This document shows, in pieces, positions 1 to 39,106 of a stretch of 39,106 nt of DNA (positions are counted from its first letter, which is position 1; each line of letters opens with the position of its first letter). The DNA lies in NCBI GenBank assembly GCA_017608295.1, contig JAFCGF010000029.1, positions 1 through 39,106 of the forward strand, given 5' to 3'. The notes beneath the pieces were generated by a model. That model did no database searches, was not told where the DNA came from, and saw only the letters and a program-made list of their open reading frames with translations. The stretch is from Candidatus Woesearchaeota archaeon. GTDB taxonomy: Archaea; Nanoarchaeota; Nanoarchaeia; Woesearchaeales; JAGVZT01. The position numbers were made by a program, and so were the translations under genes.

Positions 1-48
1 TATCACGACCTTGGGTTACGGAGAAGCCCTTATACAAAGACGTAAAGG

Positions 49-65
49 TATAAGAAAATCTTATA
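49..65. repeat. Perfect 7-bp inverted repeat upstream of terS
   Basis: The arms TATAAGA and TCTTATA flank a 3-base AAA loop. The element abuts the terS ribosome binding site (AGGAG at 65-69). A further CTTATA lies at about 29-34. Such an AT-rich hairpin could shape translation of terS or serve as a terminase recognition element, but the sequence alone does not decide. No ordinary gene is visible in 1-75 apart from the end of a small frame that would enter from the far end of a circular map. Confidence 0.5.
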
Positions 66-75
66 GGAGAAAACC

Positions 76-486
76 ATGACAGGAAAGCGAGGCCCCGTGT
101 CCAAGACAAAGGACCTGAAGAAGCTGTCCGGCAGCACTACTCCCCTGACCGACGCTGAAGACGGAGTGGTGTTCAAGCCCCTGGATGGAATGCCCATTGC
201 GCCACCCTGGATACAGGATGACCCGGCAGCCCTGGACTTTTGGAACAGGAACGTTCCGCATTTGATTCGCTATGGATTGCTCGGTGAGATGCACCTTGAT
301 TCCTTTGCCCACTTATCCATGATACACAGCGCACTTCTTGCCCACTACAAATTGAAGACCATGCCATCGGCTTCCCTCCTGGGAGCATACCAAACCTTGT
401 CCTCCGCCTTCGCCATGAACACAGCAGCCTGTGCCCGGATGAAGATGGCAGTTAAAGACAAGAAGAAGCCAAACACCTTCTCATGA
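76..486 (+). CDS. terS: Terminase small subunit (P27-like)
   Basis: This 136-residue protein is the likely DNA-recognition subunit of the packaging motor. It has the build of P27-family small terminases: a basic start (GKRGPVSKTKDLKKL), a short proline-rich linker (about residues 40-50, with APPW), then an alpha-helical region with a conserved-looking W in DFWNRNVPHL and a helix beginning LLGEMHLDSF. The ATG follows a good AGGAG site. The 3' end overlaps terL by 4 bases (ATGA), so the two are probably translationally coupled. The family call rests on its build and its position directly before terL and after an HNH gene, a common order in cos-type phages. Confidence 0.85.
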   Translation: MTGKRGPVSKTKDLKKLSGSTTPLTDAEDGVVFKPLDGMPIAPPWIQDDPAALDFWNRNVPHLIRYGLLGEMHLDSFAHLSMIHSALLAHYKLKTMPSASLLGAYQTLSSAFAMNTAACARMKMAVKDKKKPNTFS

Positions 487-2153
487 CTACGCCTCGCAGA
501 AAGAACTATGTCCGTGTGGCCAAGCAGTATGCCCAAGAGGCACAGACAGCCGCGTGGGCGGGCAAGTGGACCAAGCTATCTTGTAAGCGATTCCTGGATG
601 ACCTCGAGCGGAAGGATTTAATCTTCGCGCCCCGGGAAGCCAATGAAGCCTGCCACTTCCTGGAGCTTCTCCCTCACGTGGAGGGCACCTGGACGAAACC
701 AACCATTGTTCTACACAAGTCGGACGTGTTCTTCCTGGTGAATCTATTCGGATTCCGGAAGAAGGATGGCACCCGACGCTTCACTACGGCCCTGAAAGCC
801 ATCGCCAGGAAGAACGCGAAGTCCACAATCGCTGCCGGCATAGCCCTTTATTGCCAAGTGAAGGAGCCCGAGGTCGGTCCACAAGTAGTAAGTGCAGCCA
901 CAACAGGCAGCCAAGCCCGCATAGTCTTCAACATTGCCAAGCGTATGGTGGAGAAGACACCGGACATACAAGAGCATTTCGGGATGAAACCGTACGCGAA
1001 CTCCATTGCCTCGTATGATAATGGCGGCAGCTTCAAGCCAATCAATGCGAAAGCCAGCACCCAGGATGGATTGAACCCGACCTGCGTAGTGCTGGACGAG
1101 ATCCATGCCCATAAAGATTCGGACCTGCTGAATGTACTTCGCTCCGCTGCCGGCGCCAGGCGCTCGCCGCTCTTTCTCTTCTGCACCACTGAGGGATATG
1201 AATCGCCCGGACCATGGCATGAGCTTCGCAGCTTCGCCAAGCAGGTTCTCGAGGGCATCATCAAAGCGGACCATTTCTTCTGTGTGTATTACGCCATTGA
1301 TGATGAGGACGATGAATTCGATGAGGCGTGCTGGATCAAGGCCAACCCATTGATGACCGTGAACCCGATTCTGCGTGAGGAGATAATGAAAGAGGCTATT
1401 GAGGCGCGGGCAATGCCGGGCAAGATGGCTGAGTTCCGCATCAAACGCTTGAATCGACAGAGCGCAACGGCCACAGGCTGGATCACATTCTCCTCCTGGA
1501 AGGCCTGCGCCACCGAAGTTGACCTGGATTGGTTGGCTCAGCACCCTTGTTATGGCGGTCTGGACATGGCGAGCGTGGGAGATCTTTGCTCATTCCGTTT
1601 GATTTGGTACATCGATGGCCACTATTACACATGGGGATTGCGCTGGATTCCAGAAGAAGCGGTGAAGTTACGCACTGAAAGAGGGACCGTGCCCTATGCT
1701 GCGTGGGTAGAATCTGGCCATGTGAGGCAAACACCCGGGAAAGTAATCGATCACGACACCATTGAGCAGGAGATCCTTGAGGCATGTGAGCGCTTCCAGG
1801 TGCAGGCTATTGGTTACGATCAATGGAATGCTTCCCAGGTGGTCGCCACCCTGGAGAAGGCCGGTGTCAAAATGAATGTCTTCGTCCAGGGACCGAAGAG
1901 CTATCATCCCGCCATGCAGGAATTCGAACGGGCCTATATCAGTGAGCGCTTTCACTATGGTGATGATCCGGTGCTTACCTGGTGCGCCTCGAACATTGTT
2001 GCCAGGCAGGATGTGAACCTTAACATGGCACCGGATAAAAAGAAGTCAGCAGATAAGATCGATGACATGGTCGCTTTGCTGGAAGCAGTAGGTACAGCCC
2101 TCGTCGAGCGCGGCGAGGGAACAACATACGATGGAGGATTAGATTTCTTATGA
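483..2153 (+). CDS. terL: Terminase large subunit
   Basis: This 556-residue protein is the ATPase and nuclease of DNA packaging. The Walker-A-like motif is ARKNAKST (residues 108-115) and the Walker B is VVLDEIH (about 202-208), followed by the coupling motif in FLFCTTEGYE. These are the hallmarks of the HK97-type Terminase_1 family. The C-terminal half carries the RNase-H-like nuclease: GGLDMASVGD (first acidic residue), GYDQWNASQV (second) and DKIDDMVALLEAVG (third). Length is normal for the family. It overlaps terS at its start and the small membrane gene at its end, each by 4 bases. The call is secure. Confidence 0.97.
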   Translation: MTTPRRKNYVRVAKQYAQEAQTAAWAGKWTKLSCKRFLDDLERKDLIFAPREANEACHFLELLPHVEGTWTKPTIVLHKSDVFFLVNLFGFRKKDGTRRFTTALKAIARKNAKSTIAAGIALYCQVKEPEVGPQVVSAATTGSQARIVFNIAKRMVEKTPDIQEHFGMKPYANSIASYDNGGSFKPINAKASTQDGLNPTCVVLDEIHAHKDSDLLNVLRSAAGARRSPLFLFCTTEGYESPGPWHELRSFAKQVLEGIIKADHFFCVYYAIDDEDDEFDEACWIKANPLMTVNPILREEIMKEAIEARAMPGKMAEFRIKRLNRQSATATGWITFSSWKACATEVDLDWLAQHPCYGGLDMASVGDLCSFRLIWYIDGHYYTWGLRWIPEEAVKLRTERGTVPYAAWVESGHVRQTPGKVIDHDTIEQEILEACERFQVQAIGYDQWNASQVVATLEKAGVKMNVFVQGPKSYHPAMQEFERAYISERFHYGDDPVLTWCASNIVARQDVNLNMAPDKKKSADKIDDMVALLEAVGTALVERGEGTTYDGGLDFL

Positions 2154-2434
2154 ACGACAACTACTTAACTTTATTTTTTCAACTGTGGGCCGGCTTCACA
2201 ATCGCCTGCTTCATCCTGATCCTGTTTTTGGCTGGTGGACGACCGACAAAAGAACGATTGCAATTTCTTACCGGGGTGATAGATTGTCGCGATGTAGTGA
2301 CATTTGGCGGCCTAGCCCTGATTGGATACGGCGCTCAACTGATCTTCGAGCCAGCGGCTTATATTATCATCGGCGCTGGACTTTTTTGGTTAGGAGTACG
2401 TCGCCTTGGGAATACTCAACCGCCTGGAGACTAG
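2150..2434 (+). CDS. Small membrane protein between terL and portal
   Basis: This 94-residue protein has two hydrophobic stretches, roughly residues 6-28 and 50-82, separated by a charged loop (GGRPTKERLQ). Its ATG overlaps the terL stop (ATGA) and its 3' end overlaps the portal gene by 29 bases in another frame, so it is probably real and co-translated. No family was recognised. Small membrane proteins between terminase and portal occur in many siphophages without a known role. Confidence 0.7.
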   Translation: MNDNYLTLFFQLWAGFTIACFILILFLAGGRPTKERLQFLTGVIDCRDVVTFGGLALIGYGAQLIFEPAAYIIIGAGLFWLGVRRLGNTQPPGD

Positions 2435-3647
2435 AGCAACTTCACAGACTCTTGGTCATCCACGTGATCCTGTTCTTGCCAATTGGTTTGGCGGAGGTTC
2501 TAATACAGCCGCCGGCATGAACGTGACAGCGGAAACAGCTTCCCGAGCCTCAGCAGTTTATGCCTCAGCCAAAGTCCTATCCGAAGCCATTGCTTCCCTG
2601 CCCCTGGTTCTATACAAGCGCACTTCCGGTGGCGGCAAAGAGAAAGCAGTCGACCACCCTTTGTTCAACGTCTTAAAAACTCGGCCCAACCATTATCAAT
2701 CCAGTTTCGAATTCATAGAGCAGGGCGTCCTCAATATGTGCTACAGAGGCGCATCCTATTCGCATATCCTGGCCGATCCAAGGGGCCAGCGCCGCTTGAT
2801 GCAGCTCAATCCGGATAATGTTAGACCTACATTGTTACCCTCCGGCAAGCTCGCCTATGAATATGTATCGCCCCAAGGCGTTTCAAAGGTGCTTCTGCAG
2901 GAAGAAGTTCTCCGAGTCCCTTACCAAACAAAAGACGGGATCAACCCCTTATCAGTTATCGCAGCACAGCGCGAAGCCATTGGAGCTTCCCTTGCCGCAC
3001 AGGATTACAGCGCCCGCTTCTTCGGAAACGATGCCCGCCCCACTGGCGGTTACATGACCTGGGATGGTGGCGCTCGCTTCAAGGATGAAGAAGAGGCCAA
3101 GAAGTTTAGACAGAATTGGCAAGAGTATATGGCGGGAGCCAATAGACACAAGATCGCCGTCCTGAAGCCTGGCATGGCTTACCACGAGCTCGGCATGAGC
3201 AACGAAGACGCGCAGTTTCTTGAGACGCGTAAATTCCAGCGGAGCGAGATTGCTGGCTTCTTCCGGGTGCCGCCTCACATGATCGGTGATCTTGAACGCG
3301 CGACGTTCTCAAATATCGATGCACAAGCGACCGACTTCGTGGTTCACACGGTTGGTCCTTGGCTTGCACGTTGGGAGCCAGCCTTATCGCGCGACTTGCT
3401 GACGGAGCTTGAACAAGAAGACTATTTCTTCGAATTTATGGTGGATGGTTTACTTCGTGGTGATCCGCAGGCAAGGTCCGCCTACTATCAACGGGCAATC
3501 CTTACCGGGTGGATGAATCGGAACGAGGTTCGCGCCAAGGATAATCTACAAGAAGCAGAAGGCCTGGATGAATTCATCGTGCCTTCCAATATGCAAGCGG
3601 CAGAGATGCTAATGAATCAAGCTGGAGGTGAGCAGCATGGAGATTGA
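2406..3647 (+). CDS. Portal protein (HK97 family)
   Basis: This 413-residue protein forms the dodecameric ring at the capsid vertex through which DNA enters and leaves. It matches HK97-type portals: VTAETASRASAVYASAKVLS near the N terminus, then LPLVLYKR, DHPLFNVLKTRPN, the LQEEVLRVPYQTKDGINPLS region, and EIAGFFRVPPHMIGDLERAT with SNIDAQATDFV toward the C-terminal third. It begins with TTG at 2406, preceded by AGGAG at about 2392-2396, a suitable spacing; no ATG fits as well. The end overlaps the protease gene. The call is secure. Confidence 0.96.
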   Translation: MGILNRLETRATSQTLGHPRDPVLANWFGGGSNTAAGMNVTAETASRASAVYASAKVLSEAIASLPLVLYKRTSGGGKEKAVDHPLFNVLKTRPNHYQSSFEFIEQGVLNMCYRGASYSHILADPRGQRRLMQLNPDNVRPTLLPSGKLAYEYVSPQGVSKVLLQEEVLRVPYQTKDGINPLSVIAAQREAIGASLAAQDYSARFFGNDARPTGGYMTWDGGARFKDEEEAKKFRQNWQEYMAGANRHKIAVLKPGMAYHELGMSNEDAQFLETRKFQRSEIAGFFRVPPHMIGDLERATFSNIDAQATDFVVHTVGPWLARWEPALSRDLLTELEQEDYFFEFMVDGLLRGDPQARSAYYQRAILTGWMNRNEVRAKDNLQEAEGLDEFIVPSNMQAAEMLMNQAGGEQHGD

Positions 3648-4224
3648 ACGGCGGGCCTTTGCCCTCGATGATATGAAAGTGGAAACGCGAGATGACGGCA
3701 CGAAGCGCATGATTGGACATGCCGCTGTCTTCAACATGCTTTCCGAAGACCTGGGTGGCTTCCGGGAACAGATAGCCCCGGGCGCTTTTGAAACCGCTTT
3801 GGAATCCGATGACGTGAGAGCGCTTTGGAATCACAATCCGGACCACGTGCTTGGCAGGAATATGTCGGGCACCTTACAGATGAAAGAAGATGAGCGGGGC
3901 CTGGCGATTGAAATTACACCGCCAGACACGCAAATGGCACGAGATCTTATGGTCTCGATGGAACGCGGCGACGTGTCGCACATGTCCTTTGGCTTCAGCG
4001 CTCGCCCTAATGGGCAGAACTGGGCCAAGGATGATGAGGGCAAGGTGATTCGCACCTTGACCAAACTCCGTCTATTTGATGTTTCACCGGTTACATTCCC
4101 GGCGTATCCACAAACAGACATTGCGTTGAGAGCAATGCAAACAGCATTGCCCGAGGCACCCGTTGATAATACATGGAAAATCAAATTAGCTCGCCGGCGT
4201 TTAGAGCTGGCAGCCATATCCTGA
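3637..4224 (+). CDS. Prohead maturation protease (HK97 / S78 family)
   Basis: This 195-residue serine protease cleaves the capsid scaffold (delta) domain during head maturation. It has the usual fold signature: an N-terminal GHAAVFN, then EQIAPGAFETAL, the catalytic His in LWNHNPDHVLG (H66), and the catalytic Ser in SHMSFGF (S117), followed by LFDVSPVTFPAYP, typical of the family's C-terminal core. A GTG at 3628 is also in frame, but GGAGGT at 3624-3629 stands 7 bases before ATG 3637, which is the better start. It overlaps the portal gene's 3' end and directly precedes the capsid gene, the standard order. Confidence 0.95.
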   Translation: MEIERRAFALDDMKVETRDDGTKRMIGHAAVFNMLSEDLGGFREQIAPGAFETALESDDVRALWNHNPDHVLGRNMSGTLQMKEDERGLAIEITPPDTQMARDLMVSMERGDVSHMSFGFSARPNGQNWAKDDEGKVIRTLTKLRLFDVSPVTFPAYPQTDIALRAMQTALPEAPVDNTWKIKLARRRLELAAIS

Positions 4225-4234
4225 GGAGGAAACG

Positions 4235-5464
4235 ATGAGTAAGAAATTAGTTAATCTACGAGAGGCGCGTAACAAGTCCGTTGTGGCTGCCCGCGCCATT
4301 CTGGATCTTGCAGAAGGTGAGAAGCGCGAGCTGACCGCTGACGAGCAGGGCCAGTGGGATGCACACATGGATGATCAGCAGAACAGCGCTGACTCAATCG
4401 GTCGCGAAGAGCGTGCTATTGCAGCAGAGCGCGACCTTGCTGGACAGCACTTTGAGTCCGAAGAGAACAACGACGAGAATCGCGGCAAAGCCCCGGTTCA
4501 CGTAACTGCCACCCCGGAATATCGTGCAGCGCACGAGAAATTCCTTCGCCTTGGCAAGGATCACCTCTCCGCTGACGAAGCACGCGCTTTGTCTGCTGGT
4601 GATGCTACCGAGGGTGGTTATCTGGTGATGCCACAACAGATGGTCTCTGGCCTGCTGAAGAATGTGGATGATGCAGTATACATTCGCCAGAAAGCTACTG
4701 TCCATCAGTTGCCACAGGCAGCTTCCCTGGGCGTGCCTACCCTGGACACCGACCCCTCCGATCCAATCTGGACCGCTGAGATTGCTACTGGCTCCGAGGA
4801 TTCAAGCATGGCTCTCGGTAAGCGTGAGCTTTCGCCTAACCCACTGGCTAAGCGCATCAAGATCAGCAACAAGCTTCTGCGGATGGTACCGGGTATTGAA
4901 GCCCTCGTCATGCAGCGCCTTGGTGTTAAGTTCGGTCGTGTGCAGGAAAGCGCATTTATGACTGGCTCCGGTGCTAACCAACCTCTGGGCTTATTCACTG
5001 CCAGCGATAACGGCATTCCAACAAGCCGGGATATGTCCACAGGCAATGCCGCAACCGCCTTCACATTTGACGGTTTGATCAATGCCAAGTATAACGAGAA
5101 GGAGCAGTACCAGAAGGTCGCTGAATGGCTCTTCCATCGTGATGCAGTGAAGATGCTCGCCAAGCTTAAAGATGGCGAGGGTCAGTATATCTGGGAAGCC
5201 AGCAAGAAGGTTGCTGATCCGGATATGCTCCTGGGACGTCCAGTCACCATGAGTGAATTCGTTCCAAACACCTTCACCTCCGGTCTGTATGTGGGTATCT
5301 TCGGAGACCTCAGCAAGTACTGGATCGCTGATGCAATGAACGTCCAGATTCAGCGCTTGGTTGAGCTATATGCAGAAGCAAATCAGACGGGCTTCATTGG
5401 CCGCCTGGAGTGCGATGGCATGCCTACAGTGGCAGAAGCATTCACCCGCGTAAAACTGGGTTAA
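4235..5464 (+). CDS. Major capsid protein (HK97 fold)
   Basis: This 409-residue protein builds the icosahedral shell. The first ~100 residues are charged and predicted helical (AEGEKRELTADEQGQWDAH, GREERAIAAERDL), as expected for a delta scaffold domain removed by the upstream protease. The HK97-fold part starts near ALSAGDATEGGYLVMPQQM (about 117-135) and contains KRIKISNKLLR, FMTGSGANQPLGLF (about 243-256) and the late PVTMSEFVPN strand typical of the family. A GAGGAGG site lies 5-6 bases before the ATG. The exact cleavage site is not visible from sequence. Confidence 0.96.
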   Translation: MSKKLVNLREARNKSVVAARAILDLAEGEKRELTADEQGQWDAHMDDQQNSADSIGREERAIAAERDLAGQHFESEENNDENRGKAPVHVTATPEYRAAHEKFLRLGKDHLSADEARALSAGDATEGGYLVMPQQMVSGLLKNVDDAVYIRQKATVHQLPQAASLGVPTLDTDPSDPIWTAEIATGSEDSSMALGKRELSPNPLAKRIKISNKLLRMVPGIEALVMQRLGVKFGRVQESAFMTGSGANQPLGLFTASDNGIPTSRDMSTGNAATAFTFDGLINAKYNEKEQYQKVAEWLFHRDAVKMLAKLKDGEGQYIWEASKKVADPDMLLGRPVTMSEFVPNTFTSGLYVGIFGDLSKYWIADAMNVQIQRLVELYAEANQTGFIGRLECDGMPTVAEAFTRVKLG

Positions 5465-5498
5465 GTCTAAAAATAAATACCTGAGGAGGTAGAAGAAG

Positions 5499-5912
5499 AT
5501 GCGAGATCTACACCATGATGTACTATACACGTTAGCGGAGCCGCCACAGGCGGCAGTGACTAACAACACACCTTTCGTCAGTACGATTCTTGACACTGCG
5601 AACTTTGCAATCAATGAGTTCGTCCTGCTGATTGGCTCACTGTCCGATGCCGATGCGACCTTTGTCGTATTGATGGAAGACGGCGATGAATCCAATCTCT
5701 CTGATAATGCCGCAGTGGTAGATTCACAGCTGATTGGAACAGAAGCACTGGCAACTCCGTTGTTCAGTGACGATGACAGCACCAAGAAATTGGGCTACCG
5801 TGGCGCCAAGCGCTACATTCGCGTGACCATCACGCCTTCAGCCAATACCGGCGATATCTACTTCGCCGCTACATGGGCACAGGCCGGCGCGCGTAAAGCA
5901 CCACAGGCGTAA
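5499..5912 (+). CDS. Conserved capsid-associated protein, possible decoration protein
   Basis: This 137-residue protein directly follows the capsid gene with its own GAGGAGGT site. It has the pattern of a small beta-rich phage protein seen in this position: an N-terminal MRDLHHDVLY, a central FVVLMEDGDESNLSDNAAV, and KKLGYRGAKRYIRVTITP followed by a stretch ending in a basic tail. Proteins with this GYRG-KRYIRV core are common beside HK97-type capsid genes and are usually left as hypothetical or minor capsid proteins. A shell-stabilising or decorating role is inferred from position only. Confidence 0.75.
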   Translation: MRDLHHDVLYTLAEPPQAAVTNNTPFVSTILDTANFAINEFVLLIGSLSDADATFVVLMEDGDESNLSDNAAVVDSQLIGTEALATPLFSDDDSTKKLGYRGAKRYIRVTITPSANTGDIYFAATWAQAGARKAPQA

Positions 5913-5924
5913 GGGGGGTTAGCA

Positions 5925-6641
5925 ATGGCTGATCCTACTTACGGACCGAAGGTCTACCACAAGCAGGGGGGTGACGAGCAAGTCGTCGCCTCCGGTGGTA
6001 AAGTCACCGTTGAATCTGGTGGCGAGATCGATGTTGAATCCGGCGGCGCACTCAAGCTCGCTGGGACTGCGGTAACATCGACGGCTGCAGAGCTGAATAT
6101 CCTGGACGGGGCAACAGTAACACCTGCCGAACTAAACGTCCTTGATGGGCAGGTTCTGGCTGAAGAAGCCGGCGAGGGTATCACAGGTGGAACGGATACA
6201 ATCTACGCTTCTTCTGTTACCAAGATCGGCGGGATAATTAAGACGAGTATCTTGCTGGATCTGGATGGTCTCTCATCCTCTACCACTGACCTGGATATTA
6301 TTGGTCAGGGTGCGGAGGTTGCTCACCTGGGTCAAATCACAGAGGCGCAGAACGGAACCATTCTAACAGGTCGAGTGACCTGCCTGGAAGTTCCAGTTGG
6401 CGGTGTCGATGATATTGACCTCTATGCTGCGACTGAAGATACAGGCGTGTTCGATGGGGATATTGCTTCCCTGACTGAAACCGCGCTAGTAACTTCCGGC
6501 GCTGCCTGGACACTAGGACTTGTCCGAGTGCTTTCGGCGATGCCTGTTGCTGATGCGTTCCTATACCTCACCGGCGGCGACGCTGGTACGGCTGCGGAAT
6601 ACTCGGCTGGCAAGTTCTTGATTGAGCTTGAAGGGTATTAA
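5925..6641 (+). CDS. Putative head fibre or surface-decoration protein
   Basis: This 238-residue protein has repeats characteristic of viral fibres: short beta-type repeats VTVESGGEIDVESGGALKL (about residues 27-45) and then TAAELNILDGATVTPAELNV (about 53-72), the AELN-LDG repeat common in phage fibre shafts. The C-terminal 130 residues look like a globular beta domain ending in GKFLIELEGY. It lies among head genes, so a head fibre is more likely than a tail fibre. The function is inferred from repeat type and position. Confidence 0.6.
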   Translation: MADPTYGPKVYHKQGGDEQVVASGGKVTVESGGEIDVESGGALKLAGTAVTSTAAELNILDGATVTPAELNVLDGQVLAEEAGEGITGGTDTIYASSVTKIGGIIKTSILLDLDGLSSSTTDLDIIGQGAEVAHLGQITEAQNGTILTGRVTCLEVPVGGVDDIDLYAATEDTGVFDGDIASLTETALVTSGAAWTLGLVRVLSAMPVADAFLYLTGGDAGTAAEYSAGKFLIELEGY

Positions 6642-6644
6642 CCG

Positions 6645-7016
6645 ATGAGCTACATTCAGAAGTACGAGGTTGTTCTTGTGACCGCGGCTGATGGGACGGC
6701 GGAGGGGTTTACCCCCGTCGTCTGTGGCTTCATTGAGCACATCCACTACACCAAGGTCGACTTTGCTGCGGGTGTGGACATTTCAATTGTAGGTGAAGAT
6801 GCTGACGAGGCCTACTGGGTAGAAGCAGATGTCAATGCTTCTACCAGTAAATCACCCCGCCATCCAACGCATGATGTCGCGGGTGCTGTATTGAAGTATG
6901 CGCCTGCAGGGGCAAATGTTGAATCTAGCATTCCAATCTGCAGAGAACGAATTAAAGTATCCGTCGCCCAGGGTGGTGACACCAAGACCGGTACTTTTGA
7001 AATCTACATAAGTTAA
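6645..7016 (+). CDS. Conserved phage structural-region protein, unknown function
   Basis: This 123-residue, beta-rich protein starts 3 bases after the previous gene. Visible features are the N-terminal QKYEVVLVTAADGTAEGFTP, a central VDISIVGEDADEAYWVEADV with an S/T-rich stretch and a PRHPTHD segment, and the C-terminal RIKVSVAQGGDTKTGTFEIY. Proteins with this VSVAQGG-KTGTF ending recur in head-to-tail regions of siphophages and marine phages, but I know of no established function. Confidence 0.7.
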   Translation: MSYIQKYEVVLVTAADGTAEGFTPVVCGFIEHIHYTKVDFAAGVDISIVGEDADEAYWVEADVNASTSKSPRHPTHDVAGAVLKYAPAGANVESSIPICRERIKVSVAQGGDTKTGTFEIYIS

Positions 7017-7027
7017 CGGAGGCCTAT

Positions 7028-7324
7028 ATGGGCAGAAAAATCAAAATGCAGACAAACGCTTGTGGTCCACATGGGAACTTCCGTGTGAATGAGGTCTTTG
7101 CCGTGCCGGAAGTTATCTCAACCGACATTGCGGACGAATTTGTCGAGGGCGGCTATGCTATTGAAGTTGGCACTCTGGATCCAGTAGATGAAGAGCAAAA
7201 GGACCCTGAAAAGGTGCTGACTAATGCTGAACTTGTGTCAGCGCTGGAAGCGAAGGGAATCGAGGTTCCTGCACGGGCCAACAAGACCGAGCTTCAGGCG
7301 CTTTTGGATCAGGCTGAAGATTAA
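7028..7324 (+). CDS. Small protein with C-terminal HeH/LEM-like segment
   Basis: This 98-residue protein has an N-terminal beta-type half (KIKMQTNACGPHGNFRVNEV, then VPEVISTDIADEFVEGGYA). The final ~35 residues, beginning LTNAELVSALEAKGIEVPA and continuing to LQALLDQ, look like a HeH/LEM or SAP-type helix-extended-helix motif. Similar proteins occur between capsid and head-tail adaptor genes. A nucleic acid contact is possible from the motif, but the family role is unknown. RBS GGAGG precedes the ATG. Confidence 0.7.
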   Translation: MGRKIKMQTNACGPHGNFRVNEVFAVPEVISTDIADEFVEGGYAIEVGTLDPVDEEQKDPEKVLTNAELVSALEAKGIEVPARANKTELQALLDQAED

Positions 7325-7326
7325 CC

Positions 7327-7902
7327 ATGATCGTAATCACCGCACCCGCATCGGAGCCGGTAACCAAGGCGGAAGTCAAAGCGCAAATTGGCATCCTCGC
7401 CTCGGATACGGCCCAGGACAACCTCATTGATCGCAGGATCGCTGAGGCGCGGGCGTGGTGTGAGCAATATACAAGGCGAAGTTTCATCACACAAACTTTG
7501 GAACTTCGCCTTGATGCTTTCCCATTACAGATTGAACTGCCTTCGCCTCCGGTGAGCGCCGTGGTCTCAGTCAAGTATATTGACAACAATGGCGATGAGC
7601 AGACCGTGGATTCGGGGAATTATGTGCTTGACACGTACCCCACCACGCCATTAGTCCGTCCAACCTATGCCCTAGTATGGCCGGTATCGCGAAACGAGCC
7701 CCACGCGGTGCGTGTGCGCTATACAGCAGGGTACGGCGACACCGATGCGGTACCGAAATTGATTGAAGAGGCCATTATGCTTCTGGTGGGCCATTGGATG
7801 AACTTTCAGCCACAAGCTGAGAATGGAATCACCGCTTCCCGGGTGCCTTTTGCTATTCGAGACATCCTGGACACTTTCAAAGTTGAGCGGTTCCATATAT
7901 GA
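7327..7902 (+). CDS. Head-tail connector / adaptor (gp6-like)
   Basis: This 191-residue protein probably forms the ring below the portal. It begins with the gp6-family pattern EPVTKAEVKAQIGI, continues DNLIDRRIAEARAWCEQYT and RRSFITQTLELRLDAFP, and has the family's central VSVKYIDNNGDEQTVDSGNY and the VRVRYTAGYGDTDAVPKLIE helix start. This matches phage gp6 / phiE125 gp8-like connectors. It lies 2 bases after the preceding gene and overlaps the next by 4. The call is confident at family level. Confidence 0.88.
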   Translation: MIVITAPASEPVTKAEVKAQIGILASDTAQDNLIDRRIAEARAWCEQYTRRSFITQTLELRLDAFPLQIELPSPPVSAVVSVKYIDNNGDEQTVDSGNYVLDTYPTTPLVRPTYALVWPVSRNEPHAVRVRYTAGYGDTDAVPKLIEEAIMLLVGHWMNFQPQAENGITASRVPFAIRDILDTFKVERFHI

Positions 7903-8366
7903 GCCACGCTCGCCAGGTGATCCGGGAGAAGGCAGCCTTATTGTTGGCAACCACGCCAACTACCTGGGTCAGCGTGCTTGAAACCCGCGTCCCAACAAAG
8001 CGGCAGGTTTATCCGTATCTAATGGTCTACTCGGACGGAGAAGCCGTGGACAACCTCACGGAGGATGATCCAACAGTTCTCCAGAGAGATATGAATATTG
8101 TAATTGTCGGGATGCTGCGTATGCCTGGCGGACATGAAACGATAACAATTGAAGATAAGCTGGATGCAGTTGCCGCGGAGATTGAAACGAAGCTAGACTT
8201 CGCTGCCTTGCAGGCAGTGGTGCCCAAGCTTCACGGTCTATTTTTGAACAGCACGGAAATGAGCGTAGTAGTTACGCCCGACGAACAAATTGATCACGCA
8301 GAAATAATTCAAGTATGGACAGCACGTTATTATACGTTAGATGGCGCGCCCGAAGTGCTAATCTAG
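7899..8366 (+). CDS. Probable tail terminator / tail completion protein
   Basis: This 155-residue protein sits between the connector and the tail tube gene, where siphophages encode head closure or tail terminator proteins. It starts with a helix (ARQVIREKAALLL), then VYPYLMVYSDGEAVDNL, a long helix with IEDKLDAVAAEIETKL and a final beta strand pair including AEIIQVWTARYYTLDG. This alternation is typical of gpU/HK97 gp10-like terminators. The assignment depends on context and general pattern, not on a diagnostic motif. Confidence 0.65.
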   Translation: MSHARQVIREKAALLLATTPTTWVSVLETRVPTKRQVYPYLMVYSDGEAVDNLTEDDPTVLQRDMNIVIVGMLRMPGGHETITIEDKLDAVAAEIETKLDFAALQAVVPKLHGLFLNSTEMSVVVTPDEQIDHAEIIQVWTARYYTLDGAPEVLI

Positions 8367-8379
8367 GAGGTATGGAAAA

Positions 8380-9030
8380 ATGACAATCTACACAAACTCA
8401 GGCCTAAAGATGTCCATGGAAAGTGCTATTGCAGCCGCCGTCGCCATAACAACCCTGACCAACGCTGCCCCGGGAGTAATTGGTAAGGTCGCTCACGGCC
8501 TATCCGATGGTGACATCGTCCTCTTGCAGGTGGAAGGCATCACCGAATTGGATGGGCGCCTATTCGTCGTCTTCAACAAAGGCACGGATGATTTCGAACT
8601 CGCCGATGTAGGTGGCATTTCTGGGCTATCAACCGTTGGTATGGGCGTATTTACTTCCGGTACATACCAGGTAGTGACCCTTGGTACCTCGGTCAGCGGT
8701 GTCCAGGAATTCTCACCAAGCGGCGGAGATCCAAAATTCGTGGATACAACCACCATCCATGACAAGACCGATAAGCAGATCGTTGTAGGCGCTTCTGCAA
8801 TGGGCTTCGGACTGACCATGCAGTGGGATCCTGCGAACACAGCTCAGGCAGCTATGCGGGCAGCATTCCAGGCGGCAGCTAGTAAGGGCTTCAAACTGCT
8901 TTGGCCAGATGGAACATTCATGCTCTTCTATGGCACTGTTGGATTCACCGGTATGACTGGCGGCTCTAACCAGGGAGTGACCACCACGCCCGCAGCACTG
9001 ACCTTGGAAGGTAACCCAACCTATGTCTAA
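8380..9030 (+). CDS. Major tail tube protein
   Basis: This 216-residue protein is the likely tail tube subunit. It follows the terminator and precedes the frameshifted chaperone genes and tape measure, the standard position. Residues about 38-80 (KVAHGLSDGDIVLLQVEG, then LDGRLFVVFN) resemble the FCCH-type beta insert seen in many phage tail proteins. The C-terminal half, with QIVVGASAMGFGLTMQW and LLWPDGTFMLFYGTVGFTG, matches tube-protein style. RBS AGGAGG is at 8366-8371. The end overlaps the chaperone gene by 8 bases. Confidence 0.85.
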   Translation: MTIYTNSGLKMSMESAIAAAVAITTLTNAAPGVIGKVAHGLSDGDIVLLQVEGITELDGRLFVVFNKGTDDFELADVGGISGLSTVGMGVFTSGTYQVVTLGTSVSGVQEFSPSGGDPKFVDTTTIHDKTDKQIVVGASAMGFGLTMQWDPANTAQAAMRAAFQAAASKGFKLLWPDGTFMLFYGTVGFTGMTGGSNQGVTTTPAALTLEGNPTYV

Positions 9031-9361
9031 TCTGATTGAGCAAATCAGGAAGGCAAGACAAACTCGATTGATGGTAAACGGCAGAGTCTTAGTGATCTGC
9101 CGTCCAACCGATCTTGAGATGGTTGAGTATGGCGGCCGGATGACGCAGCGTGTTATCCTGGAACAATTCGTTGTGGATTGGGAAGGCTTCCAAGAGAAGG
9201 ATTTCGTCAAAGGCGGCACCGACGAAGAGGTTCCTTTCCACAGTGATTTGTTCATGGAATATGCTGAGGATCACCCGGAGATTTGGCCCGAAGTAAGTGC
9301 CGCAGTTGTGGAGTCTTATTCTGCACACAAGAAGGCGACTGAGGAGTCACTAAAAAACTGA
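9023..9361 (+). CDS. Tail assembly chaperone, short form (gpG-like)
   Basis: This 112-residue protein is the zero-frame product of the chaperone region. Such proteins bind the tape measure during tail assembly and are absent from the virion. It is acidic and helical, with no strong motif, and ends SLKN immediately before a TGA. The last three sense codons CTA AAA AAC contain a classic slippery heptamer, and the gene lies between tail tube and tape measure, which together make the call. Expected ratio: mostly this short form, a minority extended. Confidence 0.85.
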   Translation: MSNLIEQIRKARQTRLMVNGRVLVICRPTDLEMVEYGGRMTQRVILEQFVVDWEGFQEKDFVKGGTDEEVPFHSDLFMEYAEDHPEIWPEVSAAVVESYSAHKKATEESLKN

Positions 9362-9558
9362 TCGGGTGGCTCGGGACGCTAAATCGCCCGACGCCACCCA
9401 AACCAGCTCCGGAAGATTGCCAAAGTGCCTTGAGAGCTTATAACATGATGGGGGGAGTGGATTGGCAAGCAATCCCCATTATGGCCGAGATATTTGGAGT
9501 CCAAGATGTTGAGATCTTCATTGAACAACTTGTCACCATTCGGGACAACCCGAAATGA
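9023..9558 (+). CDS. Tail assembly chaperone, -1 frameshift form (gpGT-like)
   Basis: A -1 slip at 9352-9358 would bypass the TGA at 9359-9361 and add 66 codons, giving about 178 residues ending at the TGA at 9556-9558. The added part begins LIGWLGTLNRPTPPKPAPED and contains AYNMMGGVDWQAIPIMAEIF, a compact helical domain like the T domain of other phages, which is Trp- and Met-containing and near this length. The extended frame overlaps the next gene's ATG by ATGA. Nothing else explains the 194-base gap before 9555. Confidence 0.8.
9352..9399 (+). promoter_or_regulatory. Programmed -1 frameshift signal: slippery heptamer plus stem-loop
   Basis: The heptamer A AAA AAC occupies 9352-9358 in the correct phase of the zero frame. 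Five bases further, 9364-9375 (GGGTGGC TCGGG) can pair with 9387-9399 (CCCGA c GCCACCC), a 12-bp GC-rich stem with one bulged C and an 11-base loop. Heptamer, spacer and stem match the design of -1 frameshift sites in phage chaperone genes. Confidence 0.85.
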
Positions 9559-10001
9559 GTAGCTCCGCCCTCGATGTGAAGGGCCTGCGAGAAGTGCAGA
9601 AGGCCCTTTTTGCCTACAGTGACAAGATGGGCACCAAGATTACTTTGTCCTCTCTTCGCCAAGGCGCTAACCTGGTGAAGAAGCAAGCTCAAGCCAATGC
9701 TCCGGTCCGTACTGGGACACTTCGCCGGGGACTACGGGTCTCCGCTTCTAAGATCCATAAACGTGGAAATCTCATAGGTGTTTACATGACGTTGAGAAAG
9801 GGAAAGGGTCGACAAGATCCGAAAGACCCTTTCTACGGCCGTTGGATTGAGAAAGGTTGGAGGCGCGGGAAGACTAATATCCCGGGTGTCTACTTTTTCG
9901 ATCGGGCCTACGAAAAACAAAAAGGAAACGCGGTGCGAATGATCATTAAGACAGCTCACGCAGGTGGTGAGGTTGTCAAGCGCCGATTGGGGTTGAAATA
10001 A
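9555..10001 (+). CDS. HK97 gp10-like tail completion protein
   Basis: This 148-residue basic protein carries the HK97-gp10 pattern: VKGLREVQKALFAYSDKMG, LRQGANLVKKQAQANAPVRT-G-TLRR (about residues 36-60), a KRG/RKGKG basic middle, and a C-terminal DPFYGRWIEKGWRRGK. Family members act at the head-tail junction or tail end. Its place after the chaperones rather than before the tail tube is a little unusual but known. It is coupled by ATGA to the frameshifted chaperone and by 1 base to the tape measure gene. Confidence 0.82.
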   Translation: MSSSALDVKGLREVQKALFAYSDKMGTKITLSSLRQGANLVKKQAQANAPVRTGTLRRGLRVSASKIHKRGNLIGVYMTLRKGKGRQDPKDPFYGRWIEKGWRRGKTNIPGVYFFDRAYEKQKGNAVRMIIKTAHAGGEVVKRRLGLK

Positions 10002-11770
10002 TGGCAAAGGGCGTAACAGTTGACTTCAATGCGAACGTGGCTCGCTTCACCAAGGGCACCAATAAAGCTGTCAAGGATCTAAATCGGTTCGATAAGAAAG
10101 CCAAGAAGACCGGGATCAGTGTTGGTAAGATGTTCGCGGGCTTGGCGACCGGCGTAGCAATCACGAGCTTTGTCCGGAAGGTGCAGTCCTCCATTGACTC
10201 CCTGGATAAACTTGGCAAATCCGCCAAGGTATTCGGATTCACCACTTCGGCCCTGCAGGAGTACAGATTCGTCGCGGAACAAAGCGGCGTAGCCACTACC
10301 TTGTTCGACAACAGCATGATTGCGCTCACAAAACGTTTGGGCGAGGCTAAGGCCAACACAGGGCCTCTGGTGAGCTTTTTTAAGAAGTACGACACACAGC
10401 TCCTGAAGAACATAGCCTCCTCGGAAAAGACGGAGGATGCACTCAAGCTCATTTTCGAAGCAATGAACAAAACAACCATCGCTTCTGAGAAGGCCGCCAT
10501 CGCCAATGCCGCCTTCAGTCGGTCTGGCGTAGCCCTGGTCAATATGGCCAAGGATTACGAGACTCTACGCAAGCAGGCGCAAGAGCTGGGCATCGTCATT
10601 GATAAGGATCTGGTTGATAATGCCGAGGACGCAGCCGATCAGCTGAATATCATGTCCCGCATTATTGATGCGAATCTCACTGTCGCCTTCATGGAACTTG
10701 CTCCACTCATCATTGATGTGGGTAAGGCCTTCGCGGAAGCTGCACCGAAGATTGCTGTATTTGTTCGGGAAATGTTTAACATAAAGGATCTATCCATCAC
10801 GGGTCAAATCAAGGACATGAAAGAGGAGCTCGCTGGCTTTGAGGCCGAGGCTCGGAAAGTACTCGCTCTCCCGGATGGGGCGTCGCGAGGAGATAATCGT
10901 CCAGCGAAATCCATCGGCATTGATATTATGTGGGCGCGGAAAGAACTCAAAGCGCTTGAAAAGCTCCAAGAGGACTTCCGGAAAACAAAGGACAAGGGCA
11001 AAACCGACATTGTTGTGTCTCCGGTTACTGCGGCGAAAGTTAAGAAAACCAAGAAGGTCCTGGGCGAGCTACAGAATGCCCATGTCGTAGTCTTCAATGA
11101 AATAAAGCGGGATGCGAAGGTTGTCTTCGATTCAACCCGGACAGACGTCGAGAAATACCAAGCCAGTATCCAGCGCCTGGACGAGCTCTTGCTCGCTGGT
11201 GCAATCAGCCAGGATACATTCAACAGAGCCGTAGCCGAAGCGGATGACGTGCTTGAATCTGCCTCCAAGAAAACGGAAGAGGTAAATGAAACTGCCCGGG
11301 AACTGGGATTCACCTTCTCCTCCGCCTTTGAGGAGGCCATTGTGAGTGGCAATAGCTTCCGGGAAGTGCTTCGGGGTATGGCACAGGATATCCTGCGAAT
11401 CTTTGCCCGGAAGGCTATCACTGAACCACTAGCCAGCGGCTTCAGTAGCGTCTTCAGCAACTTCAACTTTGGCAGCCTCTTCGGTTTCGCAGATGGTGGT
11501 CGACCTCGAGCTGGCGTACCGGCAATTGTCGGCGAACGTGGTCCTGAGCTATTCATCCCGGATCGTGCTGGCACGATAATACCGAATCATGCACTTGGTG
11601 GAGGTGGTGGCCCGCAGATCATTCAACACTTTGAGATCAATGTGAATCAGGCCATGCCCGGCATGGAGATCTTGCTGCGTGATGCTGCCGCTCAGGGTGG
11701 CCAGGAAGGCTTCGCTCGAGTAGCTTCGGACTTTCAACGGAATGGTCCATTAGCGAGGTCCCTTGGATGA
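10001..11770 (+). CDS. Tail tape measure protein
   Basis: This 589-residue protein sets tail length. It is the longest helical protein in the tail region, begins with a basic coiled region (NKAVKDLNRFDKKAKKTG), and has a hydrophobic segment GLATGVAITSF near residue 50. It also has long charged helices (KELKALEKLQEDFRKTKDK) and ends with the common GFADGGRPRAGVPAIVGERG-PELFIPDRAGTIIPNH signature of tape measure C termini. From the usual ~0.15 nm per residue, a tail of roughly 85-90 nm is expected. No muralytic domain is visible. Confidence 0.93.
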   Translation: MAKGVTVDFNANVARFTKGTNKAVKDLNRFDKKAKKTGISVGKMFAGLATGVAITSFVRKVQSSIDSLDKLGKSAKVFGFTTSALQEYRFVAEQSGVATTLFDNSMIALTKRLGEAKANTGPLVSFFKKYDTQLLKNIASSEKTEDALKLIFEAMNKTTIASEKAAIANAAFSRSGVALVNMAKDYETLRKQAQELGIVIDKDLVDNAEDAADQLNIMSRIIDANLTVAFMELAPLIIDVGKAFAEAAPKIAVFVREMFNIKDLSITGQIKDMKEELAGFEAEARKVLALPDGASRGDNRPAKSIGIDIMWARKELKALEKLQEDFRKTKDKGKTDIVVSPVTAAKVKKTKKVLGELQNAHVVVFNEIKRDAKVVFDSTRTDVEKYQASIQRLDELLLAGAISQDTFNRAVAEADDVLESASKKTEEVNETARELGFTFSSAFEEAIVSGNSFREVLRGMAQDILRIFARKAITEPLASGFSSVFSNFNFGSLFGFADGGRPRAGVPAIVGERGPELFIPDRAGTIIPNHALGGGGGPQIIQHFEINVNQAMPGMEILLRDAAAQGGQEGFARVASDFQRNGPLARSLG

Positions 11771-12375
11771 CTACTTATTCTTTCCCCAGTATTCGGCCAA
11801 CTTCAGTGGAGTGGGAGCTTGTCCCGAACCCACAAAGATCCCTTCGCTCACCGCTCAATAATGCGGTCCAAACACTGGCGGCTCCTGGGGAACTTTGGCA
11901 GGCCAAGATCACCTTTCCACCGAGCTTAGTAGGGGATGCTCGAATCATATTGGCTTGGTTGGCTCGCTTGCGTGGTTCTGCCGGCCGCTTCTACCTGCAC
12001 GATCATTCTCTGCCAACACCCCAGGGCATCGCTACTGGCACGCCATTGGTGAAGGGCGCGTCACAAACCGGACTCACCCTGGTTACTGACGGCTGGACAA
12101 TATCCCAGACCGGCATCCTCAAAGCTGGCGATATGTTTGGATTCGGATCCGAACTGCACATGGTAGCCGTGGACGCAGACTCAGATGGTAGTGGTGATTC
12201 TACGATCACCCTGGTGAAACCAATTCGGACTTCCCCGGCGAACAATGCCGCTATTACAACCAGCTCGCCCAAGGCCACCATGATGCTCCTGGAGAACAAT
12301 CATGCCAAGTGGCGCGTGAGTCCCGGAACTTTGTATGATCCGATCTCCTTTGTCTGCATAGAGGCCTTTTCGTAA
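11767..12375 (+). CDS. Minor tail protein (distal tail region)
   Basis: This 202-residue protein directly follows the tape measure (ATGA overlap). It opens with a beta-rich part, SVEWELVPNPQRSLRSPLNN, then ELWQAKITFPPSL and LARLRGSAGRFYLHDHSLP, patterns found in distal-tail-type or baseplate proteins. It then has an internal region rich in small residues and ends YDPISFVCIEAFS. Position one gene after the tape measure fits a Dit-like or gpM-like role. No sharper family was recognised. Confidence 0.7.
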   Translation: MTTYSFPSIRPTSVEWELVPNPQRSLRSPLNNAVQTLAAPGELWQAKITFPPSLVGDARIILAWLARLRGSAGRFYLHDHSLPTPQGIATGTPLVKGASQTGLTLVTDGWTISQTGILKAGDMFGFGSELHMVAVDADSDGSGDSTITLVKPIRTSPANNAAITTSSPKATMMLLENNHAKWRVSPGTLYDPISFVCIEAFS

Positions 12376-12932
12376 TGGCTCGTGATTTAACCGGAGCAGC
12401 CAACACCGCCGCACAAGCGGACGTTGTCTATCCGGTGAACTTGGTAGAGCTTGATTTCTCCGGTGGATTCGTTCGAGTGAACTCCTCAATTTATAGCCTT
12501 ACCTACGATGGCGATGTTTACTCCGGCGTTGGCGACCTGGGTCGGATTAACTCTATCTCAGAAGGCTCGGCCGTTGAGGCTCGAGGCGTGGAATTGAACC
12601 TCTCCGGAATCCCCTCCGCACTGATCTCAACCGTCCTGACAGAGCATTATCAAGGGCGTCCTTGCAACATCTACTTTGGACTAATGACGGAAGCCGGCGC
12701 ACTTGTCGCGGATCCAATACTGATGTTCCCGGGTCGCATGGATACAATGGACATCGAGTTGGGCACGACAGCCACGATTACGGTGACCGCTGAATCCCGC
12801 CTGGCAGATTTGAATCGGCCTCGGGTTCGGCGCTACACGCATGAGGACCAGATTGCATTCTACCCGGATGATCTTGGCTTGGAATTTGTACCCCAGATGG
12901 TGGAGAAAGAATTGATCTGGGGCCGAGCATGA
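12375..12932 (+). CDS. Minor tail protein (DUF2163/gpL-like)
   Basis: This 185-residue protein has a beta-rich build: VYPVNLVELDFSGGFVRVNS, LTYDGDVYSGVGDLGRI, VEARGVELNLSGIPSALIS and MFPGRMDTMDIELGTTATIT. The order 'Y-G..Y.G.G' then 'GV.L.LSG' followed by 'F.GR.D' is typical of phage proteins annotated DUF2163 or gpL-like that precede a cysteine-peptidase-like gene and the hub. It overlaps both neighbours by 1-4 bases. It probably belongs to the tail tip complex. Confidence 0.72.
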   Translation: MARDLTGAANTAAQADVVYPVNLVELDFSGGFVRVNSSIYSLTYDGDVYSGVGDLGRINSISEGSAVEARGVELNLSGIPSALISTVLTEHYQGRPCNIYFGLMTEAGALVADPILMFPGRMDTMDIELGTTATITVTAESRLADLNRPRVRRYTHEDQIAFYPDDLGLEFVPQMVEKELIWGRA

Positions 12933-13324
12933 GGCACAGTAATTGGCCCTCGCTGATGTTCGCAGCTATCGACGAAGCAAGAGAGCGTCCCTTTGTCTGG
13001 GGCGAATCCGATTGCTGTCTATTCGCTGCCGACGTTGTACTGGCCATGACAGGCGAGGATTATGCAGCGCCTTATCGTGGGAAATATAACTCCGCTCGAG
13101 GATCTTTAATCGCGCTCAAGAAGTACGGTGCAGGCACCATTGAGGGATCACTGGATTTGATTTTTCCCCGGCGGCGCTGCCCAAGGCGCGGCGACGTTGT
13201 AATAGTTACCCTGGATGATAGCCCCGCCCTGGGTATTTGTGTCGGAGCACAATCCGCATTCCGAACAAAGGAGGGGATTGTTCTTTTGTCTTCGCAAGGC
13301 CTGATCGGCTGGGAGGTGAACTGA
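12929..13324 (+). CDS. NlpC/P60-like tail protein (DUF6950-like)
   Basis: This 131-residue protein has the DUF6950 signature RPFVWGESDCCLFAADVVLA (about residues 20-39), in which the Cys of the DCC pair would be the nucleophile of an NlpC/P60-type fold. Two further expected residues are less clear, although RRGDVVIV in the middle matches the strand before the histidine in related proteins; no obvious His follows (ALGICVGAQS), so activity may be lost. In lambda-like tails such proteins (gpK-like) sit between gpL and the hub, as here. It could help local peptidoglycan opening. Confidence 0.75.
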   Translation: MRHSNWPSLMFAAIDEARERPFVWGESDCCLFAADVVLAMTGEDYAAPYRGKYNSARGSLIALKKYGAGTIEGSLDLIFPRRRCPRRGDVVIVTLDDSPALGICVGAQSAFRTKEGIVLLSSQGLIGWEVN

Positions 13325-13325
13325 G

Positions 13326-16064
13326 ATGGCATTCGTCGTCCCGCCAGTCGTATCCTTTGTCTCTAGTGCCTTAATTTCTGCCGGAGCCTCCGTTGCCGTT
13401 GCCGGCACAGTCGCTGGCGTGGTCGGCGTTGCCACCTATTTCGGAGCCACTGCCGCTGTCGCAGCCGTCGCCAATTATGCCATTGGCAAAGTCTTCGCGA
13501 AGAAACCACAACAGGCCGCCCCCTTCTCCCATATTGCCCAGGATCGGACTGTCATGCTCCGTTCCGCAGTGGCGAATCGATCTATCATATATGGCCAGGT
13601 TATGGTATCCGGGCCACTCGTCTTCGCAGCTTCCACCGGCGACACCAATGAATACATCCACCTGGTTGTTGCTTTATCCCATGGAGAGGTCGAAGAGATT
13701 GGCGATGTTTACCTGGGAGACACACTTTCCGACGATGCCCGCTTCTCCGGGTTGGTGCGAGTCAATAAGCACTTAGGCGCTGCCGCTCAGGCCGCTGATT
13801 CGGACCTCGTTTCCGAAGTCACCGAATGGACCACGGATCACAAGCTGTCCGGGATCACCTATGTCTATGTCCGCTTATTATTCGATCAGGACGTCTTCAT
13901 CAATGGTCTGCCAAACATCAAAGCGGTGGTGAAGGGCCGCAAGGTTTATGATCCCCGAGACACAAACACAGTGTGGTCCGAGAACTGGGCATTGTGTATG
14001 CGGGATTATATGACAGCTGACTTTGGCTTGGATGCGGATGCAGCGGAAGTGGATGGGGCTGAGATGACAGCGGCAGCTAACACTTCGGAAGAGTCCGTGG
14101 ATATTCCCGGAGGCACACAAGAGCGCTTCACCTGCAACGGTGTTGTGAGCCTGGGAGATTCACCTGCCGACATTTTGTCGTCAATGCTCACAGCCGGCGC
14201 CGGCGCTTTACCCTTCATCCAGGGAGTCTATACTTTGTTCGCTGGTGAATACCATGCGCCCGCTGTCACCCTGGACGAGAGCGACCTCCGAGCTCCAATC
14301 ATTGTACACCCCCGAATCAGTCGGAAGAGCCTATTCAATGCCGTACGCGGCATATTTGTTGACAGGGATCAGTACTGGCAGCCCGCTGATTTCCCAACCA
14401 TTACCAATGGCACCTATGAGACCCAGGATGGCAGCCAGCAGATCTTCCGGGATATCGAGCTGGCTTATACTACTGATACTTATCGGGCACAGCGGATTGG
14501 TAAGATTCACCTGGAAAAATCACGGCAGGGCATCACAGTGATCTTCCCGGCCAAGCTCACAGCACTGGAATTGACCTCGATGAGTACGGTGATGCTCACC
14601 ATTGATCAACTGGGATGGTCCAGCAAGGTTTTCCGGGTAATGGATTGGACACTGGTGGAAACTGGCGGCGTGGACTTGCTCCTGCAGGAAGAAGCCAGCG
14701 CCTCTTATGATTGGGAGAGCGGTGACGCTACCACGGTGGATCCCGCCCCAGATACGAACCTCCCGGATCCTTGGACAGCGGCACCACCAACCGACCTGAC
14801 TTTGTCCAGTGGTGTTGCTCAGTTGTTCATCCGGAACGACGGTACAATCTTCTCCCGGATCAAAGCTGCCTGGACGGCTCCGGCAGATACTGGGATAACT
14901 GCCGGCGGTCGAATCGAGGTGCAATATAAGAAAAGCGCAGACGGATCCTGGGAGAACGCAGCTTCTCTAGATGGCGCTGTGATATTTACTCACATCCTGG
15001 ACATCGAAGATGGTGTGGCTTACGACGTGCGGATTCGGGGTGTGAATCACTTCGGTGTCCGTAGTTCCTGGGCAACCGTAACCGACCACACTGTGATTGG
15101 TAAGACCGCCGCTCCCGCCACGGTCGCCGCTTTCTCAGCCCAGCAGAACGGCGATGTGGTAACATTCCAGTGGACAAAGGTGGCGGATGTGGACATTGGT
15201 GGCTACGAGCTCCGATATGCTGCCCAGGGCGCGTTTGTTTGGGGCAATGCTACTGTGATCACACTGGAGACCAAAGGTACGTTGGTGACCAATGCAGCGC
15301 TTCCACCTGGGAGCTGGACGTTAGGCATCAAAGCCGTGGACACTTCCGGGAATGAGTCCGCCACAGAGAAGACCTTTGATATAGAGATAACCAACCCCAA
15401 CAATCCGATCGCTAGTCAAGATGAGCATCCCGCCTGGGCAGGTACGCTGGATGGTTTCATCCTGCACAACATTTCGAATTGTTTAGTACCTCTTTCACAG
15501 AACTTAGCCTCCGATGATGACTGGGAGACCTTTGACGAGTTTGTGGTGAATCCAGTAGCTGAGGCCACTTATACAGCAATAGAAATAGACATCGGCTTTG
15601 ATGCTTCCGGCTTGCGGGTTTGGGCGGAAGTCACGGCGGCGCTGGGTCCCGATACCGCCGGCCTGGCAGATCCAATAGTGGATCTGGATCATAAATTGGC
15701 AGCCGGATCCTACGATGGATTTGAACCCTGGACAGTTGGTGTGATCGCCGCTCGATATATGAAGCATCGAGCCCGAATCGTACCCGCCACCGGCGTAGCT
15801 TATTTGTCCACTTTTACGCCCAAGGTCGATATTCCAATTCGAGAGGAGCAGGCTTCGGGAGTAACTATCGGTGTTGGCGGGACAGCAATCGCCTTCACAG
15901 AACGCTTCCATGAAGTACCGAGTATTCAAGTCACGGCGGAAGGCGCTTCGGCGCTGTATCCCGTGAAGAGTGCCCCAACAGTTAACGGTTTCACAGTAAA
16001 AGTATATGATAGCGGCGGAGTTGATGTAGGTGGTACAGTCGACTGGCACGCAATAGGAGCATGA
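13326..16064 (+). CDS. Tail tip hub / host specificity protein (gpJ-like) with fibronectin-type repeats
   Basis: This 912-residue protein is the largest in the window. The N terminus has a hydrophobic Ala/Val-rich stretch (about 4-60), then KKPQQAAPFSHIAQDRTVML and SRSIIYGQ-like text (NRSIIYGQVMVSGPLVF), typical of the gpJ family. The hub region runs to about residue 470 (DESDLRAPIIVHPRISRKSL). Two fibronectin-III-like units follow, about 500-590 (PTDLTLSSGV, KAAWTAPADTG, YDVRIRGVNHFGVRSSW) and about 597-690 (FQWTKVADVDIGGYELRYA, LGIKAVDTSGNES). The last 200 residues form receptor-proximal beta domains. It determines attachment in related phages. Confidence 0.9.
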   Translation: MAFVVPPVVSFVSSALISAGASVAVAGTVAGVVGVATYFGATAAVAAVANYAIGKVFAKKPQQAAPFSHIAQDRTVMLRSAVANRSIIYGQVMVSGPLVFAASTGDTNEYIHLVVALSHGEVEEIGDVYLGDTLSDDARFSGLVRVNKHLGAAAQAADSDLVSEVTEWTTDHKLSGITYVYVRLLFDQDVFINGLPNIKAVVKGRKVYDPRDTNTVWSENWALCMRDYMTADFGLDADAAEVDGAEMTAAANTSEESVDIPGGTQERFTCNGVVSLGDSPADILSSMLTAGAGALPFIQGVYTLFAGEYHAPAVTLDESDLRAPIIVHPRISRKSLFNAVRGIFVDRDQYWQPADFPTITNGTYETQDGSQQIFRDIELAYTTDTYRAQRIGKIHLEKSRQGITVIFPAKLTALELTSMSTVMLTIDQLGWSSKVFRVMDWTLVETGGVDLLLQEEASASYDWESGDATTVDPAPDTNLPDPWTAAPPTDLTLSSGVAQLFIRNDGTIFSRIKAAWTAPADTGITAGGRIEVQYKKSADGSWENAASLDGAVIFTHILDIEDGVAYDVRIRGVNHFGVRSSWATVTDHTVIGKTAAPATVAAFSAQQNGDVVTFQWTKVADVDIGGYELRYAAQGAFVWGNATVITLETKGTLVTNAALPPGSWTLGIKAVDTSGNESATEKTFDIEITNPNNPIASQDEHPAWAGTLDGFILHNISNCLVPLSQNLASDDDWETFDEFVVNPVAEATYTAIEIDIGFDASGLRVWAEVTAALGPDTAGLADPIVDLDHKLAAGSYDGFEPWTVGVIAARYMKHRARIVPATGVAYLSTFTPKVDIPIREEQASGVTIGVGGTAIAFTERFHEVPSIQVTAEGASALYPVKSAPTVNGFTVKVYDSGGVDVGGTVDWHAIGA

Positions 16065-16065
16065 T

Positions 16066-16533
16066 ATGAGTTTTACTCAACCTGATTTTACGGCACAGGA
16101 TGCGGCGACTTACAAAACCAACCTGGATAATGCTTTGGCTTATTTGAAAGGGGTTGATAGAAAACAAAATCTACTTCCAGTCAATTTGGCCGAGGTGATG
16201 AGCAATGGTACTCTGCTTGATGTAACTACGGGCGCGGCTCCTGTGCAGACGGGCGCTGAGGCAGCTCTGGTTGCGGGTGGATCAATTGTTGTTAATGGTG
16301 GTGTGGATTCGGATGCTTCTGGGTATGTTACCGCGGACGTTGCAGTTGCAAGTGTGGCGGGTGGTGAGACAGGCAATTGTCTTGAGGTAACCAACACAGC
16401 GGCAGCTTATGGTCAGTCCTATCTAGCAATTGCGGTAGAGGTCGGAAAGACTTATGCATTCTCGGCCCGTTTTAAGAAGGGCACATCTGGGAGTGGAAAA
16501 ATACGAGTCGGTTCAGCACCCAGCAATGTCTGA
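16066..16533 (+). CDS. Tail fibre, N-terminal part (frame breaks at the end)
   Basis: This 155-residue frame begins one base after the hub gene. The start (FTQPDFTAQDAATYKTNLDN) is typical of fibre proteins that dock on the tail tip, followed by a beta-sandwich part (GNCLEVTNTAAAYGQSYLAI, KTYAFSARFKKGTSGSGKI) like a carbohydrate-binding module. It stops abruptly at RVGSAPSNV, about two thirds through such a module, while the next frame (16539) resumes with the module's final strands. It is therefore probably the front part of one protein that has been broken. Confidence 0.7.
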   Translation: MSFTQPDFTAQDAATYKTNLDNALAYLKGVDRKQNLLPVNLAEVMSNGTLLDVTTGAAPVQTGAEAALVAGGSIVVNGGVDSDASGYVTADVAVASVAGGETGNCLEVTNTAAAYGQSYLAIAVEVGKTYAFSARFKKGTSGSGKIRVGSAPSNV

Positions 16534-16538
16534 TCTTT

Positions 16539-17438
16539 ATGACTAACTCAAATACGAACGGGCATATAGATTATTTTGACACCATTACTCTAAATGAGGT
16601 GGCTACAGGTATTGCTGGTGGAACGACGAGTGGCCCAGACGGTTTGACCAAGACGAGTACGCTAGAAGTCTTTCGCCACCAGGGGGATTCAACACGGCTC
16701 AAGGGGCTTTATGGTTTGAAAGTGATGAAAGGCGCGGCCAGCGCTGAATACCTATTCCTCACGGACATCCCGACTCGACTCGCTTATTATTCACAGTTTA
16801 CAAATGAGACGCTAACCTTCGGTGTGTGGGTGTATGCTGAACAAGCAAACAACGTGAAGGCTCAGATCAATGATTCTGATGGCACTACGTCAAGCGACTA
16901 CGCATCTATCACTACGCTTGAGTGGGTGGAAATCGCCCGAGCATCCGGTGGCTCAATAACGTCATACACGCCCCGCATCCTGTTTGATGGTGCAGACAAT
17001 GATGTGGCCTACATCTCACGGCCAATGCTTAAGTATGGGGCTGGGCTGGATGCTGATGGATATGTCCCCCCGATAGATAAGTGGGTGATCCTGGATGACA
17101 CTACGTTAGACATAGCTGATTCAGCAACACCATTGGCGGCCGATGATAAGACACTGGATCTGGAATCACTCTCCGCATACAGATTGCCACAGTGGTTGAA
17201 GGCTATTGAGGTTGAAATTGTCACTAAAAATTCAGCCGTAGCTGATGCCGCTGGGGTTGAATTGGGTAAAGACTCCGGTGAGCAGAATCTTAGGTGTTAT
17301 CCTCAAGTGAATAATATGTCTGTTGCGGCATCTGGTATAATTCCTTGTGATTCCAACGGTGATATTTACCAAAAAATAACAACAGCAGGAAACACACTTT
17401 CTGCAACAGTATTCCGAGTGAAGGCGGTAAAATTATGA
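16539..17438 (+). CDS. Tail fibre, C-terminal part (out of frame with the previous gene)
   Basis: This 299-residue frame is shifted by -1 relative to 16066-16533. It begins TNSNTNGHIDYFDTITLNEV, the last strands of a carbohydrate-binding-type beta sandwich. It then contains a second such module (about 45-165, with ATG-like text LKGLYGLKVMKGAASAEYLF and ETLTFGVWVYAEQANNVKAQ) and a C-terminal domain (VEIVTKNSAVADAAGVELGK, SATVFRVKAVKL). No convincing ribosome binding site precedes its ATG, which supports loss of an intact longer gene or an assembly error. It may still be made by re-initiation. Confidence 0.65.
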   Translation: MTNSNTNGHIDYFDTITLNEVATGIAGGTTSGPDGLTKTSTLEVFRHQGDSTRLKGLYGLKVMKGAASAEYLFLTDIPTRLAYYSQFTNETLTFGVWVYAEQANNVKAQINDSDGTTSSDYASITTLEWVEIARASGGSITSYTPRILFDGADNDVAYISRPMLKYGAGLDADGYVPPIDKWVILDDTTLDIADSATPLAADDKTLDLESLSAYRLPQWLKAIEVEIVTKNSAVADAAGVELGKDSGEQNLRCYPQVNNMSVAASGIIPCDSNGDIYQKITTAGNTLSATVFRVKAVKL

Positions 17439-17830
17439 TTACTGATATTGAAGGAACTCAACCAGCTCAATTCATTCTGGATGGTCTGTATGCCTGGGAG
17501 GAGAACATTCCTGAGGGCGAAGACCCACAGATATATCTTAGTGGACGGCTTGAAAGGCTTCGCTTGCAGACCCGCAAGATGGAGTATCCGGATGCACCGG
17601 ACCGTCACAAGATGTCGCTGGGAGAATTTGATGACCTCATCGCCGCTGGTGAAGCGGGAGAACGAACAACCTTCCCAAGTGAACATCCCCCTCAAGAAAC
17701 CTTTGCTGATCTGGCGGAAGACAGTGTGAACATTCAAGCAGCCGTTGATCAGATCACGGACCCAAAGACGAAGGCGGCTTTAAGGCTCATTCTTGGCAGT
17801 AAGGTCCGTCCAGGCAGGGGCCGCAAATGA
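17435..17830 (+). CDS. Hypothetical protein after the tail fibre
   Basis: This 131-residue, acidic N-terminal and basic C-terminal protein overlaps the fibre gene by ATGA and the next gene by ATGA. Visible segments are QFILDGLYAWEENIPEGEDP, LSGRLERLRLQTRKMEY, FADLAEDSVNIQAAVDQITD and the tail LGSKVRPGRGRK. No family was recognised. Position suggests a fibre-associated protein or chaperone, which is only a guess. Confidence 0.6.
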   Translation: MITDIEGTQPAQFILDGLYAWEENIPEGEDPQIYLSGRLERLRLQTRKMEYPDAPDRHKMSLGEFDDLIAAGEAGERTTFPSEHPPQETFADLAEDSVNIQAAVDQITDPKTKAALRLILGSKVRPGRGRK

Positions 17831-18108
17831 AGAACCCAATCCTTGAGCACATGAGGACGGATCCAAACGCTTCGGACCATGCACAGATTGGAGCGCTGGC
17901 TTCCATGGTTTCTTTCCTGCTTATTGGTGGAATAACCGAGAACATGGAGTACGCCCTCTGGGCCTTCTTCCTGGGTGGCTTCGTTGCCGGGATCGGAATT
18001 GAATCGCAACAAAGATGGGACCGCCGAGGCGGAACGCAGAATACCTGGAAGGAATCTGCATTGGATATATTGGTGACAGGGTGTTGGTACCTCTGGCCTT
18101 TGAGGTAG
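17827..18108 (+). CDS. Small membrane protein near the lysis genes
   Basis: This 93-residue protein has two likely membrane segments, about residues 22-38 (IGALASMVSFLLIGGI) and 43-60 (YALWAFFLGGFVAGIGI), followed by a charged loop (ESQQRWDRRGGTQNTW) and a final amphipathic stretch. It could assist the holin or be an independent membrane protein. No family was recognised. Its ATG overlaps the previous stop. Confidence 0.6.
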   Translation: MKNPILEHMRTDPNASDHAQIGALASMVSFLLIGGITENMEYALWAFFLGGFVAGIGIESQQRWDRRGGTQNTWKESALDILVTGCWYLWPLR

Positions 18109-18110
18109 AT

Positions 18111-18347
18111 ATGGAGTTTCAAATTATTGTCAATGTGGTGGTCGCAGTAGCCTTCTCAATCTTCGGCTGGTTTGCTCGAATGATGTGGCGTTCGGTTCAG
18201 GATCTACAGAAAGAGATCAGTGAGTTCCGGGTGCATGTAGCAGAGAAATATGCCCCAAAGGATGAGGTCCGGGATGCACTGCTTCGCGTGGAAAAGATGG
18301 TCGGTCGCATCTTCGACCGCCTCGACGAAAAGGCTGACAAAACATGA
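18111..18347 (+). CDS. Small membrane-anchored coiled-coil protein
   Basis: This 78-residue protein has one N-terminal membrane helix (VVVAVAFSIFGWFARMMW) then a charged coiled coil (SVQDLQKEISEFRVHVAEKY, VEKMVGRIFDRLDEKADK). Similar one-TM proteins with a YAPKD-type middle and a DRLDEKADK-like end are common in phage lysis regions and are usually unnamed. An in-frame ATG at 18015 is possible, but GAGGT just upstream of 18111 supports this start. It might act as a holin regulator. Confidence 0.65.
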   Translation: MEFQIIVNVVVAVAFSIFGWFARMMWRSVQDLQKEISEFRVHVAEKYAPKDEVRDALLRVEKMVGRIFDRLDEKADKT

Positions 18348-18601
18348 TCCGATTCAAACGTGCAGGAGGCCATTTGATTTCGTGCACTTTTCAGAAATCG
18401 AAGAGTCGGTTCCAAGACTTTTTCACTCGGATGCGTTCTGCCGCATTTGAATCTCAATCCTTGAAAATCCCCGAAACACATAACGTCTTTGTTTCATTCG
18501 TCTTTTCTGTTTCCCGAGATTTCCTGAATACTAGTACAAAGGGCCAGTTGCGAAACGTGGGCCACACGCAGGCTAAGGCCCTTCACGGAGGTATTACATG
18601 A
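18344..18601 (+). CDS. Uncertain ORF between membrane protein and amidase
   Basis: This 85-residue frame shares ATGA overlaps with both its neighbours (18344-18347 and 18598-18601), which argues for translation. Against it, the protein is unusual (rich in Ser and Phe, MIRFKRAGGHLISCTFQKSK at the start), the DNA is more AT-rich and looks unlike its neighbours, and no family was recognised. It could be a degenerate remnant or a spacer. A 7-bp arm pair AAGGGCC/GGCCCTT lies at 18539-18545 and 18577-18583. Confidence 0.35.
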   Translation: MIRFKRAGGHLISCTFQKSKSRFQDFFTRMRSAAFESQSLKIPETHNVFVSFVFSVSRDFLNTSTKGQLRNVGHTQAKALHGGIT

Positions 18602-19011
18602 GGCAAATTGATCGGATAATTATACACTGCGCGGACACCCCAAACGGCAGGGAAAACAATGCCGCGGATATTGATCTTTGGCATCGGGAACGAGGCTGGG
18701 ATTGCATTGGTTACCACAATGTTATTTGTATCGATGGCACAGTGGAACGAGGTCGACCCTACTTCCAGAAGGGCGCTCATGCCCGGGGCTACAATGGCTC
18801 TTCCCTTGGGATCTGTTTAATCGGCCGGGACAAATTCACACAGGCACAGTGGGACGGGTTGCTTGCCCTGGTGAAGGACTTGTGCACTCGGTACGGCATT
18901 GACAAAGTGCAGGGCCACCGGGATGTGGATGACCACAAAACCTGCCCGAACTTTAGCGTGGCGGATTGGATCGAGAAGGGTCCAAACCCGGATAACATCT
19001 TGGAGGTGTAA
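18598..19011 (+). CDS. Endolysin: N-acetylmuramoyl-L-alanine amidase (T7-lysozyme-like)
   Basis: This 137-residue enzyme cuts the amide bond between MurNAc and L-Ala of peptidoglycan. Amidase_2/PGRP features are clear: IIIHCADTP with zinc ligand H10, GWDCIGYHNVI with Y39, KGAHARGYNGSSLGICLIG, and GHRDVDDHKTCPNF with zinc ligands H107 and C116 and the catalytic-type K114. These match T7 lysozyme His17, Tyr46, His122, Lys128 and Cys130. There is no signal peptide, so release depends on the holin. A GGAGG site lies 7 bases before the ATG. Confidence 0.95.
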   Translation: MRQIDRIIIHCADTPNGRENNAADIDLWHRERGWDCIGYHNVICIDGTVERGRPYFQKGAHARGYNGSSLGICLIGRDKFTQAQWDGLLALVKDLCTRYGIDKVQGHRDVDDHKTCPNFSVADWIEKGPNPDNILEV

Positions 19012-19012
19012 T

Positions 19013-19420
19013 ATGTGGAAAGACTTTTTCCAGGGATTAGTATCCCCGATTACTGGATTGATCAGCGAAGCCATTGTCGACAAGGACAAGGCGAACGAGC
19101 TGATCTATAAAGTGCAGGAGTTACTTGATGGAGCAGCGGCTCGCGCCGATGCTTATGCCACGGAGCTTTTGAAAGCGAAGACATCCATCATCCTTGCCGA
19201 AGCCCATGGCACATTCCTTCAGAGATCCTGGCGGCCGCTCATGATGCTCTGGTTCGCTGTATTGATTGGTCTGTGGTGGTTTGGCATCGAACCGGAAGGC
19301 ATGACCCAGGAGGACAAGAACAATTTGTTCGGGTTGCTCAAGCTGGGCATTGGTGGCTACGTGGTGGGCCGCAGTGCGGAGAAGACCATTCCAAAGGCTA
19401 TTGAGGCCTTTAAGAAATGA
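19013..19420 (+). CDS. Holin (3-TM / GTA_holin-like)
   Basis: This 135-residue protein fits the GTA-type three-transmembrane holins: an N-terminal amphipathic part (DFFQGLVSPITGLISEAI), a helix rich in Ala/Leu (DGAAARADAYATELLKAK), the family's AHGTFLQRSWRPLMMLWFAV (about residues 63-82), then IGLWWFGIEP and LLKLGIGGYVVGRSAEK. Its role is to open the inner membrane for the endolysin. GGAGGT precedes the ATG. An earlier in-frame ATG at 18899 lies inside the amidase gene and is unlikely. Confidence 0.88.
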   Translation: MWKDFFQGLVSPITGLISEAIVDKDKANELIYKVQELLDGAAARADAYATELLKAKTSIILAEAHGTFLQRSWRPLMMLWFAVLIGLWWFGIEPEGMTQEDKNNLFGLLKLGIGGYVVGRSAEKTIPKAIEAFKK

Positions 19421-19632
19421 CCGCCTTCCTTGCTGCCCTGCCTGGCTTGTTGAAAGACAATAAGAGTAACCTTGGTTGGACCGCCGTTTGTTTGGTTATG
19501 GTGTTGGCTGCGTACCTGGCCCAGGGAGACAAGATTGAGAAGCTCTCCCTGGAGGTCGGGGAGTTGCGGGCGACGGCAAAGTATCAGGAGCAGGCATTGA
19601 AACAATTGACTGAGCTCTGCTCCGAGGATTGA
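19417..19632 (+). CDS. Small membrane protein, possible spanin-like subunit
   Basis: This 71-residue protein has one membrane helix (about residues 19-35, LGWTAVCLVMVLAAYLA) followed by a short coiled coil (DKIEKLSLEVGELRATAKYQ). That topology resembles an inner-membrane spanin such as Rz, but it is much shorter than typical ones and no lipoprotein partner (Rz1 type) was found. It overlaps the holin by ATGA and closes the lysis cassette. Confidence 0.6.
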   Translation: MTAFLAALPGLLKDNKSNLGWTAVCLVMVLAAYLAQGDKIEKLSLEVGELRATAKYQEQALKQLTELCSED

Positions 19633-19643
19633 GGCCTTGCATA

Positions 19644-19782
19644 TTAGTACATACGTACGAGCAACCATTTCAAAAAATAAAAACTCCTAAACACGTGCGC
19701 GTAGCTAATGCTCGCATAAATACTTAATATTGTTCACCTATATAGGGATGGGCACATATTAGCACTTTAGCACAGCTAATAT
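19644..19782. repeat. 140-bp conserved intergenic element, copy 1
   Basis: This element matches 38334-38473 in the same order and orientation in three blocks. Block A (19644-19670) agrees at 25 of 27 bases, block B (19702-19730) at 27 of 29, and block C (19754-19782) at 29 of 29. TTAGC or its complement GCTAA recurs about five times, and block C contains an 8-bp inverted repeat ATATTAGC/GCTAATAT. Copy 1 lies before the replication genes in a 220-base gap between 19632 and 19853. A shared promoter region, operator set or replication origin are the options. Confidence 0.85.
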
Positions 19783-19792
19783 GGCCCACTCT

Positions 19793-19810
19793 TTAATGAA
19801 CATTTAATGT
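19793..19810 (+). promoter_or_regulatory. Two TTAATG-type heptamers at 11-bp spacing
   Basis: TTAATGA at 19793-19799 and TTAATGT at 19804-19810 repeat with an 11-bp pitch, the same pitch as in the promoters at 26353 and 33975. The third heptamer and the TATCAT box of those promoters are not seen at the expected distance, so this may be a weaker or differently used binding site before the SNF2 gene. Confidence 0.45.
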
Positions 19811-19852
19811 TTGGCCCTTAAGGTGTGCCACCTATTCGAAACGGAGGGCCAA

Positions 19853-21541
19853 TTGGAATTATTCGCGCATCAACAAACAGCCCTGGATCTAATGGCCAAC
19901 AAGCGCGCCTTTGCCTTATTCATGGAACAGGGCACGGGGAAGACGCGCTGCACCCTGGAAGATATGGATCGCCTCTACTCCAGTAATGAAATAAGTGGCG
20001 CGCTTATTATTGCTCCGAACGGGGTGCACCTAAACTGGATCACAGAATTGGATAAATGGGCCGGTTATAGCTACGTGGCCGAATGTTGGAAGGCCAATGC
20101 AGGTAAAGGGCTCTGGAAGGCCTTCAATGCCCGGCTACAGCGCTCTGGTGAACAGCTACAGATTATGGCCATGAACGTGGATGCCTTGGCCACTCCGAAG
20201 GGTTTGGACTATGCAACGGCATTCTGCAAGGCCCATGATGCCTTGTTAGTTATTGATGAATCCAGTCGGATCAAAAACGAAGCTGCAAAGCGAACAAAGA
20301 ATATCGTGAAGCTTGGCAAGCTGGCAAAGTATCGCCGGATCCTTACCGGAACGCCCATCACTCAATCCCCCTTTGACATTTATCCACAACTGAATTTCCT
20401 GGACCCTGAGATCCTGGGATTCAAATCCTTCTACGCCTTCAAGAATCGATATGCCAAGCTGGCCCTGAACAGAAGCACCGTGGCCCAGGTGGAATCTGCC
20501 TTGACCAGCTACTTCATGGAGCGCGGTGAGGTTATCTGCGACTTCAAGCACACTCTGGGGCAGAGCTTCTCTACTTTGTTGATCACCACCGCCCAAGGCG
20601 AGAAGGGCGAGATCACCGCCACGCTGGTCAAAAAGACAAAAGGGCTTCTCATTGTTTCCCTGCGGAGGGGTAATCAGGCCGGGGAATTTCCCCTGAATAT
20701 AAGAGGCAACACCTGGCAGGAGATCCAGGGCTACCAGAAGCTGGACGAGCTCCGTGCAAAGATGGCTCCGCATGTTTACCGGGTACTCAAAGCGGATTGC
20801 CTGGATCTGCCCGATAAGATCTATAGTATTCTACCGGTGGTTATGGGCAAGATGCAGACCAAGCTTTATAATGAGCTCGTGGCCCGGGTGCGCGTGGAAC
20901 TTGCCCAGGGAGATGTCACCGTGGCAATGGCGCTGACTAAACTTCTTCGCATCCAGCAAGTGGTTGGTGGTTATGTGAACACCGACGATGGAATCACCGT
21001 GGAGATCAAGGACAACACCCGGATCAAGGCGCTCGTGGATTACCTGCAGGACACGCAAGGCAAAGTGATTATCTGGGCACGCTTCCGGGCAGAGCTCGAA
21101 GCCATTGCGAATGCCCTGGAAGAAGAATATGGCAAAGGCACCGTGTGTCAATATCACGGTGGAGTCAGCAATGCTGATCGAGCTGAGGCCGTTAATAGAC
21201 TACAGGGCCAGCGCCCCATTGTAAAGAACGGGGAGAGGATCGGCTGGGAAGAGATTCCAGAATGGGAACAAGCGAGGTTCTTTGTTGGCAATCCACATTC
21301 TGGAGGGCTGGGGCTTACGCTTACAGCAGCCACCACCACAATCTATTACAGCAACGACTTCTCCCTGGAGACTCGCTTGCAATCCGAAGACCGGAATCAC
21401 CGGATCGGAACCACAGAACATATTAACTACGTTGATATGCAAGCGGAGGGCACCGTAGATAAACGAATCATTGATGCTCTCCGCGCTAAAAAAGACATCG
21501 CCAGTGTAATCACGGGCGATGAACTCGGAGGATGGTTATGA
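19853..21541 (+). CDS. SNF2-family DNA helicase
   Basis: This protein of 562 residues is a superfamily 2 helicase or translocase that likely works in phage replication or transcription. Motif I is MEQGTGKTR (residues 24-32), motif II is VIDESSRIKN (D135), motif III is LTGTPITQSP, and motif VI lies in QSEDRNHRIGTTEHI. The start is uncertain: the frame is open from TTG 19811, but only TTG 19853 has a clear site, GGAGGG at 19843-19848, and it begins at the Q-like segment LFAHQQTAL. SNF2 genes beside primase and polymerase are common in siphophages. Confidence 0.93.
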   Translation: MELFAHQQTALDLMANKRAFALFMEQGTGKTRCTLEDMDRLYSSNEISGALIIAPNGVHLNWITELDKWAGYSYVAECWKANAGKGLWKAFNARLQRSGEQLQIMAMNVDALATPKGLDYATAFCKAHDALLVIDESSRIKNEAAKRTKNIVKLGKLAKYRRILTGTPITQSPFDIYPQLNFLDPEILGFKSFYAFKNRYAKLALNRSTVAQVESALTSYFMERGEVICDFKHTLGQSFSTLLITTAQGEKGEITATLVKKTKGLLIVSLRRGNQAGEFPLNIRGNTWQEIQGYQKLDELRAKMAPHVYRVLKADCLDLPDKIYSILPVVMGKMQTKLYNELVARVRVELAQGDVTVAMALTKLLRIQQVVGGYVNTDDGITVEIKDNTRIKALVDYLQDTQGKVIIWARFRAELEAIANALEEEYGKGTVCQYHGGVSNADRAEAVNRLQGQRPIVKNGERIGWEEIPEWEQARFFVGNPHSGGLGLTLTAATTTIYYSNDFSLETRLQSEDRNHRIGTTEHINYVDMQAEGTVDKRIIDALRAKKDIASVITGDELGGWL

Positions 21542-22050
21542 GCCTGAAAGAACTGGAGCGGATCGCGCCGCTCGTTGAACGTGCACGAGATAATCGAAGA
21601 CGGATAGAAGAATTAGAATCCTTTTTGAAAACGGCCAAGGCCACCGAGCGGAAGCTCCTGGATATTGAAATCCCGGAATTGATGCAGGAGTTGGATTTGA
21701 CTGCCATCACTACAGCGGACGGAGCCACAGTGGACATAATCCCCTTTGTCGATGCCCGGATCCCAGTTAAAAAGCAGCCACAAGCCTTTGGTTGGCTCCG
21801 AGAGAACGATTTCGGGGACCTGATCAAACACCAGGTGATCAGCCAGTTCGCTGCCGGCGAGGATGATGCTGCCTTCGCTGCCAAGTTATATTTGGAAGAG
21901 AGTGGATTCAATGTAGAAGACAAAGTCTCTGTGCATCCAATGACCCTCAAAGCGTGGGTACGTGAGCAGGATGCAAAGGGCACAGAAATACCGGAAGATC
22001 TTTTCGGTGTGTATCGTGGTCAAACCACGAAGATCAAAGAACCAAAATAG
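21538..22050 (+). CDS. Conserved phage protein in the replication block, unknown function
   Basis: This 170-residue protein has an N-terminal coiled coil (RDNRRRIEELESFLKTAK), then a compact domain with IPELMQELDLTAITTADGAT and a C-terminal part rich in charged residues (VHPMTLKAWVREQD). Its ATG at 21538 overlaps the helicase stop and has GGAGG at 21527-21531; ATG 21532 is too close to that site. Such proteins often sit between a SNF2 helicase and an SSB-like gene. A replication accessory role is inferred. Confidence 0.7.
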   Translation: MSLKELERIAPLVERARDNRRRIEELESFLKTAKATERKLLDIEIPELMQELDLTAITTADGATVDIIPFVDARIPVKKQPQAFGWLRENDFGDLIKHQVISQFAAGEDDAAFAAKLYLEESGFNVEDKVSVHPMTLKAWVREQDAKGTEIPEDLFGVYRGQTTKIKEPK

Positions 22051-22091
22051 CTGACCACTCAGTCAGCACAATAAAAAGGAGCACAACTACC

Positions 22092-22862
22092 ATGGTAAGA
22101 CGAGTAGTAAAACCGAAAGAGAAAGAACAGCTACCGGCCGCCATTGACTTTGGCGCGGATGCTGGATCGGGATTCGAAGGCACCAACAAAGATGACTTCG
22201 CTATCCCCTTCATAGCAATTCTGCAGGCACTCAGCCCGCAGTGTAAGCGCCAGGATGGAGCATACATCGAAGGCGCGGAAGAGGGTATGATCCTCAACTC
22301 AGTCACTCAGAACATCATCGATGGCGAGGCAGGTATCCGGGTGATCCCGGTAGCTTACCAACGCCGCATGACGGAATGGGCACTGCGTGAGAATGGTGGC
22401 GGATTTGGCGGTGAACATTTGCCAGAAGAAGCTCCCAGGATCATTGAAACCGATCACAAGAATCGGGACATCTTGGCCAACGGTAACCAGCTTGTGGATA
22501 CACGCAGCCACTTTGTTTTGATCCTGACCGATCAGGGACCGATCCCGGCAATCATCAGCATGTCTTCAACTCAGTTGAAGAAGTCCAAGCGCTGGATGTC
22601 GCTCATGCAGGGCCTCCGCATTGACAACAAGCCGATGCCGATGTTCGGGAATATCTTCCAACTGACCACCGTCCCCGAGTCCAATAAGGAAGGCGATTGG
22701 TATGGCTGGAAAATTGTACACGATTCCCAGGTTGCGGACCCAGAGCTGTATCAAGCGGCGAAGGATTTCAAAGAAGCAATCTTGGTAGGCTCGGTGAAAG
22801 TGGATCGGCCAACCGATGAAACTGAAGGTGATGACAAATCTGAAGACGACATCCCCTTCTAA
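22092..22862 (+). CDS. Putative single-stranded DNA-binding protein
   Basis: This 256-residue protein is probably the phage SSB or a close functional equivalent. The strongest sign is the acidic C terminus (GDDKSEDDIPF), the tail used by SSB proteins to bind partners. The body has KDDFAIPFIAILQALSPQCK, EEGMILNSVTQNIIDGEAGI-RVIPVAYQRR and an aromatic strand region, a pattern shared by phage proteins annotated as SSB-like in this position. It has a basic N-terminal arm (RRVVKPKEKEQ). It follows a 41-base spacer with GGAG and precedes the primase gene by 2 bases. Confidence 0.7.
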   Translation: MVRRVVKPKEKEQLPAAIDFGADAGSGFEGTNKDDFAIPFIAILQALSPQCKRQDGAYIEGAEEGMILNSVTQNIIDGEAGIRVIPVAYQRRMTEWALRENGGGFGGEHLPEEAPRIIETDHKNRDILANGNQLVDTRSHFVLILTDQGPIPAIISMSSTQLKKSKRWMSLMQGLRIDNKPMPMFGNIFQLTTVPESNKEGDWYGWKIVHDSQVADPELYQAAKDFKEAILVGSVKVDRPTDETEGDDKSEDDIPF

Positions 22863-22864
22863 TA

Positions 22865-24361
22865 ATGGCAAGCGACCTCACCCCTCCCCTCCCCTCCCAG
22901 TGTGAGGCGCTTGCCGCTTTGTTCGTTGGGCTGAACCGGGCACACGGTGAATTCCGTATATCCGGCAAAGGCCCGACGGGCAAGGTTATTGGCCAGGGCG
23001 TCACGGTGAAAGCACCGGCGACGCTTGAGCTGTGGCAGAAGCACCTTGACGGGAAGCAAGGACTTGGCATTGTGCCAATCCTGGCAGACAATCAGGCTCT
23101 ATGGGGAAGCCTCGACATTGATGTATATGACCTGGATCTGGTAGCATTAAACAACCAAGTGCAGGCATTGAAATTACCCCTAATTGTTATGAGAACAAAA
23201 TCCGGCGGCGCGCATTGTTTTGTGTTCCTGGAGAAAGCCCTGCCGGCAGTAGTGCTACGGGAACACCTGATCGCATGGTCCGCCTGGCTTGGCCATGGTG
23301 GCTGCGAAGTATTTCCGAAGCAGAACAAGTTGGCGGATGACGAGGATATTGGTAACTGGCTGAACATGCCATACTTTGAATCCGAACTCACCACCCGCTA
23401 TGCCCTGGACCTGGAAGGCAATGCCCTCTCCCTGGAAGACTTCCTGGCACAAGTAGACGCCAGGAAAACTACCGGTGATGGCCTGGCAGGAGTGGAAGGT
23501 CCCCGTGATGATCGATTACCGGAAGCGCCGCCATGCCTGCAATGCCTGGCAGTCCAGGGCATTGGTGCAGGCCAACGCAATGAAGCGCTCTTCAGCTTCG
23601 GTGTGTATGCCCGGACAGCTCACCCCGAGGACTGGGAAGATGTTCTGGAAGGACTGAACCACGAGCTATTTGATCCGCCGCTGAAGTCCCGGGAAGTGCA
23701 GGGCGTTATCAAGAGCCTGAATCGGAAAGAGTATTTCTACCGATGCAACGAACCACCACTGCGACCCCTCTGCAATAAGCCACTTTGTCAACAGCGCAAG
23801 TTCGGCATTGGTGGGGGTGGCACAGCGGTGGATTTGACTGGCTTGGTTCGTGTTGAGACACGGCCTCCAATCTGGTTCGCTGATGTGGATGGTGCCCGGA
23901 TCCGCCTGGAGACAGCAGATCTACAAATTCAATGTCGCTTTGCGAAGCGCTGCATGGAGGAGATCGGAAAGTGGCCCCGGCCGATGAAGCCAATTGAATG
24001 GCAGAATCTGGTGAACAAGCTCATGGATTGCATGGAGCTTGTTGAAGTCCCGGATGACAGTAGTCCGGAGGGCTTATTCTGGGACCATCTCTGGGGCTTC
24101 GTGGAAGCTGCCGGATCCCAGGCGCGGACGAAGGATGAGCTGGCGCTCATGCACAAAGTGTGGCGGGAGGATGGATACATCTGGTTCCGTTCCCCTGGAT
24201 TAGTGGAATGGTTAAAGCGGCAGCGATTCACGGAGCTATCTCAACCGAAGATCTATGCCACACTCCGCCAGGACGATATGGTCAAGCATCACCAATTCAC
24301 TATCAAAGACAGCAAGGGCAAAGATCGATGCGTCCAATGCTGGGGAGTACCTGAACCATGA
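22865..24361 (+). CDS. Archaeo-eukaryotic-type primase (AEP, TOTE-like)
   Basis: This 498-residue protein likely makes RNA or DNA primers for replication. AEP motifs are visible in order: SLDIDVYDLD with the DxD metal pair (D84, D86), RTKSGGAHCFVF with S113 and H117, and CEVFPKQNKL then GNWLNMPYF, close to the EIFPKQ...GN..LP pattern of TOTE-type primases. The C-terminal half has a Cys cluster (YRCNEPPLRPLCNKPLCQQR, about 296-315), perhaps zinc- or iron-sulfur-binding, and a helical part. There is no DnaG-type TOPRIM. It overlaps the next gene by ATGA. Confidence 0.82.
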   Translation: MASDLTPPLPSQCEALAALFVGLNRAHGEFRISGKGPTGKVIGQGVTVKAPATLELWQKHLDGKQGLGIVPILADNQALWGSLDIDVYDLDLVALNNQVQALKLPLIVMRTKSGGAHCFVFLEKALPAVVLREHLIAWSAWLGHGGCEVFPKQNKLADDEDIGNWLNMPYFESELTTRYALDLEGNALSLEDFLAQVDARKTTGDGLAGVEGPRDDRLPEAPPCLQCLAVQGIGAGQRNEALFSFGVYARTAHPEDWEDVLEGLNHELFDPPLKSREVQGVIKSLNRKEYFYRCNEPPLRPLCNKPLCQQRKFGIGGGGTAVDLTGLVRVETRPPIWFADVDGARIRLETADLQIQCRFAKRCMEEIGKWPRPMKPIEWQNLVNKLMDCMELVEVPDDSSPEGLFWDHLWGFVEAAGSQARTKDELALMHKVWREDGYIWFRSPGLVEWLKRQRFTELSQPKIYATLRQDDMVKHHQFTIKDSKGKDRCVQCWGVPEP

Positions 24362-24606
24362 TATTCTCAGCCGACATATTCGAGCATTCCGAAGCGCTGA
24401 ACCAGAAGCGGAAGGTCGCTCATGCCACTGTAGAGCTGGATGATGGGGGAAGCCTGCACTGCGCCTCTTTGTATTACATCACGTTCAAGAACAATCATGG
24501 AAAGGAGCAGAGCGCCTTGGTCTACGATTACAATATGGCGAATGGAGATCCATGGGAACTTCTCCGAGTGGCAATGAATCAATGCCGGGCAGAGCATAGT
24601 GGATGA
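24358..24606 (+). CDS. Hypothetical small protein
   Basis: This 82-residue protein is coupled to the primase by ATGA. It is mixed alpha/beta (ADIFEHSEALNQKRKVAHAT, GGSLHCASLYYITFKNNHGK, NGDPWELLRVAMNQCRAEHS) with no recognised family. The homing-type endonuclease gene overlaps its last 8 bases, so that gene entered beside it. Confidence 0.6.
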   Translation: MIFSADIFEHSEALNQKRKVAHATVELDDGGSLHCASLYYITFKNNHGKEQSALVYDYNMANGDPWELLRVAMNQCRAEHSG

Positions 24607-24925
24607 TACTAAAGAAGCCTTTGAAGAGCGGATCATGCCGCTCACAGAGACCGGTTGTTGGATTTGGCTGGGTGCAGCTTCAACACGGAAGTGTGGAGCA
24701 ACTTCATACGGTAATGTCTGGGTGAATGGTATTTCGTACCGAGTACATCGATACGCCTATGAACTATACATCGGGCCAATTCCTCCTGGGAAGAAGTTAT
24801 TACATAGTTGTGATCACCCCTGGTGTACTAATCCACAACACCTTACTCCCGGGACACAACAACAGAACATTGATGACATGATGCGGAAGGGGCGACATGG
24901 TTCAAGGCGAGCTCATGCACCGTGA
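24599..24925 (+). CDS. HNH homing endonuclease (HNH_3 type)
   Basis: This 108-residue free-standing nuclease has a short N-terminal GCWIWLGAA region and the HNH_3 core LLHSCDHPWCTNPQHLTPGT followed by NIDDMMRKGR (about residues 67-100). This is the standard signature of phage HNH homing enzymes, with the Cys pair binding zinc. It starts with GTG at 24599 and overlaps the helicase gene at its end. It is probably a selfish mobile element rather than part of replication. Confidence 0.88.
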   Translation: MDDTKEAFEERIMPLTETGCWIWLGAASTRKCGATSYGNVWVNGISYRVHRYAYELYIGPIPPGKKLLHSCDHPWCTNPQHLTPGTQQQNIDDMMRKGRHGSRRAHAP

Positions 24926-26378
24926 ATTGATCCTGGGTCCACCTGGGACCGGAAAAACTACGGAGCTGATCAGCATTGTTGAGAAGCATCTGGAGCAAGG
25001 CATCGCCCCCGATCGTATTGGCTTCGTTTCCTTTACCCGGAAAGCAGCGCACGAGGCACAGGAGCGGGCTGGGTTGCCCAAGGATGCCGTTCCCTGGTTC
25101 CGTACGATTCACTCCCTTGCCTACTATTGCCAGGGTCTCCGCCCGGCGGATGTGATGAATGCCCAACAGTACAAAGTCTTCGGTGAGGAGTTTGGCTTAA
25201 ACTTCACAGGGCGCTCAGATGATACGGGCCTCTTTGAGAAGCGCGGTGACAATGCCATCCTGAACGCCATCAACCTTGCCCGGAATAAATTGACCACGCC
25301 CCGAGAAGAAGCGGCACAGATGGGATTGAAAGAGCCCGTGTGGCGAATTGAGCAGGTGGCAAAGTGGCTGCGTGAGTGGAAAGAGCGGGAGCTCCTCTGG
25401 GACTTCACGGATATGCTGGAGAACTTTCAAAAGGGTCCGCGCCTGGAAGTGCTCATTGTGGATGAAGCCCAGGACCTGACCGCCTTGCAGTGGCAGGTGG
25501 TGAACAAGCTGGCAGCCGAAGTCCGATTCCTCTATGTCGCCGGCGATGATGATCAGGCCATTTATGCTTGGGCGGGCGCGGACATCAAACCCATGATCTA
25601 TTTTGATGGCCATGTTCGCACCCTGGATCAAAGCTATCGAACTCCGAAGGCTGTGCAGGATGCCTCCCTGGTGGTGGCCGCTCAAATCACGGATCGGATT
25701 CCCAAGATCTGGAAACCGAGAGACGCCATTGGATACTTCTCGCAGAATGATAGCCTGGAAGATGTTATCCCGGAAGAGGGGTCCTGGATGTTCCTGGCCC
25801 GAACCAATTATGGTTGCACCCAGATGAAAGAGCACCTGGAGTCCCTTGGAATACTCTACCGAACAGGATCCGGATCAAGCCTCTCCCCGACAATTGTTGG
25901 CGCCATCCGTACCTGGGAAGCTCTGAGACGTGGTTCCCGCATGCCAGCATCTGCTGTGATTCCGATCTATGAGCACATGACAGCGGGCATTGGATACAAG
26001 CGAGGCAGCAAGGCCTCCCTGGATAGGTTCACGGGAATGGTTACCATTGTAGATCTGCAGAAGCGCTATGGATTGCTGGTGGATGCACCCTGGTTCGCGG
26101 TCCTGACCAAGCTGGGCTATGCTCAAATCGCTTACGTGAAGCGTGTCCTGAGTCGCAGGACCGGCTTAGAAGATGGGCGGTGCTATGTAGGCACGATTCA
26201 TTCAGTCAAAGGCGGCGAGGCGGATCACGTGGTTCTCTCTCCGGACATTCCGCCAGCCACCAAACAATTCTCCAATGCGGAAAGGCGCGTATGGTATGTG
26301 GGAGCCACCCGATCCCGGGAGAGCCTCAGGATCCTGCGTCCGTTGACTGATCTTAATGTGTCTTTAATGTTTAATTAA
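24897..26378 (+). CDS. UvrD/Rep-like superfamily 1 helicase
   Basis: This 493-residue helicase has Walker A LGPPGTGKTT (residues 13-22), motif Ia in VSFTRKAAHEAQERA, motif II VDEAQDLTALQ (D189-D193), motif III AGDDDQAIYAWAGAD, motif IV LDQSYRTPKAV, and motif VI in GTIHSVKGGEADHVVLS with YVGATRSRESL. All are standard for UvrD/Rep proteins. It is compact: the 2B-like insertion is short. A second start at 24915 (MHRELILG) is possible. It ends just before a promoter. Likely unwinds DNA at the fork or in recombination. Confidence 0.93.
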   Translation: MVQGELMHRELILGPPGTGKTTELISIVEKHLEQGIAPDRIGFVSFTRKAAHEAQERAGLPKDAVPWFRTIHSLAYYCQGLRPADVMNAQQYKVFGEEFGLNFTGRSDDTGLFEKRGDNAILNAINLARNKLTTPREEAAQMGLKEPVWRIEQVAKWLREWKERELLWDFTDMLENFQKGPRLEVLIVDEAQDLTALQWQVVNKLAAEVRFLYVAGDDDQAIYAWAGADIKPMIYFDGHVRTLDQSYRTPKAVQDASLVVAAQITDRIPKIWKPRDAIGYFSQNDSLEDVIPEEGSWMFLARTNYGCTQMKEHLESLGILYRTGSGSSLSPTIVGAIRTWEALRRGSRMPASAVIPIYEHMTAGIGYKRGSKASLDRFTGMVTIVDLQKRYGLLVDAPWFAVLTKLGYAQIAYVKRVLSRRTGLEDGRCYVGTIHSVKGGEADHVVLSPDIPPATKQFSNAERRVWYVGATRSRESLRILRPLTDLNVSLMFN

Positions 26379-26395
26379 TGTGACTATGATATCAT
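26353..26395 (+). promoter_or_regulatory. Phased-heptamer promoter 1
   Basis: Three TTAATGT heptamers start at 26353, 26364 and 26375, exactly 11 bp apart. An extended -10 (TG at 26387-26388, TATCAT at 26390-26395) follows 15 bp after the last heptamer start. The same layout, including the 15-bp distance, occurs at 33975-34017. Transcription would start near 26402 and drive the modification block. The repeat design suggests an activator contacting one face of the helix. Confidence 0.75.
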
Positions 26396-26454
26396 GTACC
26401 CATAAATCAGCAGGCACTGGCCAACCTGCACCAAACCAGGCCAAGGAGCTCAAC

Positions 26455-26982
26455 ATGAAAACATTCGTCATTAACATTAACCCCAAGCACACGAAGCTGG
26501 TAGCAGCTTATGAAACTGTACACGAAGCTGAACAGCATGTCCTGGACGCCAAGCGCGATAAGGATTTCCTGGTAGCTGCATCCTGCGAAGAGGACCTACA
26601 TAACAGGCTTTCTTTGGCTACCATGAGCGAGCTGTACAATAGCACGCAGCCTGAAGACAAGCAGATCAAACACTTCAGCGATAAGACGTCCGGTGCGAAG
26701 CGGACTATGGCAGCCCTGCACGAAGGCAAGAAAACCACCAAGAAATCCGGTGGCAAAGTAGGTCGCCAGACTTACATCAGGCAGCGCCTGGAAGCTGGCA
26801 AGCCTTTGACAATTCAGGTCCTGGTTAAAGAGCTGATTGAAAAAGGGTACGAAACCGATGAAAAGAAGGCTCGGGGCAACTTGCTTCTTGCTGTCTCAAT
26901 TCTCGGTAATGCTAAAAAGCAGAAGGAGCCACTGCATGTCACCAGAACAGAAGACACCCTGCATCACGTCGCTGATTCTTGA
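26455..26982 (+). CDS. Hypothetical DNA-modification-block protein, possibly DNA-binding
   Basis: This 175-residue protein is the first gene after promoter 1. A longer frame opens at 26380, but that start lies upstream of the promoter's -10, so ATG 26455 with AAGGAG in front is chosen. It contains ATMSELYNSTQPEDKQIKHF then SDKTSGAKRTMAALHEGKKT, a pattern seen in short phage and bacterial proteins with a LYN...KRF..K..A.KR motif, and a basic linker KKTTKKSGGKVGR. Its C-terminal part looks helix-turn-helix-like (LTIQVLVKELIEKGYE). A DNA-binding or regulatory role is a guess. Confidence 0.65.
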   Translation: MKTFVININPKHTKLVAAYETVHEAEQHVLDAKRDKDFLVAASCEEDLHNRLSLATMSELYNSTQPEDKQIKHFSDKTSGAKRTMAALHEGKKTTKKSGGKVGRQTYIRQRLEAGKPLTIQVLVKELIEKGYETDEKKARGNLLLAVSILGNAKKQKEPLHVTRTEDTLHHVADS

Positions 26983-27376
26983 GGCATTCCACGAGGCAGG
27001 TCCCGCAGTATTCGCGGGGCCTGCTTCTTTGTTGGAACGCTATGAATCAGGTCGATTAGAAATTGAAGGTGAAGATTGGTGGTTGCGAAATCTGCAATAC
27101 ATCAAATATATTTTGAAGCCTTCCAACGAAGAGCTCATCGAATGCGCGGAGCTTTGCCAGCGGAAGAATCAAGCTTATGGCAGCCGAGGCATGTATGCCT
27201 TTGGAGCTAACGGCATCCGGATCCGTTCCGCGGATAAGCTTTATCGGTTCTTGAACCTGACTGAGCATGGCGGTGAGGAGCACGATGAATCTCTCCGGGA
27301 CTCGCTCCTAGATCTATTGAACTATGCAGCGCTGGCTGTCCTGGTTCTAAGGAAACAGCTTCCGTGTGCGGATTGA
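26936..27376 (+). CDS. DUF1599 / Nmad1-like protein (nucleotide modification associated)
   Basis: This 146-residue protein matches the DUF1599 family, also called nucleotide modification associated domain 1. Visible signature: LCQRKNQAYGSRGMYAFGAN, IRIRSADKLYRFLNL (R97, D100, K101) and ESLRDSLLDLLNYAALAVL (E118, D122, D126, N129-Y130). The family is related to all-alpha NTP pyrophosphatases and is often near base-modification genes. A longer in-frame start at 26837 overlaps the previous gene widely; ATG 26936 with AAGGAG is better. It may act on a modified nucleotide, but this is inferred. Confidence 0.75.
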   Translation: MSPEQKTPCITSLILEAFHEAGPAVFAGPASLLERYESGRLEIEGEDWWLRNLQYIKYILKPSNEELIECAELCQRKNQAYGSRGMYAFGANGIRIRSADKLYRFLNLTEHGGEEHDESLRDSLLDLLNYAALAVLVLRKQLPCAD

Positions 27377-28725
27377 ACCTCACCCTGGATGGTGACATCC
27401 AACAAATGAACTGGGCAATCCAGCATCGGGGCATACGCAGTTCAATCGCAGAGCATGGTCCCTGGAAGCTGGGCCATGTTCGCCTGCCAATCAATGAGCT
27501 CTCTGAATCCAGTGATCAGCCAATTCAACAAGACGGCTGGAGCTTTTTATTTGTCGGGGAGTTCTTTGATTGGAAGAAGTTTGATCCGTATGCCACTTGC
27601 GATACTCATGTCCTGGTTGGTGAGTGGCTGCGGCGAGTTTGGGAGGGTGAGAATCCAACCAACCTCTTCAAGGACATTGATTGGATGGGAGCTTTCATTG
27701 CTATTGATCCCGAGGACTGTGCCCATATCATCCAGGACTACTTAGCACAGAAGCCTCTCTATATTCACGAGGCATCCTGCACCATCTCTTCTGAAATTCG
27801 GGGCGTCATGGCTGGGCATGTGAATCATCCGTGGCCCGCCAATGATTTCTACCTGGGAAGCGTGGCCAAATTTGGTTATCATCCCGGCCCGGACACCATG
27901 ATCCAAGGCATCCAAAAGATGCCCCACGCCACTTACACCACCATTGATCCCGGTGATTCCAATGATCACACCATCCGACGAAGCTCCAAAGGCACTCTGC
28001 GACCTCGCCCCGGGAACATCCGGAAGCTCCTGGAAGAATCCATGAAGAAGCGACTCATCTCAGACCAACCCCTTGCCATGCTGGTGAGCGGCGGCCTGGA
28101 CTCAAGCATTGTCTACAAGCTCACGGAGCAGGCAGGCATGTTAGACCAGGTCAAAGTCTTCCACTGCCAAAACGGTGAAGAGCAATGGTTGGACGAGCTG
28201 GGCGTAAAAAATACGCAAATGTTGGAATGCCAGCAGGTCAAGATCGAAGACGCTATTTGGCTGAATGAAGGGCCAGTGGATCTTGGCTCTCTCCTGCCGC
28301 AGATTGCCTTAGCAAGGGCCATGAGTGGCTCACCAGTAGTTTTGACCGGCGATGGTGCTGATGAGCTCTTCGGTGGATATAGGAGGATGGCAGAATACGA
28401 CGCACAGCTTTCCGATATATTCCAGGAATTGGTCTACTATCATCTGCCCCGATTGGACAAGATCCCCATGAGCCACACCACGGAATTGCGAACGCCTTTC
28501 CTGGCCCGGCCAGTAATCGAAGCGGCGCTGGCTTTGCCTTATGCCGAGCGCATAGAGAAGCGGGCACTCAAAGCAGCCTTCCAGGATTTGATCCCGGAGA
28601 CCATTTTGAATAGGCCTAAGCAGCCACTGAAATCTGCCCGAGTCCTGTTCCAGCCAATGGAGTGGCGGATGCAGCTTATTGACGAAACAAGGAGAATGAT
28701 ACAAAATGAAATGCGAGACCTTTGA
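27364..28725 (+). CDS. Asparagine-synthase-type glutamine amidotransferase
   Basis: This 453-residue protein has both domains of class II amidotransferases. The N-terminal glutaminase starts with GTG so that the mature protein begins at Cys2 (MCGLNLTLDG), with the substrate-loop type RHG-like IQHRGIRSS and LGHVRLPINE. The synthase domain has the pyrophosphate loop VSGGLDSSIVYKL (242-248), TGDGADELFGGYRRM and LRTPFL. It is shorter than E. coli AsnB (about 554 aa). In a phage the substrate need not be aspartate; given its neighbours, a role in making a DNA-base amide or a nucleotide precursor is a reasonable hypothesis. Confidence 0.9.
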   Translation: MCGLNLTLDGDIQQMNWAIQHRGIRSSIAEHGPWKLGHVRLPINELSESSDQPIQQDGWSFLFVGEFFDWKKFDPYATCDTHVLVGEWLRRVWEGENPTNLFKDIDWMGAFIAIDPEDCAHIIQDYLAQKPLYIHEASCTISSEIRGVMAGHVNHPWPANDFYLGSVAKFGYHPGPDTMIQGIQKMPHATYTTIDPGDSNDHTIRRSSKGTLRPRPGNIRKLLEESMKKRLISDQPLAMLVSGGLDSSIVYKLTEQAGMLDQVKVFHCQNGEEQWLDELGVKNTQMLECQQVKIEDAIWLNEGPVDLGSLLPQIALARAMSGSPVVLTGDGADELFGGYRRMAEYDAQLSDIFQELVYYHLPRLDKIPMSHTTELRTPFLARPVIEAALALPYAERIEKRALKAAFQDLIPETILNRPKQPLKSARVLFQPMEWRMQLIDETRRMIQNEMRDL

Positions 28726-29278
28726 CGAGCTCTTCCGCCTGCAGATGGCGGTGATTCGAAAATACGACCCAATAGAGAACGCAAATGGCCTGCTACAAAC
28801 TCCCATGGTGCCCGTGGCCTTATCCTGCAGGTTCGGCCAGGCAAGGATAAAGGATTTTGCCTGGCGCATCACTGAGGAGCTTATGGAAGCCCGCCTGGAA
28901 CTAACCCGATTGGATCGAAGTGATGCCGCCCGGGAAGAGGTGATCGATGCCCTGCACTTCATGATCGAGCTCTGCATTCTTGCTGATGTGGAACCGACTG
29001 CCCCGATCCAATTCATCAAGCAGCGCCGCCGGAGCACGGACGAAGCGATTATGGCCGTGATTTACCACCTGGGAATGGCTTGCAACGAGCTGAAGAATCG
29101 ACCCTGGAAGCAGACACAAACCGAAACAGATGAGTCCGATTTCCGGGGCTGGATTCAAGCGGCACTTACTGACCTGGTGCTCCTTATGGACTCCGTCGGA
29201 ATTGCACGCGAAGAGATCTTGGACCACTACACCAAGAAAAACAAAGTAGTAATGAAAAGACCCGAGGAGGGCTACTAA
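28706..29278 (+). CDS. All-alpha NTP pyrophosphatase (dimeric dUTPase/dCTPase-like)
   Basis: This 190-residue protein has the metal-binding pattern of all-alpha NTP pyrophosphatases: EELMEARLEL (E57, E58, E61) then EEVIDALHFMIELC (E78, D81), i.e. EExxE...ExxD. The C terminus, HYTKKNKVVMKRPEEGY, matches the ending of dimeric dUTPases (Y.KKN.V...R...GY). Such enzymes hydrolyse dUTP or dCTP to the monophosphate. In T4 the equivalent gp56 supplies dCMP for hydroxymethylation and removes unmodified dCTP, a plausible role here beside the TS-fold gene. Confidence 0.85.
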   Translation: MKCETFDELFRLQMAVIRKYDPIENANGLLQTPMVPVALSCRFGQARIKDFAWRITEELMEARLELTRLDRSDAAREEVIDALHFMIELCILADVEPTAPIQFIKQRRRSTDEAIMAVIYHLGMACNELKNRPWKQTQTETDESDFRGWIQAALTDLVLLMDSVGIAREEILDHYTKKNKVVMKRPEEGY

Positions 29279-30534
29279 TGAAAGCGATTGGAATAACATG
29301 CGGAATTGGATCCATGCTGCAAGGCGCAAAGGCAGCCGGATTCGACGTCATAGGCAATATCGAATGGCGTAAATATTACCACAAGCGGGACACCGAAGGC
29401 AGGAACACCTTCCGAGAGAATTATCCCGGGGCATTCTTATCGCTCTCCATTGACGACGTTGATGTGGAAGCGCTGCGAGGCACCATCGATCTTGCCATGG
29501 GCCACCCTGAGTGTGGCAAGTACAGCCAGATGAATGTTTACAATAAGGGCTACGCTGAAGGCTTAAAGGATCCCGGTGACATTCCCCTATTCTGTGAGAT
29601 GGTGGACGCACTTCAACCGCGCTTCTTTGTTATGGATGATCTGCCTAAGAGCTTGGGCGCTTTCACCATGGAAGACTATGCCCGCATGATGCCGGGCTAC
29701 GACCTATATCCGGAATGGATCTCCAACTACCACTACGGCAACTGCCAAAAGAATCGCCGGCGCTTATTCATGATCGGGGCGCTGAAGAGCGAGGAGTTCG
29801 TATTCCGTCCAGGTGAGTTCATGCACGACATCGCAATCAAAGATGTGATCGGTGACTTGCTGGATACTGCGGGCGATGGAATGAATGGCCACAACGTGCA
29901 TGTCCTGGATGAAAACTGCGGCAAGGGCAAGAGCTGCCTGGAACTGGACCGCAAGGAAACATGGCGAACTGTGCAGAAGCAGTTTCTAGACGGTATCCGG
30001 GAAGGCGACCGCCTTTTCTATTGGGCCAAGGATGGCGCCCGAAAGCCGCGCATTGGATTTGGCACAGGCTACTGGAACGCGCATTCCCATGTCCTTGATG
30101 GTGGCTCCGCTGCATTGCATCCGATTCACAAGATTCCATTGACTGTGCGAGAGCGCGCAAGGATCCAGGGCTTCGCTGATGACTTCCTATTCTATGGCAT
30201 CAAGACTGATGAAGAAGGCAAGTGGAATATTGAGAAGAATAGCGACCTGGTGAAGCAGACCGGGAAGGCTATGCCAATCCAATTCTGCACCTATGCCGCC
30301 TTTTTGGTTGCTACCCATCTTGGCAAGGCCTTCATGCCTAAGGAGATGATCACTGGGAAGCGCTGTGCGAAGGACAACCCGGAAATCGATGCAGCCAAGT
30401 TCTGGTTCTGCGACAACATTGGTTATGCCGATCAAGAAGGCGCTTGCCAAGCTTGCTGGCTCCGGACGCAATGCAAGAAGCTCCACGATCAAATAGATCT
30501 ACCAGAAACGGAGGTGGAAGATGCCACGGTGTGA
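29278..30534 (+). CDS. Variant DNA cytosine-5 methyltransferase
   Basis: This 418-residue protein keeps the C5-methyltransferase order. Motif I is GIGSMLQGAKAAGFDVIG, motif IV is GHPECGKYSQM with likely nucleophile C79 (usual PPC or SPC, here PEC), the ENV position reads MDDLPKSL (D120-D121-L122), motif VIII is NCQKNRRRLF (Q157-R162), then PLTVRERARIQGFADDFLF and a motif-X-like KQTGKAMPIQF. Loss of the ENV glutamate to Asp is unusual. The C terminus adds a Cys cluster C363, C378, C390, C393, C399. It may methylate cytosine or transfer a different group. Confidence 0.88.
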   Translation: MKAIGITCGIGSMLQGAKAAGFDVIGNIEWRKYYHKRDTEGRNTFRENYPGAFLSLSIDDVDVEALRGTIDLAMGHPECGKYSQMNVYNKGYAEGLKDPGDIPLFCEMVDALQPRFFVMDDLPKSLGAFTMEDYARMMPGYDLYPEWISNYHYGNCQKNRRRLFMIGALKSEEFVFRPGEFMHDIAIKDVIGDLLDTAGDGMNGHNVHVLDENCGKGKSCLELDRKETWRTVQKQFLDGIREGDRLFYWAKDGARKPRIGFGTGYWNAHSHVLDGGSAALHPIHKIPLTVRERARIQGFADDFLFYGIKTDEEGKWNIEKNSDLVKQTGKAMPIQFCTYAAFLVATHLGKAFMPKEMITGKRCAKDNPEIDAAKFWFCDNIGYADQEGACQACWLRTQCKKLHDQIDLPETEVEDATV

Positions 30535-30832
30535 TGCGTTAGTATCCTCTGGGATGGGCTGGCGCGCGAATCGATGCAGCCACCCAGGTAAGGTTGAAGT
30601 CGATGGGAAGCATTTCTGCGGCATCCATAATCCGAATAAGTTGCCAAGCAAGTCACAGCAACGATCGGAGCTTATCAAGGCACAAAGAAGAAACCGGCGG
30701 GAGTTCGAATCGGATGCGATCAAGCTGGTTCGTGAACTGGCTAAAGAGAATCATCCAAGGGCGCACCTCTTGGTTGATGCGGACCTGATGGCCAATAACT
30801 ATATCAAGCAAAAACTGGAGGATCTAGCATGA
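30521..30832 (+). CDS. Small zinc-finger-like protein
   Basis: This 103-residue protein has a Cys/His set at its N terminus: RCDALVSSG, NRCSHPGKVEVDGKHFCGIH (about residues 18-37), typical of small phage zinc-binding proteins. The rest is helical and charged (QRRNRREFESDAIKLVRELA). GGAGG lies 6 bases before the ATG and the gene overlaps the methyltransferase by 14 bases. Its tight coupling to the methyltransferase and the TS-fold gene suggests it belongs to the modification block. Confidence 0.72.
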   Translation: MPRCDALVSSGMGWRANRCSHPGKVEVDGKHFCGIHNPNKLPSKSQQRSELIKAQRRNRREFESDAIKLVRELAKENHPRAHLLVDADLMANNYIKQKLEDLA

Positions 30833-31617
30833 AAATCTACCCTGATTTCCCGGCCGTAATTCAGGCCACTAGTGATAAGATCCGGACGCAGGCTTATGAC
30901 GTGCACACGGACAAATGGCAGGGCTTCGACATTGCTGATCGTCCGGAAGCCGCCATGAAAGAGATAATGAATTGGAACTTCCAGGTGCCGCTTGGTCACG
31001 AATCGCTGATGCTTTATGCAGAGCAGATTCATCCGAACATGCCCTGGGCGAATGATCACTTCCATGAGCGTGTGGCGGGCGAACCGGTTAATCCAGGGGA
31101 AACCTGGTTGACCTGGCCTTGGGCAAACAAGGCGGATGAGTCTCGATGCTTCCCAGGTGGAAAGTTCAGCCACACATACATGGAGCGCTATTGGCCAAAG
31201 AACAAGCCGGAAGACAGCGCCTCGCCAATGTGGGGACACCGATTCAAGTATGGTGATTTGATGGACGTGGTGAACTTGCTGGAAGATCAGCCGGAAACGC
31301 GCCAGGCATATTTGCCCATCTTCTTCCCGGAGGATACTGGAGCGCTGCACGGAAATCGGGTGCCCTGCACATTGGGCTACTTCTTCATGATGCGCCACGG
31401 GTATCTGCATATTCACTATCCGATCCGCTCATGCGATTTCTACCGGCATTTCCGGGATGACTTATATCTCACCACGCGCCTCTTGCTATGGGTGCTGGAC
31501 GAGCTCCGTCAGCGGGATGATGGTTGGCATGCTGTGAAGCCTGGATTCTTCTCCATGTGGATTGGCAGCTTGCACCTATTCATCAATGACTACAACAGGC
31601 TCTATGGCAATGAATAG
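30829..31617 (+). CDS. Thymidylate-synthase-fold enzyme, probable dCMP-type (hydroxy)methyltransferase
   Basis: This 262-residue protein has a clear TS-fold core. ASPMWGHRFK matches the GPVYG strand, LEDQPETRQAYLPIFFPED matches the LK.NP.SRR...WNP region, RVPCTLGYFFMMRHGYLHI holds the nucleophile C180, IRSCDF is the RSxD motif (R200-D203) and WIGSLHLFIND corresponds to GDAHIY (H249, Tyr replaced by F251). Counting 11 residues from R200 gives D211 where TS has Asn177; T4 dCMP hydroxymethylase has Asp179 there. dCMP specificity is thus likely. The first ~120 residues are divergent. Confidence 0.78.
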   Translation: MKIYPDFPAVIQATSDKIRTQAYDVHTDKWQGFDIADRPEAAMKEIMNWNFQVPLGHESLMLYAEQIHPNMPWANDHFHERVAGEPVNPGETWLTWPWANKADESRCFPGGKFSHTYMERYWPKNKPEDSASPMWGHRFKYGDLMDVVNLLEDQPETRQAYLPIFFPEDTGALHGNRVPCTLGYFFMMRHGYLHIHYPIRSCDFYRHFRDDLYLTTRLLLWVLDELRQRDDGWHAVKPGFFSMWIGSLHLFINDYNRLYGNE

Positions 31618-32059
31618 GCCGAACCATATAGCGTACTTTCTGGGCATGGCGGAGTTGGTTGCTACTCGCGGAACATGCGCCAGAAGGGCCGTGGGATGCG
31701 TTCTAACGAACATTCGTGGTCACGTGCTTGCAACAGGGTTCAACGGGGTGGCCAGTGGCTTAGAACACTGCACGGATAAACCCTGCCCCGGGGCCAAATG
31801 CGCCTCGGGTGAGGGCCTGGAACTCTGTGAAGCAATCCACGCCGAGCAGAACGCTCTCCTGCAATGCCATGATGTGCAGACGATCGAGGCGTGCTATTGC
31901 ACAACTGCACCCTGCATCACCTGCACAAAGCTCTTGCTGAATACAAGCTGTCAAGTGATCTGGTTCTTGGAGGATTACCCTCAAGCAGCGGCAGCCAAAA
32001 AACTATGGATAAGCGCTGGGAGGATCTGGGGCAATGCAGCAGAGTCTATTCTCGACTGA
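31610..32059 (+). CDS. dCMP deaminase-like zinc enzyme
   Basis: This 149-residue protein is a cytidine/deoxycytidylate deaminase superfamily member: IHAEQNALLQ (H77, E79) and TTAPCITCTKLL (C102, C105) provide the zinc site and proton shuttle, and TRGTCARRAVGCVLT with ATGFNGVASG is standard for dCMP deaminases. An extra Cys-rich insert (HCTDKPCPGAKCASG) is also usual for the phage type. It would feed dUMP to ThyX. ATG 31604 is an alternative start. It overlaps the TS-fold gene and the polymerase gene. Confidence 0.9.
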   Translation: MNRPNHIAYFLGMAELVATRGTCARRAVGCVLTNIRGHVLATGFNGVASGLEHCTDKPCPGAKCASGEGLELCEAIHAEQNALLQCHDVQTIEACYCTTAPCITCTKLLLNTSCQVIWFLEDYPQAAAAKKLWISAGRIWGNAAESILD

Positions 32060-33971
32060 ACAAATAGCACCAATACCGAAGACGGGCTGGACAGCGCCTG
32101 CGAGCTTCCCGAACCTGGAAGCGGCAAAGACCCTTTGCATTGATGTGGAAACCTGGGATCCCAACCTAAAGGAGAAGGGTCCTGGGTGGGCTACCGGCGA
32201 TGGCCACCTCTGCGGAATTGCCGTGGGCACGGATGATGGCCACAGATGGTATTTCCCTATGCGCCATGAAATTGGTGGTGGCAACATGGATCCCGCCACG
32301 GTGCTTCGCTGGGCCAAAAGGGAATTCAGCCGTCCAGGACAATTGAAGGTCGGTGCCAATCTGCTATATGATGTGGGCTGGCTCTCGACTGAAGGCGTGC
32401 ATGTGGAAGGCCCTTTCTTTGATGTGCAATGGGCGGAAGCGCTCCTGGACGAGCATCGATACAGATACTCCCTGGATAGCATTGCCAAAGATCGGGGCAC
32501 CGGTGGCAAAGTATCCGACGCGCTGTATCGCTGGTGTTCTGCTGCGTATGGTGGAAAGCCCACGGCTCGAGGCCAGGGCGGAAACATCCACCGAGCGCCG
32601 GCTTCCCTGGTTGGCCCGTATGCCGAGGGCGATGTGGATCAGCCACTCCGAATTATGGAACAGCAGATCCAGGAGCTGGATGAGCACGAGCTCACAAAGC
32701 TCTGTGACCTGGAACATCGCCTTCTGCCAATGCTGCATGCCATGCGAGCACGAGGCGCATTGATCCGTAGTGACTGGCAGAAGCTGCGTGACCAGGTGCA
32801 GAGTAAGATTATCATCCCGCCAGGCGTGGACATCTGGTCCCGGGATAGCCTCGCGCACTATTGCCGAGGGAAGGATATAGCTTATCCGATGACCGCCTCC
32901 AAACGGCCCGTGCCGAGCTTTGTTGGGCCTTGGCTAGAAGTGCATCTCCCGGAGATTGCGGCCGCCAGGAAATACGACAAAGCCGCCGGCACCTTCTTTG
33001 ATGGCTATATGGGCAAAGCGGTAAAGAACAAAATTCATTGCCAATTTCATCCGCTGCGTTCCGATGCTGGCGGCACAGTGTCCGGGCGCTTCTCAAGCTC
33101 GGATCCCAATCTACAGAACATTCCGTCCAGGGACAAGGAATTGGCGCCACTTATTCGCGGTCTATTCATCCCAGAAGAGGGCGACCTCTGGTGTAAGCAG
33201 GACTACTCACAAATTGAATATCGCTTGCTGGCTCACTTTGCTCGAGGCACGGGAGCCAACGATGTCCGGGAGAAATATGTCCTGGATCCGAAAACCGATT
33301 TCCATCAAATGGTCTCTGAGATGAGTGGCCTGGAACGCAAGCCCGCCAAGATCCTGAACTTCGGAATGATATATGGGCAGGGTGTAGCAACAACTGCGGC
33401 CACCATGGGCTGTACTGTGTACGAGGCCGAGCGCTTCCGGGAGCAGTACTTTGAGAAGGCACCATTTGTCAAGCACACATTTGACTGGGTGGCGCGAGTG
33501 GCTGGCCAGCGTGGTTATCTGCGCTCCATCGGTGGGAGACTGCATAGATTTGTCCACTGGGAGCCACGTGATTGGGGTCTGCGTGATGACTTCAAATTGA
33601 CCACGGATCGAGATGGCTTGGAAGCTCGGATTCGGGAGCTACAGGCCAAGGCGCGAGAAGCGGGAACCAAAGTCCCCGGCGGCGGCACGGTCCGGGCCAA
33701 GACTCATAAGGCGCTCAATTCCCTACTGCAAGGCAGCGCTGCCGACATAATGAAGATCGCTATGGTTGATGTATGGGAGAGCGGCGTCTGCGACGTCCTG
33801 GGAGCGCCAGTGCTTACTGTGCACGATGAATTGGATTGGTCGGTACCGGACACCCAGGAGGGCAGGGAAGCCATTCGGGAATCCCAGCACATCATGGAGA
33901 ACTGCGTCAAGCTGGATGTGCCTCTGTTGGTTGATACGGAGTGGGGATCGAATTGGGCCAACGTGAAATAG
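32034..33971 (+). CDS. polA: DNA polymerase I (family A) with 3'-5' exonuclease
   Basis: This 645-residue replicative polymerase has an exonuclease part with CIDVETW (D37, E39), GANLLYDVGWLS and a Y...D pair (YAEGDVDQPL), so proofreading is likely. The polymerase part has SGRFSSSDPNLQNIPSRD, motif A KQDYSQIEYRLLAHF (D390), motif B RKPAKILNFGMIYGQG with Phe443 at the position of E. coli Phe762, and motif C LTVHDELDW (H597-D598-E599). No 5' nuclease domain is present. It ends before promoter 2. Confidence 0.96.
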   Translation: MQQSLFSTEQIAPIPKTGWTAPASFPNLEAAKTLCIDVETWDPNLKEKGPGWATGDGHLCGIAVGTDDGHRWYFPMRHEIGGGNMDPATVLRWAKREFSRPGQLKVGANLLYDVGWLSTEGVHVEGPFFDVQWAEALLDEHRYRYSLDSIAKDRGTGGKVSDALYRWCSAAYGGKPTARGQGGNIHRAPASLVGPYAEGDVDQPLRIMEQQIQELDEHELTKLCDLEHRLLPMLHAMRARGALIRSDWQKLRDQVQSKIIIPPGVDIWSRDSLAHYCRGKDIAYPMTASKRPVPSFVGPWLEVHLPEIAAARKYDKAAGTFFDGYMGKAVKNKIHCQFHPLRSDAGGTVSGRFSSSDPNLQNIPSRDKELAPLIRGLFIPEEGDLWCKQDYSQIEYRLLAHFARGTGANDVREKYVLDPKTDFHQMVSEMSGLERKPAKILNFGMIYGQGVATTAATMGCTVYEAERFREQYFEKAPFVKHTFDWVARVAGQRGYLRSIGGRLHRFVHWEPRDWGLRDDFKLTTDRDGLEARIRELQAKAREAGTKVPGGGTVRAKTHKALNSLLQGSAADIMKIAMVDVWESGVCDVLGAPVLTVHDELDWSVPDTQEGREAIRESQHIMENCVKLDVPLLVDTEWGSNWANVK

Positions 33972-33974
33972 CCT

Positions 33975-34017
33975 TTAATGTTACGTTAATGTCTATTTAA
34001 TGTGAGTGTGGTATCAT
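33975..34017 (+). promoter_or_regulatory. Phased-heptamer promoter 2
   Basis: Three TTAATGT heptamers start at 33975, 33986 and 33997, again 11 bp apart, and TATCAT at 34012-34017 with TG at 34009-34010 follows 15 bp after the last. The layout equals promoter 1. It sits in a 73-base gap before the small-gene run. A T-rich leader (TTTATATTTTT) follows. Confidence 0.75.
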
Positions 34018-34044
34018 GTCTTTATATTTTTAACGGAGGCCACC

Positions 34045-34362
34045 ATGAGGAACAAAGCGCAACAACTAGTAGACACACTCAAGCTACTTAAAATCGAATC
34101 TGAGTATATTCGCACCCAGGATCCCGAGATCGAAGATGATATGGTAAAGATCACCGAGACCCTTCATGTGCAGTATGCGCCTTATCAACAACAGTCCTTG
34201 ATCCTGGTTCAGGAAAAGGGCCAAACATTCCAAGAGGTGGATGCCTACTCAAACCCAACCAATGCAGCTCGCGCTATTGCGAGTCTTCTGGGTCGCTTAC
34301 CAAGACAAGCTGAACAGCAGACCATGGAAATGAATACTCAATTCCAGCATGTCCGGCTATAG
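34045..34362 (+). CDS. Hypothetical small protein, first after promoter 2
   Basis: This 105-residue protein starts at ATG 34045 behind GGAGG; a longer frame from 34006 would begin before the expected transcription start and is rejected. It is helical and Gln-rich (NKAQQLVDTLKLLKIESEYI, YAPYQQQSLILVQEKGQTF), with a beta-like middle. No family was recognised. As the first gene behind the promoter it may be strongly expressed. Confidence 0.65.
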   Translation: MRNKAQQLVDTLKLLKIESEYIRTQDPEIEDDMVKITETLHVQYAPYQQQSLILVQEKGQTFQEVDAYSNPTNAARAIASLLGRLPRQAEQQTMEMNTQFQHVRL

Positions 34363-34371
34363 GAGGTTACT

Positions 34372-34656
34372 ATGACGAACAAACCCAGAGAAAAAGTCAT
34401 CTTCGATGATGAGAATAGAACCCCTCGGGAAAAGATCCTTGACATGGTCCAGAAAGAATTGGATGAAGCTAGGGCTAACCCGGAAGAGCCGGGGATTTTA
34501 ATTGCCCGGGAATCAGAGAACTGTGTTTCAGTTTGTGCTCATGCGTCAGATGAGTTTATCTTCCACATGATGATGAACCTGCTTGGCAACATGGAGCCGG
34601 AGACTCGGATGAGGATGCTTATGCACATGGTGCTAGGAGGTAAAGATGAAAGTTGA
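34372..34656 (+). CDS. Hypothetical acidic small protein
   Basis: This 94-residue acidic protein follows an AGGAGG site. Segments include REKILDMVQKELDEARANPE, LIARESENCVSVCAHASDEF and a Met-rich C terminus (MEPETRMRMLMHMVLGG). No family was recognised. It overlaps the next gene by 11 bases. Confidence 0.6.
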   Translation: MTNKPREKVIFDDENRTPREKILDMVQKELDEARANPEEPGILIARESENCVSVCAHASDEFIFHMMMNLLGNMEPETRMRMLMHMVLGGKDES

Positions 34657-34885
34657 TCGAGAAAAACGCCAAAAAAGACTCAATGAAGCGTTGCTCTGTT
34701 TGAGTGAAGCCAAGCGCGGTTTTTCGGTTTTCGTGGAATGCGAAGATGGTGAATCTATGCGCTCGATCGGAAGCCGAAGCGGTGGTATGGTCATGGCGGT
34801 AGCTTTAGAGGCATTATCAGTCATGCCAGTAGAAGCCATTGCTGAAGTATTGCAACAACTGGCCGAGCGAAAGGCCACTGGATGA
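34646..34885 (+). CDS. Hypothetical small protein
   Basis: This 79-residue protein has a basic, helical start (DREKRQKRLNEALLCLSEAK) and a helical end (ALSVMPVEAIAEVLQQLAER). It has an AGGAGG site and shares ATGA with the next gene. No family was recognised. Confidence 0.58.
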   Translation: MKVDREKRQKRLNEALLCLSEAKRGFSVFVECEDGESMRSIGSRSGGMVMAVALEALSVMPVEAIAEVLQQLAERKATG

Positions 34886-35070
34886 ATAAAGCATACGTTG
34901 GCATGACGCTGATGAAGTTCGAAGAATTAGGTATTGAAGTTGATGGGGTTCCGCTGAATATCCAACCCAAGAATCTCATCGGCTTCTTGCCTGTGTTCGC
35001 CTCCCTGGAGGTGGCGAAAGAAGCGGGTTGGGCTGATGCCTTGCCGGTTAATATTGGCAAAGAGGAGTAG
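34882..35070 (+). CDS. Hypothetical small protein
   Basis: This 62-residue protein is coupled to the preceding gene by ATGA. It is mixed alpha/beta (KFEELGIEVDGVPLNIQPKN, LPVFASLEVAKEAGWADALP). No family was recognised. Confidence 0.55.
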   Translation: MNKAYVGMTLMKFEELGIEVDGVPLNIQPKNLIGFLPVFASLEVAKEAGWADALPVNIGKEE

Positions 35071-35074
35071 CACC

Positions 35075-35452
35075 ATGCAGAACGAAGTCGTATCAAACTT
35101 TAAGAAAGCCCACGACTGGCTTATTCAGGCAATTAGTAACTCAGATGGCACAGACCTGGAGACACTGGTTTTTCTATTGAAGCTGGTCAAATGTCGGGCG
35201 GAGGTTGCCGGAGTTCAAACCAAGCATCAAGCAGCGCTGTCAGCCCAGTTGCCACGCAGCCACAAGACTTGGACAGAGCAGGAGCAGCTTGTAGTCATTG
35301 AACAAATGGAGCTGCACGGCGTCGATGACAAGAGTGTGCCTATCACTGCGGCATTAGTCCGGGTTATTGCAGCCCGCAGCCCGCAGCCCGCTTCGCAGCT
35401 TTGGCTCTTTACAGGCCAAAATGCACGAGCTTCGGAATGTGCCAGAGATTGA
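35075..35452 (+). CDS. Hypothetical helical protein
   Basis: This 125-residue protein starts at ATG 35075, 7 bases after GAGGAG; an earlier in-frame ATG at 35036 overlaps the preceding gene. It is helical (NFKKAHDWLIQAISNSDG, LETLVFLLKLVKCRAEVAG) with a C-terminal part having a short repeat (ARSPQPAS). No family was recognised. Confidence 0.55.
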   Translation: MQNEVVSNFKKAHDWLIQAISNSDGTDLETLVFLLKLVKCRAEVAGVQTKHQAALSAQLPRSHKTWTEQEQLVVIEQMELHGVDDKSVPITAALVRVIAARSPQPASQLWLFTGQNARASECARD

Positions 35453-35467
35453 GAAGGTGGAGTGACT

Positions 35468-35644
35468 ATGAAGAAATGCGGAAAGTGTGGATATGTTGAT
35501 ATGAATGCCGTGCCCGATTGGGACTGCATGAAATGCGGGCATGATCCAAGAACCAGCGAGCCGCTCTTCTGGTTTGCGATGCTCGCCCCCCTGGTACTGG
35601 GTTGGCTCCTGGGTGGCTGGTATTTCTTCGGGTGGTTTGCATGA
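35468..35644 (+). CDS. Zinc-ribbon plus membrane helix protein
   Basis: This 58-residue protein has two CxxC pairs (KKCGKCGYVDMN and DWDCMKCGHDP) forming a probable zinc ribbon, followed by one membrane helix (FWFAMLAPLVLGWLLGGWYF). GTG 35462 is possible, but ATG 35468 is better spaced from GGTGGAG. Such zinc-ribbon-anchored proteins are common but mostly uncharacterised. Confidence 0.65.
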   Translation: MKKCGKCGYVDMNAVPDWDCMKCGHDPRTSEPLFWFAMLAPLVLGWLLGGWYFFGWFA

Positions 35645-35811
35645 TGAATTCCATCCAGGGAAGGCCCTGCCTATATTGTGGTACTGAGGGCTGCGACTCA
35701 GCAGGCAAGGTGTGCCGGTATTGCAAGGGCACCGGTACCCAGGTGGTCCGCGGAGATTTGGCCACTGTGCCTATAAAGGAGAATAAAAATGACCACGCTG
35801 ATAACAAGTAG
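35641..35811 (+). CDS. DnaJ-type zinc-finger-like small protein
   Basis: This 56-residue protein has CLYCGTEGCDSAGKVCRYCK-G-TG, a Cys pattern like half of a DnaJ zinc finger (CxxC...CxxCxGTG). It is coupled by ATGA to the previous gene and its 3' end overlaps the next gene. A chaperone-like or regulatory zinc function is possible but unproven. Confidence 0.62.
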   Translation: MMNSIQGRPCLYCGTEGCDSAGKVCRYCKGTGTQVVRGDLATVPIKENKNDHADNK

Positions 35812-36118
35812 ATGGCGGTATGAGAATGGTGACTGGGATGGGAAAGACTTCTCCAATCGGAGGGTCCGAGAGCAGTCGATATTCTTAGAAATGGTCTGCG
35901 ATGGGAAGAAGCTGGAATTCATCGGCGGGCCTACAGGCTTCGAATCCTATTATGTGGCCTCCCTGGTTTGCGCGTATGGCGGTCAGCCCCGCCCGGAGGA
36001 GCTTTGTATATGTGCCGGCACGATAAACAGCTGGCCCGCCTGCTATGTGCCCTGGGACGAGGTTATGAGTTTTGTGGAGAGTGCTATAGCAGCTTATAAA
36101 GAAGGAGGACAAGGATGA
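35789..36118 (+). CDS. Hypothetical small protein
   Basis: This 109-residue protein follows AAAGGAG. It has a beta-rich first half (SRWRYENGDWDGKDFSNRRV, GKKLEFIGGPTGFESYYVA) and a helical end (WDEVMSFVESAIAAYKEG). Three Cys residues cluster in the middle (LVCAYGG, LCICAG). No family was recognised. Confidence 0.58.
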   Translation: MTTLITSRWRYENGDWDGKDFSNRRVREQSIFLEMVCDGKKLEFIGGPTGFESYYVASLVCAYGGQPRPEELCICAGTINSWPACYVPWDEVMSFVESAIAAYKEGGQG

Positions 36119-36351
36119 AAATCAATAAGAAAAAGAACAGGGATCAAAGACGGAAACGAGCTCAACCTGCCATGGTCTCCCTGGACGACACCGAGGACGC
36201 CCTGACGAAGAAAACTCAAACGGGTAAGAAGGCTCCCGGGTTCGTAACTGCGGATGGAAAGGAGGGCATCACGTATGCCCATAAGGGCGGCCAGCTCAAG
36301 CACCAATCGCGGAGTAAGTATTCCCCAGGAGGCAAAGATGGGGGATCTTAA
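36115..36351 (+). CDS. Hypothetical basic small protein
   Basis: This 78-residue protein is rich in Lys, Arg and Gln (NKKKNRDQRRKRAQP at the start, GGQLKHQSRSKYSPGGKD at the end) and likely disordered. It could bind nucleic acid. It is coupled by ATGA to the gene before, and its final codons overlap the next micro-gene's start region. Confidence 0.55.
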   Translation: MKINKKKNRDQRRKRAQPAMVSLDDTEDALTKKTQTGKKAPGFVTADGKEGITYAHKGGQLKHQSRSKYSPGGKDGGS

Positions 36352-36424
36352 CTTAGCCCTCGCAGCCATCGTGGTTTTCTTCGTCGTGACGGAGCTGATT
36401 CCATATTTATGGAGCTTTCTATGA
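36338..36424 (+). CDS. Single-helix membrane microprotein 1
   Basis: This 28-residue frame is below usual gene-finding cut-offs. It has AGGAGG 5 bases before its ATG and reads through one hydrophobic helix (LALAAIVVFFVVTELIPYLW). Its stop overlaps the next micro-gene by ATGA. The strong site and coupling support translation. Confidence 0.5.
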   Translation: MGDLNLALAAIVVFFVVTELIPYLWSFL

Positions 36425-36516
36425 AGATCCGATTTTTCCATGCACCCTGGACGTGGCGAGAGGCGCTTATTGCGCTCTACCTGGTTGTTGGCTCTCTGTA
36501 TCTGGTGCTCGAATGA
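36421..36516 (+). CDS. Single-helix membrane microprotein 2
   Basis: This 31-residue frame starts within ATGA of microprotein 1 and ends within ATGA of the next gene. It has a charged front (MKIRFFHAPWTWRE) and one hydrophobic helix (ALIALYLVVGSLYLVLE). Two adjacent membrane micro-genes in tandem coupling are more likely real than chance. Confidence 0.5.
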   Translation: MKIRFFHAPWTWREALIALYLVVGSLYLVLE

Positions 36517-36713
36517 ATAACAGTCCACCAGATCCGAAAGAGATAGCACGTGCCCAGGGCTATCGGAATGGAGGCGCTTCTATAGCGGATGCTGCCATAA
36601 GGTCTAAACGAGGGAAGTCCTGGATCAAGCGATACACACAGGCTCCGATTCAGGGTGCCAGGCGGGATACGCCCTTCTCTATTATGGAATTACTGCCAAT
36701 GGTGCCTAGATGA
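36513..36713 (+). CDS. Hypothetical small protein, possibly helix-turn-helix
   Basis: This 66-residue protein starts at the ATG coupled to microprotein 2; an in-frame ATG at 36453 lies inside that gene. IARAQGYRNGGASIADAAIR followed by SKRGKSWIKRYTQA resembles a small helix-turn-helix, so DNA binding is possible. No family was firmly recognised. Confidence 0.5.
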   Translation: MNNSPPDPKEIARAQGYRNGGASIADAAIRSKRGKSWIKRYTQAPIQGARRDTPFSIMELLPMVPR

Positions 36714-37135
36714 CAAAGGTCGCTGAGAAGGTTTTTGTCCGGGGCTTCGTGAAAGCGCTCCGAAGGCGTGGTGCCCATGTGCAGCGCATCGAGGACGCCT
36801 ATTCGAGCCACATCCCGGATATTAACTATGCCTATGAGGGTCTCAGTATGTGGTTGGAGGCTAAATCGGTGCATATACCGAAACGGCCAACTACGAAGGT
36901 CCACCTGGGCTGGACAGATGGACAGCGCCTATGGGCCGAGGATAGACGACGAAGGGGAGGCCATGCTTATGGGCTAATCCGTATCAGCCGAACTGAGGTG
37001 CTGGTGCTTGGCCATTGGACGGAGGATGCGCCCCTGGAAGAGCTCCGCAAGCAGGCCATATTCAAGGGCACGCAGAAAGAGGTTATCGAGTGCCTATTAA
37101 CGGGCATTCGGAAATTAGACGTCAAACACGTATGA
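36710..37135 (+). CDS. PD-(D/E)XK nuclease (VRR-NUC/resolvase-like)
   Basis: This 141-residue protein has a PD-(D/E)XK core: PDINYAYEGL (D37), WLEAKSVHI (E50, K52) and WTDGQRLWAEDRRRRGGHAY (Q72), then YGLIRISRTEVLVLG. The spacing fits VRR-NUC or Holliday-junction-resolvase-like phage nucleases that resolve branched DNA before packaging. The N-terminal helix is basic (VRGFVKALRRRGAHVQR). It overlaps its neighbour by ATGA. Confidence 0.75.
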   Translation: MTKVAEKVFVRGFVKALRRRGAHVQRIEDAYSSHIPDINYAYEGLSMWLEAKSVHIPKRPTTKVHLGWTDGQRLWAEDRRRRGGHAYGLIRISRTEVLVLGHWTEDAPLEELRKQAIFKGTQKEVIECLLTGIRKLDVKHV

Positions 37136-37144
37136 GGAGGCACA

Positions 37145-37429
37145 ATGAGTAAAGAAGGGATATGGAAAGAAATCAAAGAAGAGCGAGGGCGCCAGGATGC
37201 CCAATGGGGTGGGCCGGACCATGATGATACGCACGCCCTTTGGAACTGGATAATTTATATTCGAGGGCATAATAAGGCCGCCGGGAAGCTGATGCTCCAG
37301 GAAAGGCCTGTTCATGATTTCGCCCCGGCTGCCGTAGAGCAATTTCGGAAGCAGATGGTCCGAGTAGCCGCTTTGGCCGTAGCGGCCATTGAATCAGTTG
37401 ATCGTAGAAGACTAAAGGAGAGAAAATGA
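37145..37429 (+). CDS. Conserved phage/bacterial small protein, unknown function
   Basis: This 94-residue protein carries a pattern common in phage genomes: EERGRQDAQWGGPDHDDTHA (about residues 12-31), W34 and a helical end VRVAALAVAAIESVDRR. The ER.RQ..QWGG..HDD motif could bind metal, and weak likeness to NTP pyrophosphatases has been suspected for such proteins, but I know of no proven activity. GAGGAGG precedes the ATG. Confidence 0.68.
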   Translation: MSKEGIWKEIKEERGRQDAQWGGPDHDDTHALWNWIIYIRGHNKAAGKLMLQERPVHDFAPAAVEQFRKQMVRVAALAVAAIESVDRRRLKERK

Positions 37430-38046
37430 CAACTTACGCAACATTAATGAACCACACGCCACTGCAGATCTGCTCACATGCGGTCCGCACGTGCTGGCAG
37501 TCACACGCTAAGGCAGATGACGGTGGTGAGGCTGATAGGGCGCTCATTCTCAAGGTGGGCAACATCTTCAAGCATGCCTCCACCCTGGAGCACTTGAACT
37601 ACACCTTCTATCTGGAGAACATCAGCAGAGCGCTCCTGCAGGAGCTGGCACGGCACCGCATAGCCAGCCTCAGTGTTAAGTCAACCAGGTACACGCTCAA
37701 GGAGCTTAAGGACGAGGATGATGTGCTAGAGCAGCAAGGGCTGATCGAAAAGTACTGTGTGATGACGGGCCACCCTGATGTGGACTTCTATGTAGGCCAG
37801 GCATTGGCTAATCTTCAAACCCTGGTCAAATCAGGTGTGCCGAATGACCAATCCAAGTTCGCTCTGCCTGATGCGTATAAGACTGAGCTCACCTGGACCA
37901 TCAATGCCCGCTCACTGCAGAACTTCCTGACCTTGCGTACGTCCAAGGCTGCAATGTGGGAGATACGGCGCCTGGCTTATGCCATCTTTGATGCACTGCC
38001 TGAGGATCACAAATACCTGTTCGAGGACTTTGTGCATGAGCAGTAA
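37426..38046 (+). CDS. thyX: Flavin-dependent thymidylate synthase
   Basis: This 206-residue enzyme makes dTMP from dUMP using FAD and methylene-tetrahydrofolate. The ThyX signature RHRxxSxxxxSxRY is present as RHRIASLSVKSTRY (R76-Y89), with FKHASTLEHLNYTF before it and the C-terminal SLQNFLTLRTSKAAMWEIR typical of ThyX. It is coupled by ATGA to the upstream gene. Its presence makes it unlikely that the TS-fold gene at 30829 is the phage's ordinary thymidylate synthase. Confidence 0.96.
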   Translation: MTTYATLMNHTPLQICSHAVRTCWQSHAKADDGGEADRALILKVGNIFKHASTLEHLNYTFYLENISRALLQELARHRIASLSVKSTRYTLKELKDEDDVLEQQGLIEKYCVMTGHPDVDFYVGQALANLQTLVKSGVPNDQSKFALPDAYKTELTWTINARSLQNFLTLRTSKAAMWEIRRLAYAIFDALPEDHKYLFEDFVHEQ

Positions 38047-38278
38047 TATCTGCTTGATAGACAAGAGGGTCCTTACAAGAAAGGACCATAAGTGTAGTTG
38101 GTGTGGAGAGCTGATACCAAAGGGCACCTCCGTCCGCTTTCTCTCTGGGATCTTTGATGATTCGTTTTTCTCTTCCAGGATGCACGATGAATGCGATGCG
38201 GCCTGTTCCCGCAGTGAGGTTGAGGATGGTTATGCCCCGTATGATAATCAAAGGGGCATAGCCTGGCAGGAGGAGTGA
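38036..38278 (+). CDS. Small zinc-finger protein
   Basis: This 80-residue protein starts at ATG 38036 inside the thyX end. It has KDHKCSWCGELIPKGTSV then a His and Cys in SSRMHDECDAAC, a CxxC...HxxC zinc-binding pattern found in many small phage proteins. It is the last gene before the repeat-rich intergenic region. Confidence 0.7.
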   Translation: MSSNICLIDKRVLTRKDHKCSWCGELIPKGTSVRFLSGIFDDSFFSSRMHDECDAACSRSEVEDGYAPYDNQRGIAWQEE

Positions 38279-38333
38279 TGCTGGCTATGTGTGGAGAGCG
38301 GGGTGCTGAGTGGCCTTGGTCTCTAGGCACACT

Positions 38334-38473
38334 TTAGCACATACGTACGAGGAACCATTTTACACTTTTTATTTTACTGAAATACAAGTGTTTAGCTAAT
38401 GTACGCATAAATACTTAATATATAAGGATAAATAAAGAATACTAACATATTAGCACTTTAGCACAGCTAATAT
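38334..38473. repeat. 140-bp conserved intergenic element, copy 2
   Basis: This is the second copy of the element at 19644-19782, in the same orientation (block A 38334-38360, B 38393-38421, C 38445-38473; C identical). It follows the last early gene and precedes the HNH-terminase block in a 282-base gap (38279-38560). Its spacers between blocks differ in sequence but conserve length, which points to spaced binding sites rather than recent duplication. Confidence 0.85.
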
Positions 38474-38548
38474 CTATGTCCTAAGTATATAGTAACAAAG
38501 GATAAATTATATTGTCTGAAATATAAGTGTTTAATAACAAAGGATAAA
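38377..38548. repeat. AT-rich repeats around and after copy 2
   Basis: An 18-base sequence CTGAAATAYAAGTGTTTA occurs at 38377-38394 and 38516-38533 (17 of 18 identical). AAGGATAAA occurs at 38424-38432, 38498-38506 and 38540-38548, the last two within a shared TAACAAAGGATAAA. The region is strongly AT-rich and non-coding. Iteron-like spacing suggests an origin or a multi-site operator. Confidence 0.7.
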
Positions 38549-38560
38549 GAGGTTAATACA

Positions 38561-38767
38561 ATGAAATCTCTAAACACGTGCGCGCAATGCTGGAAGGAAA
38601 GTTTCATTCTTCCTGTTTCCTTACGTAAGGGGTGTGGCTTGCAAAGCAGGGCCAGGAATCGTACCTTGTTCTATATGCACCAACACAAATCACTTATTTG
38701 TTCACCTATGCCTACGGATAATATGATTCAGGCGCTGCATCGATTCGATAGCGGAGCGTGTGCTTGA
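38561..38767 (+). CDS. Uncertain small ORF before the HNH gene
   Basis: This 68-residue frame has GAGG 8 bases before its ATG and a TTGA overlap with the HNH start at 38764, which favours translation. Its N terminus (MKSLNTCAQCWKESF) has a CxxC pair. However, it contains two short sequences also found in intergenic copy 1 (TAAACACGTGCGCG at 38571-38584 and TTGTTCACCTAT at 38698-38709), so it may be a chance frame over regulatory DNA. Confidence 0.4.
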   Translation: MKSLNTCAQCWKESFILPVSLRKGCGLQSRARNRTLFYMHQHKSLICSPMPTDNMIQALHRFDSGACA

Positions 38768-39045
38768 GCTTCAAGTATGATAGGCGCTGGCGGCGCATAC
38801 GGAAGCAACACCTGGAGATCTCCCCCTATTGCGTGCGGTGCGGCAAGGACGCAGGCATTGTCGACCATAAGATCCAACACAAAGGCGACCCTGTCCTGGG
38901 TTATGATCCGGAGAACCTGCAAAGCATGTGCAAAGGCTGCCACGATAGCTTCAAGCAGCGCCTGGAAAAGAGTGGGAAGATACAGGGATGCAGTATTACA
39001 GGCATTCCAACAGACCCAAACCATCCTTGGAATAAGGGTTTATAA
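38764..39045 (+). CDS. HNH endonuclease next to the terminase
   Basis: This 93-residue nuclease has CVRCGKDAG (C23, C26), VDHKIQHKGDP (D34-H35), ENLQSMCKGCHDSFKQ and thus the full HNH set with a four-Cys zinc site. HNH proteins encoded just before the terminase assist cos cleavage in HK97-like phages. TTG 38764 has GGAG 7 bases upstream; GTG 38758 is too close to that site. The basic start (KYDRRWRRIRKQHL) contacts DNA in relatives. Confidence 0.9.
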   Translation: MSFKYDRRWRRIRKQHLEISPYCVRCGKDAGIVDHKIQHKGDPVLGYDPENLQSMCKGCHDSFKQRLEKSGKIQGCSITGIPTDPNHPWNKGL

Positions 39046-39047
39046 GC

Positions 39048-39080
39048 TGTGCATAACATGTGCATAACATGTGCATAAGG
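39048..39080 (-). repeat. Three tandem 11-bp units with DnaA-box matches
   Basis: TGTGCATAACA occurs at 39048-39058 and 39059-39069, and TGTGCATAAGG at 39070-39080. The complement of TGTGCATAA is TTATGCACA, which fits the DnaA box consensus TTATNCACA, so three boxes lie on the minus strand at one-turn spacing. The location just before the packaging genes also fits a terminase or HNH recognition array. Confidence 0.8.
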
Positions 39081-39089
39081 GGAGGGGGC

Positions 39090-39106
39090 ATGCCATCTCT
39101 GGGACC
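39090..39106 (+). CDS. Start of a possible small ORF crossing the window junction
   Basis: GGAGGGGG at 39081-39088 is close to an ATG at 39090. If the end joins base 1, the frame continues through positions 1-79 for about 31 codons and its TGA (77-79) overlaps the terS ATG (76-78). The product would be short and basic. It is only visible if the molecule is circular or permuted. Confidence 0.3.

Follow-up and report, generated by a model that had tools for sequence, protein, structure and literature searches.

Within a 39,106-nucleotide stretch of DNA (the window), positions 26936 to 32059 hold a phage cassette that, judged from its gene content, most likely replaces the cytosines of DNA with a decorated, nitrogen-bearing version. 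We established its genes, their motifs and predicted folds, and their co-occurrence in other virus records. Hypermodification of cytosine is a likely role, and we infer the individual reactions and the final base; the route set out below, in which a TS-fold enzyme, an AsnB-type ligase and a methyltransferase-like tailoring enzyme would each take part, we hold at roughly 45%. A sequence-only reading of this DNA had proposed cytosine hypermodification here, an interpretation that our analysis supports in part.

Gene content of the cassette

All six genes named in that reading were recovered as open reading frames in one orientation (+ strand, as for every feature below), abutting or overlapping, and Pfam and PHROG profiles confirmed the set, with the DUF1599 and Pfam Thymidylat_synt matches each below cut-off. 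The DUF1599/Nmad1-like protein (26936..27376; 146 aa from the ATG at 26936, in a frame open from 26837) is weakly assigned when taken alone (PF07659, E = 0.0017, 19.1 bits against a gathering score of 25); it also matches phrog_1485 (3.3e-14), and the call is supported by DUF1599-like genes within the cassettes of some relatives, such as L012, where one of equal length (146 aa) precedes AsnB. It is followed by an AsnB-type glutamine amidotransferase/ATP-dependent amide ligase (27364..28725; 453 aa; PF00733, E = 1.7e-36), an all-alpha NTP pyrophosphatase of the dUTPase_2/MazG-like kind (28706..29278; PF08761, 5.9e-8; phrog_12184, 7.2e-22), which by sequence is probably a dCTP/dUTP pyrophosphatase, and a C5-methyltransferase variant with a Cys-rich tail (29278..30534; PF00145, DNA_methylase, 5.7e-18). 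A small Cys/His-containing reading frame of 103 aa (30521..30832), assigned to no family, separates the methyltransferase from the dCMP-type TS-fold enzyme (30829..31617; D211, T181; phrog_160, 2.8e-27; Thymidylat_synt, 0.0096), and the series ends with a dCMP deaminase (31610..32059; PF00383, dCMP_cyt_deam_1, 1.5e-13; phrog_174, 7.5e-30), whose frame is open from 31562 and whose likely start, by inspection, is the ATG at 31610.

The cassette adjoins a family A DNA polymerase gene (32034..33971; PF00476, 8.7e-55), and polymerase A genes are also present in the fetched stretches of many relatives. Further downstream lies ThyX (37426..38046; PF02511, 1.3e-42), which makes dTMP independently, so that its supply need not depend on the TS-fold enzyme. 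We did not retain the idea that the genes stand behind one shared promoter, as promoter-like sites between 24500 and 34500 number 8 where 7.7 are expected by chance.

Like asparagine synthetase B, the AsnB protein combines glutaminase and PP-loop synthetase domains; it differs in length (453 residues against 553) and at two motif residues, reading GDG where asparagine synthetase B has GEG and carrying His in place of the YDC Asp. In a 19-row alignment the N-terminal Cys2 was near-invariant and the SGGLDS loop was kept. The earlier suggestion that the cytosine is possibly amidated fits the enzyme, a glutamine amidotransferase with its catalytic Cys and ATP loop intact, while the chemistry itself is something we infer.

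Co-occurrence of the genes in virus records

We found the variant methyltransferase in 28 other virus records, using a scan pattern that contained the Lys motif described below. Across whole records AsnB accompanied it in 27/28 and TS in 25/28, and the records without AsnB or TS were fragments of 5–10 kb; counts within the fetched stretches were lower (25/28 and 20/28), and two pairs among the 28 (L009/L010 and L011/L022) have AsnBs that are at least 80% identical. In all 27 AsnB-positive records the AsnB gene preceded the methyltransferase gene in the same orientation, at a distance of about 1.6 kb or less (25 scored from fetched stretches, L014 and L034 from coordinates). This co-occurrence indicates that the gene set is not a chance assembly, clears one of the two refuting conditions named in the sequence-only reading (genomes in which these genes do not co-occur), and argues against AsnB as a metabolic passenger.

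The partnership between AsnB and TS extends beyond the methyltransferase. The two locus lists, centred on AsnB or on TS, each took in the 80 best of their candidates, which numbered 432 and 389; 20 of 75 AsnB-centred and 2 of 80 TS-centred loci lay on contigs of the first set, and setting aside the 20 left 55 AsnB-centred loci on other contigs. Among these listed matches 38 carried TS, 6 of them with the methyltransferase and 32 without (20 AsnB clusters at 80% identity), and 17 of the 55 had neither. Searching 20 AsnB-positive, methyltransferase-negative records in full (16 AsnB clusters at 80% identity, chosen by size from 50 candidates) revealed a PF00145 gene in none; TS was present in 12 and absent from 8, some of which may be fragments. 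TS-bearing records of 119–373 kb all carried AsnB as well (8/8), at a distance of 65–101 kb, although these eight look mutually related and so represent few independent cases.

TS relatives were mostly without AsnB, in 73 of the 80 loci among the matches listed and in 20 of 29 records, and those 73 loci often carried the NTP pyrophosphatase (38) or dCMP deaminase (48). Such loci would suit a simpler arrangement in which the TS-fold enzyme replaces dC with plain 5mdC or 5hmdC, the methyltransferase is an ordinary protective one and AsnB is metabolic and unrelated. The fixed order in which AsnB and the variant methyltransferase co-occur, and the fixation of the unusual methyltransferase motifs, make this explanation distinctly improbable.

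Relatives of each enzyme numbered in the hundreds or more (542, 1845 and 3142 matches). Against annotated phages, megablast with positions 24897–39106 of the window gave no match, and protein searches gave 6 records for the methyltransferase and 8 for AsnB, all distant (best 26% identity). Host inference from bacterial genomes yielded one locus, on a Myxococcaceae MAG contig that matches L034 in length and range.

The variant methyltransferase and its likeness to CmoX

The methyltransferase has a C5-methyltransferase fold and nucleophilic Cys (AlphaFold2 model, pLDDT 93.4), and its best VIA-align matches were HaeIII, 3g7u, DNMT1, CmoX (8YF3) and HhaI. Its motifs are altered, with HPEC for PPC, DDLP for ENV and Lys330 (codon 30265..30267) for the motif-X Asn. 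Among its closest relatives, aligned as 119 rows (the window and 118 of the best 120 of 542 matches, the fusion P0016 being left out), E78, C79, D120 and K330 were fixed in 119/119, so that the active-site Glu of ENV is Asp120 throughout; Arg162 was kept, and the four Cys of the tail were kept in 118–119 of 119. The fixed variant motifs and the regular partner genes speak against a simple restriction-type methyltransferase. In 11 other phage C5-methyltransferases, a control set that excludes CmoX and TurkishDelight, the Lys330 column held Asn (7), Met (2), Leu (1) or Lys (1), the last an unsure cell from Lactococcus phage CHPC1175, whose gene is incomplete in the fetched stretch. L114 was the only relative among the matches listed with the ordinary Asn and Glu, and its 37.7-kb record has no AsnB. 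The L170 record (G067) gave a distant methyltransferase match (E = 2.2e-23).

The closest known system is the CmoA–CmoX–CmoY pathway of Synechococcus phage S-B43, a close but not identical route, which makes carboxymethylcytosine and then ligates glycine to it (PMC12783734). The sequence-only reading had recognised no described pathway with exactly this gene set; this holds for the open-licence literature among the matches listed, but the near neighbour CmoX/CmoY was published in December 2025. In both systems a basic residue replaces the motif-X Asn of a C5-methyltransferase homologue, and an asparagine-synthetase-like ligase adjoins it. The ligase of the window has an amidase domain, as in the glutamine-amidase type of CmoY, and Streptomyces phage TurkishDelight carries the same three gene kinds as S-B43 with a ligase that also has this domain. 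That ligase, which may be A0A7T0Q3R0 of the CmoY glutamine-amidase cluster, is 24% identical to the AsnB of the window, and local identity between the methyltransferases was only 21–23%.

By analogy, the methyltransferase could use Cx-SAM made by the host to carboxymethylate cytosine C5 at short sites, and AsnB could amidate the product to 5-carbamoylmethylcytosine. Lys330 may then do the work of CmoX Arg350, which binds the Cx-SAM carboxylate and is equivalent to HhaI Asn304 (PMC12783734). Lys330 occupied the Arg350 column in all 119 rows drawn from the best 120 of 542 matches; loci from the scan are no test of Lys conservation, since its pattern contained Lys, and the residue was also present in all six methyltransferase loci found via AsnB instead. 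Furthermore, engineered M.MpeI N374K is a carboxymethyltransferase, the host's own CmoA is sufficient in E. coli, and one cluster of CmoY homologues has a glutamine-amidase domain (PMC12783734). On the other hand, the window enzyme has HPEC rather than SPPC and DDLP rather than ENVP, the Phe and Asp with which CmoX binds adenine are changed along with the ENV Glu, AsnB is present in records lacking any C5-methyltransferase gene, and the regular partner is a dCMP-type TS, which would block C5.

CmoA itself was not found by family model in any of 30 IMG/VR records (the window, 28 relatives and L003; some may be fragments), in any of the 20 AsnB records (19 of them new, giving 49 virus records overall) or in the one host-linked MAG, of unknown completeness. 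The model did find the S-B43 positive control, yet at 115.6 bits (E = 2.5e-34), below the 193.3 bits of its curated cut-off. Nor was CmoA found by tblastn with the S-B43 protein or by an iterated search over the fetched loci, a set with no positive control. In general cmoA usually, not universally, accompanies CmoX (4257 CmoA for 5615 CmoX; PMC12783734). We consider a Cx-SAM route unlikely here.

The TS-fold enzyme and a proposed route

The TS-fold enzyme has the fold (model pLDDT 89.2), the catalytic Cys and an Asp at position 177. D211 was present in 155 of 156 aligned rows, among which the window counts twice and some contigs recur. MetaGPA linked two features to cytosine-modified phage contigs, Asp at E. 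coli position 177 and a residue other than His at position 147 (PMC8670742), a type that D211 and T/S181 match; these residues support the earlier view that cytosine is the target and is modified at the nucleotide stage.

As in the T4 dCMP hydroxymethylase pathway (gp42, gp56), a TS-fold enzyme with the Asp for dCMP occurs together with an NTP pyrophosphatase and a dCMP deaminase. The window differs in having AsnB and the variant methyltransferase instead, and unlike T4 it has no glycosyltransferase among the 50 reading frames scanned with Pfam. A further difference lies in the active-site loop, which has a role at the folate site: His207, present in 145/156 rows, is Gly in T4 dCMP hydroxymethylase.

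The best PDB profile match was AfhB (9iqu/9iqc, 2e-10), narrowly above MilA (1.3e-9), followed by L. casei TS N229D (4.9e-7) and T4 dCMP hydroxymethylase (6.3e-6); RB69 likewise scored 43.5 bits against 28.8 for T4, and Phe stood at the Tyr209 position in 149/156 rows, as in AfhB. According to PMC13390438, AfhB/RB69 5-hydroxy-dCMP synthase is a TS-superfamily enzyme that yields C5-substituted dCMP. These matches suggest a variant in which the TS-fold enzyme would hydroxylate dCMP with the help of flavin, like RB69/AfhB, and the other proteins would convert the 5-hydroxyl to an amide-bearing ether; the variant forms one branch of our proposed route. In the structure search, hydroxymethylase and hydroxylase were tied among the matches listed, one motif, RSCD in one and RSQN in the other, differs between RB69/AfhB and the window enzyme, and no sugar genes were seen in the cassette. 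We give the 5-hydroxycytosine variant a low probability.

In the route that we favour, the NTP pyrophosphatase would convert dCTP and dUTP to monophosphates and the TS-fold enzyme would add a hydroxyl or one-carbon group at C5 of dCMP, by hydroxymethylation, methylation or hydroxylation. After phosphorylation, the modified nucleotide would enter DNA through the phage polymerase. Acting on the nucleotide or on DNA, AsnB would use ATP and glutamine-derived ammonia to convert the C5 group, or a carboxylate formed from it, into a nitrogen-bearing one (an amide or amine). The methyltransferase-like protein could tailor the base further on DNA; Cys79 would carry out this step, Lys330 would face an acidic moiety of the donor or substrate, and dCMP deaminase and ThyX would maintain the dTTP supply. 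Against this route stands that in loci lacking the methyltransferase we identified no source of a carboxylate for AsnB. The many TS relatives without AsnB, and the AsnB loci and records without TS, weigh against it too. A TS product filling C5 of every cytosine would also demand an unusual reaction of a C5-directed methyltransferase-like enzyme. More tentatively, the cassette may represent new cytosine chemistry, with a TS-fold and amidotransferase core that works, on the nucleotide or on DNA, without Cx-SAM, and a methyltransferase that, with a rebuilt cofactor pocket, tailors already 5-substituted cytosine.

The published CmoX survey required SPPC and Arg350 and would therefore have missed this cassette (PMC12783734), a sign that a DNA modification widespread among phages lies outside that survey's count. 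Some cultured phages carry a related TS gene, among them Serratia phage Serbin and Brevundimonas phage Strzyga, neither with an AsnB match, so the chemistry is directly testable. If present, an amide- or amine-bearing cytosine would give DNA chemistry a new handle and provide a new target or shield where phages meet host defence.

Organization of the cassette in the window

IMG/VR holds the window as a virus record of 39,106 bases, in which terminase, portal, protease, capsid and tail genes all lie within the first third. Seven ORFs in the same orientation, overlapping or abutting, occupy 26936-32059 and are followed by a family A polymerase gene. Pfam and/or PHROGs bore out the gene identities proposed in a sequence-only reading: AsnB (PF00733, 1.7e-36), a dUTPase_2/MazG-like NTP pyrophosphatase (Pfam, 5.9e-8), a C5 DNA methylase (Pfam, 5.7e-18), a TS-fold protein (phrog_160, 2.8e-27; Pfam 0.0096, below cut-off) and a dCMP deaminase (Pfam, 1.5e-13). 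For the proposed DUF1599 gene, phrog_1485 agreed (3.3e-14), although the Pfam match was weak (0.0017, below cut-off). The genes had also been placed behind one promoter, which is unsupported since promoter-like sites were at shuffled level (8 versus 7.7). Terminator-like sites overall did not exceed shuffled level either (7 found, 8.8 expected); a 14-bp hairpin with a short T-run after it, at 26993-27027, falls within the beginning of the DUF1599-like gene. Because ThyX is also encoded (37426-38046), dTMP need not come from the TS-fold protein. Ahead of a UvrD-like helicase and the cassette, 19811-24925 encodes a SNF2-type helicase, a TOTE-type primase, an HNH endonuclease and two proteins bearing the names of gp33 and gp34 of cyanophage Pam3.

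Co-occurrence of methyltransferase, AsnB and TS

The methyltransferase profile matched 28 other IMG/VR loci, whose methyltransferases are 41-51% identical to that of the window. The gene set first seen in the window recurs in these phages: when the records were searched whole, 27 of the 28 had AsnB (the miss, L033, is a 10-kb fragment) and 25 had TS (misses L016, L022 and L033, 5-10 kb). Wherever AsnB was present (27/27), its gene lay within ~1.6 kb of the methyltransferase gene, upstream and in the same orientation, as judged from the gene map in 25 records and from match coordinates in L014 and L034. The 25 AsnBs labelled in the fetched stretches formed 23 clusters at 80% identity, with two record pairs close; by this diversity the gene order is old. 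Among the fetched stretches of the 28 loci, 21 also held one or the other of two kinds of NTP pyrophosphatase, 19 a dCMP deaminase, 10 an N4/N6-type methylase-like gene and 4 a DUF1599-like gene.

Some loci carry the variant methyltransferase in two tandem copies (such as L027:4422-6829 and L023:8806-11468), the second copy in L027 having Asp in place of Glu78. A small uracil-DNA-glycosylase-like protein (L014:7985-8431; weak PF03167 match, E = 0.031; HPSGxNR-like motif) often comes before AsnB in related cassettes. Its protein cluster spans 15 loci, the window not among them; an iterated search with the L014 protein found 8.

An AsnB-centred set of 75 loci, together with five that were already part of the analysis, made up the best 80 of 432 matches. 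Twenty lay on contigs of our first set (the window, the 28 methyltransferase records and L003); the 55 others, counted separately, comprised 6 with methyltransferase and TS, 32 with TS only and 17 with neither. All six methyltransferases located through AsnB instead of the Lys motif have Lys330; one of the six, L039, is a broken or split ORF. Among 20 whole AsnB-positive, methyltransferase-negative records, picked by size, none had a PF00145 gene, 10 had a PF00303 match, two more (L060, L078) had a TS by profile in the stretch, and 8 had no TS by PF00303 or the TS profile. N4/N6-methylase-like genes occurred at 12 of 49 AsnB loci without a C5-methyltransferase, and stand alongside AsnB and TS at L003:11340-12251 and L064:3413-4306; the NGTPYP of this protein apparently occupies the place of the NPPY motif.

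The TS-centred loci (best 80 of 389) included 73 with TS and no AsnB, 4 with both and 3 without a TS label. AsnB was found in 9 of 29 whole TS-bearing records, 8 of which are the 119-373 kb ones, with AsnB and TS 65-101 kb apart and no variant methyltransferase found; since these eight look mutually related, they represent few independent cases. By the counts in the three sets, a methyltransferase gene implies both AsnB and TS, the presence of AsnB mostly implies that of TS, and TS does not imply AsnB. A ~270-aa protein without a Pfam match over cut-off adjoins TS in many loci lacking AsnB (44 TS-centred loci), and its cluster profile matches proteins of Serratia phage Serbin (L206:5141-5950; E = 1.7e-68) and Brevundimonas phage Strzyga (L207:5165-6004; 4.2e-104). 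It may be an alternative partner of this TS family.

Class of the TS-fold enzyme

Of 156 aligned TS rows, 155 have D211 (E. coli 177) and 155 have Thr or Ser at position 181 (E. coli 147); according to the MetaGPA study, these two positions mark cytosine-modified contigs (PMC8670742). The best PDB matches of the TS profile were AfhB (9iqu/9iqc, 2e-10) and MilA (1.3e-9), followed by L. casei TS, its dCMP-accepting N229D mutant first (4.9e-7), and T4 dCMP hydroxymethylase (6.3e-6). The profile scored the RB69 protein at 43.5 bits versus 28.8 for T4, and the RB69-type enzyme is described as making 5-hydroxy-dCMP (PMC13390438). Structure scores were tied, and hydroxymethylation, methylation and hydroxylation are all candidate reactions of the TS-fold enzyme.

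Relation to CmoX/CmoY and proposed function

The CmoX paper describes a system of CmoA, CmoX and CmoY that involves Cx-SAM and 5-carboxymethylcytosine in DNA, with an asparagine-synthetase homologue carrying out the ligation of glycine; Arg350 of CmoX, replacing HhaI Asn304, contacts the Cx-SAM carboxymethyl group, and engineered M.MpeI N374K (Lys) likewise accepts Cx-SAM (PMC12783734). Since SPPC and Arg350 were both criteria of the survey there, the window methyltransferase family would have gone uncounted. One ligase cluster is said there to have a glutamine-amidase domain, with ammonia as proposed substrate (PMC12783734); in Streptomyces phage TurkishDelight such a ligase sits between CmoX-like and CmoA-like genes. 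The cassette might use Cx-SAM made by the host. CmoA was found in none of the 30 first-set IMG/VR records (the Synechococcus phage S-B43 control was found, though below the curated cut-off), in none of 20 AsnB records (19 of these being additional ones), nor in a MAG containing one phage contig, a MAG of unknown completeness and possibly wrong binning. Some records carry AsnB but lack any C5-methyltransferase gene. The partner regularly seen here is a dCMP-type TS, which does not figure in the CmoX/CmoY account ('thymidylate' is absent from the paper's main text; PMC12783734). These three points argue that the cassette is not simply CmoX/CmoY.

The sequence-only reading recognized no described pathway with exactly this set, and among the open-licence PMC papers listed in our searches none describes the set. 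A 2013 computational survey of phage base-modification genes by Iyer et al. may have touched on it. We tentatively propose a route whose every reaction is putative: the TS-fold enzyme would make a C5 substitution at the nucleotide level, AsnB would add nitrogen, its acceptor being the weakest point of the proposal, and the methyltransferase-like protein would carry out tailoring at the DNA level. Cytosine hypermodification of some kind is probably the purpose of the cassette, at a probability we put at about 0.8.
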